Positions 1-64,000 of a stretch of DNA of 64,000 nucleotides are shown piece after piece. The stretch's first letter is position 1, and each line of letters starts with the position of its first letter. Both the position numbers and the translations under genes were made by a program. The notes below the pieces were generated by a model that was not told where the DNA came from, did no database searches, and was given only the letters and a program-made list of their open reading frames with translations. Source of the DNA: Clostridioides sp. ES-S-0054-01 (GTDB lineage: Bacteria; Bacillota; Clostridia; Peptostreptococcales; Peptostreptococcaceae). Location of the stretch: positions 155,001 to 219,000 of the forward strand of contig CP067346.1 in assembly GCA_021561035.1 (NCBI GenBank). Direction: 5' to 3'.

Positions 1-132
<132 letters not shown>

Positions 133-177
133 TTGCCTACTGTTTAATTTTGAGAGTTCTTTATGAACTTCATATAT

Positions 178-253
178 GGGGGTGTAGCTCAGTTGGGAGA
201 GCACTTGCCTTGCAAGCAAGGGGTCAGGAGTTCGACTCTCCTCATCTCCACCA
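178..253 (+). tRNA. tRNA-Ala (TGC) in the 16S-23S spacer
   Basis: A full cloverleaf. The seven-base acceptor GGGGGTG pairs with CATCTCC, allowing G-U pairs. The anticodon loop carries TGC, the T arm carries GTTCGAC, and CCA is encoded. It lies in the transcribed spacer, so it is released from the rRNA precursor. Confidence 0.97.
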
Positions 254-563
254 TTTAAGAGTATATTACCTAAATCTTTGATTTATCTAGTAGCCTCTTA
301 CATGCACTTATAGCTTAACTTTATACAAGCTTTGTGCGTTAGCACTTTAAGCAACAGAATAAACTGAACGCATGTGAAGTTTGTTTGTTGGCGACGTGCG
401 TTAGCACTTTAAGCAACGGGATTTATTCGTTGACGCTGTGCTTTAGCACTTTGAAAACTGCATATATATTTAGTGATATGACATCTAATTTGTAATATAT
501 AAAGCTGATAACTTTTTAAAATTATCAAGTTGATAGACTTTAATCTATCAAACCTTTTTAACT
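254..563 (+). other. 16S-23S spacer with short palindromic repeats and a boxA-like site
   Basis: No gene after tRNA-Ala. A 22-base unit containing the small palindrome GTGCGTTAGCAC occurs at 334-355 and again at 396-417, with a degenerate third copy at 438-452. The third copy runs into GCACTTTGAAAACTG (446-460), which resembles the boxA antitermination signal of Gram-positive rRNA leaders and spacers. The repeats probably form processing or antitermination hairpins. That role is inferred. Confidence 0.6.
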
Positions 564-3460
<2,897 letters not shown>

Positions 3461-3586
3461 TATTTATTTGATGTTCATTAATTAAGGTATATATGTAGTT
3501 TTTAGAGTGTTAACTCTAAAGAAACTAGTATTACTAGATTCTAAAAATTTACTAAGAACTTAATAGAAATATTAAGCATAAAGATT

Positions 3587-3704
<118 letters not shown>

Positions 3705-3711
3705 TAAATGT

Positions 3712-3786
3712 TCCAAGGTAGCTCAACGGTGGAGCAACCGGCTGTTAACCGGTAGGCTGTGGGTTCGAGCCCCACCCTTGGAGCCA
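3712..3786 (+). tRNA. tRNA-Asn (GTT)
   Basis: First of nine tRNAs directly after 5S. The acceptor TCCAAGG pairs with CCTTGGA, the anticodon is GTT, and CCA is encoded. It sits 7 bases from 5S, so it is probably cotranscribed with the rRNA. Confidence 0.96.
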
Positions 3787-3791
3787 AAAAA

Positions 3792-3877
3792 GCCGAAGTG
3801 GCGGAACTGGCAGACGCACAGGACTTAAAATCCTGCGGGACTTACCTCTCGTACCGGTTCGATTCCGGTCTTCGGCA
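3792..3877 (+). tRNA. tRNA-Leu (TAA)
   Basis: A class II tRNA with a long variable arm. The acceptor GCCGAAG pairs with CTTCGGC and the anticodon loop CTTAAAA gives TAA. The 3' CCA is not encoded. Confidence 0.95.
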
Positions 3878-3892
3878 CTTATGAAACAATAT

Positions 3893-3968
<76 letters not shown>

Positions 3969-3975
3969 TTAAAAT

Positions 3976-4050
3976 GGCTCGTTGGTCAAGAGGTTAAGAC
4001 ACCGCCCTTTCACGGCGGTAACAGGGGTTCAATTCCCCTACGAGTCACCA
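3976..4050 (+). tRNA. tRNA-Glu (TTC)
   Basis: The anticodon loop CTTTCAC between CCGCC and GGCGG gives TTC. The acceptor GGCTCGT pairs with ACGAGTC by Watson-Crick and G-U pairs. CCA is encoded. Confidence 0.95.
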
Positions 4051-4059
4051 ATTAAATAT

Positions 4060-4133
4060 GCGGGTGTAGCTCAATGGTAGAGTTCTGGCCTTCCAAGCCA
4101 GCTGTGAGGGTTCGATCCCCTTCACCCGCTCCA
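4060..4133 (+). tRNA. tRNA-Gly (TCC)
   Basis: The acceptor GCGGGTG pairs with CACCCGC. The anticodon loop CTTCCAA gives TCC, and CCA is encoded. A second glycine tRNA with anticodon GCC follows in the same cluster. Confidence 0.95.
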
Positions 4134-4138
4134 AAGAT

Positions 4139-4214
4139 GGGACCATAGCTCAGCTGGGAGAGCACCTGCCTTACAAGCAGGGGGTCACAGGTTCGAGCCC
4201 TGTTGGTCCCACCA
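4139..4214 (+). tRNA. tRNA-Val (TAC)
   Basis: The acceptor GGGACCA pairs with TGGTCCC. The anticodon loop CTTACAA gives TAC, and CCA is encoded. Confidence 0.95.
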
Positions 4215-4219
4215 TTTGC

Positions 4220-4296
4220 GGCCTGGTAGTTCAGTTGGTTAGAATGCCAGCCTGTCACGCTGGAGGTCGAGGGTTCGAGCCCCTTCCAGGTCGCCA
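4220..4296 (+). tRNA. tRNA-Asp (GTC)
   Basis: The acceptor GGCCTGG pairs with CCAGGTC. The anticodon loop CTGTCAC between CCAGC and GCTGG gives GTC, and CCA is encoded. Confidence 0.95.
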
Positions 4297-4306
4297 AATT
4301 AAATAA

Positions 4307-4381
4307 GCGGGAATAGTTCAGTGGTAGAGCGCAACCTTGCCAAGGTTGAAGTCGCGAGTTCGAATCTCGTTTCCCGCTCCA
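4307..4381 (+). tRNA. tRNA-Gly (GCC)
   Basis: The acceptor GCGGGAA pairs with TTCCCGC. The anticodon loop TTGCCAA gives GCC, and CCA is encoded. Confidence 0.95.
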
Positions 4382-4390
4382 TAATAATTT

Positions 4391-4464
<74 letters not shown>

Positions 4465-4469
4465 TTAAG

Positions 4470-4503
4470 AAAAGTTTACTATATTTTATAGTAAACTTTT
4501 ATA
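4470..4503 (+). terminator. terminator of the rRNA-tRNA operon
   Basis: A 12-bp stem AAAGTTTACTAT / ATAGTAAACTTT with the loop ATTTT, followed by TTATATTG. It lies directly after tRNA-Arg. Confidence 0.85.
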
Positions 4504-4510
4504 TTGTTTA

Positions 4511-4552
4511 AAAAGACACAGGATACATGTATATTACCTGTGTCTTTATCTT
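4511..4552 (+). terminator. second hairpin after the tRNA cluster
   Basis: An 11-bp stem AAAGACACAGG / CCTGTGTCTTT followed by ATCTTTAT. It is probably a back-up terminator for the heavily transcribed rRNA operon. Confidence 0.65.
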
Positions 4553-5164
4553 TATAAACTTTAAACTATGTAAGAGTTACATTATATTCATTAATATTGT
4601 AAAGATATGAAGGGTAATGTATAATAGTCTACAAGAAGTTTATGAAAGCATCAATTGAATGCAATCATAATTATATAAGAATTATATACATTATACTGTA
4701 TACTTTATAGTATTAATATATTGAAATAACATATGAATTTATTTATAAAGAAATTCATTTCACCTAAATAATAAGTACAAGGAATTATAAAAGAAAATTA
4801 GGTACTATAAAGAATTGACAATTTAATGTAATATTTATAAGTTATACTAAATGAATTATTATATTGTGGAATAGATATACGACTTTAAATATTATATGTT
4901 ATTTTGGTTGTAGAAGAGCTTGTCTAGTTACATAAGGTAAGTTTTAGTGATAGTTTATAGTAAGATATTAAAATAAATTTATATAAACTAGATATAAAAT
5001 AAATTATTACTCTAATATAAAAATGATTCTAATAGAATAATATTGATGACAAATAATATTTAAATTTTGTAGTTGTTTGTAGCTGATAAATAGATTATCG
5101 AATTTATAATGATGAATATATATTAAGTAAAGATATATTAAAGATATTTTAGAGCATAAAACTG
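4553..5164. other. AT-rich gap without recognisable genes
   Basis: Dense stop codons in all frames and no ribosome binding site followed by a usable frame. A TTGACA at 4815-4820 has no -10 box at the right distance. Nothing supportable was found here. Confidence 0.6.
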
Positions 5165-5204
5165 CATTAAGGCGCGAGTACTATTTTGTATTCGCGCCTT
5201 GATG
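5165..5204 (+). repeat. 17-bp perfect hairpin, GC-rich core
   Basis: CATTAAGGCGCGAGTAC pairs with GTATTCGCGCCTTGATG around the loop TATTTT: 17 continuous pairs, two of them G-U. No U tract follows, so it is not a standard intrinsic terminator. It stands out because the surroundings are almost pure A+T. Confidence 0.7.
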
Positions 5205-5273
5205 GTTTGAATTATTTAAACAAAAACTAACTTTAATAAAAAAATGTATTTATTAAGTTGATATTTTTAATGT

Positions 5274-5302
5274 GTTTAGAGATTATTTAACAATCTCTAA
5301 AC
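5274..5302 (+). repeat. 11-bp inverted repeat upstream of cdaA
   Basis: GTTTAGAGATT and AATCTCTAAAC around ATTTAAC. There is no T tract on either side. It lies some 40 bases upstream of the likely cdaA promoter and could be an operator or a weak terminator. Confidence 0.5.
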
Positions 5303-5338
5303 ATAAAATTAGAATTATTTACATAAAAGTTAAATAGT

Positions 5339-5368
5339 TTGTATAGAGTTAGATTTATATAGTATAAT
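5339..5368 (+). promoter_or_regulatory. likely promoter of cdaA-cdaR
   Basis: TTGTAT (5339-5344), an 18-base spacer, then TATAAT (5363-5368). It ends 46 bases before the cdaA start codon and is the best vegetative promoter in this gap. Confidence 0.5.
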
Positions 5369-5414
5369 ACTTAGTGTAAATAATTAAGAAGTTATCAAAC
5401 AGGAGGATAAAACT

Positions 5415-6254
5415 GTGTTAGATATAAATTCTTTTTTAAATGGATTTTTTAATATAATATTAAGAATGAGTATATATGATTTAATTGACATATCTATAGT
5501 AGCGTATATTTTTTACAAAATATTTATGTTTATAAAAGATACAAGAGCAGAACAAGTGTTTAAAGGAATAATATTTCTTTTATTAGCAACTCAACTTAGT
5601 AATACATTTAAATTGCACACCGTTTATTGGATATCTCTTAAAGCTTTAGATTATGGAGTTATAGCTGCTCTTATAATTTTTCAGCCAGAATTTAGAGCAG
5701 GGCTTGAACATATAGGAAGAGCAAAATTTAATTTATTTGGAAAGAATGTAAATACTTCTGAAGAGACTCTCAATAGAAATATAGAAGAAATTGTAGAAGC
5801 TTTATATTCACTTTCTAGACAAAAAATAGGAGCTCTTATCATAATGGAGAGAGAAACTAGAATAAGTGATATAATAAATACAGGAACTATTATTGATGCT
5901 GAAATTTCTAGACAGCTATTAATAAATATATTTATACCAAATACGCCATTACACGATGGTGCTGTTGTAATTAGAGATTCTAAGGTAAAGGCAGCTGCAT
6001 GTTTTTTACCATTGACAGAAAGTAAGGACTTAAGTAAAGATTTAGGTACTAGACATAGAGCAGGAATAGGAGTAAGTGAGGTGTCTGACTGTATAACGTT
6101 GATTGTATCAGAGGAAACAGGTGGCGTATCAATTGCTAAAGCAGGTAAGTTATATAGAGATATTTCTAGAGAAAGAATGACGAATATATTACGTAGTAAT
6201 TTAAAAACAAATACAGAAACAAGAAGTTTTTTCAAAGGTGGTATATTTAAATGA
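5415..6254 (+). CDS. cdaA: diadenylate cyclase CdaA (DisA_N family)
   Basis: Membrane-bound cyclase that condenses two ATP to c-di-AMP, the messenger for osmotic and cell-wall homeostasis. The 279 residues match the usual length (about 275). Three hydrophobic segments fill the first 90 residues. The cytosolic DAC domain carries the DGA motif at 181-183 (in LHDGAVV) and the RHR motif at 213-215 (in GTRHRAG), both catalytic signatures. The start is GTG at 5415, 9 bases after a perfect AGGAGG. The last codons overlap the next gene by 4 bases (ATGA), so translation is probably coupled to its regulator CdaR. The order cdaA-cdaR-glmM-glmS is conserved in Firmicutes; here other genes separate the pairs. 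Confidence 0.95.
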   Translation: MLDINSFLNGFFNIILRMSIYDLIDISIVAYIFYKIFMFIKDTRAEQVFKGIIFLLLATQLSNTFKLHTVYWISLKALDYGVIAALIIFQPEFRAGLEHIGRAKFNLFGKNVNTSEETLNRNIEEIVEALYSLSRQKIGALIIMERETRISDIINTGTIIDAEISRQLLINIFIPNTPLHDGAVVIRDSKVKAAACFLPLTESKDLSKDLGTRHRAGIGVSEVSDCITLIVSEETGGVSIAKAGKLYRDISRERMTNILRSNLKTNTETRSFFKGGIFK

Positions 6255-7432
6255 TAAATAGACTGAAAAATAATACCAAAATAAAAATAATATCATTTTT
6301 AAGTGCGATTGCATTATGGATGTATGTTATGGCTGTAGTTGACCCTGAAGAAACTAAAGGGTTTGAAGACATACCTGTATCTATAAGTAATATGAGTGAT
6401 TTAAAAGATAAAAATCTTGTTATATATCCAGACGAAAAATTAACTGCAGATGTATATATAAAGGGTAGTTTATCAAAGGTGCAAGGTGTTAAAAAAGAGG
6501 ATATACATGTATATGGAACTATTGAAGACCCAATACAAGGACAGAAGGAGGTTTATTTAAAAGCAAATATTCCTCAAGGCGTCACTATAGAATTTAAGCA
6601 TGATGTTTTAGTAGTAAATCTTGAAAAAAATATAAAAGAAAAAAGAGATATAAAGATAGAAGTAAGTGGGAATTCAAAAAGAAATATAAATAAAATTGAA
6701 CTTAGTAAGAAGTTTGTCGAAGTATCGGGTCCAAGAACTCTAGTTAAAGAAGTTAAAAGTGTAAGGGCTAATTTAGATGTTGGCAATGAGACGGAGGATT
6801 TTTCTAAAAAATTGGAATTAATACCATTAAATAGTGACGGAACTAAAGTTGAAGGTGTAAAATTAAGTTCATCTTTTGTAACTGCAAAAATAGAGTTGTT
6901 AAAGGAAAAAACTGTACCAATAAAAGTAAATCTAAATGATAATAAAGATAATGATACATTGAAAAATTATGAATTAAGTAAGGAACAGGTCACAATAAAA
7001 GGTAAAAAGGAAAATATAGACAAAATAAATTATATTAAGACAAAACCTGTTGATTTAGATGATTTAGCTAGTGGAGAAGAAAAAGAAGTAAGCTTAGAAG
7101 TACCAGAGGGTATAACTCTTGAGGATAGTTCTATAACAATCAAATTAAATGGGACAAAACAATTGAGTGCAGAGTTTCTATATAATGCAGGAGATATTGA
7201 ATTAAGGAATACCCCAACAAATATGGATAATCCAAGTATAATTTCTGACGTAGATATAAAAGTTGTTGTAGAATCGACAGAAGATTTGAGTAAGTTAAAT
7301 AAAAAAGATATTTCATTGTATATTGATTTATCACAAGCTCCTGAGGAAGAAAATAAATATAAAATAAAATATGAAACAACATATCAATTTAAAAAAATAA
7401 ATATAGAACCTAATATTGTTGAAGTGGAATGA
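6251..7432 (+). CDS. cdaR: CdaA regulator CdaR (YbbR-domain protein)
   Basis: Extracytoplasmic regulator of the c-di-AMP cyclase encoded just upstream. The 393-residue protein starts with one N-terminal membrane anchor (about residues 12-30: IISFLSAIALWMYVMAVV). About four YbbR repeats follow, recognisable by the recurring pattern of a valine-rich strand and a conserved proline in 'vpI.v'. The protein is acidic and lysine-rich with no catalytic motif. In Bacillus and Listeria the homologue binds CdaA and GlmM, so it probably acts as a regulatory partner on the outer membrane face. It overlaps cdaA by 4 bases. Confidence 0.92.
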   Translation: MINRLKNNTKIKIISFLSAIALWMYVMAVVDPEETKGFEDIPVSISNMSDLKDKNLVIYPDEKLTADVYIKGSLSKVQGVKKEDIHVYGTIEDPIQGQKEVYLKANIPQGVTIEFKHDVLVVNLEKNIKEKRDIKIEVSGNSKRNINKIELSKKFVEVSGPRTLVKEVKSVRANLDVGNETEDFSKKLELIPLNSDGTKVEGVKLSSSFVTAKIELLKEKTVPIKVNLNDNKDNDTLKNYELSKEQVTIKGKKENIDKINYIKTKPVDLDDLASGEEKEVSLEVPEGITLEDSSITIKLNGTKQLSAEFLYNAGDIELRNTPTNMDNPSIISDVDIKVVVESTEDLSKLNKKDISLYIDLSQAPEEENKYKIKYETTYQFKKINIEPNIVEVE

Positions 7433-7457
7433 ACAAATATTTCGAATATTTAGTTGT

Positions 7458-7527
7458 TACAAGATGCGACAAAAAAACCTATAAAATTAAGTTTGTTAAT
7501 TTTATGTTTTTGTTGCATCTTGTTTAT
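7458..7527 (+). terminator. terminator after cdaR
   Basis: A long hairpin: ACAAGATGCGACAAAAA pairs with TTTTTGTTGCATCTTGT, with an inner TAAAATTA / TAATTTTA pairing, then TTATTTT. It isolates cdaA-cdaR from the ptb cluster. Confidence 0.75.
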
Positions 7528-7652
7528 TTTAGTTATATTATAAAATAAGGACAATGAGATATTTGTTAAATCTAAAAAGCACTAGATATATGAAAAAAGA
7601 CTGATAAATAGATTTAAATAAATATTTTTGAATTAAATATTTCAATTATCAC

Positions 7653-7681
7653 TAGGAAAACGTTGCTGAACGAGTTATAAT
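7653..7681 (+). promoter_or_regulatory. likely ptb promoter with a CcpA-type half-perfect site
   Basis: TATAAT lies at 7676-7681, 55 bases before ptb, without a good -35 box. Overlapping the -35 region is AGGAAAACGTT (7654-7664). It fits the first eleven positions of the C. difficile CcpA motif as I recall it (RRGAAAANGTTTTCWW), but the second half is poor. Catabolite control of this energy-yielding operon is an inference. Confidence 0.35.
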
Positions 7682-7736
7682 TTAATTGAGATATAAAAAG
7701 TTCTATTTCAAAAAATTCAAGATGAGGTGGAAATGC

Positions 7737-8639
7737 ATGAAAAGCTTTGAAGAAGTAATTAAGTTTGCAAAAGAAAGAGGACCTAAAACTATATCAGTAG
7801 CATGTTGCCAAGATAAGGAAGTTTTAATGGCAGTTGAAATGGCTAGAAAAGAAAAAATAGCAAATGCCATTTTAATAGGTGATATAGAAAAGACTAAAGA
7901 AATTGCAAAAAGCATAGACATGGATATCGAAAATTATGAAGTGATAGATATAAAAGATTTAGCAGAAGCATCTCTAAAATCTGTTGAATTAGTTTCACAA
8001 GGAAAAGCCGACATGGTAATGAAAGGCTTAGTAGACACATCAATAATACTAAAAGCAGTTTTAAACAAAGAAGTAGGTCTTAGAACTGGAAATGTATTAA
8101 GTCATGTAGCAGTATTTGATGTAGAGGGATATGACAGATTATTTTTCGTAACTGACGCAGCTATGAACTTAGCTCCTGACACAAATACTAAAAAGCAAAT
8201 CATAGAAAATGCTTGCACAGTAGCACATTCATTAGATATAAGTGAACCAAAAGTTGCTGCAATATGCGCAAAAGAAAAAGTAAACCCAAAAATGAAAGAT
8301 ACAGTTGAAGCTAAAGAGCTAGAAGAAATGTATGAAAGAGGAGAAATCAAAGGTTGTATGGTTGGTGGACCTTTTGCAATTGATAATGCAGTGTCTTTAG
8401 AAGCAGCTAAACATAAAGGTATAAATCATCCTGTAGCAGGAAGAGCTGATATATTGTTAGCTCCAGATATCGAAGGTGGTAACATATTATATAAAGCTTT
8501 GGTATTCTTCTCAAAATCAAAAAATGCAGGAGTTATAGTTGGGGCTAAAGCACCAGTAATATTAACTTCTAGAGCAGACAGCGAAGAAACTAAACTTAAC
8601 TCAATAGCTTTAGGTGTTTTAATGGCAGCAAAGGCTTAA
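7737..8639 (+). CDS. ptb: phosphate butyryltransferase (phosphotransbutyrylase)
   Basis: Converts butyryl-CoA (or branched acyl-CoA) and phosphate to the acyl-phosphate, the first half of substrate-level ATP formation. The 300-residue protein is of the phosphate acetyl/butyryltransferase family; motifs such as GPFAIDNAVS, KG(I)NHPVAGRADILLAPDIEGGN and the SRADS tail are typical. I start it at ATG 7737 (MKSFEEV), with GAGGTGG 7 bases upstream. An upstream in-frame ATG at 7686 lacks a binding site. buk follows 21 bases later. Next to the oxidoreductase genes downstream it may serve branched-chain acyl-CoA as well as butyryl-CoA. Confidence 0.93.
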   Translation: MKSFEEVIKFAKERGPKTISVACCQDKEVLMAVEMARKEKIANAILIGDIEKTKEIAKSIDMDIENYEVIDIKDLAEASLKSVELVSQGKADMVMKGLVDTSIILKAVLNKEVGLRTGNVLSHVAVFDVEGYDRLFFVTDAAMNLAPDTNTKKQIIENACTVAHSLDISEPKVAAICAKEKVNPKMKDTVEAKELEEMYERGEIKGCMVGGPFAIDNAVSLEAAKHKGINHPVAGRADILLAPDIEGGNILYKALVFFSKSKNAGVIVGAKAPVILTSRADSEETKLNSIALGVLMAAKA

Positions 8640-8660
8640 TTTTAAGGGGGAAATAGGCAA

Positions 8661-9740
8661 ATGAGCAAAATATTTAAAATCTTAACAATAAATCCTGGTT
8701 CGACGTCAACTAAAATAGCTGTATTTGATAATGAGGATTTAGTATTTGAAAAAACTTTAAGACATTCTTCAGAAGAAATAGGAAAATATGAGAAAGTGTC
8801 AGACCAATTTGAATTCCGTAAACAAGTGATAGAAGAAGCTCTAAAAGAAGGTGGAATAAAAACATCTGAATTAGATGCTGTAGTAGGTAGAGGAGGACTT
8901 CTTAAACCTATAAAAGGTGGTACTTATTTAGTAAGTGCTGCTATGATTGAAGATTTAAAAGTAGGAGTTCTAGGAGAACATGCTTCAAACTTAGGTGGAA
9001 TAATAGCAAAACAAATAGGTGATGAAGTAAATGTTCCTTCATACATAGTAGACCCTGTTGTTGTGGATGAATTAGAAGATGTTGCTAGAATTTCTGGGAT
9101 GCCTGAAATAAGTAGAGCAAGTGTAGTGCATGCTTTAAATCAAAAGGCAATAGCAAGAAGATATGCTAGAGAAATAAACAAGAAATATGAAGATATAAAT
9201 CTTATAGTTGCTCACATGGGTGGCGGAGTTTCTGTTGGAGCCCATAAAAATGGTAGAATAATAGATGTTGCAAACGCATTAGATGGAGAAGGACCTTTCT
9301 CTCCAGAAAGAAGTGGTGGATTACCAGTAGGTGCATTAGTAAAAATGTGCTTTAGTGGAGAATATACTCAAGATGAAATTAAAAAGAAAATAAAAGGCAA
9401 TGGTGGATTAGTTGCATACTTAAATACTAATGATGCTAGAGAAGTTGAAGAAAGAATTGAAGCTGGAGATGAAAAGGCTAAATTAGTATATGAAGCTATG
9501 GCATATCAAATATCTAAAGAAATAGGAGCTAGTGCAGCAGTTCTTAAGGGAGATGTAAAAGCAATACTATTAACTGGTGGAATCGCATATTCAAAAATGT
9601 TTACAGAAATGATTGCAGATAGAGTTCAATTTATAGCAGATGTAAAAGTTTATCCAGGTGAAGATGAAATGATTGCATTAGCTCAAGGTGGACTTAGAGT
9701 TTTAACTGGTGAAGAAGAGGCTCAGGTTTATGATAACTAA
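8661..9740 (+). CDS. buk: butyrate kinase
   Basis: Transfers phosphate from butyryl-phosphate (or a branched acyl-phosphate) to ADP, giving the acid and ATP. It belongs to the acetokinase/ASKHA family. The N-terminal phosphate motif is [12 protein letters not shown], and [18 protein letters not shown] and LTGGIAYSK form the nucleotide-binding loops. The 359 residues are normal for Buk (acetate kinases are about 400). The ribosome binding site is GGGGG 10 bases before the ATG. It forms the second step of the ptb-buk pair, and its end overlaps the next gene by 11 bases. Confidence 0.94.
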
Positions 9741-10407
9741 TGATAAAAGAATAAGAATCATAACTGGTCACTATGGAAGTGGTAAAAGTGAATTTGCGAT
9801 GAACTATGTTGTTAAATTAAGAGATATGGTTTCTGGCAAAGTTGCTATAGCCGATTTAGATGTGGTAAATGTATACTTTAGAACTAGAGAGAAGAAAGAG
9901 CTAATGAAATCTTTAGGTATACAACCAATAGATAGCTCAATCAATGCTCCAACATTAGACTTACCAGCAGTATCAGCGGAGGTAATGTCTCCTATGGTTG
10001 ATCATTCATACAATTCTGTTATAGATTTAGGTGGAGATAATGTAGGTGCTAGAGTTATAGGAAGATTTAGTCATTTGTTAAAAGAAGGCGACTATGATAT
10101 GCTTTTTGTAATAAATGCAAATAGGGAGAAAACTCAAACTTCTGAAGAAGTTATCCAATATATAAAGGAAATAGAAAAGTCTTCTAAATTAAAGGTAACA
10201 GGTCTAATTAATAATACTCATCTCATTAGATTTACTACTGTTGATGATGTTTTAAGAGGTCAAAAAGTTGCAGAAGAAGTTTCTAAGGAGTGTAATATAC
10301 CTATAAGATATGTTGCATGTTTAGAAAATCTTGTTGAACAATTACCAAAAGATTTAGAGGGAGAAATTTTTCCTATAAAATTATATATGAGAGAAGACTG
10401 GATGTAG
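9730..10407 (+). CDS. P-loop ATPase of the CobQ/MinD/ParA superfamily
   Basis: A 225-residue soluble ATPase. The Walker A motif is [12 protein letters not shown] near residue 14. It is followed by [17 protein letters not shown], the switch-like segment of deviant Walker ATPases, and [10 protein letters not shown] near residue 97. The exact function is unknown to me. It overlaps the end of buk by 11 bases and precedes the ferredoxin-oxidoreductase genes, so it may help insert or mature a cofactor of that enzyme. The start at ATG 9730 is preferred (GAGG 9 bases upstream); an in-frame GTG at 9709 would add 7 residues. Confidence 0.75.
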
Positions 10408-10449
10408 TTTGAGCTCAAATATATAGAAAGTTTAAGGAGGCTTAGGTAA

Positions 10450-10665
10450 ATGGCTAAAGGAAAAGTATCTTTTAATCAAGAACGTTGTAAAGGTTGTGGA
10501 TTATGTGTTGAAGCATGTCCAGTAAAAATCATACAATTAGACTCAAATGTAATAAACAAAAAAGGGTATAACCCAGCAACTGTTTTTGAAATGGAAAAAT
10601 GCGTAGGATGTGCAAGTTGTGCAACTATGTGTCCAGATGTAGTTATAACAGTAGAAAGAGATTAA
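10450..10665 (+). CDS. korD: 2-oxoacid:ferredoxin oxidoreductase, delta (ferredoxin-like) subunit
   Basis: A 71-residue protein with two [4Fe-4S] motifs, CKGCGLCVEACP near residue 14 and CVGCASCATMCP near residue 51. It passes electrons from the thiamine-dependent core to free ferredoxin. It is the first gene of a D-A-B-C set whose subunits match the four-chain KOR/VOR type enzyme. The substrate (2-oxoglutarate or a branched-chain 2-oxoacid) cannot be read from the sequence; the neighbouring ptb-buk pair favours an acyl-CoA that can be turned into ATP. The ribosome binding site is AAGGAGG. Confidence 0.9.
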   Translation: MAKGKVSFNQERCKGCGLCVEACPVKIIQLDSNVINKKGYNPATVFEMEKCVGCASCATMCPDVVITVERD

Positions 10666-10693
10666 TTTAATTAATATTTAAGGGGGAATTTTA

Positions 10694-11773
10694 ATGGCTA
10701 AGATACTTATGAAAGGTAACGAAGCGTTTGGAAAAGCAGCTATAGAAGCTGGTTGCAAATATTTCTTCGGTTACCCAATAACTCCACAAAGTGAATTACC
10801 AGAATATTTATCAAGAGAGTTACCAAAAATAGGTGGAGCGTTCGTTCAGGCTGAATCAGAAGTTTCTGCAATAAACATGGTTTATGGTGGAGCAGGTGCA
10901 GGAGCAAGAGTTATGACTTCTTCATCTTCACCAGGAGTTGCTTTAAAACAAGAAGGTATAACATATGCAGTTGGAGCAGAAGTTCCTTGCGTTGTACTTA
11001 ACGTAATGAGAGGTGGTCCAGGACTTGGAAGTATACAACCTTCACAAGCTGATTACTTCATGTCTACAAGAGGTGGAGGAAATGGAGACTACAGAACTCC
11101 AGTATTCGCACCAGCTACAGTTCAAGAAGCTGTTGATATGATAATGGAAGCTTTTGATGTTGCAGATTATTACAGATCACCAGTTATGGTAGTTGCAGAT
11201 GGTATGATAGGTCAAATGATGGAGCCAGTTGAATTTAGAGCTCCTGAGAAGAAAAGAGAATTGCCTCCTAAAGATTGGGCAACTGTTGGAACTAAAGGAA
11301 AAAGAAAACCTAATGTAATAAACTCTCTATACTTAGAGCCAGAAGTATTAGAAGACCACTGCTGGCATTTACAAGAAAAATTTGAAGCAATGGAAAAAAA
11401 TGAAGTACAATACGAAATGTACAAAACAGAAGATGCTGAATTTGTATTTGCAGCTTATGGAACTACTTCAAGAGTAGTAAAAAGCGCAATTGATATATTA
11501 AGAGAAGAAGGAATAAAAGCAGGTCTTATAAGACCTAAAGTATTATGGCCATTCCCATTTGAAGCATTTGACCAAATTCCTAATGTTAGAAACATATTAA
11601 CTGTTGAAATGAGTATGGGACAAATGGTGGAAGATGTTAAAATGGCAGTAGAAGGTAAATTACCAGTTTACTTCCATGGAAGACCAGGAGGAATGACTCC
11701 AACACCAGCAGAAATAGTTGAAAAAGCTAAAAAAATTATTGCCGGAGAATTGGTTGCAGGAGGTGCTAGATAA
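10694..11773 (+). CDS. korA: 2-oxoacid:ferredoxin oxidoreductase, alpha subunit
   Basis: The 359-residue alpha chain carries the pyrimidine-binding fold of the thiamine enzyme (GCKYFFGYPITPQSELPEYL, residues 20-40) and a C-terminal transketolase-like domain ending PGGMTPTPAEIVE. It oxidatively decarboxylates a 2-oxoacid to acyl-CoA together with the beta chain. Start at ATG with AAGGGGG upstream. Its stop and the beta-subunit start share one base (TAATG), a sign of tight translational coupling. Codon choice (many GGA, GCA, CCA) suggests high expression. Confidence 0.92.
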   Translation: MAKILMKGNEAFGKAAIEAGCKYFFGYPITPQSELPEYLSRELPKIGGAFVQAESEVSAINMVYGGAGAGARVMTSSSSPGVALKQEGITYAVGAEVPCVVLNVMRGGPGLGSIQPSQADYFMSTRGGGNGDYRTPVFAPATVQEAVDMIMEAFDVADYYRSPVMVVADGMIGQMMEPVEFRAPEKKRELPPKDWATVGTKGKRKPNVINSLYLEPEVLEDHCWHLQEKFEAMEKNEVQYEMYKTEDAEFVFAAYGTTSRVVKSAIDILREEGIKAGLIRPKVLWPFPFEAFDQIPNVRNILTVEMSMGQMVEDVKMAVEGKLPVYFHGRPGGMTPTPAEIVEKAKKIIAGELVAGGAR

Positions 11774-12525
11774 TGGCTGTTGTATTTAAGAAAACTCAAG
11801 GGTTACAAGATACTCAAACTCACTACTGTCCAGGATGTACACATGGTATAATCCATAGATTAGTTGGTGAAGTATTAGAAGAATTAGGAGTATTAGGTGA
11901 TGCTGTAGGTGTTGTTCCAGTTGGATGTTCAGTTTTAGGATATAAATATTTTAACTGTGACACTCAAGAGGCTGCTCATGGTAGAGCACCAGCTGCTGCT
12001 ACAGGAATAAAAAGAGTTCATCCTGAAAATACAGTATTTACTTATCAAGGTGATGGAGACTTAGCTTCAATAGGTACTGCTGAAATAGTTCATGCAGCTG
12101 CTAGAGGAGAAAAAATAACTACTATATTTGTAAACAATACAACATATGGTATGACTGGTGGGCAAATGGCTCCAACTACATTAGTTGGACAAAGAGCTAC
12201 TACTGCTCAATCAGGAAGAAATGCTGAAACTCAAGGTTATCCAATAAGAGTAAGCGAAATGTTAGCTACATTAACAGGAGCTGTATTTGTAGAAAGAGTA
12301 GCAGTTGATACTCCAGCTCATGTTAGACAAGCTAAAAAAGCTATAAAGAAAGCATTCCAAGTTCAACAAGCGGGATTAGGATTTGGAATAGTAGAAGTAT
12401 TATCTACTTGTCCTACAAACTGGGGACTAGCTCCAAATGATGCTTTACAATGGTTAAGAGACAATATGATACCATACTATCCATTAGGAAATTTCAAAAA
12501 TGTTGAAGTTGAGGAGGTGAAGTAA
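11773..12525 (+). CDS. korB: 2-oxoacid:ferredoxin oxidoreductase, beta subunit (TPP-binding)
   Basis: The 250-residue beta chain has the thiamine diphosphate and Mg site: GDGDLASIGTAEIVHAA followed by VNNTTYGMTGGQ. N-terminal cysteines in HYCPGCTHGIIHRL are typical of the family. It pairs with the alpha chain to form the active site. It overlaps korA by one base and abuts korC. Confidence 0.92.
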   Translation: MAVVFKKTQGLQDTQTHYCPGCTHGIIHRLVGEVLEELGVLGDAVGVVPVGCSVLGYKYFNCDTQEAAHGRAPAAATGIKRVHPENTVFTYQGDGDLASIGTAEIVHAAARGEKITTIFVNNTTYGMTGGQMAPTTLVGQRATTAQSGRNAETQGYPIRVSEMLATLTGAVFVERVAVDTPAHVRQAKKAIKKAFQVQQAGLGFGIVEVLSTCPTNWGLAPNDALQWLRDNMIPYYPLGNFKNVEVEEVK

Positions 12526-13083
12526 ATGTCTACAGCTAGAGTAATATGTGCAGGCTTCGGAGGCCAAGGTGTTATGTCTATGGGGCAATTACTTACTTAT
12601 GCAGGAATGCTAGAAGGAAAAGAAGTTTCTTGGTTACCATCTTATGGACCAGAAATGCGTGGAGGTACAGCAAACTGTGCAGTAACTGTATCTAGTGAGC
12701 CAGTTGGTTCTCCACTTATAACAGATGATGCAACTGCAGCTATATTATTAAATATACCAGCATTTGAAAAATTCAAAGATGATGTTATTCCTGGTGGAAA
12801 AATAATAGTAAATAGCTCTTTAATAAAAGAAAAAGTTGAAAGAACAGATGTAGATGTTTATTATATACCAGCAAATGAATTAGCAGCTGAGTTAGGAAAT
12901 GATAAAGTTGCTAATATGATAATGTTAGGTGCTTACTTAAAAGTAGCTGATACTGTAGATATAGAATCTGTATTAGAAGCATTTAAAAAAGTTTTCGGAC
13001 CTAGAAAAGAAAAATTCGTTCCATTAAACAGAGAAGCGCTACAAAAAGGTATGGATGCTGCATGTTCTAAAGCAACTAACTAA
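12526..13083 (+). CDS. korC: 2-oxoacid:ferredoxin oxidoreductase, gamma subunit
   Basis: A 185-residue chain of the gamma family, with the motifs GFGGQGVMSMGQLL (residues 9-22) and SYGPEMRGGTANCAV that bind CoA or stabilise the complex in related enzymes. It starts directly after the korB stop, with GAGGTGA inside the korB end as binding site. A terminator follows, closing the ptb-buk-ATPase-korDABC unit. Confidence 0.92.
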   Translation: MSTARVICAGFGGQGVMSMGQLLTYAGMLEGKEVSWLPSYGPEMRGGTANCAVTVSSEPVGSPLITDDATAAILLNIPAFEKFKDDVIPGGKIIVNSSLIKEKVERTDVDVYYIPANELAAELGNDKVANMIMLGAYLKVADTVDIESVLEAFKKVFGPRKEKFVPLNREALQKGMDAACSKATN

Positions 13084-13101
13084 TAAAGAAAAAAGATGTC
13101 A

Positions 13102-13138
13102 AAAAAAAGACAATAGAATTATTTCTATTGTCTTTTTT
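13102..13138 (+). terminator. terminator of the ptb-kor operon
   Basis: AAAAAAGACAATAGAA pairs with TTCTATTGTCTTTTTT around the loop TTAT. It ends in a run of six T. Confidence 0.92.
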
Positions 13139-13253
13139 GCTGAGAAGTATTAAAATATTTTTATGACTGAAATTAAGAATATAATGAGATTTTATGGATT
13201 ATAAAAGTATTATACAAATTACAAGCTTTTCAATTATGAGAGGAGAATCTTTA

Positions 13254-14600
13254 GTGAGAAAGTATTTTGGAACAGATGGAGTTAGAGGAGTAGCAAATAC
13301 AGAATTAACATGTGATTTAGCATATAAACTTGGTAGAGCTGGTGGCTTTGTTTTAGCACAAGGAGACCATAGGGTAAAAGTAGTAGTAGGTAAAGATACT
13401 AGAATATCAGGAGATATGTTAGAGGCATCTTTAATAGCAGGGCTTATGTCTGTTGGATGTGATGTTATTACTGTTGGAATAATACCAACACCTGCAGTGG
13501 CATATTTAACTAGAAAATATGGTGCTGATTGTGGTGTGGTTATATCTGCATCTCACAACCCTGTTGAATATAATGGAATCAAATTTTTTAATAAAAATGG
13601 ATATAAATTAGATGATGAAATCGAGTTAAAAATAGAAGAATATATAGATGATATAGATAAAGTAGATTGTCTTCCTGTTGGAGAAAATGTAGGAAGAAAA
13701 TTACATGAACATTGCGCACAAAGAGATTATGTAGATTATTTAAAATCAATAATTAGCACTGATTTTAAAGGATTAAAAGTAGTGTTGGATTGTGCTAATG
13801 GTGCATCATATAAAGTAGCACCAATAGTATTTGATGAATTAGGAGCAAGTGTAATTTCAATAAATAGTTTACCAGATGGAAATAATATAAACTATAAATG
13901 TGGTTCTACGCATCCAGAACAACTTCAAAAAGCTGTTTTAGAACATAATGCTGACTTAGGTCTTGCATATGATGGAGATGCTGATAGATTAATTGCAGTA
14001 AATGAAAAGGGTCAAATTGTTGATGGAGACCATATAATGATATTGAGCGCTTTAAATCTAAAGAAAAATAATAAATTAGCACAAGATACTTTAGTAGTTA
14101 CAGTTATGAGTAACATAGGGCTAACAATAGCTGCTAAAGAAAATGGAATAAATTTATCTACTACAGCAGTAGGAGATAGATATGTTTTAGAAGATATGGT
14201 CAAGAATGGATATAATCTTGGTGGAGAACAGTCTGGACATATGATATTTTTAGATTACAATACTACTGGAGATGGTGTGCTTAGCTCTCTAGTACTTGCA
14301 AATATAATTTTGCAAGAAAAAAAATCTTTATCAGAACTTGCATCAATAATGAGTAAATATCCACAAGTATTAGTGAATGCAACAATAAAAAATGAAAATA
14401 AGAACAAATATATGGAATATCCAGAAATAAAAACTGAGATAGAAAGAATAGAATCTATTTTAGATGGAAATGGTAGAGTTTTGATAAGACCATCAGGAAC
14501 TGAACCATTAGTTAGAGTTATGTTAGAGGGTAAAGAGGAAGGTCAAATAAAAGAATTAGCAACAAATTTAGCTAATCTTATACAAGAAAAATTATCGTAA
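13254..14600 (+). CDS. glmM: phosphoglucosamine mutase GlmM
   Basis: Interconverts glucosamine-6-phosphate and glucosamine-1-phosphate on the way to UDP-GlcNAc. The phosphorylated serine is Ser100 in [12 protein letters not shown]. The Mg-binding loop is DGDADR near residue 241, and the C-terminal phosphate loop is [12 protein letters not shown] start it at GTG 13254 ([12 protein letters not shown]), with AGGAGA 7 bases upstream. This gives 448 residues, the family norm; a longer in-frame start at 13194 lacks support. GlmM is a known partner and target of the CdaA-CdaR pair in other Firmicutes, yet here it lies 6 kb from them. Confidence 0.96.
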
Positions 14601-14639
14601 TTTATAAGGGTATTCTCAGATATAAACACTGAGGACACC

Positions 14640-14825
14640 TTTCTAAGCGCCAGAACTTAGTTATAGACATAATTATTAAGTAATATAGGAACTAAGTTGA
14701 CGAGGTCAGAGTTAATCGAATTGTCGGCGGATGCTCTGCGGTGTGTTTACCATCGAAAGACTTCTTTAAATAATAGGAGTAATCCTATGGACAAAGGGAA
14801 GCCAAAGTAAACTTATATGACCTAA
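14640..14825 (+). ncRNA. glmS ribozyme (GlcN6P-responsive self-cleaving riboswitch)
   Basis: The catalytic core is clear: AGCGCCAGAACTTAG (14646-14660), GACGAGGT (14699-14706), and CGGCGGATGCTCTGCGGT (14725-14742). The 3' pseudoknot domain runs to about 14825. By family knowledge cleavage occurs before the first G of GCGCC (14647). Glucosamine-6-phosphate triggers cleavage and decay of the glmS mRNA. The element ends about 40 bases before the glmS start. Confidence 0.95.
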
Positions 14826-14867
14826 CTCTTAAAATATATAAATAATATTTTTAGGAGGACACAAATA

Positions 14868-16700
14868 ATGTGTGGAATAGTTGGATATTTAGGAAGTAGA
14901 AAGGCAGCAGAAGTTATAGTAGAAGGGCTTTCTAAGCTAGAGTACAGAGGTTATGACTCAGCAGGAGTAGCAGTTAATAGTTCTAATGGAGAAGAACTTA
15001 ATATTAGAAAATTTAAAGGTAGACTTTCTGTACTGGCAGAAGATTTAGAAAAGAATTCTATTGATGGAAATTTAGGGATAGGGCATACAAGATGGGCAAC
15101 TCATGGAGAACCATCTGATGTAAACTCACATCCTCATTTTAATCAAGCTAAAACAATAGCAGTTGTTCATAATGGGATAATAGAAAACTATATGGAAATA
15201 AAAGAAGAATTACTTTCTGAAGGTGTTAAGTTTGAATCTCAAACAGATACAGAAGTAATAGCACATTTAGTAGATAAATACTATGAGGGTAATTTATTAG
15301 ATGCTGTATACAAAACTATATCGAAATTAAGAGGAGCTTATGCATTAGGTGTTATATGTAAAGAACACGAAAATGAATTAGTTGCAGTAAGAAAAGATAG
15401 TCCTCTTGTAGTTGGTGTTGGTGATGGTGAAAACTTTGTAGCATCAGATATACCTGCCTTATTAAAATATACTAGAGATGTTTATTTCTTAGAAAATGGA
15501 GAAGTAGTTCATCTAAAAGACGAAAATGTAACAGTTTATGATTCTAATAGAAATCTCGTGGAAAAAGAAGTATTTCATGTAACTTGGGATGTAGAAGCTG
15601 CATCTAAAGGTGGATATGATTACTTTATGTCAAAAGAAATTCATGAGCAACCAGCAGGTGTCAGAGAAACTTTAGAAAGAAGACTTGATGATAATGGAAG
15701 CATAGTTTTAGATAGTATAAATATTTCTAAAGAAGATTTAGATAAAATAAATAAAGTTTATATAGTAGCTTGTGGAACAGCATATAATGCTGGATTACTT
15801 GGTAAGTATGCTATAGAAAAATTTGTAAATATACCAGTAATAACTGATATAGCGTCAGAATTTAGATATAGTGACCCATTTGTAGATGAAAATTCATTAG
15901 TAATATTAGTTAGTCAGTCTGGTGAGACAGCAGATACTCTAGCAGTATTAAGGGATTCAAAGGCTAAAGGAGCAAGAATACTTTCAATAACTAATGTTGT
16001 AGGTTCATCTATAGCAAGAGAATCAGATGATGTATTCTATACTTGGGCAGGACCTGAAGTAGCAGTTGCATCGACTAAAGCATATACTACTCAAATAACT
16101 TCTTTATATATGATAGCTTTAGACTTTGCTATTAAAAAAGGAACAATAACTAGAGAATTTTATGATAGTATGATTTCTAAGATGAAAGAAATACCATCAA
16201 AAATACAAGAAATACTAGACAATGAAGAATATATAAAAGAAATTGCTAAAACAGTTGTTAATTCTGACCATGCATTCTATTTAGGAAGAGGTATAGATTA
16301 TAGCTTAGCAATGGAAGGGTCATTAAAATTAAAAGAAATTTCATATATACATGCAGAAGCTTTTGCAGCAGGGGAGTTAAAGCATGGAACAATAGCTCTA
16401 ATAGAAAAAGGAACTCCTGTAATTGCAATAGCTACTCAAGAGAAATTATTTGAAAAAATGGTTTCTAATATGGAAGAAGTAAGAGCAAGAGGGGCTTATG
16501 TGGTAGCAATTGCTCAAATCCATAATAAAGATGTTGAGAAAGCTGCTGATAAAATAATCTATATACCAAATTCAGACGATATTTTATCACCTATATTAGC
16601 TGTTGTACCAATGCAGTTACTTGCTTATCATGTTTCTGTATTAAGAGGTTGCGATGTTGATAAGCCAAGAAATCTAGCAAAGTCAGTAACAGTTGAGTAA
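14868..16700 (+). CDS. glmS: glucosamine-fructose-6-phosphate aminotransferase
   Basis: Makes glucosamine-6-phosphate from fructose-6-phosphate and glutamine. Cys2 after the initiator Met (MCGIVGYLG) is the glutaminase nucleophile. The N-terminal Ntn domain includes GHTRWATHGEPSD. The two SIS domains bind the sugar phosphate (SQSGETADT; ASTKAYTTQ). The C-terminus DKPRNLAKSVTVE is the conserved tail. The 610-residue length is normal. It is preceded by AGGAGG and by the self-cleaving ribozyme that gives end-product control. Confidence 0.97.
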   Translation: MCGIVGYLGSRKAAEVIVEGLSKLEYRGYDSAGVAVNSSNGEELNIRKFKGRLSVLAEDLEKNSIDGNLGIGHTRWATHGEPSDVNSHPHFNQAKTIAVVHNGIIENYMEIKEELLSEGVKFESQTDTEVIAHLVDKYYEGNLLDAVYKTISKLRGAYALGVICKEHENELVAVRKDSPLVVGVGDGENFVASDIPALLKYTRDVYFLENGEVVHLKDENVTVYDSNRNLVEKEVFHVTWDVEAASKGGYDYFMSKEIHEQPAGVRETLERRLDDNGSIVLDSINISKEDLDKINKVYIVACGTAYNAGLLGKYAIEKFVNIPVITDIASEFRYSDPFVDENSLVILVSQSGETADTLAVLRDSKAKGARILSITNVVGSSIARESDDVFYTWAGPEVAVASTKAYTTQITSLYMIALDFAIKKGTITREFYDSMISKMKEIPSKIQEILDNEEYIKEIAKTVVNSDHAFYLGRGIDYSLAMEGSLKLKEISYIHAEAFAAGELKHGTIALIEKGTPVIAIATQEKLFEKMVSNMEEVRARGAYVVAIAQIHNKDVEKAADKIIYIPNSDDILSPILAVVPMQLLAYHVSVLRGCDVDKPRNLAKSVTVE

Positions 16701-16737
16701 AAACAGATTAAAAATTAAATAGATAATATTTATTGAA

Positions 16738-16782
16738 AAGAACTCATCCTATTATTTGTATTTTATAGGATGAGCTTTTTTA
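16738..16782 (+). terminator. terminator after glmS
   Basis: CTCATCCTAT pairs with ATAGGATGAG around TATTTGTATTTT, followed by CTTTTTT. Confidence 0.88.
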
Positions 16783-17090
16783 ATAAGTATTAAATCTGTT
16801 TTGTTTTTGCTATAATAAATCTTATAAAAAGATTGAGATTAAAGCATTTGTAAGAATAATAAATATATATAGTCTATATCAAGTATAAGGAATAATAAAG
16901 GATTATGAGAAAGATTAGAACACATAATATATTGTAACCTTGTTAGAAGATAATTTAAGCAGTTTAAAAGAAAAAATATAAGGAACTATTTATAAAAGAA
17001 TATAAAGAAGTTAATAGGTTATAAGAAAATTATTTTATCTTAGTGAAATACTTTTAAATAAAAAAATTTTTGTAAATGGGAGTATAGATT
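16783..17090. promoter_or_regulatory. gap with an extended -10 promoter
   Basis: No gene. An extended -10 element TGCTATAAT lies at 16808-16816 without a clear -35 box. The 270 bases between it and the next gene are AT-rich. The long leader could be untranslated, or a second promoter may lie closer to the gene. Confidence 0.35.
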
Positions 17091-18392
17091 ATGGCATATG
17101 ATTTTAAAAAAGAAAAGAAAGAAGATTATTTTGTTAATCTTAAGGCAATATCTACTGAAGTTTTACAAGAAAAAGTTCAAGATAATTCTTGGATTATAGT
17201 TGATACTCGCTTAAATGACGTGTATAATGGCTGGAAATTAGATGGAGTAAAAAGAGGTGGACATATAAAAGGAGCAGTAGATTTTTCTGCTAATTGGTTA
17301 AGTGTATATTCAGATAAAAAAGATGAAGTACTAGAACAAGCACTGAAAATTAAGAAAATTGATTTAGATAAAAATATAGTATTATATGATGCAAATGGAA
17401 AAGATGCTTTGATTGTAGCAGATTATTTATCTAAAAAAGGATATAAAAATCTATATAAATATGATATTAAACAATGGGCAGAGAACGAAAATCTTCCAAT
17501 GGAAAGATATAAAAATTATCAAATGATAGTTCCTGCTTTTATAATAAAAGATATATTGGATGGAAAAACGCCTGAGACATTTGAAAATTCCAAGAATATA
17601 AAAATGATTGAAGCAAGCTGGGGAGAAGAAGAAGAATCATATACAAAAGGGCATATACCTACAAGTGTTCATGTAAATACCGATATTATAGAACCTCCTC
17701 CAACATGGATGCTTGATAATGATGATAACTTAACTAAGTTTGCTTTAGACTATGGATTCACAAAGAATGATACCGTGATAGTTTCAAGTAGTGCATCTAT
17801 GGCTTCTTATAGATTAGCTGTTATATTGAGATATATAGGAGTAAAAGATGTAAGAGTTTTGAATGGTGGAATAAATTCATGGTTGTCAGCAGGATACGAA
17901 TTAGAATTTACTAGTAATCCAAAGAATTCATGTACTAATTTTGGAGCAGATATACCAGTTAACTCACAATTAGTTGTTACCACATCTGAATTAAAGCAAA
18001 AACTAAAAGACAAAAATAAGTTTATACTAGTAGATAACCGTACTTGGGATGAATATATAGGCAAAGTATCTGGATATACATATTATGATAAAAAAGGGCG
18101 TATACCAGGAGCTTTATATGGACACTCAGGCAGTGATAGTGTTTCACTAGAAGAATATCGTAATATTGATAATACAATGAGAAATAAATATGAGATTTTA
18201 GAAATGTGGAATAAAGAAAATATAGATGTAAATAAACAGCTTATATTTATGTGTGGAAGTGGATGGCGTGCTGCTGAGGTATTAACATATGCAAATGTCA
18301 TAGGAGTTGAGGAGACTTCTCTTTATAGTGATGGATGGATGGGCTGGAGTCTTGATAGTTCAAATCTAATTGAAGTGGGAGAACACAAATAG
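17091..18392 (+). CDS. three-module rhodanese-family sulfurtransferase
   Basis: Thiosulfate (or mercaptopyruvate) sulfurtransferase-like protein of 433 residues. Three rhodanese modules are visible: about 20-140 (IVDTRLNDVYNGW ... GHIKGAVDF), 155-280 (GHIPTSVHVN ... RVLNGGINSWLSAGYE) and 300-430 (FILVDNRTWDEY ... SDGWMGWSL). Only the third has the active-site cysteine, Cys388 in MCGSGWRAAEV. The same loop reads LYDANGKDA in module one and VSSSASMAS in module two, so those look inactive and structural. Standard TST enzymes have two modules, so the extra one is unusual. The ribosome binding site is weak (GGGAGTA). A siroheme-type reductase follows 184 bases downstream, after a hairpin. Confidence 0.82.
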   Translation: MAYDFKKEKKEDYFVNLKAISTEVLQEKVQDNSWIIVDTRLNDVYNGWKLDGVKRGGHIKGAVDFSANWLSVYSDKKDEVLEQALKIKKIDLDKNIVLYDANGKDALIVADYLSKKGYKNLYKYDIKQWAENENLPMERYKNYQMIVPAFIIKDILDGKTPETFENSKNIKMIEASWGEEEESYTKGHIPTSVHVNTDIIEPPPTWMLDNDDNLTKFALDYGFTKNDTVIVSSSASMASYRLAVILRYIGVKDVRVLNGGINSWLSAGYELEFTSNPKNSCTNFGADIPVNSQLVVTTSELKQKLKDKNKFILVDNRTWDEYIGKVSGYTYYDKKGRIPGALYGHSGSDSVSLEEYRNIDNTMRNKYEILEMWNKENIDVNKQLIFMCGSGWRAAEVLTYANVIGVEETSLYSDGWMGWSLDSSNLIEVGEHK

Positions 18393-18424
18393 AGTCTTTG
18401 AAATTACAACAGAATTATTTAATA

Positions 18425-18463
18425 CAAAGGTATATTCATTTTATTAAGTTGAATATACCTTTA
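18425..18463 (+). terminator. hairpin after the rhodanese gene
   Basis: A 13-bp stem AAAGGTATATTCA / TGAATATACCTTT followed by ATTATGTTTT. A probable terminator with a modest U tract. Confidence 0.65.
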
Positions 18464-18576
18464 TTATGTTTTAAAATATAAAAGTAGTTAGAATATGATT
18501 ACATAAATACAACTTATTTAAACATATTATTAGCAACATAGAATTATAAATTTATTTATATTATGAGGTGTGAGAT

Positions 18577-19446
18577 ATGATTAGCAAAGACGAAAAAGTA
18601 AAGTTGAAAGCGGAAGGTATATTGGCTCAAAGTCAGGAAGGATATTTCTCAATAAGAATATTAAGTAGAGCTGGGAACTTTACAGCAGAACAGCTTATCA
18701 ACTTATCAAAATTATCTGAAAAATATGGTAGAGGTTATTTAGGTGTTACAACTAGATTAGCTGTTGAAATACCATGGATAAAGTATGAAGATATAGATTC
18801 AATAAAAGAAGATTTAAAAGCAGCGGGTTTAAAACATGGTGGTACAGGAAAAAAAGTAAGACCACTAGTTGCGTGCAAAGGCACTGTATGTCAACATGGA
18901 ATATATGATACACAAAAACTATGTGGAAAGTTACATGATTTATATTTTGGGTGTGATTTGCCATCTAAGACTAAGATTACTTTAGTTGGATGTCCAAACA
19001 ATTGTGCAAAGGCTAATACTAATGATGTGGGTATTGTAGGACAAGCATATGTAAAATTTAATGAAGATAAATGTAAGAATTGTGGATTATGTACATCATC
19101 ATGTAGACAAAAATCAGTTTATATGGAAAATAAAAAATTAGTATGGAGTAAAGATGAGTGTGTAAATTGTGGGAAGTGTGCTCAGGTATGTCCATTTGGA
19201 GCTATGGAAATTGATAAAAAAGGATTAGCTGTTTATCTTGGTGGTAGAATGGGAAGAGGTTATAGATTTGGAGATAGACTTAGTAATTTATATACAGAAG
19301 AGAATATAGAAGAATTAGTGCAAGATGTGTTTAATACATATAAAAAATTAGCAAGTCCAGGAGAAAGAATAAGTAAAGTATTAGAGAGAATAGGTATTGA
19401 AGAGTTTGAAAGACATTTAATTGATATAAAATGTAAAAATGTATAA
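18577..19446 (+). CDS. sulfite/nitrite reductase-type siroheme [4Fe-4S] protein with two ferredoxin clusters
   Basis: A 289-residue protein. An N-terminal ferredoxin-like half (residues 1-80, GYFSIRIL ... GYLGVTTR) is followed by the siroheme/[4Fe-4S] motif (ACKGTVCQHG near 105 and GCPNNCAKAN near 142). Two bacterial ferredoxin motifs then occur (CKNCGLCTSSC, about 168-178, and CVNCGKCAQVC, about 195-205). This layout matches the small sulfite reductases of anaerobes (AsrC-like or Fsr-like), which reduce sulfite, or possibly nitrite, with ferredoxin-type electrons. The substrate is not proven. The upstream rhodanese would release sulfite from thiosulfate, which fits sulfite reduction. The ribosome binding site is GAGGTG. 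Confidence 0.8.
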   Translation: MISKDEKVKLKAEGILAQSQEGYFSIRILSRAGNFTAEQLINLSKLSEKYGRGYLGVTTRLAVEIPWIKYEDIDSIKEDLKAAGLKHGGTGKKVRPLVACKGTVCQHGIYDTQKLCGKLHDLYFGCDLPSKTKITLVGCPNNCAKANTNDVGIVGQAYVKFNEDKCKNCGLCTSSCRQKSVYMENKKLVWSKDECVNCGKCAQVCPFGAMEIDKKGLAVYLGGRMGRGYRFGDRLSNLYTEENIEELVQDVFNTYKKLASPGERISKVLERIGIEEFERHLIDIKCKNV

Positions 19447-19532
19447 AAATACATATTGAGAAAGTATATCTCTCTTAAATTTGTTAATAATTCTGTTATA
19501 CAGAAAAACATATTTAAGGGGGATTTTTTATT

Positions 19533-20270
19533 ATGAAAAGAATAAAATTAGCCATAAGCTTTCTTATATTGATGATTATAGGAATGACAATATCTTATGC
19601 AGATACAAGTATAAATACTAGATATAATAGATTAACTAATGCTCTTGAAATTTCAGAAGCAGATTTTAAATTTTATAATGTTAAAATTAATTCTGTTATA
19701 AATTATAATTTATCAAATAAAGAGTTTCATAACATTTTTATAGAAATAATTAACAATCTAAAGTTAGATAAAAAAGGAATAAATTGGAATCAAAAAGGGT
19801 CTGGCGATAAAATACAATTATGTGCTACTATAAAAGGTAGCGATAAAGAAATTTCTATAAAAGGAATAAATAAAAATAATAAAGAAAGTTACATAATAGT
19901 TGACATATTGGACAACAAAGTATATAAACATAAAGAGGATATTTATAGTAACGTAGAAAATGTGTTAAATAAATATTCATCTCAAGTAGATGTGTCTGCT
20001 TGTATTGTTGGAGAATACACAAAAAGGTTACAAAACAACAAATATGATGATATTTTACAAAAAATATTATATAATATGAGTGCTAAGCAAATAGATAAAG
20101 TGAAAGACGTAAACTTTTTATCTATAACAGCATATAGTAAAGTATTAAATGATGATGATTTAGAATATTTAGGGGAAAAAATTAATTTAAATATAGGAAT
20201 TAAATATAATGAGGATGACGAAAAAACACTCATATATATTGCCACACCAATTATAAAATTAGATTATTAA
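19533..20270 (+). CDS. ywmB: YwmB-family exported protein
   Basis: A 245-residue secreted protein with a signal peptide (residues 1-23, KR then [19 protein letters not shown], likely cleaved after SYA). The remainder is rich in Asn, Lys and Ile, with no catalytic motif. I call it YwmB mainly from position: directly before murA and spoIID, as in Bacillus, with fitting size and export. The function of YwmB is unknown; an envelope or sporulation role is inferred. The ribosome binding site is AAGGGGGA. It is followed after 20 bases by murA. Confidence 0.65.
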
Positions 20271-20290
20271 TTATGAGGAGATCAAAAAAT

Positions 20291-21544
20291 ATGGCTAAGA
20301 TAATAGTAAAAAAGAGTAATCCACTTAAAGGTAGTGTTAAAATAGATGGTGCAAAAAATGCAGTTTTACCAATAATAGCAGCGACTTTATTAGCAAACGG
20401 GAAATCAACATTAAATGGAGTACCAAATTTAAGAGATGTTCATGTTATATCAGATTTATTGAGACATATAGGAGCAGAAGTTGAATATAAGGAAAATACA
20501 CTTACTGTTGATGCAAGTGATATAAAAACTTGTGAAGCTCCATATGAGCTTGTAAGAAAGATGAGAGCTTCTTTTTTGGTTATGGGGCCATTACTTGCTA
20601 GATTTAATAGTACGAAAATTTCTATGCCAGGAGGATGTGCTATAGGAACAAGACCTATAGATTTACATCTAAAAGGATTTAAAGCTTTAGGTGCAAAGAT
20701 AGAGATGGACCATGGTTTTGTTGAAGCAGCAACAGAAAAATTAGTAGGAAATAAATTGTATCTAGATTTTCCATCTGTTGGAGCAACTGAAAATATAATG
20801 ATGGCAGCTTCTTTAGCAGAAGGGACTACAATAATAGAAAATGCAGCAGAAGAGCCAGAAATAGTAGATTTAGCAAACTTCTTGAACGAAATGGGAGCAG
20901 ATGTTAAAGGTGCAGGTACTAATACTATAAAGATAAAAGGTGTTAAAGAGCTAAAAGGAGCAGAACATAATGTAATTCCAGACAGAATAGAAGCAGCAAC
21001 TTATATGGTTGCAGCAGCTATGACAAAAGGCGATATAACTGTTGAAAATGTTTTAATGGAGCATTTAAAACCAGTTGTAGCTAAATTAAGAGAAGCTGGT
21101 TGTGAAATTACAGAAATGGACAATTCTGTAAGAGTTGTAGGTCCAAAGGTATTAAAACCAATAGATATAAAAACTTTACCACATCCGGGCTTTCCTACAG
21201 ATGTTCAAGCACAATTTATGGCTATGCTTACTGTAGCTAATGGAACTGGTGTAGTTATAGAAACTGTTTTTGAAAACAGATTTATGCATGTTGCTGAGTT
21301 CAATAGAATGGGTGCTAATATAAAAATAGATGGAAGAAGTGCGGTTGTTAATGGTGTAGATGAGCTACATGGTGCAGCAGTAAACGCTACTGATTTAAGA
21401 GCTGGGGCAGCCCTTATTTTATGCGGTCTTATAGCAGAAGGAGAAACTCAAATAGGAGAAATATACCATATTCAAAGAGGTTACGTTGATATAGATAAGA
21501 AGATAACAGCATTAGGTGGTCAAATCGAAATAGTAGAAGATTAA
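20291..21544 (+). CDS. murA: UDP-N-acetylglucosamine 1-carboxyvinyltransferase
   Basis: First committed step of peptidoglycan synthesis: adds enolpyruvate from PEP to UDP-GlcNAc. The catalytic Cys116 lies in [14 protein letters not shown], the loop that fosfomycin alkylates. The N-terminal [11 protein letters not shown] holds the conserved Lys-Asn pair. At 417 residues it has the family length. I use ATG 20291, because GAGGAG lies 10 bases upstream; the earlier ATG 20273 would overlap that binding site. It sits between ywmB and spoIID, the place of the second murA (murAB) of Bacillus. Confidence 0.95.
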
Positions 21545-21567
21545 TAATTGGTTTATATAAGAAAGTT

Positions 21568-21595
21568 ATAAATTAATAGGGTTGTTCATATACTT
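21568..21595 (+). promoter_or_regulatory. putative sigma-E promoter of spoIID
   Basis: GTTATA with its ATA at 21568-21570, a 16-base spacer, then CATATACT at 21587-21594. This compares with the sigma-E pattern ATA-N16-CATACANT. The spoIIID promoter has the same geometry. Mother-cell expression of spoIID fits family knowledge. Confidence 0.55.
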
Positions 21596-21630
21596 AAATA
21601 CAAGGTTTTAAAAGCTAAGGAGGAGAGTAT

Positions 21631-22695
21631 ATGAAGAACCCATTGGTTGTTTTGTTAGGATTTGTGACTTGCTCTGTGTTAGTTCCGTCACTTATAACTT
21701 TAGTGTCTTATAAAAATGTGGAGTTAACTGAAAAACCAGAAAGATCAATATCTATAAACAAAACTATTAAAAAAAGTGATATTAAGGATAACAGTAATAA
21801 AGAAGAAAAAAACATGATGAACTATGAAACTGTAAATAAAAAAGCACCTATTATCAATGTGTATAATCATATAACAGGGAAAACTGAAAAAATGGACATG
21901 GAGAACTATTTATGTGGAGTACTAGCTGGTGAGATGTCTTCAGAGTTTGATATAGAAGCTTTAAAAGCTCAATCTGTAGCAGCTAGAACATATGTAGTAT
22001 ATAAACAGGAACATAGTAAATCAAGCAAACATAAAAATGCAGTAGTATGTACTGATTATAAACACTGTCAAGAATATAAGAGTTATGATACTCTTAAAAA
22101 GCTAAATGGTGAAGAATGGATTAAGAATAAATATTCTAAAATCCAAGATGCAGTTAGAGGAACTAAAGGTCAAATAATAACTTATAATGATAAGGCAATA
22201 CTTCCTCTTTATTTTTCTACATCTTCAGGAAAAACAGAAAATAGTGAAGAAGTATTTTCTGCAAAATATCCTTATCTAAAGTCTGTGGAAAGTCCTTATG
22301 ATAAGTATTCACCTAAATTTGCATCAACACTTAAAATAAGTAACACAGATTTTGTTAAAAGTCTTAGAAGAGCATATAGCACTATTGTGATAGATGTTAA
22401 TAATTTAAGTAAACAAGTCTTAATAACTAAAAGAAGTGATGCTGGAACTGTAGAAAAAATAAAATTAGGAAATAAAGAATTGACTGGAAAAGACATTAGA
22501 ACTGTTTTTAAGTTGAACTCTGCAAACTTTGACATAAAATTTGGAGAAGGATACATAGATTTTGTGGTAAAAGGATATGGTCATGGTGTTGGCATGAGCC
22601 AGTGGGGAGCAGAAGGAATGGCAGAAGAGGGCTATAAATATCATGATATATTATCACATTATTACACCGATACAAAAATAAAAGATATATACTAA
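21631..22695 (+). CDS. spoIID: stage II sporulation protein D (SpoIID, lytic transglycosylase)
   Basis: Peptidoglycan hydrolase of the mother-cell membrane that, with SpoIIM and SpoIIP, drives engulfment of the forespore. It has one N-terminal membrane segment (residues 5-27) and a linker. The SpoIID domain runs from about 85 (YLCGVLAGEMSSEFDIEALKAQSVAARTYV), with the catalytic glutamate expected in AGEM. The C-terminal signature is GYGHGVGMSQWGAEGMAEEG near residue 318. The 354 residues match the family. The ribosome binding site is AAGGAGGAG. spoIIQ follows 65 bases downstream. Confidence 0.95.
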   Translation: MKNPLVVLLGFVTCSVLVPSLITLVSYKNVELTEKPERSISINKTIKKSDIKDNSNKEEKNMMNYETVNKKAPIINVYNHITGKTEKMDMENYLCGVLAGEMSSEFDIEALKAQSVAARTYVVYKQEHSKSSKHKNAVVCTDYKHCQEYKSYDTLKKLNGEEWIKNKYSKIQDAVRGTKGQIITYNDKAILPLYFSTSSGKTENSEEVFSAKYPYLKSVESPYDKYSPKFASTLKISNTDFVKSLRRAYSTIVIDVNNLSKQVLITKRSDAGTVEKIKLGNKELTGKDIRTVFKLNSANFDIKFGEGYIDFVVKGYGHGVGMSQWGAEGMAEEGYKYHDILSHYYTDTKIKDIY

Positions 22696-22700
22696 TAATT

Positions 22701-22730
22701 GTATAAAATGCAAAAAACAAGTCAATAATC
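22701..22730 (+). promoter_or_regulatory. putative sigma-F promoter of spoIIQ
   Basis: GTATA at 22701-22705, a 15-base spacer, then GTCAATAATC at 22721-22730. This is close to the sigma-F pattern GYATA-N15-GGNNANANTR. spoIIQ is expressed in the forespore, so the match makes sense. Confidence 0.5.
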
Positions 22731-22760
22731 CAAATGTAGAAATATATTTGGAGGTGCAAA

Positions 22761-23429
22761 ATGAAGAAAAAGCTGTTAGAAAAAGATGGTTTTTATTTAT
22801 CTTTATTTGTATGTGTTTGTTTATTAGCAGTAGGTGGAGTTTGGTTTACAAATAATAATGTAGATAAATTGGCTTCTAATAAAGGCATGATAGAAAATGC
22901 TAATAAAGATAGTGAAGAGGAAATACATTTAATTGAAAAAGATAAGAAAGATGCTATTCCTACTGCAACGGATTCAAAACAAAACTTAGAAAAAGCTAAG
23001 TCAAAAGAGGAAAATAAATCGAGTGCAACAAAATTAAATTACATTGGAGATAAAGTAATAAGAGGATATTCAGAGAAAGAACCTAGTTACTCTAAAACAC
23101 TAGATGTCTGGGAAACTCATAAAGGTGTAGATGTTAGTTGTACTAAAGGTAAAGAAATAAAATCTCTATTAAACGGAATAGTAGTAGATGTATTTAGCGA
23201 TGAAGAATATGGACAATCAGTAAAAATAAAAAGTGACAATAACATTGTAGTAGTATATTCAAATCTAGATGAAAATGTTAGTGTTAAGAAAGAACAGAAG
23301 ATAACAGAAGGACAATCTCTAGGTACTGTAGGCAGTACTTCTCAAATAGAAAGCGAAGAGGGCATACATGTGCATTTAGAGGCATATAGTGGAGAAAAAT
23401 CTATAGACCCAATGAGTCTAATTAAGTAA
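22761..23429 (+). CDS. spoIIQ: stage II sporulation protein Q (SpoIIQ, LytM/M23 domain)
   Basis: Forespore membrane protein that binds SpoIIIAH across the intermembrane space and keeps the engulfment channel together. It has one membrane segment (residues 12-30), a charged linker and a LytM domain. The zinc ligands are present: His120 and Asp124 in HKGVD, and His203/His205 in HVHLE. Bacillus SpoIIQ lacks a complete site, whereas the C. difficile protein is known to bind zinc, so this is a lineage marker. The 222-residue length fits. The ribosome binding site is GGAGGTG. Confidence 0.93.
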   Translation: MKKKLLEKDGFYLSLFVCVCLLAVGGVWFTNNNVDKLASNKGMIENANKDSEEEIHLIEKDKKDAIPTATDSKQNLEKAKSKEENKSSATKLNYIGDKVIRGYSEKEPSYSKTLDVWETHKGVDVSCTKGKEIKSLLNGIVVDVFSDEEYGQSVKIKSDNNIVVVYSNLDENVSVKKEQKITEGQSLGTVGSTSQIESEEGIHVHLEAYSGEKSIDPMSLIK

Positions 23430-23431
23430 AG

Positions 23432-23477
23432 ATATAACAAGTTTAATCATATTTGGTTAAGCTTGTTATATTTTTTG
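23432..23477 (+). terminator. terminator after spoIIQ
   Basis: ATATAACAAG pairs with CTTGTTATAT, extended by TTTAA / TTAAG, followed by TTTTT. The right arm also supplies the -35 of the following sigma-E promoter. Confidence 0.85.
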
Positions 23478-23495
23478 GTGTTTTTACATATATAT
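23468..23495 (+). promoter_or_regulatory. putative sigma-E promoter of spoIIID
   Basis: GTTATA with its ATA at 23468-23470, a 16-base spacer, then CATATATA at 23487-23494. It overlaps the spoIIQ terminator. The geometry is the same as the spoIID promoter. Confidence 0.5.
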
Positions 23496-23526
23496 CATTA
23501 AAGCTATTATGTGAGGGGGGTAATCT

Positions 23527-23787
23527 TTGAGATCTCATATAGAGGAAAGGGCCATAGTGGTAGCAAAATATATACTTGAAAAAAACACTACAGTAAGACA
23601 AACCGCCAAGACATTTGGAGTAAGTAAAAGTACAATTCATAAGGATGTTACAGAAAGATTGAAGGAAATAAATCCATCCCTTGCCAAAGAAGTTAAAAAT
23701 GTGCTGGACAAAAATAAATCAGAGAGACATATTAGAGGGGGATTAGCAACGAAATTAAAATATGAGAAGGAACATAAAAAAATGTAG
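23527..23787 (+). CDS. spoIIID: stage III sporulation regulator SpoIIID
   Basis: Small mother-cell transcription factor that adjusts the sigma-E regulon and helps switch on sigma-K. The 86-residue protein has a helix-turn-helix at about 22-42 (TTVRQTAKTFGVSKSTIHKD) and a basic C-terminal tail (RHIRGGLATKLKYEKEHKK) for DNA contact. The start codon is TTG at 23527 behind GAGGGGGG. The stop codon lies inside the stem of the terminator. Confidence 0.95.
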   Translation: MRSHIEERAIVVAKYILEKNTTVRQTAKTFGVSKSTIHKDVTERLKEINPSLAKEVKNVLDKNKSERHIRGGLATKLKYEKEHKKM

Positions 23788-23807
23788 GTTAAAAGCCTAC
23801 TTTTTTT
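23784..23807 (+). terminator. terminator overlapping the spoIIID stop
   Basis: GTAGG pairs with CCTAC around TTAAAAG, followed by seven T. Confidence 0.85.
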
Positions 23808-23978
23808 ATTGAATTAAATTATATAAAGAAATATATTAAATAATTATAAATAGCAAAATAATAATACTCTCAAAACATTTATTTTCTCTTGATTAAAGCG
23901 AGATTTTTGTATATGCTTTATTATAGGAGTATTAAAATAGGCTTATAATCTAATATTATAAATAAAGGAGTTGAAAAA

Positions 23979-24998
23979 ATGGCTGGAGCTGATATAGGCA
24001 TAGATTTAGGTACTGCAAATGTGCTTGTTTATGTTAGTGGTAAGGGAATCGTTTTGGAAGAACCATCTGTTGTGGCGATAGACAAGAGAACAGATTCTGT
24101 TTTAGCTGTGGGAGAAGAAGCTAAAAAGATGATAGGGAGAACACCAGGTAATATAGTCGCTATAAGACCTTTAAGAGATGGTGTAATTTCAGATTATGAT
24201 GTAACTGAGAAGATGTTAAAATCTTTTATAGATAAGATAGTTGATAAAAAGGGATTTGGAAGATTTTTCATGCCAAGAATTATGGTATGTGTACCAACAG
24301 GTGTCACAGAAGTAGAAAAAAGAGCAGTAGAAGATGCTACAAGGCAAGCTGGGGCTAGAGAAGTATATATCATAGAAGAACCAATAGCAGCAGCCATAGG
24401 AGCTGGTGTAGATATATCACAGCCTAATGGTAATATGATTATAGATATTGGTGGAGGTACTGTAGATATAGCTGTAATATCTCTAGGAGGAGCTGTTGTA
24501 AGTGAATCTATAAAGGTTGGTGGAGATAGATTTGACGATGCTATAGTTAAATATATGAAAAAACAACACAATCTTCTTATAGGAGAAAGAACAGCAGAGA
24601 AAATCAAGTTTGAAATAGGTTCTGCATTTAAGAGAGAAGAAGAAAAATATATGAAGATAACAGGAAGAAATTTAATTACAGGGCTTCCTAGTTCTATAAC
24701 TATAAATTCAACAGAAATGTTAGAAGCACTTAGAGAATGTGTTGAGCAAATAGTAGTTGCTACTCATGCTGTTTTAGAAAAAACTCCTCCTGAGCTAGCG
24801 GCAGATATAGGAGATGTTGGTATAATAATGACAGGAGGAGGTTCATTATTATATGGATTAGATAAAATAATAGAACAGAGAACAGGAATAACTGTTACAA
24901 TAGCAGATGAACCATTATCTTGTGTTGCAAAAGGTACAGGAATAGCTTTAGGTTCAATAGACTTACTTGAAACGGGTGGGTCTTTCAGAAGAAAATAA
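23979..24998 (+). CDS. mbl: MreB/Mbl-family actin-like cell-shape protein
   Basis: ATP-dependent bacterial actin that guides cell-wall synthesis along the cylinder. The 339-residue protein has the actin nucleotide motifs DIGIDLGTANVLVYV (phosphate 1), DIGGGTVDIAVISLGG (phosphate 2, about residue 155) and GDVGIIMTGGGSLLYGLD (adenosine, about 282), plus EEPIAAAIGAGVDI. Position directly after spoIIID is that of mbl in Bacillus, hence the symbol; family members are hard to tell apart by sequence alone. fabZ starts 15 bases downstream. Confidence 0.9.
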   Translation: MAGADIGIDLGTANVLVYVSGKGIVLEEPSVVAIDKRTDSVLAVGEEAKKMIGRTPGNIVAIRPLRDGVISDYDVTEKMLKSFIDKIVDKKGFGRFFMPRIMVCVPTGVTEVEKRAVEDATRQAGAREVYIIEEPIAAAIGAGVDISQPNGNMIIDIGGGTVDIAVISLGGAVVSESIKVGGDRFDDAIVKYMKKQHNLLIGERTAEKIKFEIGSAFKREEEKYMKITGRNLITGLPSSITINSTEMLEALRECVEQIVVATHAVLEKTPPELAADIGDVGIIMTGGGSLLYGLDKIIEQRTGITVTIADEPLSCVAKGTGIALGSIDLLETGGSFRRK

Positions 24999-25013
24999 TT
25001 AGGAGAGTTTAGA

Positions 25014-25442
25014 ATGTTAAATATAGATGAAATAAAAGAATTACTATCACACAGATATCCATTTTTATTAGTAGACAAGATTACAGAGTTAGAAGTTGGA
25101 AAAAGAGCTATTGGCATAAAAAATGTAACAGTTAATGAACCATTTTTCCAAGGGCACTTTCCAGAATATCCTTTAATGCCAGGAGTGCTAATAGTAGAAG
25201 CTCTAGCACAAGTGTGTGGAGTGGCAATGATGTCTGTAGAGGAAAATAAAGGAAAATTAGGTGTATTTGCAGGTATAGATAAAGTTAGAATAAAGAGAGA
25301 AGTAAGACCAGGAGATACACTAACTATGGAAGTCGAAATGACAACTCTTAGAAGAAATATAGCTAAGGCAGATGCTAAGGCATATGTCGGTGAAGAACTT
25401 GTCTGTAAAGGTGAATTAATGTTTGCTTTAGTAGAAAAGTAG
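25014..25442 (+). CDS. fabZ: 3-hydroxyacyl-ACP dehydratase FabZ
   Basis: Dehydrates 3-hydroxyacyl-ACP in fatty-acid elongation. It is a 142-residue hot-dog fold. HRYPFLLVD begins the domain. The catalytic His is in [13 protein letters not shown] (about residue 48), and the catalytic Glu is in [12 protein letters not shown] (about residue 62). It starts 15 bases after mbl with AGGAGAG, so it is cotranscribed. The other fab genes are not in the window. Confidence 0.95.
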
Positions 25443-25461
25443 AAATCTAAAATATAAAAGT

Positions 25462-25518
25462 AAAAAGGTAGATAATTTGGAGTATTTAATCAGATACTCT
25501 AAAATATCTACCTTTTTA
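25462..25518. terminator. bidirectional terminator between fabZ and yyaC
   Basis: AAAAAGGTAGATA pairs with TATCTACCTTTTT, with an inner GGAGTAT / ATACTC stem. There is a T tract on both strands, as expected between convergent genes. Confidence 0.88.
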
Positions 25519-25552
25519 TATAAAAAATTTTATCAGTTGGTTTATATTGGGA

Positions 25553-26062
25553 TTAGGTGGATACTAATAAAGCTAAAGCTATTGTTTCGGCTAAGTCCAA
25601 TATAAAGCTAAGACGTATATTATTAAATGAAAGTTTATTATTTTCATCAATTTTATCTACAATTCCTACTATAGAATAGTTTCCTATTTGAGGTAGTTTT
25701 TTACCAACACCTTTTCCGGGCAGGATAGGTCCTTCTCTAATCTGTATATTACCTATGTTACTCTGCGACCCCAAGCAAGCATCTATAGCTAAGAAGTTAC
25801 CTTGTATATGTGTATTTTTTATAGTATCTAAAGACTCATATATATTTAAGGCGTGAATAGGGTTATCTAGTGTACCGTAAACGGGGTATTTAAATTTACT
25901 GTTTTTAAGTATTGTTCCAACTAAAGGGCCTAAAGTATCACCTATAGCCCTGTCTGTTCCTATGCAAACAACAATCGTATTTTCATTAATTATAGTTTTT
26001 AGAACTGAACTTAGCATCTGTATAACATCATCATCGCTGTAATTTACTTTAGCTAAATACAA
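25553..26062 (-). CDS. yyaC: YyaC-family sporulation protein (GPR-like fold)
   Basis: A 169-residue protein of the YyaC family, related in fold to the germination protease GPR and made during sporulation in Bacillus. Recognisable blocks are VVCIGTDRAIGDTLGPLVG, YGTLDNPIHALN, AIDACLGS and REGPILPGKGVGKKLPQIG. Whether it is an active protease is unknown. I start it at TTG 26062, since AAGGGGGTG lies 6 bases upstream. The longer in-frame TTG at 26080 would place the binding site inside the gene. It is the only minus-strand gene in the first 58 kb. Confidence 0.85.
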   Translation of the reverse strand: MYLAKVNYSDDDVIQMLSSVLKTIINENTIVVCIGTDRAIGDTLGPLVGTILKNSKFKYPVYGTLDNPIHALNIYESLDTIKNTHIQGNFLAIDACLGSQSNIGNIQIREGPILPGKGVGKKLPQIGNYSIVGIVDKIDENNKLSFNNIRLSFILDLAETIALALLVST

Positions 26063-26190
26063 TAGGAACACCCCCTTCAAAAAAATATATGAATAAAAAG
26101 CATTAAAAAGACCTAACTTTAAATTTCAGATAGATAGAATATTTTATTTGTCTTACAAAAAAAGGAATAGAAAAAATGTGACTAAAAATA

Positions 26191-26219
26191 TTGACAAAAT
26201 TCAAAAAAAATAGTAAGCT
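26191..26219 (+). promoter_or_regulatory. promoter of the SAM riboswitch-metK unit
   Basis: TTGACA (26191-26196), a 17-base spacer, then TAAGCT (26214-26219), about 30 bases before the riboswitch. The -35 box is perfect and the -10 box weak. Confidence 0.55.
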
Positions 26220-26250
26220 AATAAAGTAAAACAAAACTTAAATCTTGATT

Positions 26251-26354
26251 ACCTTATCAAGAGAGGCTGAGGGATAGGCCCTGTGAAGCCCGGCAACCAC
26301 CCAAATGGGAAAAGGTGCTAATTCCTACAAGACAAAAGTCTTGAAAGATGAGGT
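26251..26354 (+). ncRNA. SAM-I (S-box) riboswitch aptamer
   Basis: P1 is ACCTTATC (26251-26258) pairing with GATGAGGT (26347-26354). The core GAGGCTGAGGGAT, GAAGCCCGGCAACC and GGTGCTAATTCC is the S-box signature. It binds S-adenosylmethionine and lies upstream of metK, so it gives end-product control. Confidence 0.97.
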
Positions 26355-26382
26355 CAGTTAATTAGTATATAATTACGATTAT

Positions 26383-26413
26383 TAACCTCTTCTTATAAAG
26401 GAGAGGTTTTTTA
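26383..26413 (+). terminator. riboswitch-controlled terminator
   Basis: AACCTCT pairs with AGAGGTT, followed by TTTTATTTT. The left arm AACCTC can pair with the 3' strand of P1 (GAGGT) as antiterminator, so bound SAM should favour termination before metK. Confidence 0.9.
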
Positions 26414-26490
26414 TTTTGAGTAAAGTTTCTAAAATTAGAAATAAGGTAAAACCTATAATAAAAATTAAGAATGGATAAGGGGGAATAAAA

Positions 26491-27684
26491 ATGGCAAGAC
26501 ATTTATTTACGTCAGAATCAGTTACAGAAGGACATCCTGATAAGATATGTGACCAAATATCAGATTCAATATTAGATGCATTATTAGAAAAAGACCCACA
26601 ATCTAGAGTAGCTTGTGAAACTACAGTTACTACTGGTTTAGTTTTAGTGGCAGGGGAAATAAGTACATCTGCTTATGTAGACATTCCTAAGTTAGTAAGA
26701 GAAACAGTAAGAGAAATTGGATATACAAGAGCAAAATATGGATTTGATTGTGATACTTGTGCAGTTATAACTTCTATAGATGAACAATCTGGAGATATAG
26801 CTATGGGAGTTGACGAAGGTCTAGAAAGTAAGACTGGAGAAGAGATAGAAGAAGAAATAGAAAAGGTTGGAGCTGGAGACCAAGGTATAATGTTTGGATT
26901 TGCATGTAATGAGACCCCAGAATTAATGCCACTTCCAATATCTTTGGCACATAAATTATCAAGAAGACTTACAGAAGTTAGAAAGACAGGTCTAGTTGAT
27001 TATTTAAGACCAGATGGAAAAACTCAAGTTACTGTTGAATATGAAGGAAGTAAAGCTGTAAGAGTACATACAGTTCTTATATCAGCTCAACATTGTGAAA
27101 CAGTATCAAATGATAAAATAAGAGAAGATTTAATTAATCATGTTATTAAAGAGGTTATACCAGCAGAATTACTTGATGAAGAAACTAAAATTTATATAAA
27201 TCCAACAGGAAGATTCGTTATAGGAGGACCTCAAGGAGATACAGGTCTTACAGGAAGAAAAATAATAATAGATACTTATGGTGGATATTCTAGACATGGT
27301 GGAGGAGCTTTCTCAGGAAAAGACCCTACAAAAGTTGATAGATCTGCTGCTTATGCAGCTAGATATGTTGCAAAAAATATTGTTGCAGCTGGTCTTGCAG
27401 ATAAATGTGAGATAGAACTTGCATATGCTATAGGTATAGCTAGACCATTATCTATATTTATAGATACTTTTGGGACAGGTAAAGTTTCAGAAGAAAAACT
27501 TGTTGAATTAGTAAATAAGCACTTTGATTTAAGACCAGGAGCGATAATAAGAGACTTAGGTCTAAGAAAGCCTCTTTATAAAAAAGTTGCTGCTTATGGT
27601 CACTTTGGTAGAACAGATATAGATTTACCTTGGGAAAGAACTGACAAAGTTGAACAGTTAAGAAAAGATGCTTTAGGTGAATAA
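26491..27684 (+). CDS. metK: S-adenosylmethionine synthetase
   Basis: Makes SAM from methionine and ATP. The 397 residues match the family. Motifs are [24 protein letters not shown] (residues 7-29, methionine and ATP site), [12 protein letters not shown] (about 125) and [22 protein letters not shown] (about 270). The binding site is AAGGGGG. Control by the S-box riboswitch upstream is direct from the sequence. Confidence 0.97.
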
Positions 27685-27691
27685 TTTTTAA

Positions 27692-27743
27692 CTAAAAAGC
27701 TGTTAGAATGTAATTTTATGATTACTTTCTAATAGCTTTTTTA
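27692..27743 (+). terminator. terminator after metK
   Basis: AAAAAGCTGTTAGAA pairs with TTCTAATAGCTTTTTT, with G-U pairing and a loop of about 18 bases, ending in six T. Confidence 0.88.
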
Positions 27744-28001
27744 TTATGAGTTAAATATTTTTAATAAATGTTAATTTCTCATCATATAATAAATAAACCG
27801 TATTTAATTAGATTAATACATTTTGTTTTACAATTATATACTAAATTTATATATATTATGGGATATATGTTAAAAAATGGTTAAGAATGTGTTAACTAAT
27901 GTTAAATAATTACAAATGTATTAAAATATCACACCAACGAGTCTAATATAATCTTAATAAACTTACACTTTAAAAATAATTTTAATTAGGGGGAGTAGTG
28001 T

Positions 28002-29099
28002 ATGTCAGGTAAAGTAAATATTAAAACTGTTATAAGTTTTGCTGGAGCTTATGTAGCTACTGTAATAGGTTCTGGATTTGCAACTGGTCAAGAAATATTG
28101 CAATTTTTTACGTTTTATGGATATGCTGGTATTATAGGTGGAATAATATCTATGTTATTATTTTCATGGTTTGGAGCAGAAGTTATAGAGAAGGGAAGAG
28201 AATTGAAGCTTAAAGAACCAATAAAGATTTATCAAGTATATTGTGGAAAATATCTTGGAACATTCTTTGAATGGTTTGGACCATTATTTTTATTTGGAAC
28301 ATTAGTAATAATGATTGCAGGAGCAGGAGCTACATTGTCAGAATACTATGGATTAAATCCATATGTGGGTAGGATTGGTATGGCAATAGTTTCCCTAATA
28401 ACTGTTTCACTAGGTTTGACAAGACTTTCTAAGATACTAGGTAATATAGGTCCTATAATAATAATATTTACACTTTTAGTAGGAGCAATTAGTTTATTTA
28501 GTAATATTGGTGCTTTATCAGATGCTGGGACTATGGTTGATAATTTAAACATTAAAACTGTTACATCAAATGGATATTTCTCAGGAGTACTTTATACTTG
28601 TTATAATGTAATAATAGTAATAACATTTTTGACAGGAATGGGAGCTTCTGCAGTAAATAAAAAAGATGCAGTGTGGGGTGGTATAGTAGGTGGAATAGCC
28701 CTTATGGCAGCAGCTATAATGATGAATTTAGCATTACTTTCAGATATAGGAAATATATACACAAAAGAGATACCATCACTTTACTTAGCTGATAAGATAT
28801 CTCCAACAATAGGCATTTTATTCTCAGTAGTACTTTTATTAGGAATATACACTACAGCTGTACCATTGTTATGGTCAGTAACTAACAGATTTGTAGAAGA
28901 TGACCATCCTAAATTTAAAGTTATAACAATAGTAGTAAGTATATTAGCTTGTATAGGAGGTTTACTACCATTTGATAAGTTAGTAGGAACTCTATATCCA
29001 TATACAGGTTACATGGGAATTTTAATTTTACTATGTATGCTTTATAGAAGAATCACTAAAACCGAGGGATATAAAGAAAATAAATCTGAAATAAGTTAG
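28002..29099 (+). CDS. YkvI-family membrane transporter (APC superfamily)
   Basis: A 365-residue integral membrane protein with about ten hydrophobic segments. The first segment AGAYVATVIGSGFATGQEILQFF carries the broken-helix glycine motif of LeuT-fold transporters, such as branched-chain amino-acid carriers. The family resembles Bacillus YkvI, whose substrate is not established; an amino acid or a related compound is likely. It stands alone, with AGGGGG as binding site and a terminator behind it. The 258 bases upstream hold no other gene. Confidence 0.78.
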   Translation: MSGKVNIKTVISFAGAYVATVIGSGFATGQEILQFFTFYGYAGIIGGIISMLLFSWFGAEVIEKGRELKLKEPIKIYQVYCGKYLGTFFEWFGPLFLFGTLVIMIAGAGATLSEYYGLNPYVGRIGMAIVSLITVSLGLTRLSKILGNIGPIIIIFTLLVGAISLFSNIGALSDAGTMVDNLNIKTVTSNGYFSGVLYTCYNVIIVITFLTGMGASAVNKKDAVWGGIVGGIALMAAAIMMNLALLSDIGNIYTKEIPSLYLADKISPTIGILFSVVLLLGIYTTAVPLLWSVTNRFVEDDHPKFKVITIVVSILACIGGLLPFDKLVGTLYPYTGYMGILILLCMLYRRITKTEGYKENKSEIS

Positions 29100-29171
29100 T
29101 ATTATAATATTATTTGTGAAATTTGATTTGTATTTTAAATATAGAGTAATTGAAATAGAATAACTAGTTAA

Positions 29172-29207
29172 ATATGGTACCTATATTTTAAGGTACCATA
29201 TTTTTTG
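29172..29207 (+). terminator. terminator after the YkvI-like gene
   Basis: TATGGTACC pairs with GGTACCATA around TATATTTTAA, followed by TTTTTT. Confidence 0.9.
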
Positions 29208-29363
29208 GATGCAGATCTTTTTTGTTTCTGATAAAATGTATAATAGTTGGAAATTACGTTAAGTATAAAAATATAAAAGCTTCTCTAAGACTATCATAGT
29301 TTTAACATAGTAAGTATACTAACGTTTAAACAGAGCGATTATTAGTATTTTTAGGAGATAAAA

Positions 29364-31583
29364 ATGGAAAAATTAGAAGGAATGATAAGTGAAATAGTCT
29401 TTAAAAATGAAGATAATGGCTATACAATAGCTCATTTGGTAAATGGAAATAATGAAATTGTCATTGTGGGATGTATGCCTACTTTGGCAATTGGAGAAAG
29501 CATAGAAGTTGAAGGAAAGTGGGTAAACCATAAGATTTATGGGACTCAATTTGAGGTGAATAGTTTTATGCCAGTAACACCATCATCCTTAGAAGGAATT
29601 TATGTTTACTTATCTTCTGGAATGATACATGGTATTGGCGAAAAAATGGCTAAGAGAATAATTGATAAATTTGGTGTAGATACGTTAGATGTGATACAAA
29701 ATTCACCAGAAAAACTACAAGAAGTAGAGGGCATAGGGCGTAAAAAAGTAAAACAAATAGTAAAAAGTTATGAAGAAGACAGAGAATTGAGAAGTATAAT
29801 AATAGAGCTATCTCCTTTTGGAATAACACCAAATTACTGTCTAAAAATATATAAGAAATATAAAAGCAGGGCAATAAAAGTTATAAATAAAAACCCATAC
29901 CAACTTGCTGAAGATATAAGAGGAATTGGATTTAAGGTAGCTGATAGTATAGCAAATAAAATTGGTATAGATAAAAACTCTAAAGATAGAATTTGTCAAG
30001 GAATCTTATACACTTTGAATAAATCTTTAAGTAATGGGCATACATATTTACCAGAGCATGTTCTAATACAAGATTCAGAAAAGTTATTGGAACTAAATGG
30101 AGAAATAATAAAAGAGTGTATAATGATGTTAGTTTATAATCAAAAAATACATATAGAGAAAGTAAACAATGAAAATCTTATATATCTTATGCCGTACTAT
30201 TTAGCTGAAAATGGAGTATGTAGTCAAATAGTAAAATTATCACAATATGAATTTGAAGACTTAAAAATAGACATAGATAGAGAGATTAAAATTTTAGAAG
30301 AAGATAAGAGAATTAAGCTAGCAGAAAAACAAATTTTAGCAGTTAAAGAGTCTGTTAATAGTGGAGTATTAATTATAACTGGTGGTCCAGGAACTGGTAA
30401 GACAACTACTATCAATGCTATCATAGATATATTTGAAAACAATGGGAAAAGTGTAACTTTAGCAGCTCCAACAGGAAGGGCAGCAAAGAGAATGAGTGAA
30501 ACTTCTGATAAAGAAGCAAAAACTATACATAGATTATTAGAAATGGGATTCTCAACAGATGATGATTTAACTTTTTTTAAGGATGAAGAAGACCCAATAA
30601 ATTCAGATGTAATAATTGTTGATGAGGTATCAATGGTAGACATTATCTTAATGTACAACTTGCTTAGAGCTATAAAGTTAGGGACAAGAGTAATTTTGGT
30701 TGGAGATAGTGACCAATTACCTTCTGTAGGTGCTGGAAATGTACTTAAGGACATGATTAGTTCTAGTATTATAAATGTAGTTAAATTAAATGAAATATTT
30801 AGACAAGCACAAGAGAGTATGATAATTGTAAATGCTCATAAGATAAACAATGGAGAGCCACTTTATCTAAATACAAAAGGTAAAGATTTCTTTTTTATAA
30901 GAAAATCAACTAATGAAGAAATTTTAAATGAAATAATAGGATTAGTTAATGAAAGATTACCTAAATTTTATAAAGTTGATAAATTAAAAGATATACAAGT
31001 TTTATCTTCAATGAGAAAAGGTGAGTTAGGAGTTACTAATCTCAATATAGAGTTACAAAAGTATCTTAACAAAAAAGAAAAATTTAAAGTTGAAGAAAGT
31101 TTTTCTAAAAGATTGTTTAGAGTTGGCGATAAGGTAATGCAAGTAAAAAATAATTATACAAAAAAGTGGGAAACAGAGGACCAAAAAGAAAGTGGAGAAG
31201 GTATATATAATGGAGATATAGGATATGTTTATCACATAGATAAAGATAAGAAAACTATTTATGTATTATTTGATCAAATTAAAATCGTATCGTACTTATA
31301 TGATGAATTAGATGAAATTGACCATAGTTTCTGTACAACGATACATAAAAGTCAGGGAAGTGAATTTCCAGTTATAGTATTGCCAATAACTTGGGCTCCT
31401 CCTATGTTACTTAGCCGTAATTTATTATATACAGCAGTAACAAGAGCAAAAAAATTAGTTGTATTAGTTGGAGATGTGAAATATCTTGAATATATGATAA
31501 AAAATAATAGAGTTAATCAACGGTATTCAAATTTAGGGTATAAGCTGAATAAATTTAAGCGAGAAGGGCTGTTGATAGAATAA
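29364..31583 (+). CDS. recD2: ATP-dependent helicase RecD2 (RecD/TraA family)
   Basis: A 5'-3' SF1B helicase of the long RecD2 type, found without RecBC. Residues 1-80 form an OB-like N-domain. A helix-hairpin-helix region follows at about 95-200 (IIDKFGVDTLDVIQ ... VEGIGRKKVKQI). Then comes the helicase core with Walker A GGPGTGKTTT (about 340), Walker B IIVDEVSMVD (about 418), GDSDQLPSVGAG and the C-terminal motif TTIHKSQGSEFP (about 655). The 739-residue length is typical. comF starts 2 bases after the stop. Confidence 0.93.
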   Translation: MEKLEGMISEIVFKNEDNGYTIAHLVNGNNEIVIVGCMPTLAIGESIEVEGKWVNHKIYGTQFEVNSFMPVTPSSLEGIYVYLSSGMIHGIGEKMAKRIIDKFGVDTLDVIQNSPEKLQEVEGIGRKKVKQIVKSYEEDRELRSIIIELSPFGITPNYCLKIYKKYKSRAIKVINKNPYQLAEDIRGIGFKVADSIANKIGIDKNSKDRICQGILYTLNKSLSNGHTYLPEHVLIQDSEKLLELNGEIIKECIMMLVYNQKIHIEKVNNENLIYLMPYYLAENGVCSQIVKLSQYEFEDLKIDIDREIKILEEDKRIKLAEKQILAVKESVNSGVLIITGGPGTGKTTTINAIIDIFENNGKSVTLAAPTGRAAKRMSETSDKEAKTIHRLLEMGFSTDDDLTFFKDEEDPINSDVIIVDEVSMVDIILMYNLLRAIKLGTRVILVGDSDQLPSVGAGNVLKDMISSSIINVVKLNEIFRQAQESMIIVNAHKINNGEPLYLNTKGKDFFFIRKSTNEEILNEIIGLVNERLPKFYKVDKLKDIQVLSSMRKGELGVTNLNIELQKYLNKKEKFKVEESFSKRLFRVGDKVMQVKNNYTKKWETEDQKESGEGIYNGDIGYVYHIDKDKKTIYVLFDQIKIVSYLYDELDEIDHSFCTTIHKSQGSEFPVIVLPITWAPPMLLSRNLLYTAVTRAKKLVVLVGDVKYLEYMIKNNRVNQRYSNLGYKLNKFKREGLLIE

Positions 31584-31585
31584 AT

Positions 31586-32368
31586 ATGAGAATATGCAAT
31601 GATAATTTTATTAAGAGTTTTAAAAATATGATTAATAAATGTCTGGATTTTATATATCCTGAGAATATAAGTTGCATAATTTGTGATAAATCCATAAAGA
31701 AAACAAATACATATTCAATATGTAAAAGCTGTTTTAAAGAAATGAATTTTATACAGGATGGTTGCATGAAGTGTGGAAAGCCAATAATACGTCATTCAAT
31801 CGAAAAAGAGTTTGTTGAAGAGTGTAGCTATTGTTTTAATAAAGATTTTTATTTTGACAAATCAATATCCTGCATTGAATACAATGATGTAACCAAAAAG
31901 ATAGTTTTAGGGATGAAATATAATCAAAAAACATTTATGGCTAAGTATATAGCTCAGATAATGAAAGAAAAATTGTATTTAGAAAACATAAAATTTGATT
32001 ATATATTATTTGTTCCACTTCATAAAAAAAGACTAAATAAAAGAGGTTTTAATCAGGCACAAAAAATAGCATTTAATTTAAGTAAAATGATAAATATTCC
32101 ATTATTGGATTGTATAAGTAGAAAAAAGTATACAAGAATGCTATATAAATTAAACAAAAAGGAACGAAAAGAAGAACTAAAAAATGTATTTGTTGTTAAA
32201 GAAAATATTAAATTAATAAATAATAAAAATATACTTTTAATAGATGATATATTTACTACTGGTTTTACAACAAATGAAATTTCTAAACTTTTAAAGTTAT
32301 CTGGTGTTAATAAGGTCTTTGTATTGACTTTACTTACAAAAGCAAACGATAATTATGTTATGGAATAA
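31586..32368 (+). CDS. comF: ComF-family phosphoribosyltransferase-like protein
   Basis: A 260-residue homologue of ComFC, a competence-associated protein. N-terminal zinc-type cysteines: CIICDKSI and CKSCF, then CMKCG and CSYC. The C-terminal phosphoribosyltransferase domain has LFVPLHKKRLNKRGFNQAQ and the PRPP loop NILLIDDIFTTGFT near residue 220. The role may be in DNA uptake or recombination. It starts 2 bases after recD2 and has no strong binding site, so translational coupling is likely. In many clostridia comF lies next to raiA/hpf; here hpf is 8 kb away. Confidence 0.88.
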   Translation: MRICNDNFIKSFKNMINKCLDFIYPENISCIICDKSIKKTNTYSICKSCFKEMNFIQDGCMKCGKPIIRHSIEKEFVEECSYCFNKDFYFDKSISCIEYNDVTKKIVLGMKYNQKTFMAKYIAQIMKEKLYLENIKFDYILFVPLHKKRLNKRGFNQAQKIAFNLSKMINIPLLDCISRKKYTRMLYKLNKKERKEELKNVFVVKENIKLINNKNILLIDDIFTTGFTTNEISKLLKLSGVNKVFVLTLLTKANDNYVME

Positions 32369-32377
32369 TCTTATATA

Positions 32378-32406
32378 TTGACAATTCTAATTTAAAATAT
32401 TAAAAT
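32378..32406 (+). promoter_or_regulatory. strong promoter of the comF-linked structured RNA
   Basis: TTGACA (32378-32383), exactly 17 bases, then TAAAAT (32401-32406), starting 10 bases after the comF stop. The predicted start near 32413 coincides with the base of the first RNA helix. Confidence 0.8.
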
Positions 32407-32412
32407 GGATAA

Positions 32413-32630
32413 GTGATATTTAGGTCTGTGGTTGAAAGTCCAAGCCAGTCGCAGGCAAAGGGATCCACGTAAGTTAACACTAAAAATTGGGTTAATGATC
32501 ATGGTGCGGCTTAGAAGTAAGACCTACCGATAATAAAATCGAGAGAGAGTAGTAGTGCGGCGAACCCAAGCGAACCCTCCAGTAGGCGAGTGTGGGGTCA
32601 AAAACCAGGTCAGCTAAATATCATATTAAA
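32413..32630 (+). ncRNA. structured noncoding RNA, probable raiA-motif RNA
   Basis: About 210 bases, much richer in G+C than the flanks, without a usable reading frame. The ends pair perfectly: TGATATTTAG (32414-32423) with CTAAATATCA (32614-32623). Inside are a TTAAC/GTTAA hairpin (32474-32495), GTGG/CCAC pairing (32428-32431 with 32465-32468), a TAGGTCT/AGACCTA pairing that competes with the outer helix, and GTGCGGC twice (32504, 32555). It has its own promoter and terminator. raiA-motif RNAs occur in clostridia next to comFC or raiA, which fits this location; the family assignment is my inference. Bacterial RNase P, tmRNA and cobalamin riboswitch cores were looked for and do not fit. Confidence 0.65.
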
Positions 32631-32632
32631 AG

Positions 32633-32669
32633 AGAGCTAGCATAATACCTTTATGTATAGCTCTTTTTT
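32633..32669 (+). terminator. terminator of the structured RNA
   Basis: AGAGCTA-GCATA pairs with TATGT-A-TAGCTCT, followed by TTTTT. It ends the RNA about 40 bases before the PTS regulator gene. Confidence 0.85.
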
Positions 32670-32672
32670 ACA

Positions 32673-32678
32673 TATAAT
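32673..32678 (+). promoter_or_regulatory. possible -10 box of the PTS regulator gene
   Basis: TATAAT just after the terminator of the structured RNA. The region 17 bases upstream (TTTATG) is a poor -35 box. The regulator may use this weak promoter, or readthrough from the strong RNA promoter. Confidence 0.3.
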
Positions 32679-32711
32679 AAATTTAGGTTGAGTCATAAAG
32701 AGGTGATATGT

Positions 32712-34616
32712 TTGAATAAAAGGCAAGAAAATTTATTAACAACATTGCTATTAAAAGAAGAGTTTATAAATGTCAATGAGATTGCCAATGATTTTGAGTG
32801 TTCGGAAAGGACAATAAGAAATGATTGCAAATATATTGACGAATGGTTATCTACTTTTTGTAATGCTTATATTAAAAGAAAACCTAATATAGGAATTAAA
32901 TTTAGTGGAGATGATACAGATAAAATACTGGTAAATCAGAAGTTACGAGGTGAAGTTAAAAGAGTAAATAGTGAGCTTCATAAGCAAGTTGAGATATTAA
33001 ATTTAATACTTTGTAATAATAAAAAAGTTACTTTAAATGATTTATCGAATAAGTTGTATATAAATAAAAATATTGTCAGAGAAGAAATAAGTAAATTATC
33101 AGTGGCATTAAATAATTATAATCTAAATGTCTCAACTAAAAAAGGTAGTGGTATATATATTGAAGGGGATGAGAAAGACATAAGGATAATGTTAGTATCA
33201 TTCTTATTTAAATACATAGATAGATACAGGTTAAACATAGATGAAATAGAATATTTCCATATAGTAGATATAATAATTGTCAAAAACATAATGTCTACTA
33301 TAGAGGATAATATGGAGATAAGACTTACAGATATATCATTTAAGCAATTGATGTTATTTTTTCTTATAAACATAATACGAATAAGGCTGGGAAACTCTTT
33401 AAAAGTAAAAAATGCTAAGAAAGAACTTAAACTAAAAATGCTTATCTTAGGTATAGAAGATGAGCTAAAATCTAATTTATCCATAGCATTAAATTATGAA
33501 GAAAAATTATTTATAGAATCTTTAATATTTGGTATGAATAAACAAATAAATAGTAGTAATACTAAAAAATCATTATATCTAAATGAAGAATTAGTAAATT
33601 ATACAAAAAAAATTATAAGTTTAGTATCGGAAGAATCAGGAATAAATTTCAATAATGATATATTACTTTATGAGCAATTAATATGTCATTTGAATGTTAC
33701 AATGCACCAAATGAAAAGTAATGTTTACTTAGAAAATCCACTTTTAGATAATATAAAGACTAAATTTTGCTTTTTATTTACAGTAATATCAAGTTCAATA
33801 GAAATTGAATTAAAAGGTAAAAAAATAACTGAAGATGAAATCGGCTATCTTACACTTCACTTTCAAACCTCTCTAGAAAGAAAGTACAATAAAAAGGAAT
33901 CAAATAAAAAAGCGAGTATTGTATGTCCATTTAGTTTTGGAGTAAGTATGCTATTAAAAGTAAAAATAGAAAAGAGATTTAATAACATAGAAATTATTGA
34001 AACATTAAGAGAGGAAGATTTAAAAAGAGATAACTTTAATAAGACAATAGATTTTATAATTGCATTTCAAGAGTATGAGAATGTTCAAAAGCCAATTTTT
34101 ATAACAACACCATTATTTACTGATGAGGATGAGAATAAACTCAAAGATTTTACAAACAAAATAAAAGAAAAAGATACTTCATATAAGCTTATGAACAGAT
34201 TAATGATGTCTGATTATTTAATAAGGGAGTTAGAGCATGATGATATTTATGAAGCTATAACATATTTAACTAATTTATTAATTGAAAAACATTATGCAGA
34301 AAAAGAGTATTTACAATCTATTATAACAAGAGAAAAGTCATACCCAACCAATGTTGGGAAAGGAATACTATTCCCTCATGGAGATATGAAATATATAAAG
34401 CAATCTGTTCTATGTTTTGCAAGGTTAAAAACACCAATAAAAATTAGAAATGGAAAGGATATAAAGTTTATACTTTTATTAGCTTATAAAAAGGATGATG
34501 ATAGAAAAATATTTAGAGAGTTATTTAAAGAAATATCTAATCTAACAGAAGATGAAAATATGCTAGATATTTTAAGTAAATGTGACATTGAAAAAGTAAA
34601 AGATATTCTTATATAA
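32712..34616 (+). CDS. PRD-containing transcriptional activator of a PTS operon (LicR/MtlR type)
   Basis: A 634-residue regulator. An N-terminal winged helix (NVNEIANDFECSERTIRNDCKYI, about 20-42) is followed by a second HTH of Mga type (VTLNDLSNKLYINKNIVREEISKL). Two PTS regulation domains come next; the second is clear (NPLLDNIKTKF ... EDEIGYLTLHFQTSLERKY). Then there is an EIIB-like domain with a cysteine (VCPFSFGVSMLL) and an EIIA-like domain whose histidine is in ILFPHGDMKY. Phosphorylation at these sites should link activity to PTS transport. Start: TTG 32712 with AGAGGTGAT 6 bases upstream; the in-frame TTG at 32688 lacks a site. It controls, by position, the operon that follows. Confidence 0.88.
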   Translation: MNKRQENLLTTLLLKEEFINVNEIANDFECSERTIRNDCKYIDEWLSTFCNAYIKRKPNIGIKFSGDDTDKILVNQKLRGEVKRVNSELHKQVEILNLILCNNKKVTLNDLSNKLYINKNIVREEISKLSVALNNYNLNVSTKKGSGIYIEGDEKDIRIMLVSFLFKYIDRYRLNIDEIEYFHIVDIIIVKNIMSTIEDNMEIRLTDISFKQLMLFFLINIIRIRLGNSLKVKNAKKELKLKMLILGIEDELKSNLSIALNYEEKLFIESLIFGMNKQINSSNTKKSLYLNEELVNYTKKIISLVSEESGINFNNDILLYEQLICHLNVTMHQMKSNVYLENPLLDNIKTKFCFLFTVISSSIEIELKGKKITEDEIGYLTLHFQTSLERKYNKKESNKKASIVCPFSFGVSMLLKVKIEKRFNNIEIIETLREEDLKRDNFNKTIDFIIAFQEYENVQKPIFITTPLFTDEDENKLKDFTNKIKEKDTSYKLMNRLMMSDYLIRELEHDDIYEAITYLTNLLIEKHYAEKEYLQSIITREKSYPTNVGKGILFPHGDMKYIKQSVLCFARLKTPIKIRNGKDIKFILLLAYKKDDDRKIFRELFKEISNLTEDENMLDILSKCDIEKVKDILI

Positions 34617-34638
34617 AATTCATAGTGAACTATGGATA

Positions 34639-34690
34639 AGCACAAAATTTTCCATGTGATGGAAAAAGTTGTGCATGTTTTTTTGTTTTT
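34639..34690 (+). terminator. terminator between regulator and PTS genes
   Basis: GCACAA..TTTTCCAT pairs with ATGGAAAA..TTGTGC around GTG, followed by ATGTTTTTTTGTTTTT. The regulator and structural genes are therefore largely separate transcripts, or attenuation occurs here. Confidence 0.85.
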
Positions 34691-34755
34691 GTGAGGTATT
34701 ATATATTTGTAAGGTATAAATAAGCTAAAAAAGAGAAGCAACTTAGGAGGAAAAA

Positions 34756-35064
34756 ATGGAAGAAATAGTTTTAAAGATTATAATTCATGCTGGAAATGCA
34801 AAATCTATACTTTATGAAGCACTTGACTGTGCAAAGGAAAACGATTTTAAAAAAGCAGATGAATTAATTGAAAGTGCAAATGAAGAAATCTTAAAAGCAC
34901 ATAAAGTACAAACTGAACTTATACAAAAGGAAGCTGGAGGAGATAAGTCAGATATATCTATCTTATTGATTCACTCTCAAGACCATTTAATGACTTGTAT
35001 GAGTGAGAGAAATCTTATAAAAGAAATGATTATGTTAAGAAAAGAAATTCAAAAATTAAAATAA
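34756..35064 (+). CDS. PTS lactose/cellobiose-type EIIA
   Basis: Phosphocarrier of 102 residues, a helical bundle of the Lac/Chb class. It accepts phosphate from HPr on His73 in LLIHSQDHLMT; Asp76 is the metal-binding residue seen in family structures. The length is normal. The ribosome binding site is GGAGG. It is the first gene of the transport set IIA-IIB-IIC. Confidence 0.93.
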   Translation: MEEIVLKIIIHAGNAKSILYEALDCAKENDFKKADELIESANEEILKAHKVQTELIQKEAGGDKSDISILLIHSQDHLMTCMSERNLIKEMIMLRKEIQKLK

Positions 35065-35087
35065 AAAATTAAGGGGGATTTAAAAGA

Positions 35088-35414
35088 ATGAAAAGAAAAA
35101 TATATTTGTTTTGTAGCTTTGGAATGTCAACAAGTTTACTTGCAGAGAAAATGCAGAAGGTAGCAGATAAACACAATTTACCAATAGAAGTAGAGGCATT
35201 TCCAATAGCAGAGATTGATAAAATAGTTGAAGAAAAAAATCCAGATTGTATATTATTAGGACCACAAGTTAAATACATGTTAAAGGAATTAAAACCAAAG
35301 TTTGAAGCTCAAGGTAAACTTATAGATATAATCAATGAGGTTGATTATGGAACTATGAATGGGGAAAAAGTACTAAAGGTCGCTATAAAGCTAATAAAAT
35401 CTAAACAAGCATAG
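35088..35414 (+). CDS. PTS lactose/cellobiose-type EIIB
   Basis: A 108-residue EIIB. The phosphorylated cysteine is Cys9 in LFCSFGMSTSLLA, the classic P-loop-like motif. It lies 23 bases after EIIA with AAGGGGG as binding site. It hands phosphate to the sugar during transport. Confidence 0.93.
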   Translation: MKRKIYLFCSFGMSTSLLAEKMQKVADKHNLPIEVEAFPIAEIDKIVEEKNPDCILLGPQVKYMLKELKPKFEAQGKLIDIINEVDYGTMNGEKVLKVAIKLIKSKQA

Positions 35415-35452
35415 AATTATAATAAAAAATAATGAGAGATGAGGGTGGATAG

Positions 35453-36787
35453 ATGAATAGATTGGAAAGAATACTTATGCCATTGGCTGAAAAAATAGGT
35501 AAAAATAAATTATTAATTGCAATTAGAGATGGTTTTTTAGTATCATCACCATTATTGATAATAGGTTCATTATTTTTATTAGTAGCAAATTTTCCTATAA
35601 AAGGCTGGAATGAATTTGTAGGTCAAATTTTTGGTCCAGATTGGGCTGTAAAATTGCAACAACCAACTGTAGCAACATTTGAAGTAATGACTTTACTTGC
35701 AGTTTTAGGAATTGGATATTCTTATGCAAAGCAAATAGATGTAGACCCAATAGCATCAGCAGCAGTTGCAATAGTTGCTTTTTTTATAGTAACACCATTT
35801 GTAATACCATATACACCAGAAGGAACAGAATCAGTATACATGGTAACAGGTATACCACTAGGATGGATGGGTTCTAAGGGAATGTTTGTAGGTATGATAA
35901 CAGCAATAACTTCTGTAAGATTATTTGGTGCAGTTGTAAAAAAAGGATGGACACTGAAAATGCCAGATGGAGTTCCTCCAACTGTATCAAAATCATTTGC
36001 AGCATTAATACCAAGTGCAATAGTTATGATAGTTTTCTTTTTAGTTAAGATAGCTTTTGAAGCTACGCCATATGGAAGTATACATGAATTTATATTTAAG
36101 TTTTTACAAATACCATTATTAAAATTAGGAAATACTTTAAGTGCTACAGCAATAGCTTACGTATTCTTACATCTATTCTGGTTCTTTGGAATAAATGGAA
36201 GTAGTGTTGTTGGGGCTGTGTATAATCCTATATTAAAAATTCTATCAGCTGAAAATTTAGCTGCTTTTCAAGCTGGTACAAAACTACCGAATATAATAAC
36301 TGCTCAATTTCAAGACATGTTTGCAACATTTGGTGGAGCAGGTAGTACATTATCATTAATTATAGCTATGTTATTAATATGTAAAAGTAAACGTATAAAG
36401 TCAATAGGAAAGTTGTCAATTTTACCAGGCATATTTGGTATAAATGAGCCATTGATATTTGGTCTACCAATAATGCTTAACCCAATACTATTGATACCGT
36501 TTGCATTAGTTCCAACAGTAAATATAATAATAGCTTATTTCTGCATGTCAACAGGATTAGTACCACTTACAAATGGAGTTCAGCTACCGTGGACGACTCC
36601 AATTATATTCTCTGGTTTTCTAACAACAGGATGGCAAGGTGCAGTTTTACAATTAGTACTTCTTATACTAGGAATATTTATGTATATACCATTTATAAAA
36701 ATGCTAGATAAACAATATTTGAAAGAAGAAAAATCAAATGTTGAAGAGGAAGATGATGATATATCTTTTGATGATTTAGTACTATAG
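35453..36787 (+). CDS. PTS lactose/cellobiose-type EIIC permease
   Basis: A 444-residue membrane permease with about ten hydrophobic segments. The motif ILPGIFGINEPLIFGLPIMLNPILLIP (about 322-348) is the substrate-binding signature of the class. The C-terminus is acidic (NVEEEDDDISFDD). Lac/Chb carriers take disaccharides and amino-sugar oligomers. The downstream glycosylasparaginase suggests a GlcNAc-containing or other glycosyl-asparagine substrate, which is inference. Confidence 0.92.
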   Translation: MNRLERILMPLAEKIGKNKLLIAIRDGFLVSSPLLIIGSLFLLVANFPIKGWNEFVGQIFGPDWAVKLQQPTVATFEVMTLLAVLGIGYSYAKQIDVDPIASAAVAIVAFFIVTPFVIPYTPEGTESVYMVTGIPLGWMGSKGMFVGMITAITSVRLFGAVVKKGWTLKMPDGVPPTVSKSFAALIPSAIVMIVFFLVKIAFEATPYGSIHEFIFKFLQIPLLKLGNTLSATAIAYVFLHLFWFFGINGSSVVGAVYNPILKILSAENLAAFQAGTKLPNIITAQFQDMFATFGGAGSTLSLIIAMLLICKSKRIKSIGKLSILPGIFGINEPLIFGLPIMLNPILLIPFALVPTVNIIIAYFCMSTGLVPLTNGVQLPWTTPIIFSGFLTTGWQGAVLQLVLLILGIFMYIPFIKMLDKQYLKEEKSNVEEEDDDISFDDLVL

Positions 36788-36797
36788 GGGGAAGATT

Positions 36798-37316
36798 ATG
36801 AAGAAAATAGTTATGATATTGGACCAAATACAAGCTGGGGCTGGAGGAAAAGAGAAAAGTAACATACCTCCTGCTGGAAAATCAAGCCCATTAGGACCAG
36901 GTGTAATGATGGAACCATTTTTAAAGGAATCTAAGGTAATAGCGACATTATTTTGTGGAGATGAATTTTTTGTAAATAATGAAGAAGAAGTAACAAACAA
37001 AATGATAGCTATGGTAAAAAAATTAAACCCTGATGTAGTAATCTGTGGACCAAGTTTTAATTATGAAAATTTTTCTAAGATGTCAGCGATAATATCTAAA
37101 AATATAAATGATAAGGCAGACATACCAGCTTTTGCAGCTATGTCAGAAGAAAATGTAGATGTGATAAACGAATATAAAAACGATATATGTATAGTTAAGA
37201 CTCCAAAAAAAGGTGGAATTGGTCTTAACGACTCATTAAATAACATATGTAAATTAGCGAAAGCAATGGCAAATAAAGAAGATATAACTTTGATGAAAGA
37301 AGACTTTTGTTATTGA
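36798..37316 (+). CDS. GrdB-like protein (glycine/sarcosine/betaine reductase component B family), stand-alone
   Basis: A 172-residue protein resembling a segment of reductase protein B: MILDQIQAGAGGKE, LGPGVMMEPFLKE, TLFCGDEFFVNNEEEV, LNPDVVICGPSFNYENF, FAAMSEENVDVI and KTPKKGGIGLN. True GrdB is about 435 residues and contains a selenocysteine site further on; nothing of that part, nor an in-frame TGA, is here. So it is either a trimmed subunit or a different enzyme in a sugar operon. It starts 10 bases after EIIC behind GGGGGAAG. The function is unknown; handling of the released amino acid or glycosyl-amine is possible. Confidence 0.7.
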   Translation: MKKIVMILDQIQAGAGGKEKSNIPPAGKSSPLGPGVMMEPFLKESKVIATLFCGDEFFVNNEEEVTNKMIAMVKKLNPDVVICGPSFNYENFSKMSAIISKNINDKADIPAFAAMSEENVDVINEYKNDICIVKTPKKGGIGLNDSLNNICKLAKAMANKEDITLMKEDFCY

Positions 37317-37412
37317 TTTGAGTATTAAATATTAACAAGTTTGAATGTTTATACTGTTTATGATAAATATACATTATTAAAATCTATACAATTTAAGGAG
37401 GGGAATTTTAAC

Positions 37413-38372
37413 ATGTGGGGAATGATAGCGACATGGAGAATGGCCCTAGAAGGAATAACTGAGGCATCAGAACATTTAGAAAAAGGCATGGAAGCAGGTG
37501 ATGCTGTGGAGCTTGCTGTAAGAAGAGTTGAAGATTATCCATTCTATAAATCGGTTGGATATGGTGGACTTCCAAATGAAAACTGCGAGGTAGAACTTGA
37601 TGCTGCATTTATGGATGGTAACACGTTAGATATTGGAGCAGTTGCTGGTATAAAAGATTATTCTAATCCTGTCAGTATAGCTAGGAAGTTAAGTTATGAG
37701 AAGGTAAATAACTTCTTAGTTGGAATAGGTGCTGAAGAGTATGCTCATAAAAATGGATTTGAAAGAAAAAATATGTTGACTGATAGAGCAAAGTTACATT
37801 ATAAAAAGAGAAAACAAGAAACTTTAGACAAAGGATTAAGCCCATATGCTGGTCATGATACTGTTGGTATGATATCTTTAGACAAAAATGGAAAGATGTG
37901 TGTAGCTACATCAACAAGTGGATTATTTATGAAGAAGAGAGGTAGAATAGGAGATTCTGCACTATCTGGTTCAGGATTCTATGTTGATAGTAATATAGGA
38001 GGAGCTACAGCTACTGGTTTGGGAGAAGATTTAATGAAGGGATGTATATCTTATGAGATAGTTAGACTTATGAAAGAAGGAAAACATCCACAAGAAGCGT
38101 GTGATATAGCAGTAAATGAACTTGATAAACAACTTATCAAAAGAAGAGGAAAAGCTGGTGATTTATCATTAGTTGCCATGAATAATAAGGGTGAATGGGG
38201 AGTAGCTACAAATATAGCTGATTTTACTTTTTCAGTAGTAACTAGAGAAGAGTCCCCTACTGTATATATTTCAAATAGAGTAAATGGAAAAACTATACAT
38301 AAGGTTATATCAAATGAGTGGATGGAAGCATATGAAGCTAGAATAAAAGCACCAATAGAAGTAAGTGAATAA
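37413..38372 (+). CDS. glycosylasparaginase (N4-(beta-N-acetylglucosaminyl)-L-asparaginase)
   Basis: Ntn hydrolase that splits the bond between sugar and asparagine in glycosyl-asparagine. The 319-residue precursor should cleave itself before Thr150 in GHDTVGMISLD; this threonine then becomes the nucleophile. TSTSGLFMKKRGRIGDSALSGSGFYVD and GGATATGLGEDLMKGC are family signatures. No signal peptide is seen, so it acts in the cytosol on imported substrate, unlike lysosomal or periplasmic relatives. I start it at ATG 37413 (MWGMIATW) behind AAGGAGGGG; the in-frame start at 37341 has no binding site. Confidence 0.9.
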   Translation: MWGMIATWRMALEGITEASEHLEKGMEAGDAVELAVRRVEDYPFYKSVGYGGLPNENCEVELDAAFMDGNTLDIGAVAGIKDYSNPVSIARKLSYEKVNNFLVGIGAEEYAHKNGFERKNMLTDRAKLHYKKRKQETLDKGLSPYAGHDTVGMISLDKNGKMCVATSTSGLFMKKRGRIGDSALSGSGFYVDSNIGGATATGLGEDLMKGCISYEIVRLMKEGKHPQEACDIAVNELDKQLIKRRGKAGDLSLVAMNNKGEWGVATNIADFTFSVVTREESPTVYISNRVNGKTIHKVISNEWMEAYEARIKAPIEVSE

Positions 38373-38420
38373 AGTAGTAGTTACATAATTAGAATAGAGT
38401 TTTATAATGAGGAGATTTTT

Positions 38421-39473
38421 ATGAATATCATAAGTAATAAAATAGATGAATTAAAAGAAGATTTATTAAGTGATATTATAGATATTGTAAAAATACCTAG
38501 TGTCAAAGGGGAGTCAGAAGATGGCTTCCCTTTTGGCGAAAAAATAGGGGAAGCACTTAATAAAGCATTAGAAATATCAGAAAAATTGGGGTTTAAGATT
38601 AGAAATTTGGATAATTATATTGGTTATGCAGAACATGGAGATAGCGAAGATTATGTTTGTGTAATTGGGCATGTGGATGTTGTACATGAAGGAGAAGGTT
38701 GGAAGTATAAGCCCTATAAGGGAGAAGAAACTAATGGAAGAATTTATGGAAGAGGAGTACTGGATAATAAAGGACCTATAATTTCTGCTTTATATGGATT
38801 ATATGCTATTAAAGAATTAAATTTAAAATTAGATAAAAAAGTTAGGATAATATTTGGTACAAATGAAGAAAGTGGATTTGAAGATATACCATATTATTTA
38901 AAAAAAGAAAAAGCTCCTGTTATGGGTTTTACACCGGATTGTAAGTATCCTGTTGTATATGGTGAAAAAGGTATGGCAAAGATTAGAATAAAAAGTAAAA
39001 ACAATTATGAAGAAGATACATTTTTAGGTTTTATAGAAAGTATGTCAGAAAATGTGCTTGTTACATATAAAGATTTAAATAAAGAAAATAATGATATTAT
39101 ATTGGATATAAAGGTAAAGTACGATTTTAGCTATAAACTAAAAGATGTGTTAGATGAAATAAAATCTAGCTTTCCAGATAATATAGAGATAGAGGTAATT
39201 TCTAATTTTAATCCTGTGTATTTTGATAAAGATAGTAATCTCATTAAAAAACTTCAGCTAGCTTATGAAAGGGTCACATCATTAGATGGAACTCCAGTAA
39301 CGACTAATGGAGGTACATATGCAAAAGTAATGCCAAATATAGTTCCATTTGGACCTTCATTTCCAGGACAAAAAGGAATAGCTCATAATCCTGATGAATA
39401 CATGGATATAGAAGATATAATATTAAATGCAAAGATATTTGCAAATGCAATATATGAATTGGCAAAGGAGTAG
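38421..39473 (+). CDS. M20-family metallopeptidase (PepV-like dipeptidase, short)
   Basis: Zinc peptidase of 350 residues. Metal-binding motifs: CVIGHVDVVHEGEGW (His and Asp), GRGVLDNKGP (bridging Asp) and FGTNEESGFEDI (catalytic Glu pair). The C-terminal HNPDEYMDIED gives the last His. PepV proteins are usually about 470 residues, so the lid domain is reduced. Inside this operon it may cleave dipeptides or other amide bonds left from glycopeptide breakdown. The ribosome binding site is GAGGAG. Confidence 0.85.
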   Translation: MNIISNKIDELKEDLLSDIIDIVKIPSVKGESEDGFPFGEKIGEALNKALEISEKLGFKIRNLDNYIGYAEHGDSEDYVCVIGHVDVVHEGEGWKYKPYKGEETNGRIYGRGVLDNKGPIISALYGLYAIKELNLKLDKKVRIIFGTNEESGFEDIPYYLKKEKAPVMGFTPDCKYPVVYGEKGMAKIRIKSKNNYEEDTFLGFIESMSENVLVTYKDLNKENNDIILDIKVKYDFSYKLKDVLDEIKSSFPDNIEIEVISNFNPVYFDKDSNLIKKLQLAYERVTSLDGTPVTTNGGTYAKVMPNIVPFGPSFPGQKGIAHNPDEYMDIEDIILNAKIFANAIYELAKE

Positions 39474-39475
39474 TT

Positions 39476-40150
39476 ATGTTAGAGATAATAGGAATGTCAG
39501 TAGAAGACGCTAAAATTATAGAAGATTGTGGTGCAGATAGAATAGAGCTAGTTAGTGCTTTAACTGAAGGTGGGTTGACACCAAGTTTTGGTCTTATAGA
39601 AAGGGTTGTTAACAGTGTAAAGATACCTGTGAACGTAATGATAAGACATCATGCGAAAAGTTTTGTATACAGTAAAGAAGATATAAGTATAATGCAAAAA
39701 GATATAAGTGTGATTAAAGAGATTGGTGCTAATGGAGTTGTATTTGGTGTATTAGATAAAAACAATAAAATAGATGAAAAAAATCTAAATATTTTATTAA
39801 GATGTTGTGATAATCTTGATGTTACATTTCATAGAGCTATAGATGAATCAAATACAACGGATAGTGTTAAAATTTTGAAGGATTATGATAAGATTACAAA
39901 TATACTAACATCAGGGGGGAAGGGAAGTATAGTTGATAATATACAAATAATAAAGGATATGATGTTTAGTTCTAATCACATAAAAATTCTTTTAGGTGGA
40001 GGGCTTAATTTAGATAATATAGAAAAGATAAAAGACTCAACTAAAGCAAGTAATTTTCACTTTGGTACAGCTATTAGAATGAATAACAGTCCTTTTGAAG
40101 ATATAGATAGACAAAAGCTTAAACAACTCGTAAATATAATTTCAAGATAG
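39476..40150 (+). CDS. cutC: CutC-family TIM-barrel protein
   Basis: A 224-residue member of the family named for copper homeostasis in Escherichia coli; the copper role is disputed and not supported by this setting. Typical blocks are CGADRIELVSALTEGGLTPSFGLIE (residues 18-42), VMIRHHAKSFVYS, DVTFHRAID and LTSGGKGSIVDN. It starts 2 bases after the peptidase and closes the PTS-glycosylasparaginase operon, so it may be an enzyme of the same pathway. No clear terminator follows. Confidence 0.87.
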   Translation: MLEIIGMSVEDAKIIEDCGADRIELVSALTEGGLTPSFGLIERVVNSVKIPVNVMIRHHAKSFVYSKEDISIMQKDISVIKEIGANGVVFGVLDKNNKIDEKNLNILLRCCDNLDVTFHRAIDESNTTDSVKILKDYDKITNILTSGGKGSIVDNIQIIKDMMFSSNHIKILLGGGLNLDNIEKIKDSTKASNFHFGTAIRMNNSPFEDIDRQKLKQLVNIISR

Positions 40151-40431
40151 TAATATGAAATACTTGGTCTAAATAAAGAGTGTGAGTTAATTATAATTTG
40201 GGTATATGAATGTTAATAGGTATTAAATATGAAATTATTGTTTAGTATGCTTTACGACTTTTTAGAGTCTTAAATATAAATAATGAAAGAAGAGATAGAA
40301 TATGGAGGTTTTAGAGGGTTTATATTTGTAAAAAATTATAAAGATTAAATGGCATATAATACATATAATTTCCTAAAATTACCATCTTATGACATGAATT
40401 CACATATTAATAAACAATTAATGGAGATTTT

Positions 40432-40537
40432 TGTGGATAGAAATAGTAGTAAAAATAGCTTTAAATAAACAAAAACAAGAGTTATTAACAGTTTTATCCA
40501 CATTATCCACAGGTATTTGTAATAATATTAATCCACA
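40432..40537 (+). promoter_or_regulatory. DnaA-box cluster
   Basis: Two perfect boxes TTATCCACA lie back to back at 40494-40502 and 40503-40511. A one-mismatch box (TGTGGATAG, inverted) lies at 40432-40440, and TAATCCACA at 40529-40537. Clusters like this bind DnaA at origins, or at distant sites that titrate DnaA or regulate genes. There is no replication gene here, so the latter is likelier. Confidence 0.7.
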
Positions 40538-40615
40538 TGAGTATTAAGATAACTAAAAATGATAAATAATTCTATCAATTGAATAGAAAAAATCATAAAA
40601 GTAAATAATGAAAAG

Positions 40616-40642
40616 AGGATTATGAGAGTTCGTGTAGAATAT
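40616..40642 (+). promoter_or_regulatory. putative sigma-H promoter of hpf
   Basis: AGGATT (40616-40621), a 12-base spacer, then GTAGAATAT (40634-40642). This fits the sigma-H pattern RNAGGAWWW-N11-12-RNNGAATWW. The Bacillus hpf homologue is under sigma-H (and sigma-B), so transition-phase expression is plausible. Confidence 0.6.
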
Positions 40643-40695
40643 ATTATTAAAGTATAAATTTTCTTATACTGGCATAATTGAAGGGAGATGTACTT

Positions 40696-41247
40696 ATGAA
40701 CATAATTATATCTGGAAAACAAATCGAATTAACTGATGCAATAAAAAATAAAATTGAAAGCAAACTAAGCAAGTTAGATAATTACATTCATCCAGACACT
40801 GATGTAAAAGTTACAGTAAGTGCTAGAAAAGCAAGACAAAAAATAGAAGTAACAATAGCTACTGTAAATGGACCTATAATTAGAGCAGAAGATATGCAGG
40901 AAAATTTATACACAGCCATAGATGTTGTATATGATAAATTAAGTAAACAATTAAAAAAATATAAAAAGAGACTACAAGATAAACATAAAGACAACAAGAG
41001 TATAAGATTCCAAGACGCAGAGATAAATCTAGCTGACGAGCAAGAGGATTATGGGGATGAAAATCAAGAGTTAGTAATTCAAAGACGTAAAAAATTTAGT
41101 GTTAAGCCAATGAGCGAAGAGGAAGCTGTATTACAGATGGAGTTAATAGGACATGATTTTTATATGTTTAAGAATATAGATTCAGATGAAATAGCAGTAG
41201 TTTATAAGCGTAATAATGGTGGATATGGTATAATAGAACATGAATAA
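40696..41247 (+). CDS. hpf: long-form ribosome hibernation promoting factor
   Basis: Binds 30S subunits and dimerises ribosomes into inactive 100S particles in stationary phase. The 183-residue protein has the S30AE domain (residues 1-100, NIIISGKQIELTDAIKNKIESKL) and, after a linker, the C-terminal dimerisation domain (about 130-183, VIQRRKKFSVKPMSEEEAVLQMELIGHDFYMF). The start is ATG 40696 behind AAGGGAG; an in-frame start at 40678 would cover that site. The gene is also known as raiA in Firmicutes. Confidence 0.95.
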   Translation: MNIIISGKQIELTDAIKNKIESKLSKLDNYIHPDTDVKVTVSARKARQKIEVTIATVNGPIIRAEDMQENLYTAIDVVYDKLSKQLKKYKKRLQDKHKDNKSIRFQDAEINLADEQEDYGDENQELVIQRRKKFSVKPMSEEEAVLQMELIGHDFYMFKNIDSDEIAVVYKRNNGGYGIIEHE

Positions 41248-41269
41248 AGCAATTTAGATTTAATCATAT

Positions 41270-41304
41270 TAGCTATCGATAAATAAATTATCGATAGCTT
41301 TTTA
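41270..41304 (+). terminator. terminator after hpf
   Basis: AGCTATCGATAA pairs with TTATCGATAGCT around ATAAA, followed by TTTT. Confidence 0.88.
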
Positions 41305-41378
41305 AATTAATATTAAAAGTATAGTTTTTATGGTAAAATGAATAATAGTACAATAAAGAACGAGGAGAGATGTAAAAT

Positions 41379-44054
41379 ATGAGCTTTATGGATAATTTAT
41401 TCAACATGGCAGATAAAAAAGAATTAAAAAAGTTCAATAAAACTGTTGATATAATAGATTCATTAGAACCTAAGTTTGAATCTATGGCAGACTCGGAACT
41501 TAAAAATATGACAAATATATTTAAAGAGAGATTAGCAAATGGTGAAAGTATAGATGATATACTTCCAGAAGCTTTTGCAGTAGTTAGAGAAGTTTCTAAG
41601 AGAGTGTTAGGACTTAGACACTACAGAGTTCAAATGATTGGAGGTATAGTGCTACATCAAGGAAGAATAGCCGAGATGAAAACAGGTGAAGGTAAAACCT
41701 TGGTTGCAACTGCTCCTGTTTATTTGAATGCGCTTACTGGAAAAGGTGTACATGTTGTAACAGTAAATGATTACCTTGCAAAACGTGATAGAGACCAAAT
41801 GGCAAAAATCTATGAGTTTTTAGGAATGAGTGTAGGTGTTATTATACATGGTCAAAACCCAAAAGTTAGAAAAGAACAATATGATTGTGATATAACTTAT
41901 GGTACAAATAATGAGTATGGATTTGACTACTTAAAGGACAATATGGTAATACACAAAGAGCAAAGAGTTCAAAGAGGATTAAATTATGCCATAGTGGATG
42001 AGGTTGACTCTATACTAATAGATGAGGCTAGAACACCGCTTATCATATCTGGACCAGGAGACAAATCAACTCATTTATATTCAGATGCAAATACATTTGT
42101 TTTAACTTTAAAACCAGATGATTATGAATTAGAAGAAAAAGATAAGGCTGTATCTCTAACAGCATCAGGTATACAAAAAGCAGAAGTATATTTTAATGTT
42201 GATAATATAACAGATATATCTCATACAGAGTTATATCATCATATAAATCAGGCTTTAAGGGCACATGTAATAATGAAGAAAGATGTTGATTATGTTGCTA
42301 AAGATGGAGAAATAGTAATAGTAGATGAGTTCACAGGTAGACTTATGTTTGGTAGAAGATATTCAGAAGGTTTACATCAAGCAATAGAAGCTAAAGAAGG
42401 TCTTAAAATACAAAGAGAGTCTAAAACACTAGCTACTGTAACATTCCAAAACTACTTTAGAATGTACAAAAAACTTTCTGGTATGACTGGTACAGCAAAA
42501 ACAGAAGAAGAAGAGTTTAAAGCAATCTATAAAATGGATGTTTTTCAAGTACCTACCAATAAACTTATGATAAGGGAAGACTTACCAGACTGTGTATACA
42601 AAAGTGAAATAGGTAAGTTTAATGCTGTGGCTCAAGAAATAATTGAAAGACATAAGGTAAATCAACCAATACTTGTAGGTACAGTATCAATAGAAAAGTC
42701 AGAATTATTATCACAAATACTAAAGAAAAAAGGCATAAAACATGAAGTGTTAAATGCTAAGCATCATGATAAAGAGGCAGAAATAATAGCACAAGCTGGT
42801 AGACTTGGAGCTGTTACGATAGCTACTAATATGGCTGGTCGTGGTACAGATATAGTTCTAGGTGGAAACCCAGATTTCTTAACTAAGAGAGAAATGAGAA
42901 GAAATGGATTTAAAGAAGAAATAGTAAATAGAGTAGATACTCCAATAGAAGGGATACCTGTAAAAGGGAATGAAACTCTATTTGAAGCTAGAGCAGAGTA
43001 TGAAAAACTATTTGAAAAGTTTAAACAACAAACACAAGAAGAACAAAAAAAAGTTGTAGAAGCAGGTGGACTTGCTATAATTGGTACAGAGAGACACGAA
43101 TCTCGAAGAATAGATAACCAGTTGAGAGGTCGTGCTGGTCGTCAAGGTGACCCAGGTAGTTCAAGATTCTATATAGGTCTTGATGATGACCTTATGAGAT
43201 TGTTTGGAAGTGATAGAATATCTGGAATTGTAGATAAAATAGGTCTTGAAGAAGATATGCCAATAGAACATAGAATATTATCTAAATCTATTGAAGGAGC
43301 ACAAAAGAAAGTCGAAGGCAAAAACTTTGGTATAAGAAAGCATGTACTTCAATACGATGATGTTATGAATAAACAAAGAGAAATAATATATGCAGAAAGA
43401 AAACGTGTATTAGAGGGTGAAGATTTACAAGAACAAATACAATCAATGACTCATTCTATAATAGAAGAGGCAGTTACTCTTTATACACAAGATAAAGGAT
43501 TTGATGAAGAAGGATTCAAAGAACATATGTATAATCTGTTCTTACCAAAAGGTAGTATAGAAATACCAGAAATAGAAAAACTTAATCCAGTTGAAATAAC
43601 GGAAAAAGTTTATGAAATAGCTATGAAGATATATACTTCAAAAGAAGAACAAGTTGGCTATGAGAGAATGAGAGAGGTTGAGAGAGTAATCTTACTTCAA
43701 GCTGTTGATAACCATTGGATAGACCATATAGATGCTATGGACCAATTGCGTCAAGGTATTGGTCTTCGTGCTATAGGTCAACAAGACCCAGTTATTGCTT
43801 ATAAAATGGAAGGTTTTGATATGTTTGATGAAATGAATAAACATATCAAGGAAGATACTGTAAGGTATTTATTCAATATAACAATAGAAACTCCAGTGGA
43901 AAGAAAAGCTGTTGTAGATGTTGAAAATCTATCTTCTCCATCAGATGGAACACTTCCAACAAGTAAAACTGTTAAAAAAGATGAAAAAGTTGGAAGAAAT
44001 GACTTATGTCCTTGTGGAAGTGGTAAAAAATATAAAAACTGTTGTGGAAGATAA
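41379..44054 (+). CDS. secA: preprotein translocase ATPase SecA
   Basis: Motor that pushes secretory proteins through SecYEG. The 891-residue protein has Walker [12 protein letters not shown] (about residue 105) and a DEAD-like [18 protein letters not shown] near 210. A preprotein-binding domain, the second helicase half ([14 protein letters not shown]), a helical scaffold and the C-terminal zinc tail [16 protein letters not shown] follow. It is the housekeeping SecA by size and completeness. C. difficile also has a SecA2 elsewhere. prfB starts 14 bases downstream. Confidence 0.97.
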
Positions 44055-44068
44055 TCTTGGAGGATTAA

Positions 44069-45176
44069 ATGTTAAAGTTACAAGAGTACAGACATAGTAT
44101 GGAGCAGATAGCTTCAAATTTAGAAGAATTGAGGGTTTCTCTTTGACATAGCTTCATTGATGGAAGAGATACAAATTAATGAAGAAAAGATGAATAAACA
44201 AGACTTTTGGGACGATAATGAAGTCGCTCAAAGAGTACTTCAAGAAAATAAATCTTTAAAAGAGACACTAGAAGAATATGAAAGCTTAAAAAACTTATTA
44301 GAAGATATAGAAGTATTGATTGAAATAGGTCTAGAAGAAGAGGATGATTCTGTAGAAAGAGATATAGAAAAGTCTATAGAATCAATAGAAGAAAAATTAT
44401 CTGAAATGAAAATAAAAACTCTTTTAAATGGAGAGTATGATAAAAATAATGCTATATTATCTATAAACGCTGGTACTGGTGGTTTGGATGCTCAAGATTG
44501 GGCTCAGATGCTTTTGAGAATGTATATAAGATGGTCAGAAAGTAAGGGATATAAAGTTAAGCTATTAGATATAATATCAGACCCTGAAGCGGGAATAAAG
44601 ACAGCTACAATTCTTGTAGAAGGAACAAATGCTTATGGGTATTTAAAGAGTGAAAAAGGAGTTCATAGGCTGGTAAGAATATCTCCATTTGACCCATCAG
44701 GAAAAAGACATACCTCATTTGCATCTATAGATGTAACACCAGAGCTAGATGAGAATATAGAAGTAGAAATTAATCCATCAGATTTAAAGATAGACACATA
44801 TAGAGCATCTGGAGCTGGAGGTCAACATGTAAATACGACTGATTCAGCAGTTAGAATAACACATATTCCTACAGGTGTAGTAGTCCAGTGTCAAAATGAA
44901 AGGTCTCAACATCTAAATAAGGATAGAGCTATGAGACTTTTAATGGCAAAATTGATAGAATTAAAAGAGTTAGAACAAAAGGAAAAAATAGAAGATATAC
45001 AAGGAAAATACTCACAAATAACTTGGGGTAGCCAAATTAGGTCATATGTTTTTCAACCATATAAGTTGGTTAAAGACCATAGGACAAATGCTGAGTTTGG
45101 AAATGTAGATAGTGTAATGAATGGAAATATAGACTTGTTTATTAATGAATACTTAAAAATGAATAAAACAGTTTAA
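44069..45176 (+). CDS. prfB: peptide chain release factor 2, with programmed +1 frameshift
   Basis: Releases peptides at UGA and UAA. A first frame starts at ATG 44069 (AGGAGG-like GGAGG upstream) and reaches TGA at 44144-44146 after 25 codons. The slip site is CTT TGA C (44141-44147), with AGGG just upstream as internal Shine-Dalgarno. Shifting by +1 joins it to the main frame, giving 368 residues. ISPFDPSGKRHTSFAS contains the RF2-specific SPF tripeptide, and ASGAGGQHVN holds the GGQ catalytic motif. The frameshift is the conserved autoregulation of RF2. A gene call from 44157 alone would miss the N-terminus. Confidence 0.96.
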
Positions 45177-45242
45177 TAAATATGCACTGTAATTAAGATA
45201 TATGTATAAGAAGGTTAGTGCTTACTATGCACTTACAGCACT

Positions 45243-45285
45243 TAGGCTGAGGACGACAACCCTCAGCCTTCGTTCTGTTTTGTTA
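45243..45285 (+). terminator. hairpin after prfB
   Basis: AGGCTGAGG pairs with CCTCAGCCT around ACGACAAC, followed by TCGTTCTGTTTTGTT. A probable terminator with an imperfect T tract. Confidence 0.65.
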
Positions 45286-45320
45286 TACTTATGAAAAAAC
45301 TAACATTAGGAGTGAATAAA

Positions 45321-47462
45321 TTGGATATAAATCAAATATTAAAAAAAGAATTTAATCTTAGAGATGAACAAATAAATAATACATTAAAGCTTATTGATGA
45401 AGGGAATACAATACCGTTTATAGCTAGATACAGAAAAGAAATGACTGGCGAAATGAGTGATGTTACACTAAGAGAATTCTATGAAAAATTGATGTATTTG
45501 AGAAACCTTCAAAGTAGAAAGGATGATGTAGTTAGGCTAATAGATGAACAAGGTAAATTAACTGATGAAATAAGCAAAAATATAGAAAAAGCAAAGACAC
45601 TACAAGAAGTAGAAGATATATATGCTCCATATAAGCAAAAGAAAAGAACTAGAGCAACAATAGCAAAAGAAAAAGGATTAGAAAATCTAGCATTGTCAAT
45701 ACTAGAGAATAATTTGGATAGTATAGAAATAGAGGCAAATAGCTATATAGATGAAGAGAAAGAAGTTTTTTCTGTTGAAGATGCGTTAAAAGGTGCTAGA
45801 GATATAATTGCAGAATTAGTTTCAGATGATGCTAAGATTAGAAAATATATAAGAGAATTGGCTTTAAGAGAAGGAATGATAGTTAGTAAAAGTTCTACTG
45901 ATGAGAAATCGGTTTATGATATGTATTATGACTATAGTGAAGCAGTAAAAAGCATGGCTCCACATAGAGTTTTGGCAATAAACAGAGGAGAAAAAGAAAA
46001 TTTCTTAAAGGTTAAGTTAGAAATAAATAATGATAAAGTTTTAAATTACATAATAAATGAATATGTAAATGATAAAAATTTCAAAAATAAAGAAGAAATT
46101 GTAAATTCAATAGAAGATTCTTATAAAAGATTAATTTTTCCATCTATAGAAAGAGAAATAAGAAATCATTTAACAGAAATAGCTCAAGAAAGAGCTATAA
46201 GTGTATTTGGAAAGAATGTTAAAAGTTTATTACTTCAACCGCCAGTTAAAGACAAAGTGGTTATGGGATTTGACCCTGCATTTAGAACTGGATGTAAAAT
46301 AGCTGTAGTAGATAAAAATGGTAAACTACTAGATTATACAACCGTATATCCAACAGACCCTCAAAATGATGTAGAAGGAGCAAAGAAAGTTTTAAAAGGA
46401 TTGATTGAAAAATACGATATAGATATAATTTCAATTGGGAATGGAACTGCATCCAGAGAATCGGAGACTTTTGTATCAGAAATGATAAAAGATATAGATA
46501 GAGAGGTGCAATATGTTATAGTTAGTGAAGCTGGAGCATCTGTTTATTCAGCATCTGAACTTGCAAATGAAGAACATCCAGATATAAATGTATCAATAAG
46601 AGGAGCTATATCTATAGCTAGAAGATTACAAGACCCATTGGCAGAGCTTGTAAAAATAGACCCTAAAAGTATTGGCGTGGGTCAATATCAGCATGATTTA
46701 AACAAAAAGAGATTAGAAGAAGTACTAGATGGAGTTGTTGAAGATTCTGTAAATAGTGTTGGAGTAGATTTAAATACAGCATCATACTCTCTACTAGAAC
46801 ATGTTGCAGGAATAAGTAAGGCTATTGCAAAAAATATAATAGCATATAGAGAAGAAAATGGAGATTTTACATCAAGAGCACAATTGAAAAAGGTAAAAAG
46901 ACTAGGACCTCAAGCATTTACTCAATGTGCTGGATTTATGAGAATCTTAGAGGGCAAAAATCCACTAGATAATACAGGTGTGCATCCTGAAAGTTATGAG
47001 ATATGTAAAAAAATGATTGAGATAATTGGATATTCTTTAGATGATGTAAAGAATAAAAATATAGAAGAAATAGATGAAAAAATAAAAGAGATTGGTTTGA
47101 AAGACTTAAGTGAAAAACTGGAAGTAGGGCAAGTTACATTAAAAGATATCATAGCTGAAATCAAGAAGCCAGGAAGAGACCCAAGAGAAGAAGGTATAAA
47201 ACCTATACTGAGAACTGATGTCTTAAAAATTGAAGATATACAGGAAGGTATGACTTTAAAAGGTACAATAAGAAATGTTGTAGATTTCGGTGCATTTGTA
47301 GATATTGGAATAAAAAATGACGGATTAGTTCATAAATCAGAAATGAGTAATAGTTTTGTAAAAGACCCTATGAGTATTGTTACAGTAGGTGATATAGTAG
47401 ATGTAAAAGTGATTGGAATTGACTTAAACAAAAAAAGAGTAGCTTTATCAATGAAAAAATAG
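45321..47462 (+). CDS. tex: Tex-family RNA-binding transcription accessory protein
   Basis: A nucleic-acid-binding protein of 713 residues. An N-terminal helical Tex domain (IPFIARYRKEMTGEM, about 30-45) is followed by a YqgF/RNase H-like domain (MGFDPAFRTGCKIAVVDKNGK, about 322-342). Helix-hairpin-helix motifs follow (LLEHVAGISKAIAKNIIAYRE, about 490), and a C-terminal S1 domain (LKGTIRNVVDFGAFVDIGI). The exact role is unclear; the family affects transcription and RNA handling. I start it at TTG 45321 with AGGAGTGA upstream. The in-frame ATG at 45291 sits before that site. Confidence 0.93.
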   Translation: MDINQILKKEFNLRDEQINNTLKLIDEGNTIPFIARYRKEMTGEMSDVTLREFYEKLMYLRNLQSRKDDVVRLIDEQGKLTDEISKNIEKAKTLQEVEDIYAPYKQKKRTRATIAKEKGLENLALSILENNLDSIEIEANSYIDEEKEVFSVEDALKGARDIIAELVSDDAKIRKYIRELALREGMIVSKSSTDEKSVYDMYYDYSEAVKSMAPHRVLAINRGEKENFLKVKLEINNDKVLNYIINEYVNDKNFKNKEEIVNSIEDSYKRLIFPSIEREIRNHLTEIAQERAISVFGKNVKSLLLQPPVKDKVVMGFDPAFRTGCKIAVVDKNGKLLDYTTVYPTDPQNDVEGAKKVLKGLIEKYDIDIISIGNGTASRESETFVSEMIKDIDREVQYVIVSEAGASVYSASELANEEHPDINVSIRGAISIARRLQDPLAELVKIDPKSIGVGQYQHDLNKKRLEEVLDGVVEDSVNSVGVDLNTASYSLLEHVAGISKAIAKNIIAYREENGDFTSRAQLKKVKRLGPQAFTQCAGFMRILEGKNPLDNTGVHPESYEICKKMIEIIGYSLDDVKNKNIEEIDEKIKEIGLKDLSEKLEVGQVTLKDIIAEIKKPGRDPREEGIKPILRTDVLKIEDIQEGMTLKGTIRNVVDFGAFVDIGIKNDGLVHKSEMSNSFVKDPMSIVTVGDIVDVKVIGIDLNKKRVALSMKK

Positions 47463-47611
47463 ATAAGTTTATATATGATTATAATGCTTGAACTCTATGT
47501 CTGCAAATGAAATTCATAGAAGGTACAAATATTAAAAAATTTTAAAAGTGTGTTGTAAGGAAATAATGTTAAAAAGAAGTACAATAGTCTTGAAAATCAG
47601 GAGGAAAATGA

Positions 47612-48778
47612 ATGATTTTTATAAAAAATGGTAAAATAAACACCATAACAAATGGGATAATTCATGGAGACATCCTTATAGATGAAGGAAAAATAATAGA
47701 AATTGGAGAAGATTTGATAGCGCCTTTAGATGTGGAGGTAATAGATGCTAGTAATAAACTTGTGTTTCCTGGATTTATAGATGCTCATACTCATTTAGGT
47801 TTATGGGAAGATGGTATAGGGTTTGAGGGAGCCGATGGAAATGAAGAGACTGACCCAATAACACCACAATTAAATCCTATAGATGGAATTAATCCAATGG
47901 ATAGAACATTTAAAGAAGCCTTTGAAGGTGGCATAACTTCTGTCTGTACAACTCCTGGAAGTGCAAATGTTATGGGTGGGCAATGTATAGCTATAAAAAC
48001 GTATGGAAAAAGAATTGATAAAATGGTAATAAAAAATCCAGTTGCATCTAAAATAGCTTTTGGAGAAAATCCAAAGAGCTGTTATGGTCAGGATGATAAA
48101 TCTCCTCAAACTAGAATGGCTATAGCAGCCTTACTTAGAGAAAACATAAAAAAAGCAGAAGAATATCTAGAAGATATTGATATGTATGAAAGTCATGATG
48201 ACGAAGACTGTGAAAAACCTGAATATGATATAAAAATGGAAAGTTTAATACCTGTGCTGAGGAGAGAAATTCCTTTCAAGGCACACGCTCATAGAGCTGA
48301 TGATATTTTTACAGCAATGAGAATTGCAAAAGAATTTAATTTAAAACTTACATTAGACCATTGTACAGAAGGTCATCTTATTGTAGATGAATTGTTGGAA
48401 GAAGGATTTCCTGTGATAGTAGGTCCATCTTTATCAGAAAGGTCTAAATTTGAACTTAGAAATCTGACATTTAATACTGCTGGGATACTTTCAAATGCAG
48501 GTCTAGATGTATGCATAATGACAGACCACCCAGTAATACCAGTTCAATATCTTCCTATATGTGCAGGTATAGCAGTAAAACATGGTATGAAAGAAGAAAA
48601 AGCAATAGAATCAATTACAATAAATCCAGCTAAGGTTTTAGGTATAGAAGATAGAGTAGGTTCTATAGAAGTTGGTAAAGATGCAGATATAGTAATTTGG
48701 GATAATTCGCCACTAGAAATTCAAAGTAATGTACTTTACACTATAATAAATGGTAAAGTAGTGTATGAGAAAAAATAA
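47612..48778 (+). CDS. amidohydrolase (imidazolonepropionase-like)
   Basis: A 388-residue metal-dependent hydrolase. Metal ligands are visible: DAHTHLGLW near residue 57, HAHRADD near 225, DHCTEGHL near 250 and MTDHPVIP near 304. The N- and C-terminal strands form the small beta domain typical of the family (GKINTITNGIIHGDILIDEGKI; VGSIEVGKDADIVIWD). The substrate is unknown. It stands alone, with AGGAGG as binding site and no hut genes nearby, so histidine degradation is not indicated. Confidence 0.82.
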   Translation: MIFIKNGKINTITNGIIHGDILIDEGKIIEIGEDLIAPLDVEVIDASNKLVFPGFIDAHTHLGLWEDGIGFEGADGNEETDPITPQLNPIDGINPMDRTFKEAFEGGITSVCTTPGSANVMGGQCIAIKTYGKRIDKMVIKNPVASKIAFGENPKSCYGQDDKSPQTRMAIAALLRENIKKAEEYLEDIDMYESHDDEDCEKPEYDIKMESLIPVLRREIPFKAHAHRADDIFTAMRIAKEFNLKLTLDHCTEGHLIVDELLEEGFPVIVGPSLSERSKFELRNLTFNTAGILSNAGLDVCIMTDHPVIPVQYLPICAGIAVKHGMKEEKAIESITINPAKVLGIEDRVGSIEVGKDADIVIWDNSPLEIQSNVLYTIINGKVVYEKK

Positions 48779-48840
48779 CTTGACAATTATTAAAAAATTA
48801 ACTAATATGAGGATGTAAGGAAAATTAAAAATCAAAGAAG

Positions 48841-48950
48841 ATCTTCGGGGCAGGGTGAAATTCCCTACCGGCGGTATAGCCCGCGAACTACTTATGTAGT
48901 TGATTTGGTGAGATTCCAAAGCCGACAGTAAAGTCTGGATGGGAGAAGAT
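48841..48950 (+). ncRNA. FMN riboswitch (RFN element)
   Basis: P1 is ATCTTC (48841-48846) pairing with GAAGAT (48945-48950). The conserved core GGGGCAGGGTGAAATTCCC, TACCGGCGGT, AGCCCGCGA, GATTTGGTGAGATTCC and GCCGACAGT is complete. It binds FMN and controls the riboflavin transporter downstream. Confidence 0.97.
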
Positions 48951-49000
48951 ATTTATGGAATATAAATAAGTTTATTTTAGTTTGTTTAAACTATATCCAT

Positions 49001-49037
49001 AAAAACTCGAAGATGGGGTCTTCGAGTTTTTTGTTTT
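49001..49037 (+). terminator. FMN-controlled terminator
   Basis: AAAACTCGAAGA pairs with TCTTCGAGTTTT around TGGGG, followed by TTGTTTTT. The ATCTTC of P1 and the TCTTC here compete for GAAGA, so FMN binding should set the terminator. Confidence 0.9.
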
Positions 49038-49078
49038 TCCTAAAAAATATAAATATATTGATTAGGAGGATAATAATT

Positions 49079-49684
49079 ATGCAAAACACAGCAAAAAAAA
49101 ATAATATGATTTCAACAAGAACTTTAGTAGTAATGTCAATCTTATCTGCAATATCTTATTTATTAATGTTTATTCAAGCACCGATACCAGGTATATTTCC
49201 GGATTTCTTAAAAATTGACCTATCAGATATTCCCGCAATATTTGGAGGAATGTCCTTAGGACCATTAGTTGGATTTGGAATAGTTGTAGTAAAAAATGTG
49301 TTACAAGCAATAACAGCAACAACAACTGGAGGGATAGGAGAATTTGCAAATATATTAATTGGTGGTTCTTATGTAATGATACTTTGTTATTCATATAAGA
49401 GAAGTAAAGATTTAAAAGGTGTGTTAATTGGTTTTGTGTTAGGTACAGTAGCTATGACTATAATTGGTTCATTAGTAAACTATTTTGTAATGATGCCACT
49501 TTATGGTCAATTTATGGGATTAAATGCTATAATAGGACTAGGTTCAGCTATAAATCCCCAAGTTCATGATTTATTCACTTTTGTAATTTGGATTATAGCT
49601 CCCTTTAATGTATTAAAAGCTGTAATAATATCTTTAGCAACATTACCACTTTATAAGAAAATGGGTAATATAATAAAAAAATAA
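49079..49684 (+). CDS. ribU: riboflavin ECF transporter S component RibU
   Basis: Substrate-binding membrane subunit of the energy-coupling-factor transporter for riboflavin. The 201 residues hold about six membrane segments. The block DFLKIDLSDIPAIFGGMSLGPLVGFGIVVVKN is the RibU/ECF S signature. The start is ATG 49079 behind AGGAGG; a longer frame from 49013 begins inside the terminator and is rejected. The FMN riboswitch upstream supports the substrate. The general ECF module is not in the window. Confidence 0.93.
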   Translation: MQNTAKKNNMISTRTLVVMSILSAISYLLMFIQAPIPGIFPDFLKIDLSDIPAIFGGMSLGPLVGFGIVVVKNVLQAITATTTGGIGEFANILIGGSYVMILCYSYKRSKDLKGVLIGFVLGTVAMTIIGSLVNYFVMMPLYGQFMGLNAIIGLGSAINPQVHDLFTFVIWIIAPFNVLKAVIISLATLPLYKKMGNIIKK

Positions 49685-50020
49685 TTAGACAAGAAAATAT
49701 AAGATTTTAAAATTAAATGTATTGAATAGCCATAATTTATTTATAATTTCAGTCCTATGCTGTGATTGATATATTAAATATATTATGGCTTTATTAATTT
49801 ATCAAAAAATGTATATAAAATAAGAAATATTTAGACAGATTTAATTTTTAAAATAAAGGAAGAATTAAAGCGATTAACTATTAAAATACGAAAAAGGTAT
49901 CTACAATATACAGAGCGAATTCATAATAAACAAAAAGTAAAGTTATTATTAAATGTATATAAAGATTAGTAATCAAATTTTTAATAATAACTAATTTAAT
50001 AATGATAGGAGTGTATATTC
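49685..50020. other. gap with one large imperfect hairpin
   Basis: AGCCATAAT (49728-49736) pairs with ATTATGGCT (49782-49790), followed by TTATTAATTT. It is a plausible terminator of ribU with a long loop. The rest is AT-rich without a recognisable element. Confidence 0.45.
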
Positions 50021-51061
50021 ATGAACTTATCTAAAAAGATAAAAAAACTATTTTTAGATGATAAAGGGTATTATTTTAATAGTAATTGGGAAAATATTCA
50101 TATTGGTATTTATGATACAAAGTTAGGAGATTCTTTAAAGTATATCACTAATGAATATATTGAAAATATGGAAAGGGTAAAATACGATTATCGTGAATTA
50201 AAAAATATAGAAAATCAAACTGATGGTATGTGTATTTTAGCTATAAGGCAGAATTATAAGGCACTAGAGTATGTAAAATGTCAAACCGAAGAATTATGTC
50301 TAGAGGCAATAAAGTACAACTATAGAGCACTTGAATATGTAAAAGAACAAACAGAATATCTATGTCTTGAAGCTATAAAAAAAGATTGTAATGCACTTAA
50401 GTATGTACGAAATAAAACAGAGGAACTTATTGTAAAAGCAATAAGACACTCTTCCAATATAGATGTTGTAAGTATATTAAAGGCTTTGGAGGTTCAAACA
50501 AGAAGTATATGTTTAGAAGCAATTAAAAAAGATGGCAGGTGTCTTGCATATGTTAGAGAACATAGTGAAGAATTATGTATAGAAGCTATTAAGCAAAATT
50601 ATAAAGCATTAAAATATGTACAAAATCAAACAGAAAAAATGTGTATAGAAGCTGTGAGGCAAAATGGTATGGCATTACAATATGTAAATAAACAAACTGA
50701 CAAAATATGTATAGAAGCTGTTAAACAAGATGGTAGAAGTATACAATTTGTTAATAATAAGACAGAAGAAATATGTATAAATGCTATAAGATATTTAAAT
50801 AAAAGATATAATATTAAAGACGTGCTACTCTACATAGATAACTATACAGAGGATATATGTATAGAGATTGTAAGACAAAATGGGAAGATGCTTATGTATA
50901 TAAAAAATCAAACGGAAAAAATGTGTATTGAGGCAGTAAAAGAGAATTATAAGTCTCTTAAGTATGTAAAAGAGCAATCTGAGAGAATATGCAAAGAAGC
51001 ATTAAAGCAAAATTATAAAGCAAAAGAGTACGTAAAAATTGCCATTGATGATTGTATGTAA
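50021..51061 (+). CDS. DUF4116 repeat protein
   Basis: A 346-residue protein made of about a dozen copies of a 23-residue unit. The unit reads roughly E-x-x-C-(I/L)-E-A-(I/V)-(K/R)-x-N-x-x-(A/S)-L-x-Y-V-x-x-Q-T-E, for example LCLEAIKYNYRALEYVKEQT. These match the DUF4116 family, whose function is not known. No signal peptide or membrane segment is seen. The almost invariant Cys in each unit is notable for a cytosolic protein. Repeats should form a helical solenoid, suggesting protein binding. It is not in an operon. The ribosome binding site is AGGAGTG. Confidence 0.8.
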   Translation: MNLSKKIKKLFLDDKGYYFNSNWENIHIGIYDTKLGDSLKYITNEYIENMERVKYDYRELKNIENQTDGMCILAIRQNYKALEYVKCQTEELCLEAIKYNYRALEYVKEQTEYLCLEAIKKDCNALKYVRNKTEELIVKAIRHSSNIDVVSILKALEVQTRSICLEAIKKDGRCLAYVREHSEELCIEAIKQNYKALKYVQNQTEKMCIEAVRQNGMALQYVNKQTDKICIEAVKQDGRSIQFVNNKTEEICINAIRYLNKRYNIKDVLLYIDNYTEDICIEIVRQNGKMLMYIKNQTEKMCIEAVKENYKSLKYVKEQSERICKEALKQNYKAKEYVKIAIDDCM

Positions 51062-51200
51062 GGTGTAGATATAAGTTATCAATAGTGAAAGATAAAAAAA
51101 GATAAATAGAAGTACTTTATAATCATCTAGCCTTATACTATAATTAATTAAGCAGTGATATAAATTCACATGACGATTATATCAAAATGGAGATGAATTG

Positions 51201-51653
51201 ATGGTAAAAATATATTTAGAAAATGAAAATAAAACTAGAGAAATAGGATATAAATTAGGTAAACTTTTAAAAGAAGGTAGCGTTATCTGTTTAGTGGGAG
51301 ATTTAGGAGCTGGTAAAACTACAATGACACAAAGTTTGGCAGATTCATTAGGGATAAAAGATTATATAACAAGTCCTACATTTACTATAATAAATGAATA
51401 TGAAGGAAAAATACCTTTGTATCATTTTGATGTTTATAGAATAGGTAGTAGTGATGAGATGTATGATATTGGATATGATGAATATGTAAACTCAAAAGGA
51501 ATATGTATAATAGAATGGGCTAATCTAATAGAAGATATACTTCCAAAAGAATATTTAAATATAGAGTTGAGATACAAAGATGAAGGAAGAGAAATGATAT
51601 TAACTCCAAAAGGAGAGTTTTATAAAGAGATAGTTGAGGAGTTGACTAAATAA
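51201..51653 (+). CDS. tsaE: tRNA threonylcarbamoyladenosine biosynthesis ATPase TsaE
   Basis: A 150-residue ATPase needed for the t6A37 modification of tRNAs that read ANN codons. Walker A is CLVGDLGAGKTTMTQ (about 32-46), followed by SPTFTIINEY, HFDVYRI and the Walker B-like IIEWANLIED. The start is ATG 51201 behind GGAGATGA; the TTG three bases earlier is less likely. Its stop overlaps the tsaB start by one base. Confidence 0.94.
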   Translation: MVKIYLENENKTREIGYKLGKLLKEGSVICLVGDLGAGKTTMTQSLADSLGIKDYITSPTFTIINEYEGKIPLYHFDVYRIGSSDEMYDIGYDEYVNSKGICIIEWANLIEDILPKEYLNIELRYKDEGREMILTPKGEFYKEIVEELTK

Positions 51654-52369
51654 TGAAAATACTAGGTATGGATACTTCTTCTATGGCAGCAAGTGTAGCA
51701 GTTGTAGAAAATGATAGCTTAATATGTGAATTTACAGTAAACAACAAAAAAACTCATTCGCAAAAGCTTATGCCGATGATAGAAAATATGTTGAGCATGA
51801 GTGATTTAAGTATAAAAGATATGGATTTGTTAGCTGTATGTATAGGTCCAGGTTCGTTTACAGGTCTTAGAATAGGTATGGCTACAGTAAAAGCTATGGC
51901 TCATGTAAATAATATACCAATAATAGCAGTGAATTCTTTAGAATCTCTAGCAAATAACATGAATTTCTGTGATAGAAAGATATGTTGTATATTAGATGCA
52001 CAGAAAAATCAAGTTTATTCAGCTAAATACAAGTTTAAAAATGGAGAGCTTATAGAATTAGATGGTGTTGATGTTGTAGAGTTTAATACTTTAGTAGAGG
52101 AAATTGTATCAAGTAATGAAGAATTTATAATAGTTGGAGAAGCTGTATACAAATATAAAGATAAGCTAGAGAATATAAAAAACATAAAAATATCTTCGCC
52201 ATCTCACAATGTATCTAATGCAGGAAGCTTATGTTCTTTGGCATTAAATAAATATAATAAAAATATAGATGTACATACTTGTTATACAATAAACCCTATG
52301 TACATCAGAAAATCTCAAGCTGAAGTACAATATGATGAAAAAATGAAGAGGTTAAACAATGAAAGATAA
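51653..52369 (+). CDS. tsaB: tRNA threonylcarbamoyladenosine biosynthesis protein TsaB
   Basis: A 238-residue ASKHA-fold partner of TsaD and TsaE. MKILGMDTSSMAASVAV and the conserved GPGSFTGLRIGMATVKAMAH (about 64-83) identify it. It lacks the metal-binding residues of TsaD, as usual. It shares one base with tsaE and overlaps rimI by 11 bases. Confidence 0.95.
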   Translation: MKILGMDTSSMAASVAVVENDSLICEFTVNNKKTHSQKLMPMIENMLSMSDLSIKDMDLLAVCIGPGSFTGLRIGMATVKAMAHVNNIPIIAVNSLESLANNMNFCDRKICCILDAQKNQVYSAKYKFKNGELIELDGVDVVEFNTLVEEIVSSNEEFIIVGEAVYKYKDKLENIKNIKISSPSHNVSNAGSLCSLALNKYNKNIDVHTCYTINPMYIRKSQAEVQYDEKMKRLNNER

Positions 52370-52835
52370 TACAAAATTAATAGTGGATGATATAAAAATA
52401 GAAGAAATGACCGTTAAAGATATAGATGAAGTTTTTGAAGTAGAAAAAAATTGTTTTGAAGATTATTGGTCGAAAGAGTCTTTTAGAAAAGAGTTGTCTA
52501 ATGAAGTAGCAAGGTATATAGTAGCTAAGTTAGATGGAAAAATTGTTGGATATGTGGGAATTTGGCTTATACTTGATGAAGGGCATATAAACAATGTGGC
52601 TGTCCATAGTGACTATAGAGGCAAAAAAATAGGGGACAAGTTGATAAAAAGTATAGTTGATTTATGTAAAGATAATAATATTTCATCTATTACATTAGAA
52701 GTTAGAGTATCAAATAAAATAGCACAAAATTTATATAGAAAATATGGATTTAGAATGGATGGAATAAGAAAAGAATACTACAGTGATAATAAAGAAGATG
52801 CAATTATAATGTGGAACCAAATAAAAGAGGTGTAG
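52359..52835 (+). CDS. rimI: ribosomal protein S18 N-acetyltransferase RimI-like (GNAT)
   Basis: A 158-residue GNAT. The acetyl-CoA loop is [15 protein letters not shown] (about 88-102), followed by [21 protein letters not shown]. Position inside the tsa cluster, as in many Firmicutes, supports RimI. It overlaps tsaB by 11 bases and ends 5 bases before tsaD. Confidence 0.92.
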
Positions 52836-52840
52836 AGTTT

Positions 52841-53857
52841 ATGAGTGATATAATAACATTAGCTATAGAAAGTAGTTGCGATGAAACAGCTGCATCAGTT
52901 TTAAAAAATGGTAGAGAAGTACTTTCAAACATAATCTCTACTCAAATAGAGACACATAAAAAATTTGGTGGTGTAGTTCCAGAGGTAGCTTCAAGAAAAC
53001 ACGTGGAAAATATTGATATAGTTGTTCAAGAAGCTTTAGATAAAGCAAATATAGTATTTAATGATATAGACCATATTGCAGTTACATATGGACCTGGGCT
53101 AGTAGGAGCTTTACTAGTAGGCTTATCTTATGCTAAAGCACTTGCATATACTTTGAATATACCACTTGTAGGAGTAAATCACATAGAAGGTCATCTAAGT
53201 GCGAACTATATAGAGCATAAGGATTTGAAACCTCCTTTTATAACATTAATAGTATCTGGAGGTCATACTCACTTGGTTGAAGTTAAAGACTATGGTAAGT
53301 ATGAAATTTTAGGAAAAACAAGAGATGATGCATCTGGAGAAGCATTTGATAAGATTTCAAGAGCAATGAATTTAGGTTATCCAGGAGGTCCTATTATTGA
53401 TAATCTAGCAAAAAAAGGAAATAAGCATGCTATAGAATTTCCAAGAGCCTATTTAGAAGAAGATAGTTATGATTTTAGTTTTAGTGGATTAAAATCTTCT
53501 GTGCTAAATTACCTAAATGGAAAAAGAATGAAAAATGAAGAAATAGTAGTTGAAGATGTAGCAGCATCTTTTCAAGAGGCTGTGATAGAGGTTTTATCTA
53601 CTAAGGCACTAAAAACAGTAAAAGATAAAGGATATAATATCATAACTCTTTCTGGTGGGGTTGCTTCTAATTCAGGGCTTAGGGCTAAAATAACAGAGCT
53701 TGCAAAAGAGAGTGATATTATTGTTAAATATCCTCCTCTAATTTTATGTACAGATAATGCTGCTATGATAGGATGTGCAGGATATTATAATTTTATAAAT
53801 GGTAAAATACATGATATGAGTTTAAATGCAGTTCCAAATTTAAAGATAAATCAGTAG
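52841..53857 (+). CDS. tsaD: tRNA N6-adenosine threonylcarbamoyltransferase TsaD
   Basis: Transfers the threonylcarbamoyl group to A37. The 338 residues match the family. N-terminal [15 protein letters not shown], the metal-binding [13 protein letters not shown] (two His, about 112-116), [10 protein letters not shown] and the C-terminal [12 protein letters not shown] and [13 protein letters not shown] are signatures. The start is ATG 52841 behind GAGG. An in-frame ATG at 52811 would overlap rimI by 25 bases. Confidence 0.96.
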
Positions 53858-53948
53858 AATAAACTAAATTTATAAGTATGTTAAGTCATTGTTTCAAAGA
53901 AGTAAATAGAAGTAAAATTAAATATAATAAGAATCAACATAGTATCTA

Positions 53949-54057
53949 TTAAACTTGGAGTAAAACTACGTATAACCTTTATATTCTAATGAATTGCAAC
54001 ATATTTAGGGTATAAAGGTTATCTTTGGTTTGAATTTGCTTCAAGTTTAATTTTTTT
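53949..54057 (+). promoter_or_regulatory. large nested hairpin between tsaD and hpdB
   Basis: The outer stem ATTAAACTTG / CAAGTTTAAT encloses an inner stem ATAACCTTTATA / TATAAAGGTTAT, and a T7 run follows. It could simply be the tsa terminator. The two-layer design over 109 bases leaves room for a regulatory leader. Confidence 0.55.
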
Positions 54058-54080
54058 GTAGAAAGATTATTTTAAAAAGT

Positions 54081-54101
54081 GGGTAATATACCCTTTTTTT
54101 T
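54081..54101 (+). terminator. small terminator-like hairpin before hpdB
   Basis: GGGTA pairs with TACCC around ATA, followed by eight T. It lies 52 bases upstream of hpdB, so it may act on readthrough or on an hpd leader. Confidence 0.6.
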
Positions 54102-54152
54102 CGTTATTAAAAAGTTTTATACTAATTATAGAAAGTATAAGGAGGGGAAGAG

Positions 54153-56861
54153 ATGAGTCAAAGTAAAGAAGACAAAATAAGAAGTATTTTGAAAGCAAAA
54201 AATATTAAGTCGAATTTTCAGAATAAAGAAAATTTAAATGAATTTAATGAAAAAAAAGCAAGTAAAAGAGCAGAAGACTTATTAGATGTATATTATAATA
54301 CATTGTCTACTGCTGATATGGAATTTCCATATTGGTATAATAGAGAATATAGAAAATCGGATGGTGATATACCAGTAGTTAGAAGAGCTAAAGCTCTTAG
54401 AGCTGCTTTTTCACATATGACACCAAACATAATACCTGGCGAGAAAATAGTAATGCAAAAGACTCGTCATTATAGAGGCTCTTTTCCAATGCCTTGGGTA
54501 AGTGAAAGTTTCTTTGTTGCTCAAGGAGAACAAATGAAAGAAGAAGCAAAGAAGTTAGCCAGTAATACAGCAGATGAGCTTACAAAATTTGGGTCTGGTG
54601 GAGGAAATGTTACTGAAAGCTTTGGAAATGTCGTTTCAATAGCTGGTAAATTCGGAATGAGAAAAGAAGAAGTACCTGTACTTGTAAAAATGGCAAAAGA
54701 ATGGGTTGGAAAGTCTGTTGAAGATTTAGGTTTTCACTATGAAAAAATGATGCCAGATTATGATTTAAAAGAAAATCTAATGAGTACGCTTATATGTATG
54801 TTTGATTCAGGGTATACACTTCCTCAAGGTAGAGAAGTTATAAATTATTTTTATCCTTTAAATTATGGGTTAGATGGAATTATAGAAATGGCAAAAGAAT
54901 GTAAAAAAGCAGTTGCAGGAAATGCATCTGGAGATGGGCTTATTGGTATGGACCGCCTATATTTCTATGAGGCCGTTATTCAAGTTATTGAAGGATTACA
55001 AACTTGGATTTTAAATTATGCAAAACATGCAAAATATTTAGAAAGTATAGAGACGGATTTAGGAGCTAAAAAAGAATATTCAGATTTAGTGGAGATATTA
55101 GAGCATATTGCACATAAACAACCTCGTACATTTAGGGAAGCTCTTCAGTTAACTTATACAATTCATATAGCATCAGTAAATGAGGATGCTATATCTGGTA
55201 TGTCTATAGGTCGTTTTGGTCAAATTTTATATCCTTGGTATGAACAAGATATGGAAAAAGGACTAATTACAAAAGAAGAGGTTATCGAATTATTGGAGCT
55301 TTATAGAATAAAAATCACTTGTATTGACTGTTTTGCCTCAGCAGGTGTAAATGGAGGAGTGTTATCAGGAAACACATTTAATACGTTATCTATAGGTGGA
55401 TTAAGAGAAGATGGTTCTACAGGAGCTAACGAGTTAGAAGAGTTATTATTAGAAGCAAGTATGAGATGTAGAACTCCTCAGCCTAGTTTAACTATGTTAT
55501 ATGATGAAAAGCTTCCAGAAGATTTCTTAATGAAAGCTGCGGAATGTACAAAGCTTGGTTCTGGTTATCCAGCATGGGTGAATAATTCAAATGGGACAAC
55601 CTTTATGATGAAACAATTTGCTGATGAAGGTATGACTGTTGAGGAAGCAAGAGCATTTGCATTAGGTGGATGTTTGGAAACATCTCCAGGGTGTTGGAAA
55701 CAGTTGACTTTAAATGGAAAGACATATTCTATTGCAGGAGGAGCAGGTCAATCTGCTGGCTCTGGAGTCCACTTTATAGCTAATCCTAAAATCTTAGAAC
55801 TTGTTCTTATGAATGGTAAAGACCATCGTATGAATATACAAGTATTTGAACCTCATAATAAGTCACTAGATACTTATGAAGAAGTTATAGAAGTATTTAA
55901 AGATTACTATAAACAAGCAATAAATGTTTTAGAAAGAGCAAACAATATTGAGTTAGATATATGGAGAAAATTTGATACTTCTATAATAAATTCACTATTA
56001 AAGCCAGATTGTTTAGACAAAGGTCAACATATAGGAAATATGGGGTATCGTTATAATGCAACATTAAACGTAGAAACTTGTGGTACTGTTACTATGGTCA
56101 ATTCATTTGCAGCACTTAAAAAGCTTGTATATGATGACAAAACGTTTACAATAGAGGAGATGAAGGATGCCATATTAAATAATTTTGGATTTAAAGATGC
56201 ATTAGAAGTAGGAAATTACTCTATGGCAGACCAAATAAAAGTAGATAAGACTGGTAAGTATGATGCTATTTATAAGGCTTGTCTTGATGCACCTAAATAT
56301 GGAAATAATGATTTGTATGCAGATAATATTCTTAAAAACTATGAGGTATGGTTATCAAAAGTATGTGAAGAAGCACAATCTTTATATGCTAAGAAGATGT
56401 ATCCTTGCCAAATATCTGTTTCTACACATGGACCACAAGGGGCTGCTACGTTGGCTACTCCAGATGGTAGACTAAGTGGAACAACATATTCAGATGGTTC
56501 AGTTTCTGCATATGCAGGAACAGATAAAAATGGTGTATATGCATTATTTGAATCTGCAACTATTTGGGATCAAGCAGTAGTTCAAAATTCTCAGATGAAT
56601 TTAAAACTTCATCCAACAACTATAAAAGGACAACAGGGTACTCAAAAATTATTAGATTTAACAAGAAGTTATTTAAGAAAAGGTGGATTCCATATTCAAT
56701 ATAATGTTGTAGATTCAGAAACATTGAAAGATGCACAAAAAAATCCTGATAATTATCGTCAATTAATGGTACGTGTTGCTGGATTTACTCAATATTGGTG
56801 TGAATTAGGTAAACCAATACAAGATGAAGTAATTGCTAGAACAGAGTATGAAGGGGTGTAA
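54153..56861 (+). CDS. hpdB: 4-hydroxyphenylacetate decarboxylase, glycyl-radical large subunit
   Basis: Decarboxylates p-hydroxyphenylacetate, a tyrosine product, to p-cresol, which harms competing gut bacteria. The 902-residue glycyl-radical enzyme has the thiyl Cys507 in GGCLETSPG and the glycyl radical at about Gly877 in [10 protein letters not shown]. The N-terminal region ([27 protein letters not shown]) is of the PFL-like type. A nearby Glu in GCLE is typical of this decarboxylase. The ribosome binding site is GGAGGGG. hpdC follows 3 bases after the stop. Confidence 0.97.
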
Positions 56862-56864
56862 AAT

Positions 56865-57122
56865 ATGAGAAAGCATAGTGATTGTATGAATTTTTGTGCA
56901 GTAGATGCAACCAAAGGAATTTGTAGATTATCAAAACAAATGATTAATTTAGATGATGAAGCATGTCCAGAAATAAAAGCAATGCCAAAATGTAAAAATT
57001 GTAAAAATTTTGTTGATGTTAATGATGAAGGCATAGGTAAATGTGTTGGTTTAGAGAAGGAAGATTGGGTATATTCAACATTGAATGCAATTACTTGTGA
57101 AGGACATGTGTTTAATGAGTAG
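56865..57122 (+). CDS. hpdC: 4-hydroxyphenylacetate decarboxylase, small Fe-S subunit
   Basis: The 85-residue small subunit is required for activity and oligomer state. His and Cys ligands for two [4Fe-4S] clusters are visible: HSDCMNFC, GICR, CPEI, CKNCKNF, GKCVG and ITCEGH. Such a subunit is found in this decarboxylase subgroup and not in most glycyl-radical enzymes. It lies 3 bases after hpdB and overlaps hpdA by 5. Confidence 0.96.
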   Translation: MRKHSDCMNFCAVDATKGICRLSKQMINLDDEACPEIKAMPKCKNCKNFVDVNDEGIGKCVGLEKEDWVYSTLNAITCEGHVFNE

Positions 57123-58065
57123 TCAAAATCAACTAGAGGGAATGATTTTTGATGTACAGAGTTTTTCAGTCCATGATGGACCAGGTTGCAGAACAACTGT
57201 ATTTTTAAATGGATGTCCACTTAGCTGTAAATGGTGTGCAAATCCAGAAAGTTGGACTGTTAAACCACATATGATGTTTAGTGAGTTATCATGTCAATAT
57301 GAAAATGGATGTACCGTATGTCATGGTAGATGTAAAAATGGTGCATTAGGTTTTGACCTTGATAATAAGCCAATCATAGAATGGAGCATATGTAAGAACT
57401 GTGAAAGCTTTGAATGTGTCAACTCATGTTATTATAATGCGTTTAAATTATGTGCAAAACCTTATACTGTAGATGAACTTGTAAAGGTAATTAAACGTGA
57501 TTCTAATAATTGGAGAAGTAATGGAGGAGTAACGTTTAGTGGAGGTGAGCCACTACTTCAACATGAATTTTTACATGAAGTATTATTGAAATGTCATGAG
57601 GTAAATATACACACTGCCATTGAAACAAGTGCATGTGTATCAAATGAAGTTTTTAATAAAATATTTAAAGATATTGATTTTGCATTTATTGATATAAAGC
57701 ATATGGATAGAGAAAAGCACAAAGAACAAACAGGTGTGTATAATGATTTAATACTAGAAAATATATCAAACCTTGCAAATTCTGATTGGAAAGGAAGGTT
57801 AGTACTTAGAGTTCCAGTTATAGCAGGATTTAATGATAGTACTGAAAATATAAGTGATATTATATCTTTTATGCACAAAAACAACTTGGTAGAAATTAAT
57901 TTATTACCATTTCACAGGCTAGGAGAATCAAAGTGGATTCAATTAGGCAAGGAGTATGAGTATTCTGATAAGGGAGATGTTGATGAAGAGCATCTTGAAG
58001 AATTACAAGATATATTTTTGGATAATGGTATAGCTTGTTATGTTGGTCATGAGACAGCTTTCTAA
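57118..58065 (+). CDS. hpdA: 4-hydroxyphenylacetate decarboxylase activating enzyme (radical SAM)
   Basis: Generates the glycyl radical on HpdB with SAM. The radical SAM motif is CPLSCKWC (about residue 35-42). Between about 55 and 110 lie cysteines for extra Fe-S clusters (CQYENGCTVCHGRCKNG; CKNCESFECVNSC). GGVTFSGGEPLLQ is the SAM-binding GGE motif. I start it at ATG 57118 (MSSQNQLEG), with GAAGGA upstream inside hpdC; this gives 315 residues. A start at 57085 would overlap hpdC by 38 bases. Confidence 0.96.
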   Translation, partial: SSQNQLEGMIFDVQSFSVHDGPGCRTTVFLNGCPLSCKWCANPESWTVKPHMMFSELSCQYENGCTVCHGRCKNGALGFDLDNKPIIEWSICKNCESFECVNSCYYNAFKLCAKPYTVDELVKVIKRDSNNWRSNGGVTFSGGEPLLQHEFLHEVLLKCHEVNIHTAIETSACVSNEVFNKIFKDIDFAFIDIKHMDREKHKEQTGVYNDLILENISNLANSDWKGRLVLRVPVIAGFNDSTENISDIISFMHKNNLVEINLLPFHRLGESKWIQLGKEYEYSDKGDVDEEHLEELQDIFLDNGIACYVGHETAF

Positions 58066-58089
58066 AAGTAAATAACATAAATTTTAATT

Positions 58090-58133
58090 AAAAAAGGATG
58101 TTACACTAAAAGTTAGAGTGACATCCTTTTTTG
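58090..58133 (+). terminator. terminator of hpdBCA
   Basis: AAAAAAGGATGT-ACACT pairs with AGTG-ACATCCTTTTTT, with one bulge. Confidence 0.9.
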
Positions 58134-58252
58134 TGTAAAAATAATTAAGTAAAGTTTTGCCTGTTTTATATATTTTTTATATATTATTTATATTGCTTCA
58201 TATCTATAAAGATAGCAACGGGTAGATTGTGCATAAGTACATAAGTATATGA

Positions 58253-58305
58253 ACCGTAATATGTAAGGTATAATGAAACACTTTGCATATTACGGTATTT
58301 TGTTG
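58253..58305 (+). repeat. inverted repeat in the hpdA-permease gap
   Basis: ACCGTAATATG (58253-58263) pairs with CATATTACGGT (58286-58296), followed by ATTTTGTT. It could be the terminator of a lost gene or of a small transcript. Confidence 0.5.
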
Positions 58306-58311
58306 ACATAA

Positions 58312-58548
58312 TATATAAGAAATGTAAGCACTATTCCTGTTATTATTACTACTGCAAAAGATAGCGATACAGATAAAATGATTGGACTTAATTTAGGCGC
58401 TGATGATTATATTACTCAACGATATACAGCTCATGCACTTTTAGCTCTAGATGAGATGAAGTGTAATTTTATTGAGATGCTAGAAACCGCAAAAGAATTG
58501 AATGTACAGATACCAAATATGAAAATACTAGATTCTTTAATTCGTTGA
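58312..58548 (+). pseudogene. in-frame chimera of response-regulator and ketopantoate-reductase fragments
   Basis: An open frame of 78 codons without a good start or binding site. The first part (IPVIIITTAKDSDTDKMIG then LNLGADDYITQ) is the C-terminal half of a response-regulator receiver domain. From about 58420 the same frame continues as AHALLALDEMKCNFIEMLE and ELNVQIPNMKILDSLIR, which resembles the C-terminal helix bundle of 2-dehydropantoate 2-reductase. It looks like two decayed genes joined by a deletion. The second assignment is less certain than the first. Confidence 0.65.
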
Positions 58549-58583
58549 AAAGAGAATTTATTTATAAATAGTTATAATTATAT

Positions 58584-58625
58584 TAAAATAAAGACGTCAG
58601 CTAATCTATGCTTTCGCCTTTATTT
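58584..58625 (-). terminator. possible terminator of the permease operon
   Basis: On the minus strand AAAGGCG pairs with CGTCTTT around an 18-base loop, followed by ATTTTAATAT. It lies about 35 bases after the permease stop. The stem is weak. Confidence 0.45.
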
Positions 58626-58657
58626 ATTACTTTTTATAAAGATTTTATAAAATGCTA

Positions 58658-60004
58658 TTAAATTTTTTCTCTAGAAATATATAATTTTGAATCTTCTGAT
58701 TCATCTTCATACTCAATTCCCTTATTTTTTTTCATAATTATGTATAGAGGTGCTATTAATAACATTGCTCCCAATCCGATTAAAACTCTATTTTGAGTTA
58801 TAGGTTTTGCCATATCTTCTACCCAAGCTTGCTGTAGCAACCATAAGCTACCTAAAATAGCTACTGTTGGTATAACAGGTCCAAATGGAATCTTAAAAGA
58901 AGCTTGAATGTCTGTTCTTTTTCTTAAAACTATTACTGATAAACAAGTTGGTATATACTGAGCAAATCTTGCAATTACACTCATTACTGCAAGCTGTTCA
59001 AAACTTCCAGTCAGTACAAGTGGTATACAACAAATTAAAGATATTATTATTGCTACATATGGAGCATCATATTTATTTGTTTTTCCTATAAATGCTGGAA
59101 GAGAACCTTCTTCTGCTAGAGAAGAACCACATTTAGGAGTTACTATTGAAGAACCTATATTTATGCCAAATATAGATATTAATGTTGCTATAGATATAAA
59201 GACCTTACCATAGTTACCTAAAAATACACTTGAAGCATCTGCAATTGGAATACTATTTTCAAATAGTTTATCTCCAAGTATACCCATACAGACAACTTGG
59301 ATTAAAATATAAATCATTGCACATATAAATATTGTGGTTATTAATGCAATTGGAAGATTTTTTTTAGGATTTTCCATCTCTCCACTTGCTACAATAAATG
59401 ATTCAAACCCAGTAAATGCGTAAAATACTAATATAATAGCGGGACCCATACTAGAGTTAACTACATTACCTGAAGGAACAATGTTTTCAAACTTTATAAA
59501 GAAGATTCCGATTATTACGAAAACTATTAGTGGTACTAATTTAGCAATAGTTATTACATTATTCATTATCTTTGTGCTTTTAATCCCAAATAAGCTATTT
59601 ATTGAAAGTAGTGTTACTAGTGCTGTTGCTGTATAGCCCTTGTATTCAGTGGCAGCCTCTGGCCAAAATGAACCTAAAGCTGTTGCAAATCCTACTGCTA
59701 GAGTAGACCATGATATAATTCTTATGACCCAAGACATGGTACCAACTTCAAATCCTATAAAATTACCAAAAGCTTTTTTGGAGTATAGATATGCACCTCC
59801 ATTTTTATCAAACATACTTCCAACTTCTGCAAAACATAAAAGTATTGACAGAACTAAGAGTGTAGCAAAAATATATATAAATATACTATTTTGATTTGCT
59901 AGATTATAAACTTTACCTGGTAGTAAGAATATACCTGAACCTATTATGCTATTAATTCCTAATAATATCATACTAAATAGACCTAATTTTTTAGCTTTTT
60001 CCAT
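58658..60004 (-). CDS. APC-family amino-acid permease
   Basis: A 448-residue transporter with about 12 membrane segments. The first helix MILLGINSIIGSGIFLLPGKVYNLA has the GSGIF motif of amino acid/polyamine antiporters. It lies 36 bases after the M20 amidohydrolase, with AGGAGAT as binding site. It probably imports or exchanges the amino acid or acyl-amino acid that the partner handles. It shares the partner's sigma-54 promoter. Confidence 0.88.
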   Translation of the reverse strand: MEKAKKLGLFSMILLGINSIIGSGIFLLPGKVYNLANQNSIFIYIFATLLVLSILLCFAEVGSMFDKNGGAYLYSKKAFGNFIGFEVGTMSWVIRIISWSTLAVGFATALGSFWPEAATEYKGYTATALVTLLSINSLFGIKSTKIMNNVITIAKLVPLIVFVIIGIFFIKFENIVPSGNVVNSSMGPAIILVFYAFTGFESFIVASGEMENPKKNLPIALITTIFICAMIYILIQVVCMGILGDKLFENSIPIADASSVFLGNYGKVFISIATLISIFGINIGSSIVTPKCGSSLAEEGSLPAFIGKTNKYDAPYVAIIISLICCIPLVLTGSFEQLAVMSVIARFAQYIPTCLSVIVLRKRTDIQASFKIPFGPVIPTVAILGSLWLLQQAWVEDMAKPITQNRVLIGLGAMLLIAPLYIIMKKNKGIEYEDESEDSKLYISREKI

Positions 60005-60040
60005 ATTAATTTATCTCCTATTCTTTTAATAATTGCAGTA

Positions 60041-61261
60041 CTAATTAAAATATAAAGTATTCATTACATGCATCATAACACCTATTGGTAAACAATCTTC
60101 ATCTATATTAAAGTTAGAAGTATGTAGAGGTGAAATTAATCCTTTTTCTTCATTTTTACATCCTAAATGAAAAAATGCTCCCTTGCAATGTTCTGTGTAG
60201 AAAGAAAAGTCTTCACCACCTAAAGAAGGGTTTGGTCTCAATATAAACTTTTCTTCTCCAAGTAATTCTTTCGTGCTTGAGATAACAGTGTCTACTAATT
60301 CTTTTTCATTTATAACAGCAGGATAATTTTCATCACTTACATGTAATGTTCCAATACATCCAAATGCAGATGCAGTATCTTCAACGATTTTAGTTATCTT
60401 ATCAATCACAAAGTTTCTTGTTTTGCTATTTAATGTTCTTAAAGTACCTTCTAGCTTTACATCTTCACATATTACATTGTGTGCATCACCACCATATATT
60501 TTACCTATAGTTAAAACAGCAGCATTATTTGGTTCTAAGTTTCTACTTATTATAGTTTGTAATGATGTAACAATTTGTGAAGCTGTAACTATTGCGTCAA
60601 TACCATTTTCAGGATATGCACCATGAGCTCTTTTACCCTTGACATTTATTTTTATAGTGTCAACACTAGCATTTAATGTATCATATTTTGTTTCAATAAA
60701 TCCTGTTTCAATATGTGGCATAACATGAAGACCAAATATATAATCAGCTTTAGGATTTTCTAAACATCCATCTTCAACTAAGAATTTTGCTCCTCCAAAA
60801 CCTTCTTCTGCTGGTTGAAATAAGAACTTTACATTTATATTTAATTTATCTTTTATTGAATGTAAAACTTTACATGCTCCAAGTAGCATTGATGTATGTG
60901 CATCATGACCACAAGCGTGCATTTTTCTAGCATGTATTGATTTATAAGGTATATCATTTTCTTCTTCTATAGGAAGAGCATCCATATCTGCTCTTATACA
61001 AATTGTTTTATTTGCATTTTCTTTTAAGATATATGCCATAATCCCATTGTGTTTTGTAAATTCAACATAATCAATTCCTATTTCTTTTAAATATGAAATG
61101 ACTTTTTGCTTGGTAAGTTTTTCTTCAAGAGCTAATTCTGGAATTTTGTGTAATTCTCTTCTTACATTTATTAGCCAAGGTTTTATAGAATTACAGCTTT
61201 CTATTACAAAATCTTTTACTAATTCTTTAGTTTGATATTCTAATTTTAAAGACTGTTGCAT
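60041..61261 (-). CDS. M20D-family amidohydrolase (N-acyl-amino-acid hydrolase type)
   Basis: A 406-residue metallohydrolase. Signatures: RRELHKIPELALEE (about 35-48), IRADMDALPIEEE, HACGHDAHTSMLLGA (about 115-129), FQPAEEGFGGAKFL and GGEDFSFY. These match hippurate and N-acyl-amino-acid hydrolases. It has a strong GGAGG site and is the first gene after the sigma-54 promoter. With the permease it likely forms an uptake-and-cleavage unit; the substrate is unknown. Confidence 0.9.
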   Translation of the reverse strand: MQQSLKLEYQTKELVKDFVIESCNSIKPWLINVRRELHKIPELALEEKLTKQKVISYLKEIGIDYVEFTKHNGIMAYILKENANKTICIRADMDALPIEEENDIPYKSIHARKMHACGHDAHTSMLLGACKVLHSIKDKLNINVKFLFQPAEEGFGGAKFLVEDGCLENPKADYIFGLHVMPHIETGFIETKYDTLNASVDTIKINVKGKRAHGAYPENGIDAIVTASQIVTSLQTIISRNLEPNNAAVLTIGKIYGGDAHNVICEDVKLEGTLRTLNSKTRNFVIDKITKIVEDTASAFGCIGTLHVSDENYPAVINEKELVDTVISSTKELLGEEKFILRPNPSLGGEDFSFYTEHCKGAFFHLGCKNEEKGLISPLHTSNFNIDEDCLPIGVMMHVMNTLYFN

Positions 61262-61304
61262 TTTTATTCCTCCAATTACTTTTTATTGTTTGTTTAATAT
61301 AATA

Positions 61305-61320
61305 AGCAATTATTATGCCA
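61305..61320 (-). promoter_or_regulatory. sigma-54 (-24/-12) promoter of the amidohydrolase-permease operon
   Basis: Reading down the minus strand from 61320: TGGCAT-AATAA-TTGCT. This matches the consensus TGGCAC-N5-TTGCW at every position but one. It lies 44 bases before the amidohydrolase start. The activator gene is adjacent upstream. Confidence 0.88.
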
Positions 61321-61479
61321 TAATTTTCAATGAGTACGTTTTATTTTTTATAAGAATTTTGAATAAATAAAATCATTTGTTTATCTTCAAAGCATGAAAA
61401 ATGATTTTATAATTGCAATTTTTGGAGAAAATTATTGTTTTGCATAAGAATAATCTTGTATAGTAGTTTATATGAAAAT

Positions 61480-61512
61480 AATAGGAACTATTATATTTAT
61501 CCCATTCCTATT
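61480..61512. promoter_or_regulatory. inverted repeat, candidate enhancer site
   Basis: AATAGGAA (61480-61487) and TTCCTATT (61505-61512), with 17 bases between them. It lies 160-190 bases upstream of the -24/-12 promoter, the usual range for a bacterial enhancer-binding protein. Confidence 0.5.
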
Positions 61513-61565
61513 AATTCCCATTAATTATATACATAATAAAAGATTATCTTTATATATTTGAAAAA

Positions 61566-61610
61566 TAAAAAATCTATTGAGAAAACATTTTGTTTCTAAA
61601 TAGATTTCTT
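61566..61610 (-). terminator. terminator of the sigma-54 activator gene
   Basis: On the minus strand AATCTATT pairs with AATAGATT, with an inner AGAAAC/GTTTTCT pairing, followed by TTTTATTTTT. Confidence 0.8.
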
Positions 61611-61636
61611 TAATGGATTGTAAATAGATTGTAGAT

Positions 61637-63649
61637 TTATGAATCTTCATATTTTAATTTATTGTAAAACTTTTCTCCTTTTTGAGTTATCTTACTTCCA
61701 TATCTTCCTGAACCACAAATTATAAGTTCTTCTTTTTTTAGATATTCAAATATTTTTTTAATTTTTCCCTCTGTAATTTGAATGTTCTTATCGAGTAGTG
61801 TCTTTAAAATTAATCCCCTACCGATACCAACATCTGATTCCTTATTTAAAATTAATATCTCTAGTATATTTAATATATCATTCTTATTATATTTTAATTT
61901 TAATGATGAATTTTTGTTATCTAAAGTTTTTAAGTTTGGAGGTAAATCTCTTTCTAGTATAATATCATCACACATAATATTTAAATAGGATGTTACATTT
62001 TGAAGTTCTCTTATATTTCCTTTCCACTTATAGTTTTGTATAAGTTTTTTTGCCTCTGGTGTAATTACTAATTTCTTATTAATTAAATCTTCCATGATAA
62101 TTAGTATATCTTCTTTTCTTTCCCTTAGAGGAGGTATATTTATGGGAATTGTATTTAATCGATAATATAAATCCTCCCTAAACTGGCTATTATCAATCAT
62201 TTGTTCTAAGTTTTTATTTGTAGCAGATATGATTCTAACATCTATATTAATTACGTTGTGAGAACCAACAGGCATTATTTGTTTTTCTTGAAGAACTCGA
62301 AGTAGTTTTGTTTGTAATTCTAAGGGCATATCACCTATTTCATCTAAAAAAATTGTCCCATTATTAGCAAGTTCGAATAGCCCTTGCTTTCCATCTTTTA
62401 GACCTCCAGTAAAAGTTCCCTTATCATATCCGAATAATTGGCTTTCTAATAAGTTTTCAGGAACAGCTGCACAATTTACTGCTATAAAGGGTTGTTTTTT
62501 TCTATTTGAGTTGTTATGTATAGATTGAGCTATTAATTCTTTACCAGTTCCACTTTCGCCTCTGATAAGTATGCTTAAGTCGGATTTAGAAACTTTCTTA
62601 GCTAAATCTATGCATTCAATCATCTTAGGGCTGTTTGTTTTTATATCCTTAAATGTATATTTTGCTATTTGTCCTTTTTCCCTTAATTTCTTAGTAAGGT
62701 TTTGTTCTAGTTTTTTTATGTATGTTATTTCTTGTAAACTATAGTATGTACCCATTTTTTCATCTCTATTGTATATATTTTTTTTATTTACATTTATATA
62801 TTTTTTATTGAATATAATAACTTTGTCTAATATTTCCTTTTCATTTAATAAAACCTTTAAACTATCTGTAAATATTTCTTCAATATGCTTTCCATATATA
62901 TCTTCTTTTATGTCTAAAATATCTTTTACTTTACTATTATATGTATTTATTTCACCATATTTTGAAGTAAACAGTATACCATCCTTTGATAAGTTTAATA
63001 TTGTATCTAATTCTTCTATCTTCAAAAATAATTCTTTATATTTATCTTTTATACCAGTATCTAAACTTATTATTTTTTCTGAGTATTTAACTAGATTAGA
63101 TTGTATTTCCTTTGAATCAATTTGTAATAAATTTATTATTTCTATAAATGAGGAGATATCTATATATCTATGACCCAAATCAAATATATCTGAGATAAAG
63201 CTAGGTACTTTTTCTGGAACTCCTGGAGTTATAGCTATTTTTATATATTTATAGTTATTATTATTCATATATGGGATTGGTCTAATATTAGTTACTCCAA
63301 TTTTATAAAACAAACTTATAGTTTCTAGAGTAGTTTCATCAGAATCATTTACGATTAGAGCATTTGTACCCTGTGGTAAAGATAATAGATTATATATTTT
63401 ATCTTCCTTAAAAGTTCTTCTTATCACAATAACTTTTTTCTTATCTAATATATTATTTATAATTTTGTCTAATCTTTCTGCTGACATTACTAATATCACA
63501 TCATCATTTATAATATCATTATCATTTATCTCATCTATAAAGTATTTATTAATATTTATATAATCTCCAAAAACTAATTTTAAATTATTTTCTAAAAAAT
63601 CTATTAAATCTTTTCTACTATCATTTACTAGAGCCACTGATTTTTTCAT
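61637..63649 (-). CDS. sigma-54-dependent transcriptional activator (enhancer-binding protein)
   Basis: A 670-residue activator. The first 200 residues form a sensor region that I do not recognise firmly (PrpR-N-like by general look). A PAS domain follows at about 215-330 (LSKDGILFTSKYGEINTYNS). The AAA+ domain has Walker A RGESGTGKELIA (about 363) and Walker B GTIFLDEIGDMP. The loop that contacts sigma-54 reads GTFTGG instead of the usual GAFTGA. The C-terminus has no obvious Fis-type helix-turn-helix and ends in a winged-helix-like segment (LKKEELIICGSGRYGSKITQKGE). It lies upstream of the -24/-12 promoter on the same strand. Confidence 0.88.
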   Translation of the reverse strand: MKKSVALVNDSRKDLIDFLENNLKLVFGDYININKYFIDEINDNDIINDDVILVMSAERLDKIINNILDKKKVIVIRRTFKEDKIYNLLSLPQGTNALIVNDSDETTLETISLFYKIGVTNIRPIPYMNNNNYKYIKIAITPGVPEKVPSFISDIFDLGHRYIDISSFIEIINLLQIDSKEIQSNLVKYSEKIISLDTGIKDKYKELFLKIEELDTILNLSKDGILFTSKYGEINTYNSKVKDILDIKEDIYGKHIEEIFTDSLKVLLNEKEILDKVIIFNKKYINVNKKNIYNRDEKMGTYYSLQEITYIKKLEQNLTKKLREKGQIAKYTFKDIKTNSPKMIECIDLAKKVSKSDLSILIRGESGTGKELIAQSIHNNSNRKKQPFIAVNCAAVPENLLESQLFGYDKGTFTGGLKDGKQGLFELANNGTIFLDEIGDMPLELQTKLLRVLQEKQIMPVGSHNVINIDVRIISATNKNLEQMIDNSQFREDLYYRLNTIPINIPPLRERKEDILIIMEDLINKKLVITPEAKKLIQNYKWKGNIRELQNVTSYLNIMCDDIILERDLPPNLKTLDNKNSSLKLKYNKNDILNILEILILNKESDVGIGRGLILKTLLDKNIQITEGKIKKIFEYLKKEELIICGSGRYGSKITQKGEKFYNKLKYEDS

Positions 63650-63748
63650 TGATTTCTAAAAACTTCCTCCTTATATAATAAATAGTTTTAAACAAAATAG
63701 TTGTATAAAGCTATTTGATTTTGATAATTTAAATTTATCAAATAAAAA

Positions 63749-63797
63749 AGAAAGTGTCTATAATGACTTTACAAAAGTTACATTAAGACACTTTCCT
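63749..63797 (-). terminator. strong terminator at the right end (minus strand)
   Basis: GAAAGTGTCT pairs with AGACACTTTC, with an inner TAATGTAAC/GTCATTA pairing. On the minus strand TTTTTTATTT follows. It implies a transcript coming from the right edge. Confidence 0.75.
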
Positions 63798-63809
63798 TCT
63801 TATAATTAA

Positions 63810-63890
63810 ATCTTGCCACCAAATCCCCCTAATTGTTGCTTAAAATTCAAACTGTATGTATATTTTTCATTTCTATTCGATTAAATCATA
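63810..63890 (-). other. possible C-terminal tail or small peptide frame
   Basis: On the minus strand a short open frame ends with NFKQQLGGFGGKI and a TAA at about 63810, about 13 bases before the terminator. It is open for about 25 codons, with a stop upstream. No ATG and no good binding site were seen. It may be a decayed gene end, a small peptide starting at TTG, or chance. Confidence 0.25.
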
Positions 63891-64000
63891 ATATACACCC
63901 AAAAAAATTTATTTTAATAAATTCTATTGATAATATAATTTTATAAATATAGAGTTGTATTAAAATAAATAATATATGAAAATATATATGTATAAGTTTA
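63891..64000. other. AT-rich right edge
   Basis: No gene or clear signal recognised in the last 110 bases. Confidence 0.5.

What the first reader, a model, noticed from the sequence alone, without database searches (positions are those of the whole stretch)
32378..32669. Stand-alone structured RNA after comF, probably a raiA-motif RNA
Seen: a consensus promoter (TTGACA-N17-TAAAAT), a perfect 10-bp helix joining the ends, several internal helices, G+C content well above the flanks, and an intrinsic terminator. Together they define a separate transcript of about 250 bases with no reading frame. Known: raiA-motif RNAs occur in clostridia beside comFC or raiA, and as I recall they have been linked to sporulation and aggregation. 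Inferred: this is that family. Its biochemical function is still open.
Basis: partly seen in the sequence, partly recalled or inferred. Interest (0 to 1): 0.8.

Follow-up and report, generated by a model that had tools for sequence, protein, structure and literature searches.

The report
A known clostridial RNA called ModT
The stretch makes ModT (the raiA-motif RNA), a known folded RNA that helps clostridia stop growing on time; what is new here is only its gene neighbourhood, because an inserted sugar-uptake operon separates it from the ribosome-hibernation gene that often follows it.

Summary
The observation and the reading are both right. Window 32415-32622 (+) matches Rfam RF03072 (raiA) end to end at 184.3 bits, against a gathering score of 101.3, once in the genome. 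All 56 base pairs of the published fold, both pseudoknots included, can form here. Across 63 sequences they covary strongly. A promoter matching 11 of 12 positions and a terminator predict a transcript of about 257-260 nt. That fits the 260-nt ModT(L) reported for C. difficile (PMC11706538). The genome is a Clostridioides lineage; five other Clostridioides loci differ at 0-3 of 208 core positions. The RNA is therefore already known; its biochemical activity remains open in the papers I could read. New detail: the paper says that in C. difficile a PTS antiterminator stands downstream instead of raiA. In this window the hibernation-factor gene, secA and prfB still follow, about 8 kb on, behind a PTS/peptidase operon; five relatives outside the genus have ComFC-ModT-HPF-SecA without it. 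Side lead: in 19 of 63 sampled loci ModT directly precedes a zinc-finger gene, which this genome lacks.

The parts
32378..32406 (+). Promoter of SigA type, TTGACA-N17-TAAAAT
   Evidence: 11/12 match; shuffle and family controls; both hexamers unchanged in 5 other Clostridioides loci
32413..32672 (+). Inferred transcript, ModT(L) form, about 257-260 nt
   Evidence: From about 7 nt after the -10 box to the end of the T-run; matches the published 260-nt isoform of C. difficile. Start and end not measured here
32415..32622 (+). raiA motif / ModT core RNA
   Evidence: RF03072, model 1-209, 184.3 bits, gathering 101.3; single copy in genome
32414..32423 (+). P1a, 5' strand of the 10-bp terminal helix
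   Evidence: pairs with 32614-32623; 11 of the 12 pairs of the block P1a+P1b (9 + 3 core pairs) have changes on both sides across 63 sequences
32614..32623 (+). P1a, 3' strand
32447..32453 (+). P3 loop, 5' half of pseudoknot pk-1 (AGUCGCA)
   Evidence: 7 standard pairs here; 6 of 7 pairs with changes on both sides, 97.3% of cells paired
32505..32511 (+). 3' half of pk-1 (UGCGGCU)
32502..32503 (+). pk-2, 5' half (UG), pairing with 32599-32600 (CA)
   Evidence: both pairs standard here; weakly tested: 89.7% of cells paired, one pair with a two-sided change in one row
32438..32464 (+). P3a/P3b stem-loop that carries pk-1
   Evidence: 100% of cells paired; 3 of 4 P3a pairs with changes on both sides; P3b nearly invariant
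32465..32468 (+). P4 5' strand (CCAC), pairing with 32592-32595
   Evidence: standard pairs; all four pairs invariant in 63 sequences, so not tested by covariation
32473..32496 (+). P5 stem-loop
   Evidence: 6 of 6 pairs with changes on both sides
32523..32586 (+). P6-P7-P8 domain (variant 2 of the published fold); AGUA/GAA bases fit an E-loop in P8
   Evidence: 3 of 5 P6, 3 of 4 P7 and 3 of 4 P8-base pairs with changes on both sides; E-loop assignment is my inference from the text of PMC11751092
32627..32670 (+). Intrinsic terminator hairpin, T-run 32664-32669
   Evidence: predicted fold; kept with few changes in 5 other Clostridioides loci
31586..32368 (+). ComFC-like gene upstream
   Evidence: Pfam DZR_2 and Pribosyltran; the name ComFC-like from PMC11477304
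32688..34616 (+). PRD-domain PTS regulator downstream; the ribosome-binding site suggests a TTG start near 32713
   Evidence: Pfam PRD, PTS_EIIA_2, Mga, HTH_11; a TATAAT at 32673-32678, conserved in 6 of 6 Clostridioides sequences, may be its own -10 box
34756..40150 (+). Rest of the inserted operon: PTS IIA, IIB, IIC, then peptidase-like and CutC-like genes
   Evidence: IIA, IIB, IIC by Pfam; the others named by recall from their sequence
40678..41247 (+). Ribosome hibernation factor gene (HPF/RaiA), about 8 kb from ModT
   Evidence: PF16321, E 3.1e-26, at G000:C1:196068-196232 = window 41068-41232; frame
41379..45176 (+). secA and prfB after HPF
   Evidence: frames; same order in relatives; names by recall

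Best explanation
This is modT, the raiA-motif noncoding RNA gene, in a Clostridioides lineage. SigA RNA polymerase makes a stand-alone, very stable RNA that folds into the compact structure of helices P1 and P3-P8 with pseudoknots pk-1 and pk-2 and works in trans. The step I think most likely, and infer only: ModT binds protein(s) during exponential growth and helps wind down the translation machinery (ribosome and tRNA pool) on entry to stationary phase. Effects on c-di-GMP, sporulation and aggregation would then follow downstream. Identity and fold are shown by computation here. The trans action and phenotypes are published for C. difficile and C. acetobutylicum. The molecular step is my guess.
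For: Identity. Fold: 95.5% of 3422 cells paired, 38 of 56 pairs with changes on both sides, 0 of 500 shuffles as high on any of five measures, 30-43% paired when partners are slid (I assembled the fold from the published description on the window row, so slid controls favour it). All 56 pairs standard in the window. Conservation: core differs at 0, 1, 1, 2 and 3 of 208 positions in five Clostridioides loci; the changes at paired positions keep a standard pair, while ComFC, RecD2 and PTS-regulator DNA in the four of these loci compared are 90-97% identical. Own promoter and terminator. Trans action, abundance, DMS signs of protein binding and raised tRNA and 5S levels in the deletion: PMC11706538. 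A hibernation-factor gene in the same cluster in 41 of 63 loci: 39 within the flanks held, plus the window and L021 at about 8 kb. Not sporulation-specific: 17 of 63 ModT genomes have no Spo0A_C hit (several of the 17 are close relatives).
Against: No molecular activity has been shown in the papers I could read. The HPF link is weak: the same neighbourhood exists without ModT. Among the 30 best-scoring HPF loci, 5 of 21 from ModT-negative genomes have ComFC, FlgN or the zinc-finger gene upstream (5 of 9 from ModT-positive ones). In L125, from the family with most ModT loci in the sample (f39, 11 of 63), ComFC-HPF-SecA stands with none of five ModT key words between. Three Peptostreptococcus loci have ModT and SecA but no HPF hit between. 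Higher tRNA and 5S in the mutant may only reflect longer growth. The paper itself judges synteny a poor guide.
Confidence: 0.5

Rival explanations
1. ModT is a cis-acting riboswitch or leader for the gene downstream, here the PTS operon; Rfam types RF03072 as Cis-reg; riboswitch.
For: The RNA core ends 66-91 nt before a PTS regulator gene and Rfam calls it cis-regulatory. In 19 of 63 relatives it sits directly before a zinc-finger gene, in 9 of them with the start codon 37-39 nt after P1 and no terminator found by a simple scan.
Against: Published complementation in trans. A terminator lies between, and the PTS operon has a conserved TATAAT of its own. The PTS operon follows ModT in 6 of 6 Clostridioides loci only, while three Romboutsia loci keep a 95-97% identical RNA in front of HPF instead.
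Confidence: 0.05
2. ModT is a trans-acting ligand sensor: a small molecule (c-di-GMP or a metabolite) changes its fold and so its partner binding.
For: Complex riboswitch-like fold; DMS reactivity shifts between growth phases.
Against: No ligand reported in the papers read. In the cryo-EM and SHAPE study the RNA alone is already compact and mostly unreactive.
Confidence: 0.2
3. ModT is a ribozyme acting on tRNA or rRNA precursors.
For: Complex conserved fold; tRNA and 5S levels change in the mutant; raised as a speculation by the authors.
Against: No cleavage shown in the papers read; 75 of 90 tRNA loci up together fits a growth effect at least as well.
Confidence: 0.06
4. ModT is an ordinary antisense sRNA with an Hfq-type seed.
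For: Stand-alone, abundant, terminated RNA.
Against: Conservation is spread over the whole fold, pseudoknots included; no binding to Hfq or KhpB reported.
Confidence: 0.04

Closest known systems
ModT of Clostridioides difficile 630 (raiA motif RNA; PMC11706538)
   Same: Same genus, same ComFC and PTS neighbours, SigA promoter, and a predicted transcript of about 260 nt.
   Different: Strain 630 itself was not aligned; five other Clostridioides loci differ from the window at 0-3 of 208 core positions.
Rfam RF03072 raiA RNA
   Same: Full-length match, 184.3 bits.
   Different: Nothing of note. The Rfam structure is reported to differ in P3/P4 from the best-fit model; the pairing used here follows the cryo-EM description.
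C. acetobutylicum raiA RNA, cryo-EM (PMC11751092; PMC12286853, PDB 9ELY)
   Same: P1, P3-P8, pk-1, pk-2, variant 2 with an apparent E-loop.
   Different: The window has a separate downstream terminator; C. acetobutylicum is reported to lack the long isoform.

Membership tests
raiA motif RNA / ModT (RF03072) | Covariance-model match above the curated cut-off | tested here: met
   184.3 vs 101.3 bits, model 1-209 of 209
raiA motif RNA / ModT (RF03072) | Helices P1, P3-P8 of the published fold | tested here: met
   47 nested pairs all standard in the window; the nested helices covary except P3b and P4, which are nearly or wholly invariant. P2 is reported absent from C. difficile too
raiA motif RNA / ModT (RF03072) | Pseudoknot pk-1 (7 pairs) | tested here: met
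   7 standard pairs; 6 of 7 with two-sided changes; 12 of 63 rows break the outermost A-U
raiA motif RNA / ModT (RF03072) | Pseudoknot pk-2 (2 pairs) | tested here: inconclusive
   Both pairs can form here; little variation, 11 of 63 rows break the G-C pair and 2 the U-A pair
raiA motif RNA / ModT (RF03072) | Neighbouring comFC upstream and raiA gene downstream (common, not required) | tested here: met
   ComFC ends 46 nt before the core; HPF/RaiA gene on the same strand, but about 8 kb away behind an insert
raiA motif RNA / ModT (RF03072) | Stand-alone transcript with its own promoter | not testable with these tools
   Signals present; no expression data for this strain; published for C. difficile
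raiA motif RNA / ModT (RF03072) | Action in trans on growth transition and sporulation | not testable with these tools
   Published for other strains
cis-acting riboswitch | Controls the gene directly downstream | tested here: inconclusive
   Terminator and a separate -10 box intervene; the operon is absent behind ModT in the outgroups with enough sequence; published trans complementation argues against

The most novel reading that the evidence does not exclude
ModT has two lives. In about a third of the sampled clostridial loci (19 of 63) it is the 5' leader of a small double zinc-finger protein (PF13451). In 9 of these the start codon lies at a fixed 37-39 nt after P1; in the other 10 about 115 nt intervene, and an RBS-masking pairing appears in 8 of the 9 that were folded. 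The protein could be ModT's own RNA-binding partner. The free-standing, terminated RNA of Clostridioides, whose genome lacks that gene, would then be a released trans form of what was once a cis-controlled RNA-protein unit.
Probability: 0.12. Interest if true: 0.75.

Novelty: already known. Interest (0 to 1): 0.28.

Why it matters
ModT is a deeply conserved, highly structured bacterial RNA without a known biochemical activity in the papers I could read. This case adds no new class. It refines one point that bears on interpretation: next to modT in Clostridioides the hibernation-factor gene was, on this evidence, not replaced but pushed about 8 kb away by an inserted operon, so the order comFC-modT-HPF-secA-prfB is probably ancestral there too. 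It also shows that ModT persists in relatives without a Spo0A hit and is missing from loci with similar neighbours, which gives natural comparisons for finding its role.

Tried and rejected
Rejected: another RNA family at the site (none at gathering score); a coding gene; a sporulation-dedicated role (Spo0A_C in 46 of 63 ModT genomes against 195 of 230 without ModT, counted by eye from the lists: no positive association); reading HPF adjacency as strong proof of function (control); P1 acting as the terminator stem in the window (no T-run after P1; possible in 9 of 63 loci). The zinc-finger gene cannot be the partner in this genome as far as PF13451 can tell: no match in G000. Nine zinc-finger loci from ModT-negative genomes gave no raiA hit at E up to 1, nor did twenty more at E up to 5, so a hidden divergent ModT there is not supported.

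Limits. The simple terminator scan missed terminators with bulges, the window's included, so its classes (22 hairpin, 9 P1 plus T-run, 18 zinc-finger leader, 14 none, of 63) understate hairpins; L030 belongs to the zinc-finger class. Flanks are mostly 1.5-2 kb and cut short in a few loci (L041, L063, L053, L036, L025, L027), so neighbour counts are lower bounds. One search used stricter filters, so 63 of 293 may be an undercount; all genomes are from one class of bacteria. Of the 20 named loci, one search shows 4 Clostridioides, 5 with ComFC-ModT-HPF-SecA, 2 Geosporobacter with HPF 1.6-1.8 kb downstream and no ComFC hit, 3 Peptostreptococcus with SecA but no HPF hit, 1 (L076) with neither in 3.2 kb, and 5 (L066, L067, L068, L071, L082) cut off too soon to tell. 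The 30 loci are the best-scoring HPF hits, not a random draw. The RBS pairings were read by eye from single-sequence folds without shuffles, and L030 was not folded. Gene names SecA, PrfB, RecD2, FlgN, PepV-like and CutC-like and the E-loop assignment rest on recall or on the text cited, not on a family search. Soares et al. 2024 could not be read; its synteny figures are known to me only through PMC11706538. Section 9 of PMC11706538 (c-di-GMP results) was not read; that link is taken from its abstract and discussion. Whether the displaced HPF gene or the zinc-finger leader is already in print was checked only and by the terms in one paper (hpf 0, zinc 0 occurrences in its main text).

Full report
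WHAT IS THERE. Rfam's raiA model (RF03072) matches window 32415-32622 on the + strand over its whole length with 184.3 bits (gathering score 101.3, E 5.4e-47), and no other family reaches its gathering score there. The genome, one contig of 3,925,358 bases, holds this one copy.

WHICH ORGANISM. A ModT-derived pattern drew 20 named genome records, four of them titled Clostridioides difficile. RecD2, ComFC and PTS-regulator DNA of the window is 90-97% identical to those four; ComFC and RecD2 are 67-84% identical (partial alignments included) to the other records with a match. The window is therefore from the genus Clostridioides, distinct from each of those four; no tool named the strain.

THE FOLD. 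I placed the helices of the published cryo-EM fold (PMC11751092: abstract and section 10 read) on the window; pairings that the text does not spell out base by base were read from the sequences. All 56 pairs are standard pairs in the window. On an alignment of all 63 hits, one row each, 95.5% of 3422 cells pair, 38 of 56 pairs have changes on both sides, and 0 of 500 shuffles reach the observed values; sliding the partners by 1-3 columns drops pairing to 30-43%. pk-1 is well supported (6 of 7 pairs with two-sided changes, though 12 rows break its outermost pair), P4 is invariant and so untested, and pk-2 is only weakly tested (11 rows break one of its two pairs, 2 the other). Within Clostridioides the core differs from the window at 0, 1, 1, 2 and 3 positions in five loci, and the changes that fall in helices keep a pair.

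TRANSCRIPT. PMC11706538 (abstract, introduction, results sections 6, 7 and 10 in full, first parts of section 8 and of the discussion, and passages read) reports a SigA promoter and a 260-nt long and a 215-nt short isoform in C. difficile 630. Counting from 32413, 260 nt ends at 32672, just past the T-run, and 215 nt ends at 32627, just past P1. No T-run follows P1 in any of the six Clostridioides sequences, so I infer that the short form is trimmed and not terminated there. In 9 of 63 sampled loci a T-rich stretch does follow P1 directly, so in those P1 may double as the terminator stem.

NEIGHBOURHOOD. ComFC ends 46 nt before the core. Downstream come a PRD-domain PTS regulator and PTS IIA, IIB and IIC genes, the same neighbours as in C. 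difficile (PMC11477304, passages read). The introduction of PMC11706538 says the C. difficile downstream gene is a PTS antiterminator instead of raiA. In this window the hibernation-factor gene is nevertheless there: PF16321 matches at window 41068-41232, in the frame 40678-41247, followed by secA and prfB. In five relatives (Romboutsia L069, L070, L077; uncultured Peptostreptococcaceae L073, L075) the order is ComFC-ModT-HPF-SecA with about 0.4-1.1 kb between ModT and HPF. In all six Clostridioides loci the PTS regulator follows ModT, and in the two that reach far enough (window, L096) HPF, SecA and PrfB follow the insert. The simplest reading is an operon inserted between ModT and HPF in the Clostridioides ancestor. 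Three Peptostreptococcus loci (L064, L074, L080) have SecA but no HPF hit there; two Geosporobacter loci have HPF further off and no ComFC hit; L076 has neither in 3.2 kb; five named loci are cut off too soon.

HOW FAR THE NEIGHBOURHOOD SPEAKS. In the 63 loci, within the flanks held (mostly 1.5-2 kb), HPF lies downstream in 39 (38 on the same strand), ComFC upstream in 30, a FlgN-like gene upstream in 16, and a PF13451 zinc-finger gene downstream in 19. As a control I took the 30 best-scoring HPF loci of a draw of 69 genomes made without regard to ModT: 5 of 9 in ModT-positive genomes and 5 of 21 in ModT-negative genomes have ComFC, FlgN or the zinc-finger gene upstream, and in those five ModT-negative loci the stretch between that gene and HPF contained none of five ModT key words. 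The gene cluster thus exists without the RNA, and the association is suggestive at best.

FUNCTION. Published work, not mine: deletion delays entry into stationary phase, lowers sporulation in a way linked to c-di-GMP, raises tRNA and 5S levels, and is complemented in trans. PMC12286853 (passages read) solved the RNA as a monomer and says two independent studies did too; PMC11751092 is one of them. My sample agrees that sporulation is not the core role: Spo0A_C is missing from 17 of 63 ModT-positive genomes, and is no commoner with ModT (46 of 63) than without (195 of 230) (counted by eye, relatedness not corrected for). I commit to a protein-bound RNA that helps wind down translation capacity at the growth transition, as an inference with modest confidence.

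SIDE LEAD. In 19 of 63 loci ModT directly precedes a small double zinc-finger gene (PF13451), in 9 of them with the start codon 37-39 nt after P1 and no terminator found by a simple scan; in the other 10 (family f22) about 115 nt intervene, and in 8 of the 9 folded a GGGATT-type stretch at the start region pairs with an upstream AATCCC-type stretch (all but L016; read by eye). This pairing was not tested against shuffles. In 29 zinc-finger loci of genomes without a ModT hit, AATCC occurs within 150 nt upstream in only 6; 6 of the 29 instead have a degenerate tRNA-like stretch before the gene (28.7-37.3 bits to the tRNA model, gathering score 29; none called by ARAGORN), and 5 have a tRNA-Gly gene nearby. 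This genome has no PF13451 hit.

VERDICT. The element is a known RNA in a genus where it has been studied; the displaced HPF gene and the leader arrangement in other families are the only points I would add.

Noticed in passing
window 32688-40150, with 40678-45176: A PTS/peptidase/CutC-like operon sits between modT and HPF-secA-prfB in Clostridioides; five outgroup loci have ComFC-modT-HPF-SecA without it.
   Followed up: yes
L027, L029, L040, L049, L052-L056 and the ten f22 loci (L015-L017, L023, L030, L036, L041-L044): ModT is the 5' leader of a PF13451 double zinc-finger gene in 19 of 63 loci, at a fixed 37-39 nt in 9; f22 loci show a possible RBS-masking pairing.
   Followed up: partly
L130, L131, L137, L139, L145, L146 (upstream of the PF13451 gene): In ModT-negative genomes the same zinc-finger gene can be preceded by a degenerate tRNA-like stretch; sometimes a tRNA-Gly(ccc) gene lies nearby (L093, L134, L142-L144).
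   Followed up: partly
L128, L133, L141 (400 nt upstream of the PF13451 gene): A long leader, alike in L128 and L133, precedes the zinc-finger gene and has no convincing Rfam match.
   Followed up: no
L002, L007, L011, L024-L026, L033, L057, L062: A T-rich stretch directly follows P1, so the ModT terminal helix may double as an intrinsic terminator.
   Followed up: partly
   Followed up: partly
window 14635-14814, 26251-26354, 48837-48954: glmS ribozyme, SAM riboswitch and FMN riboswitch, all above their gathering scores.
   Followed up: no
window 1-4464: rRNA genes (16S end, 23S, 5S) and ten tRNA genes in a cluster.
   Followed up: no
G000:C1:2499454-2499621: A second hibernation-factor gene (PF16321) elsewhere in the genome.
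   Followed up: no
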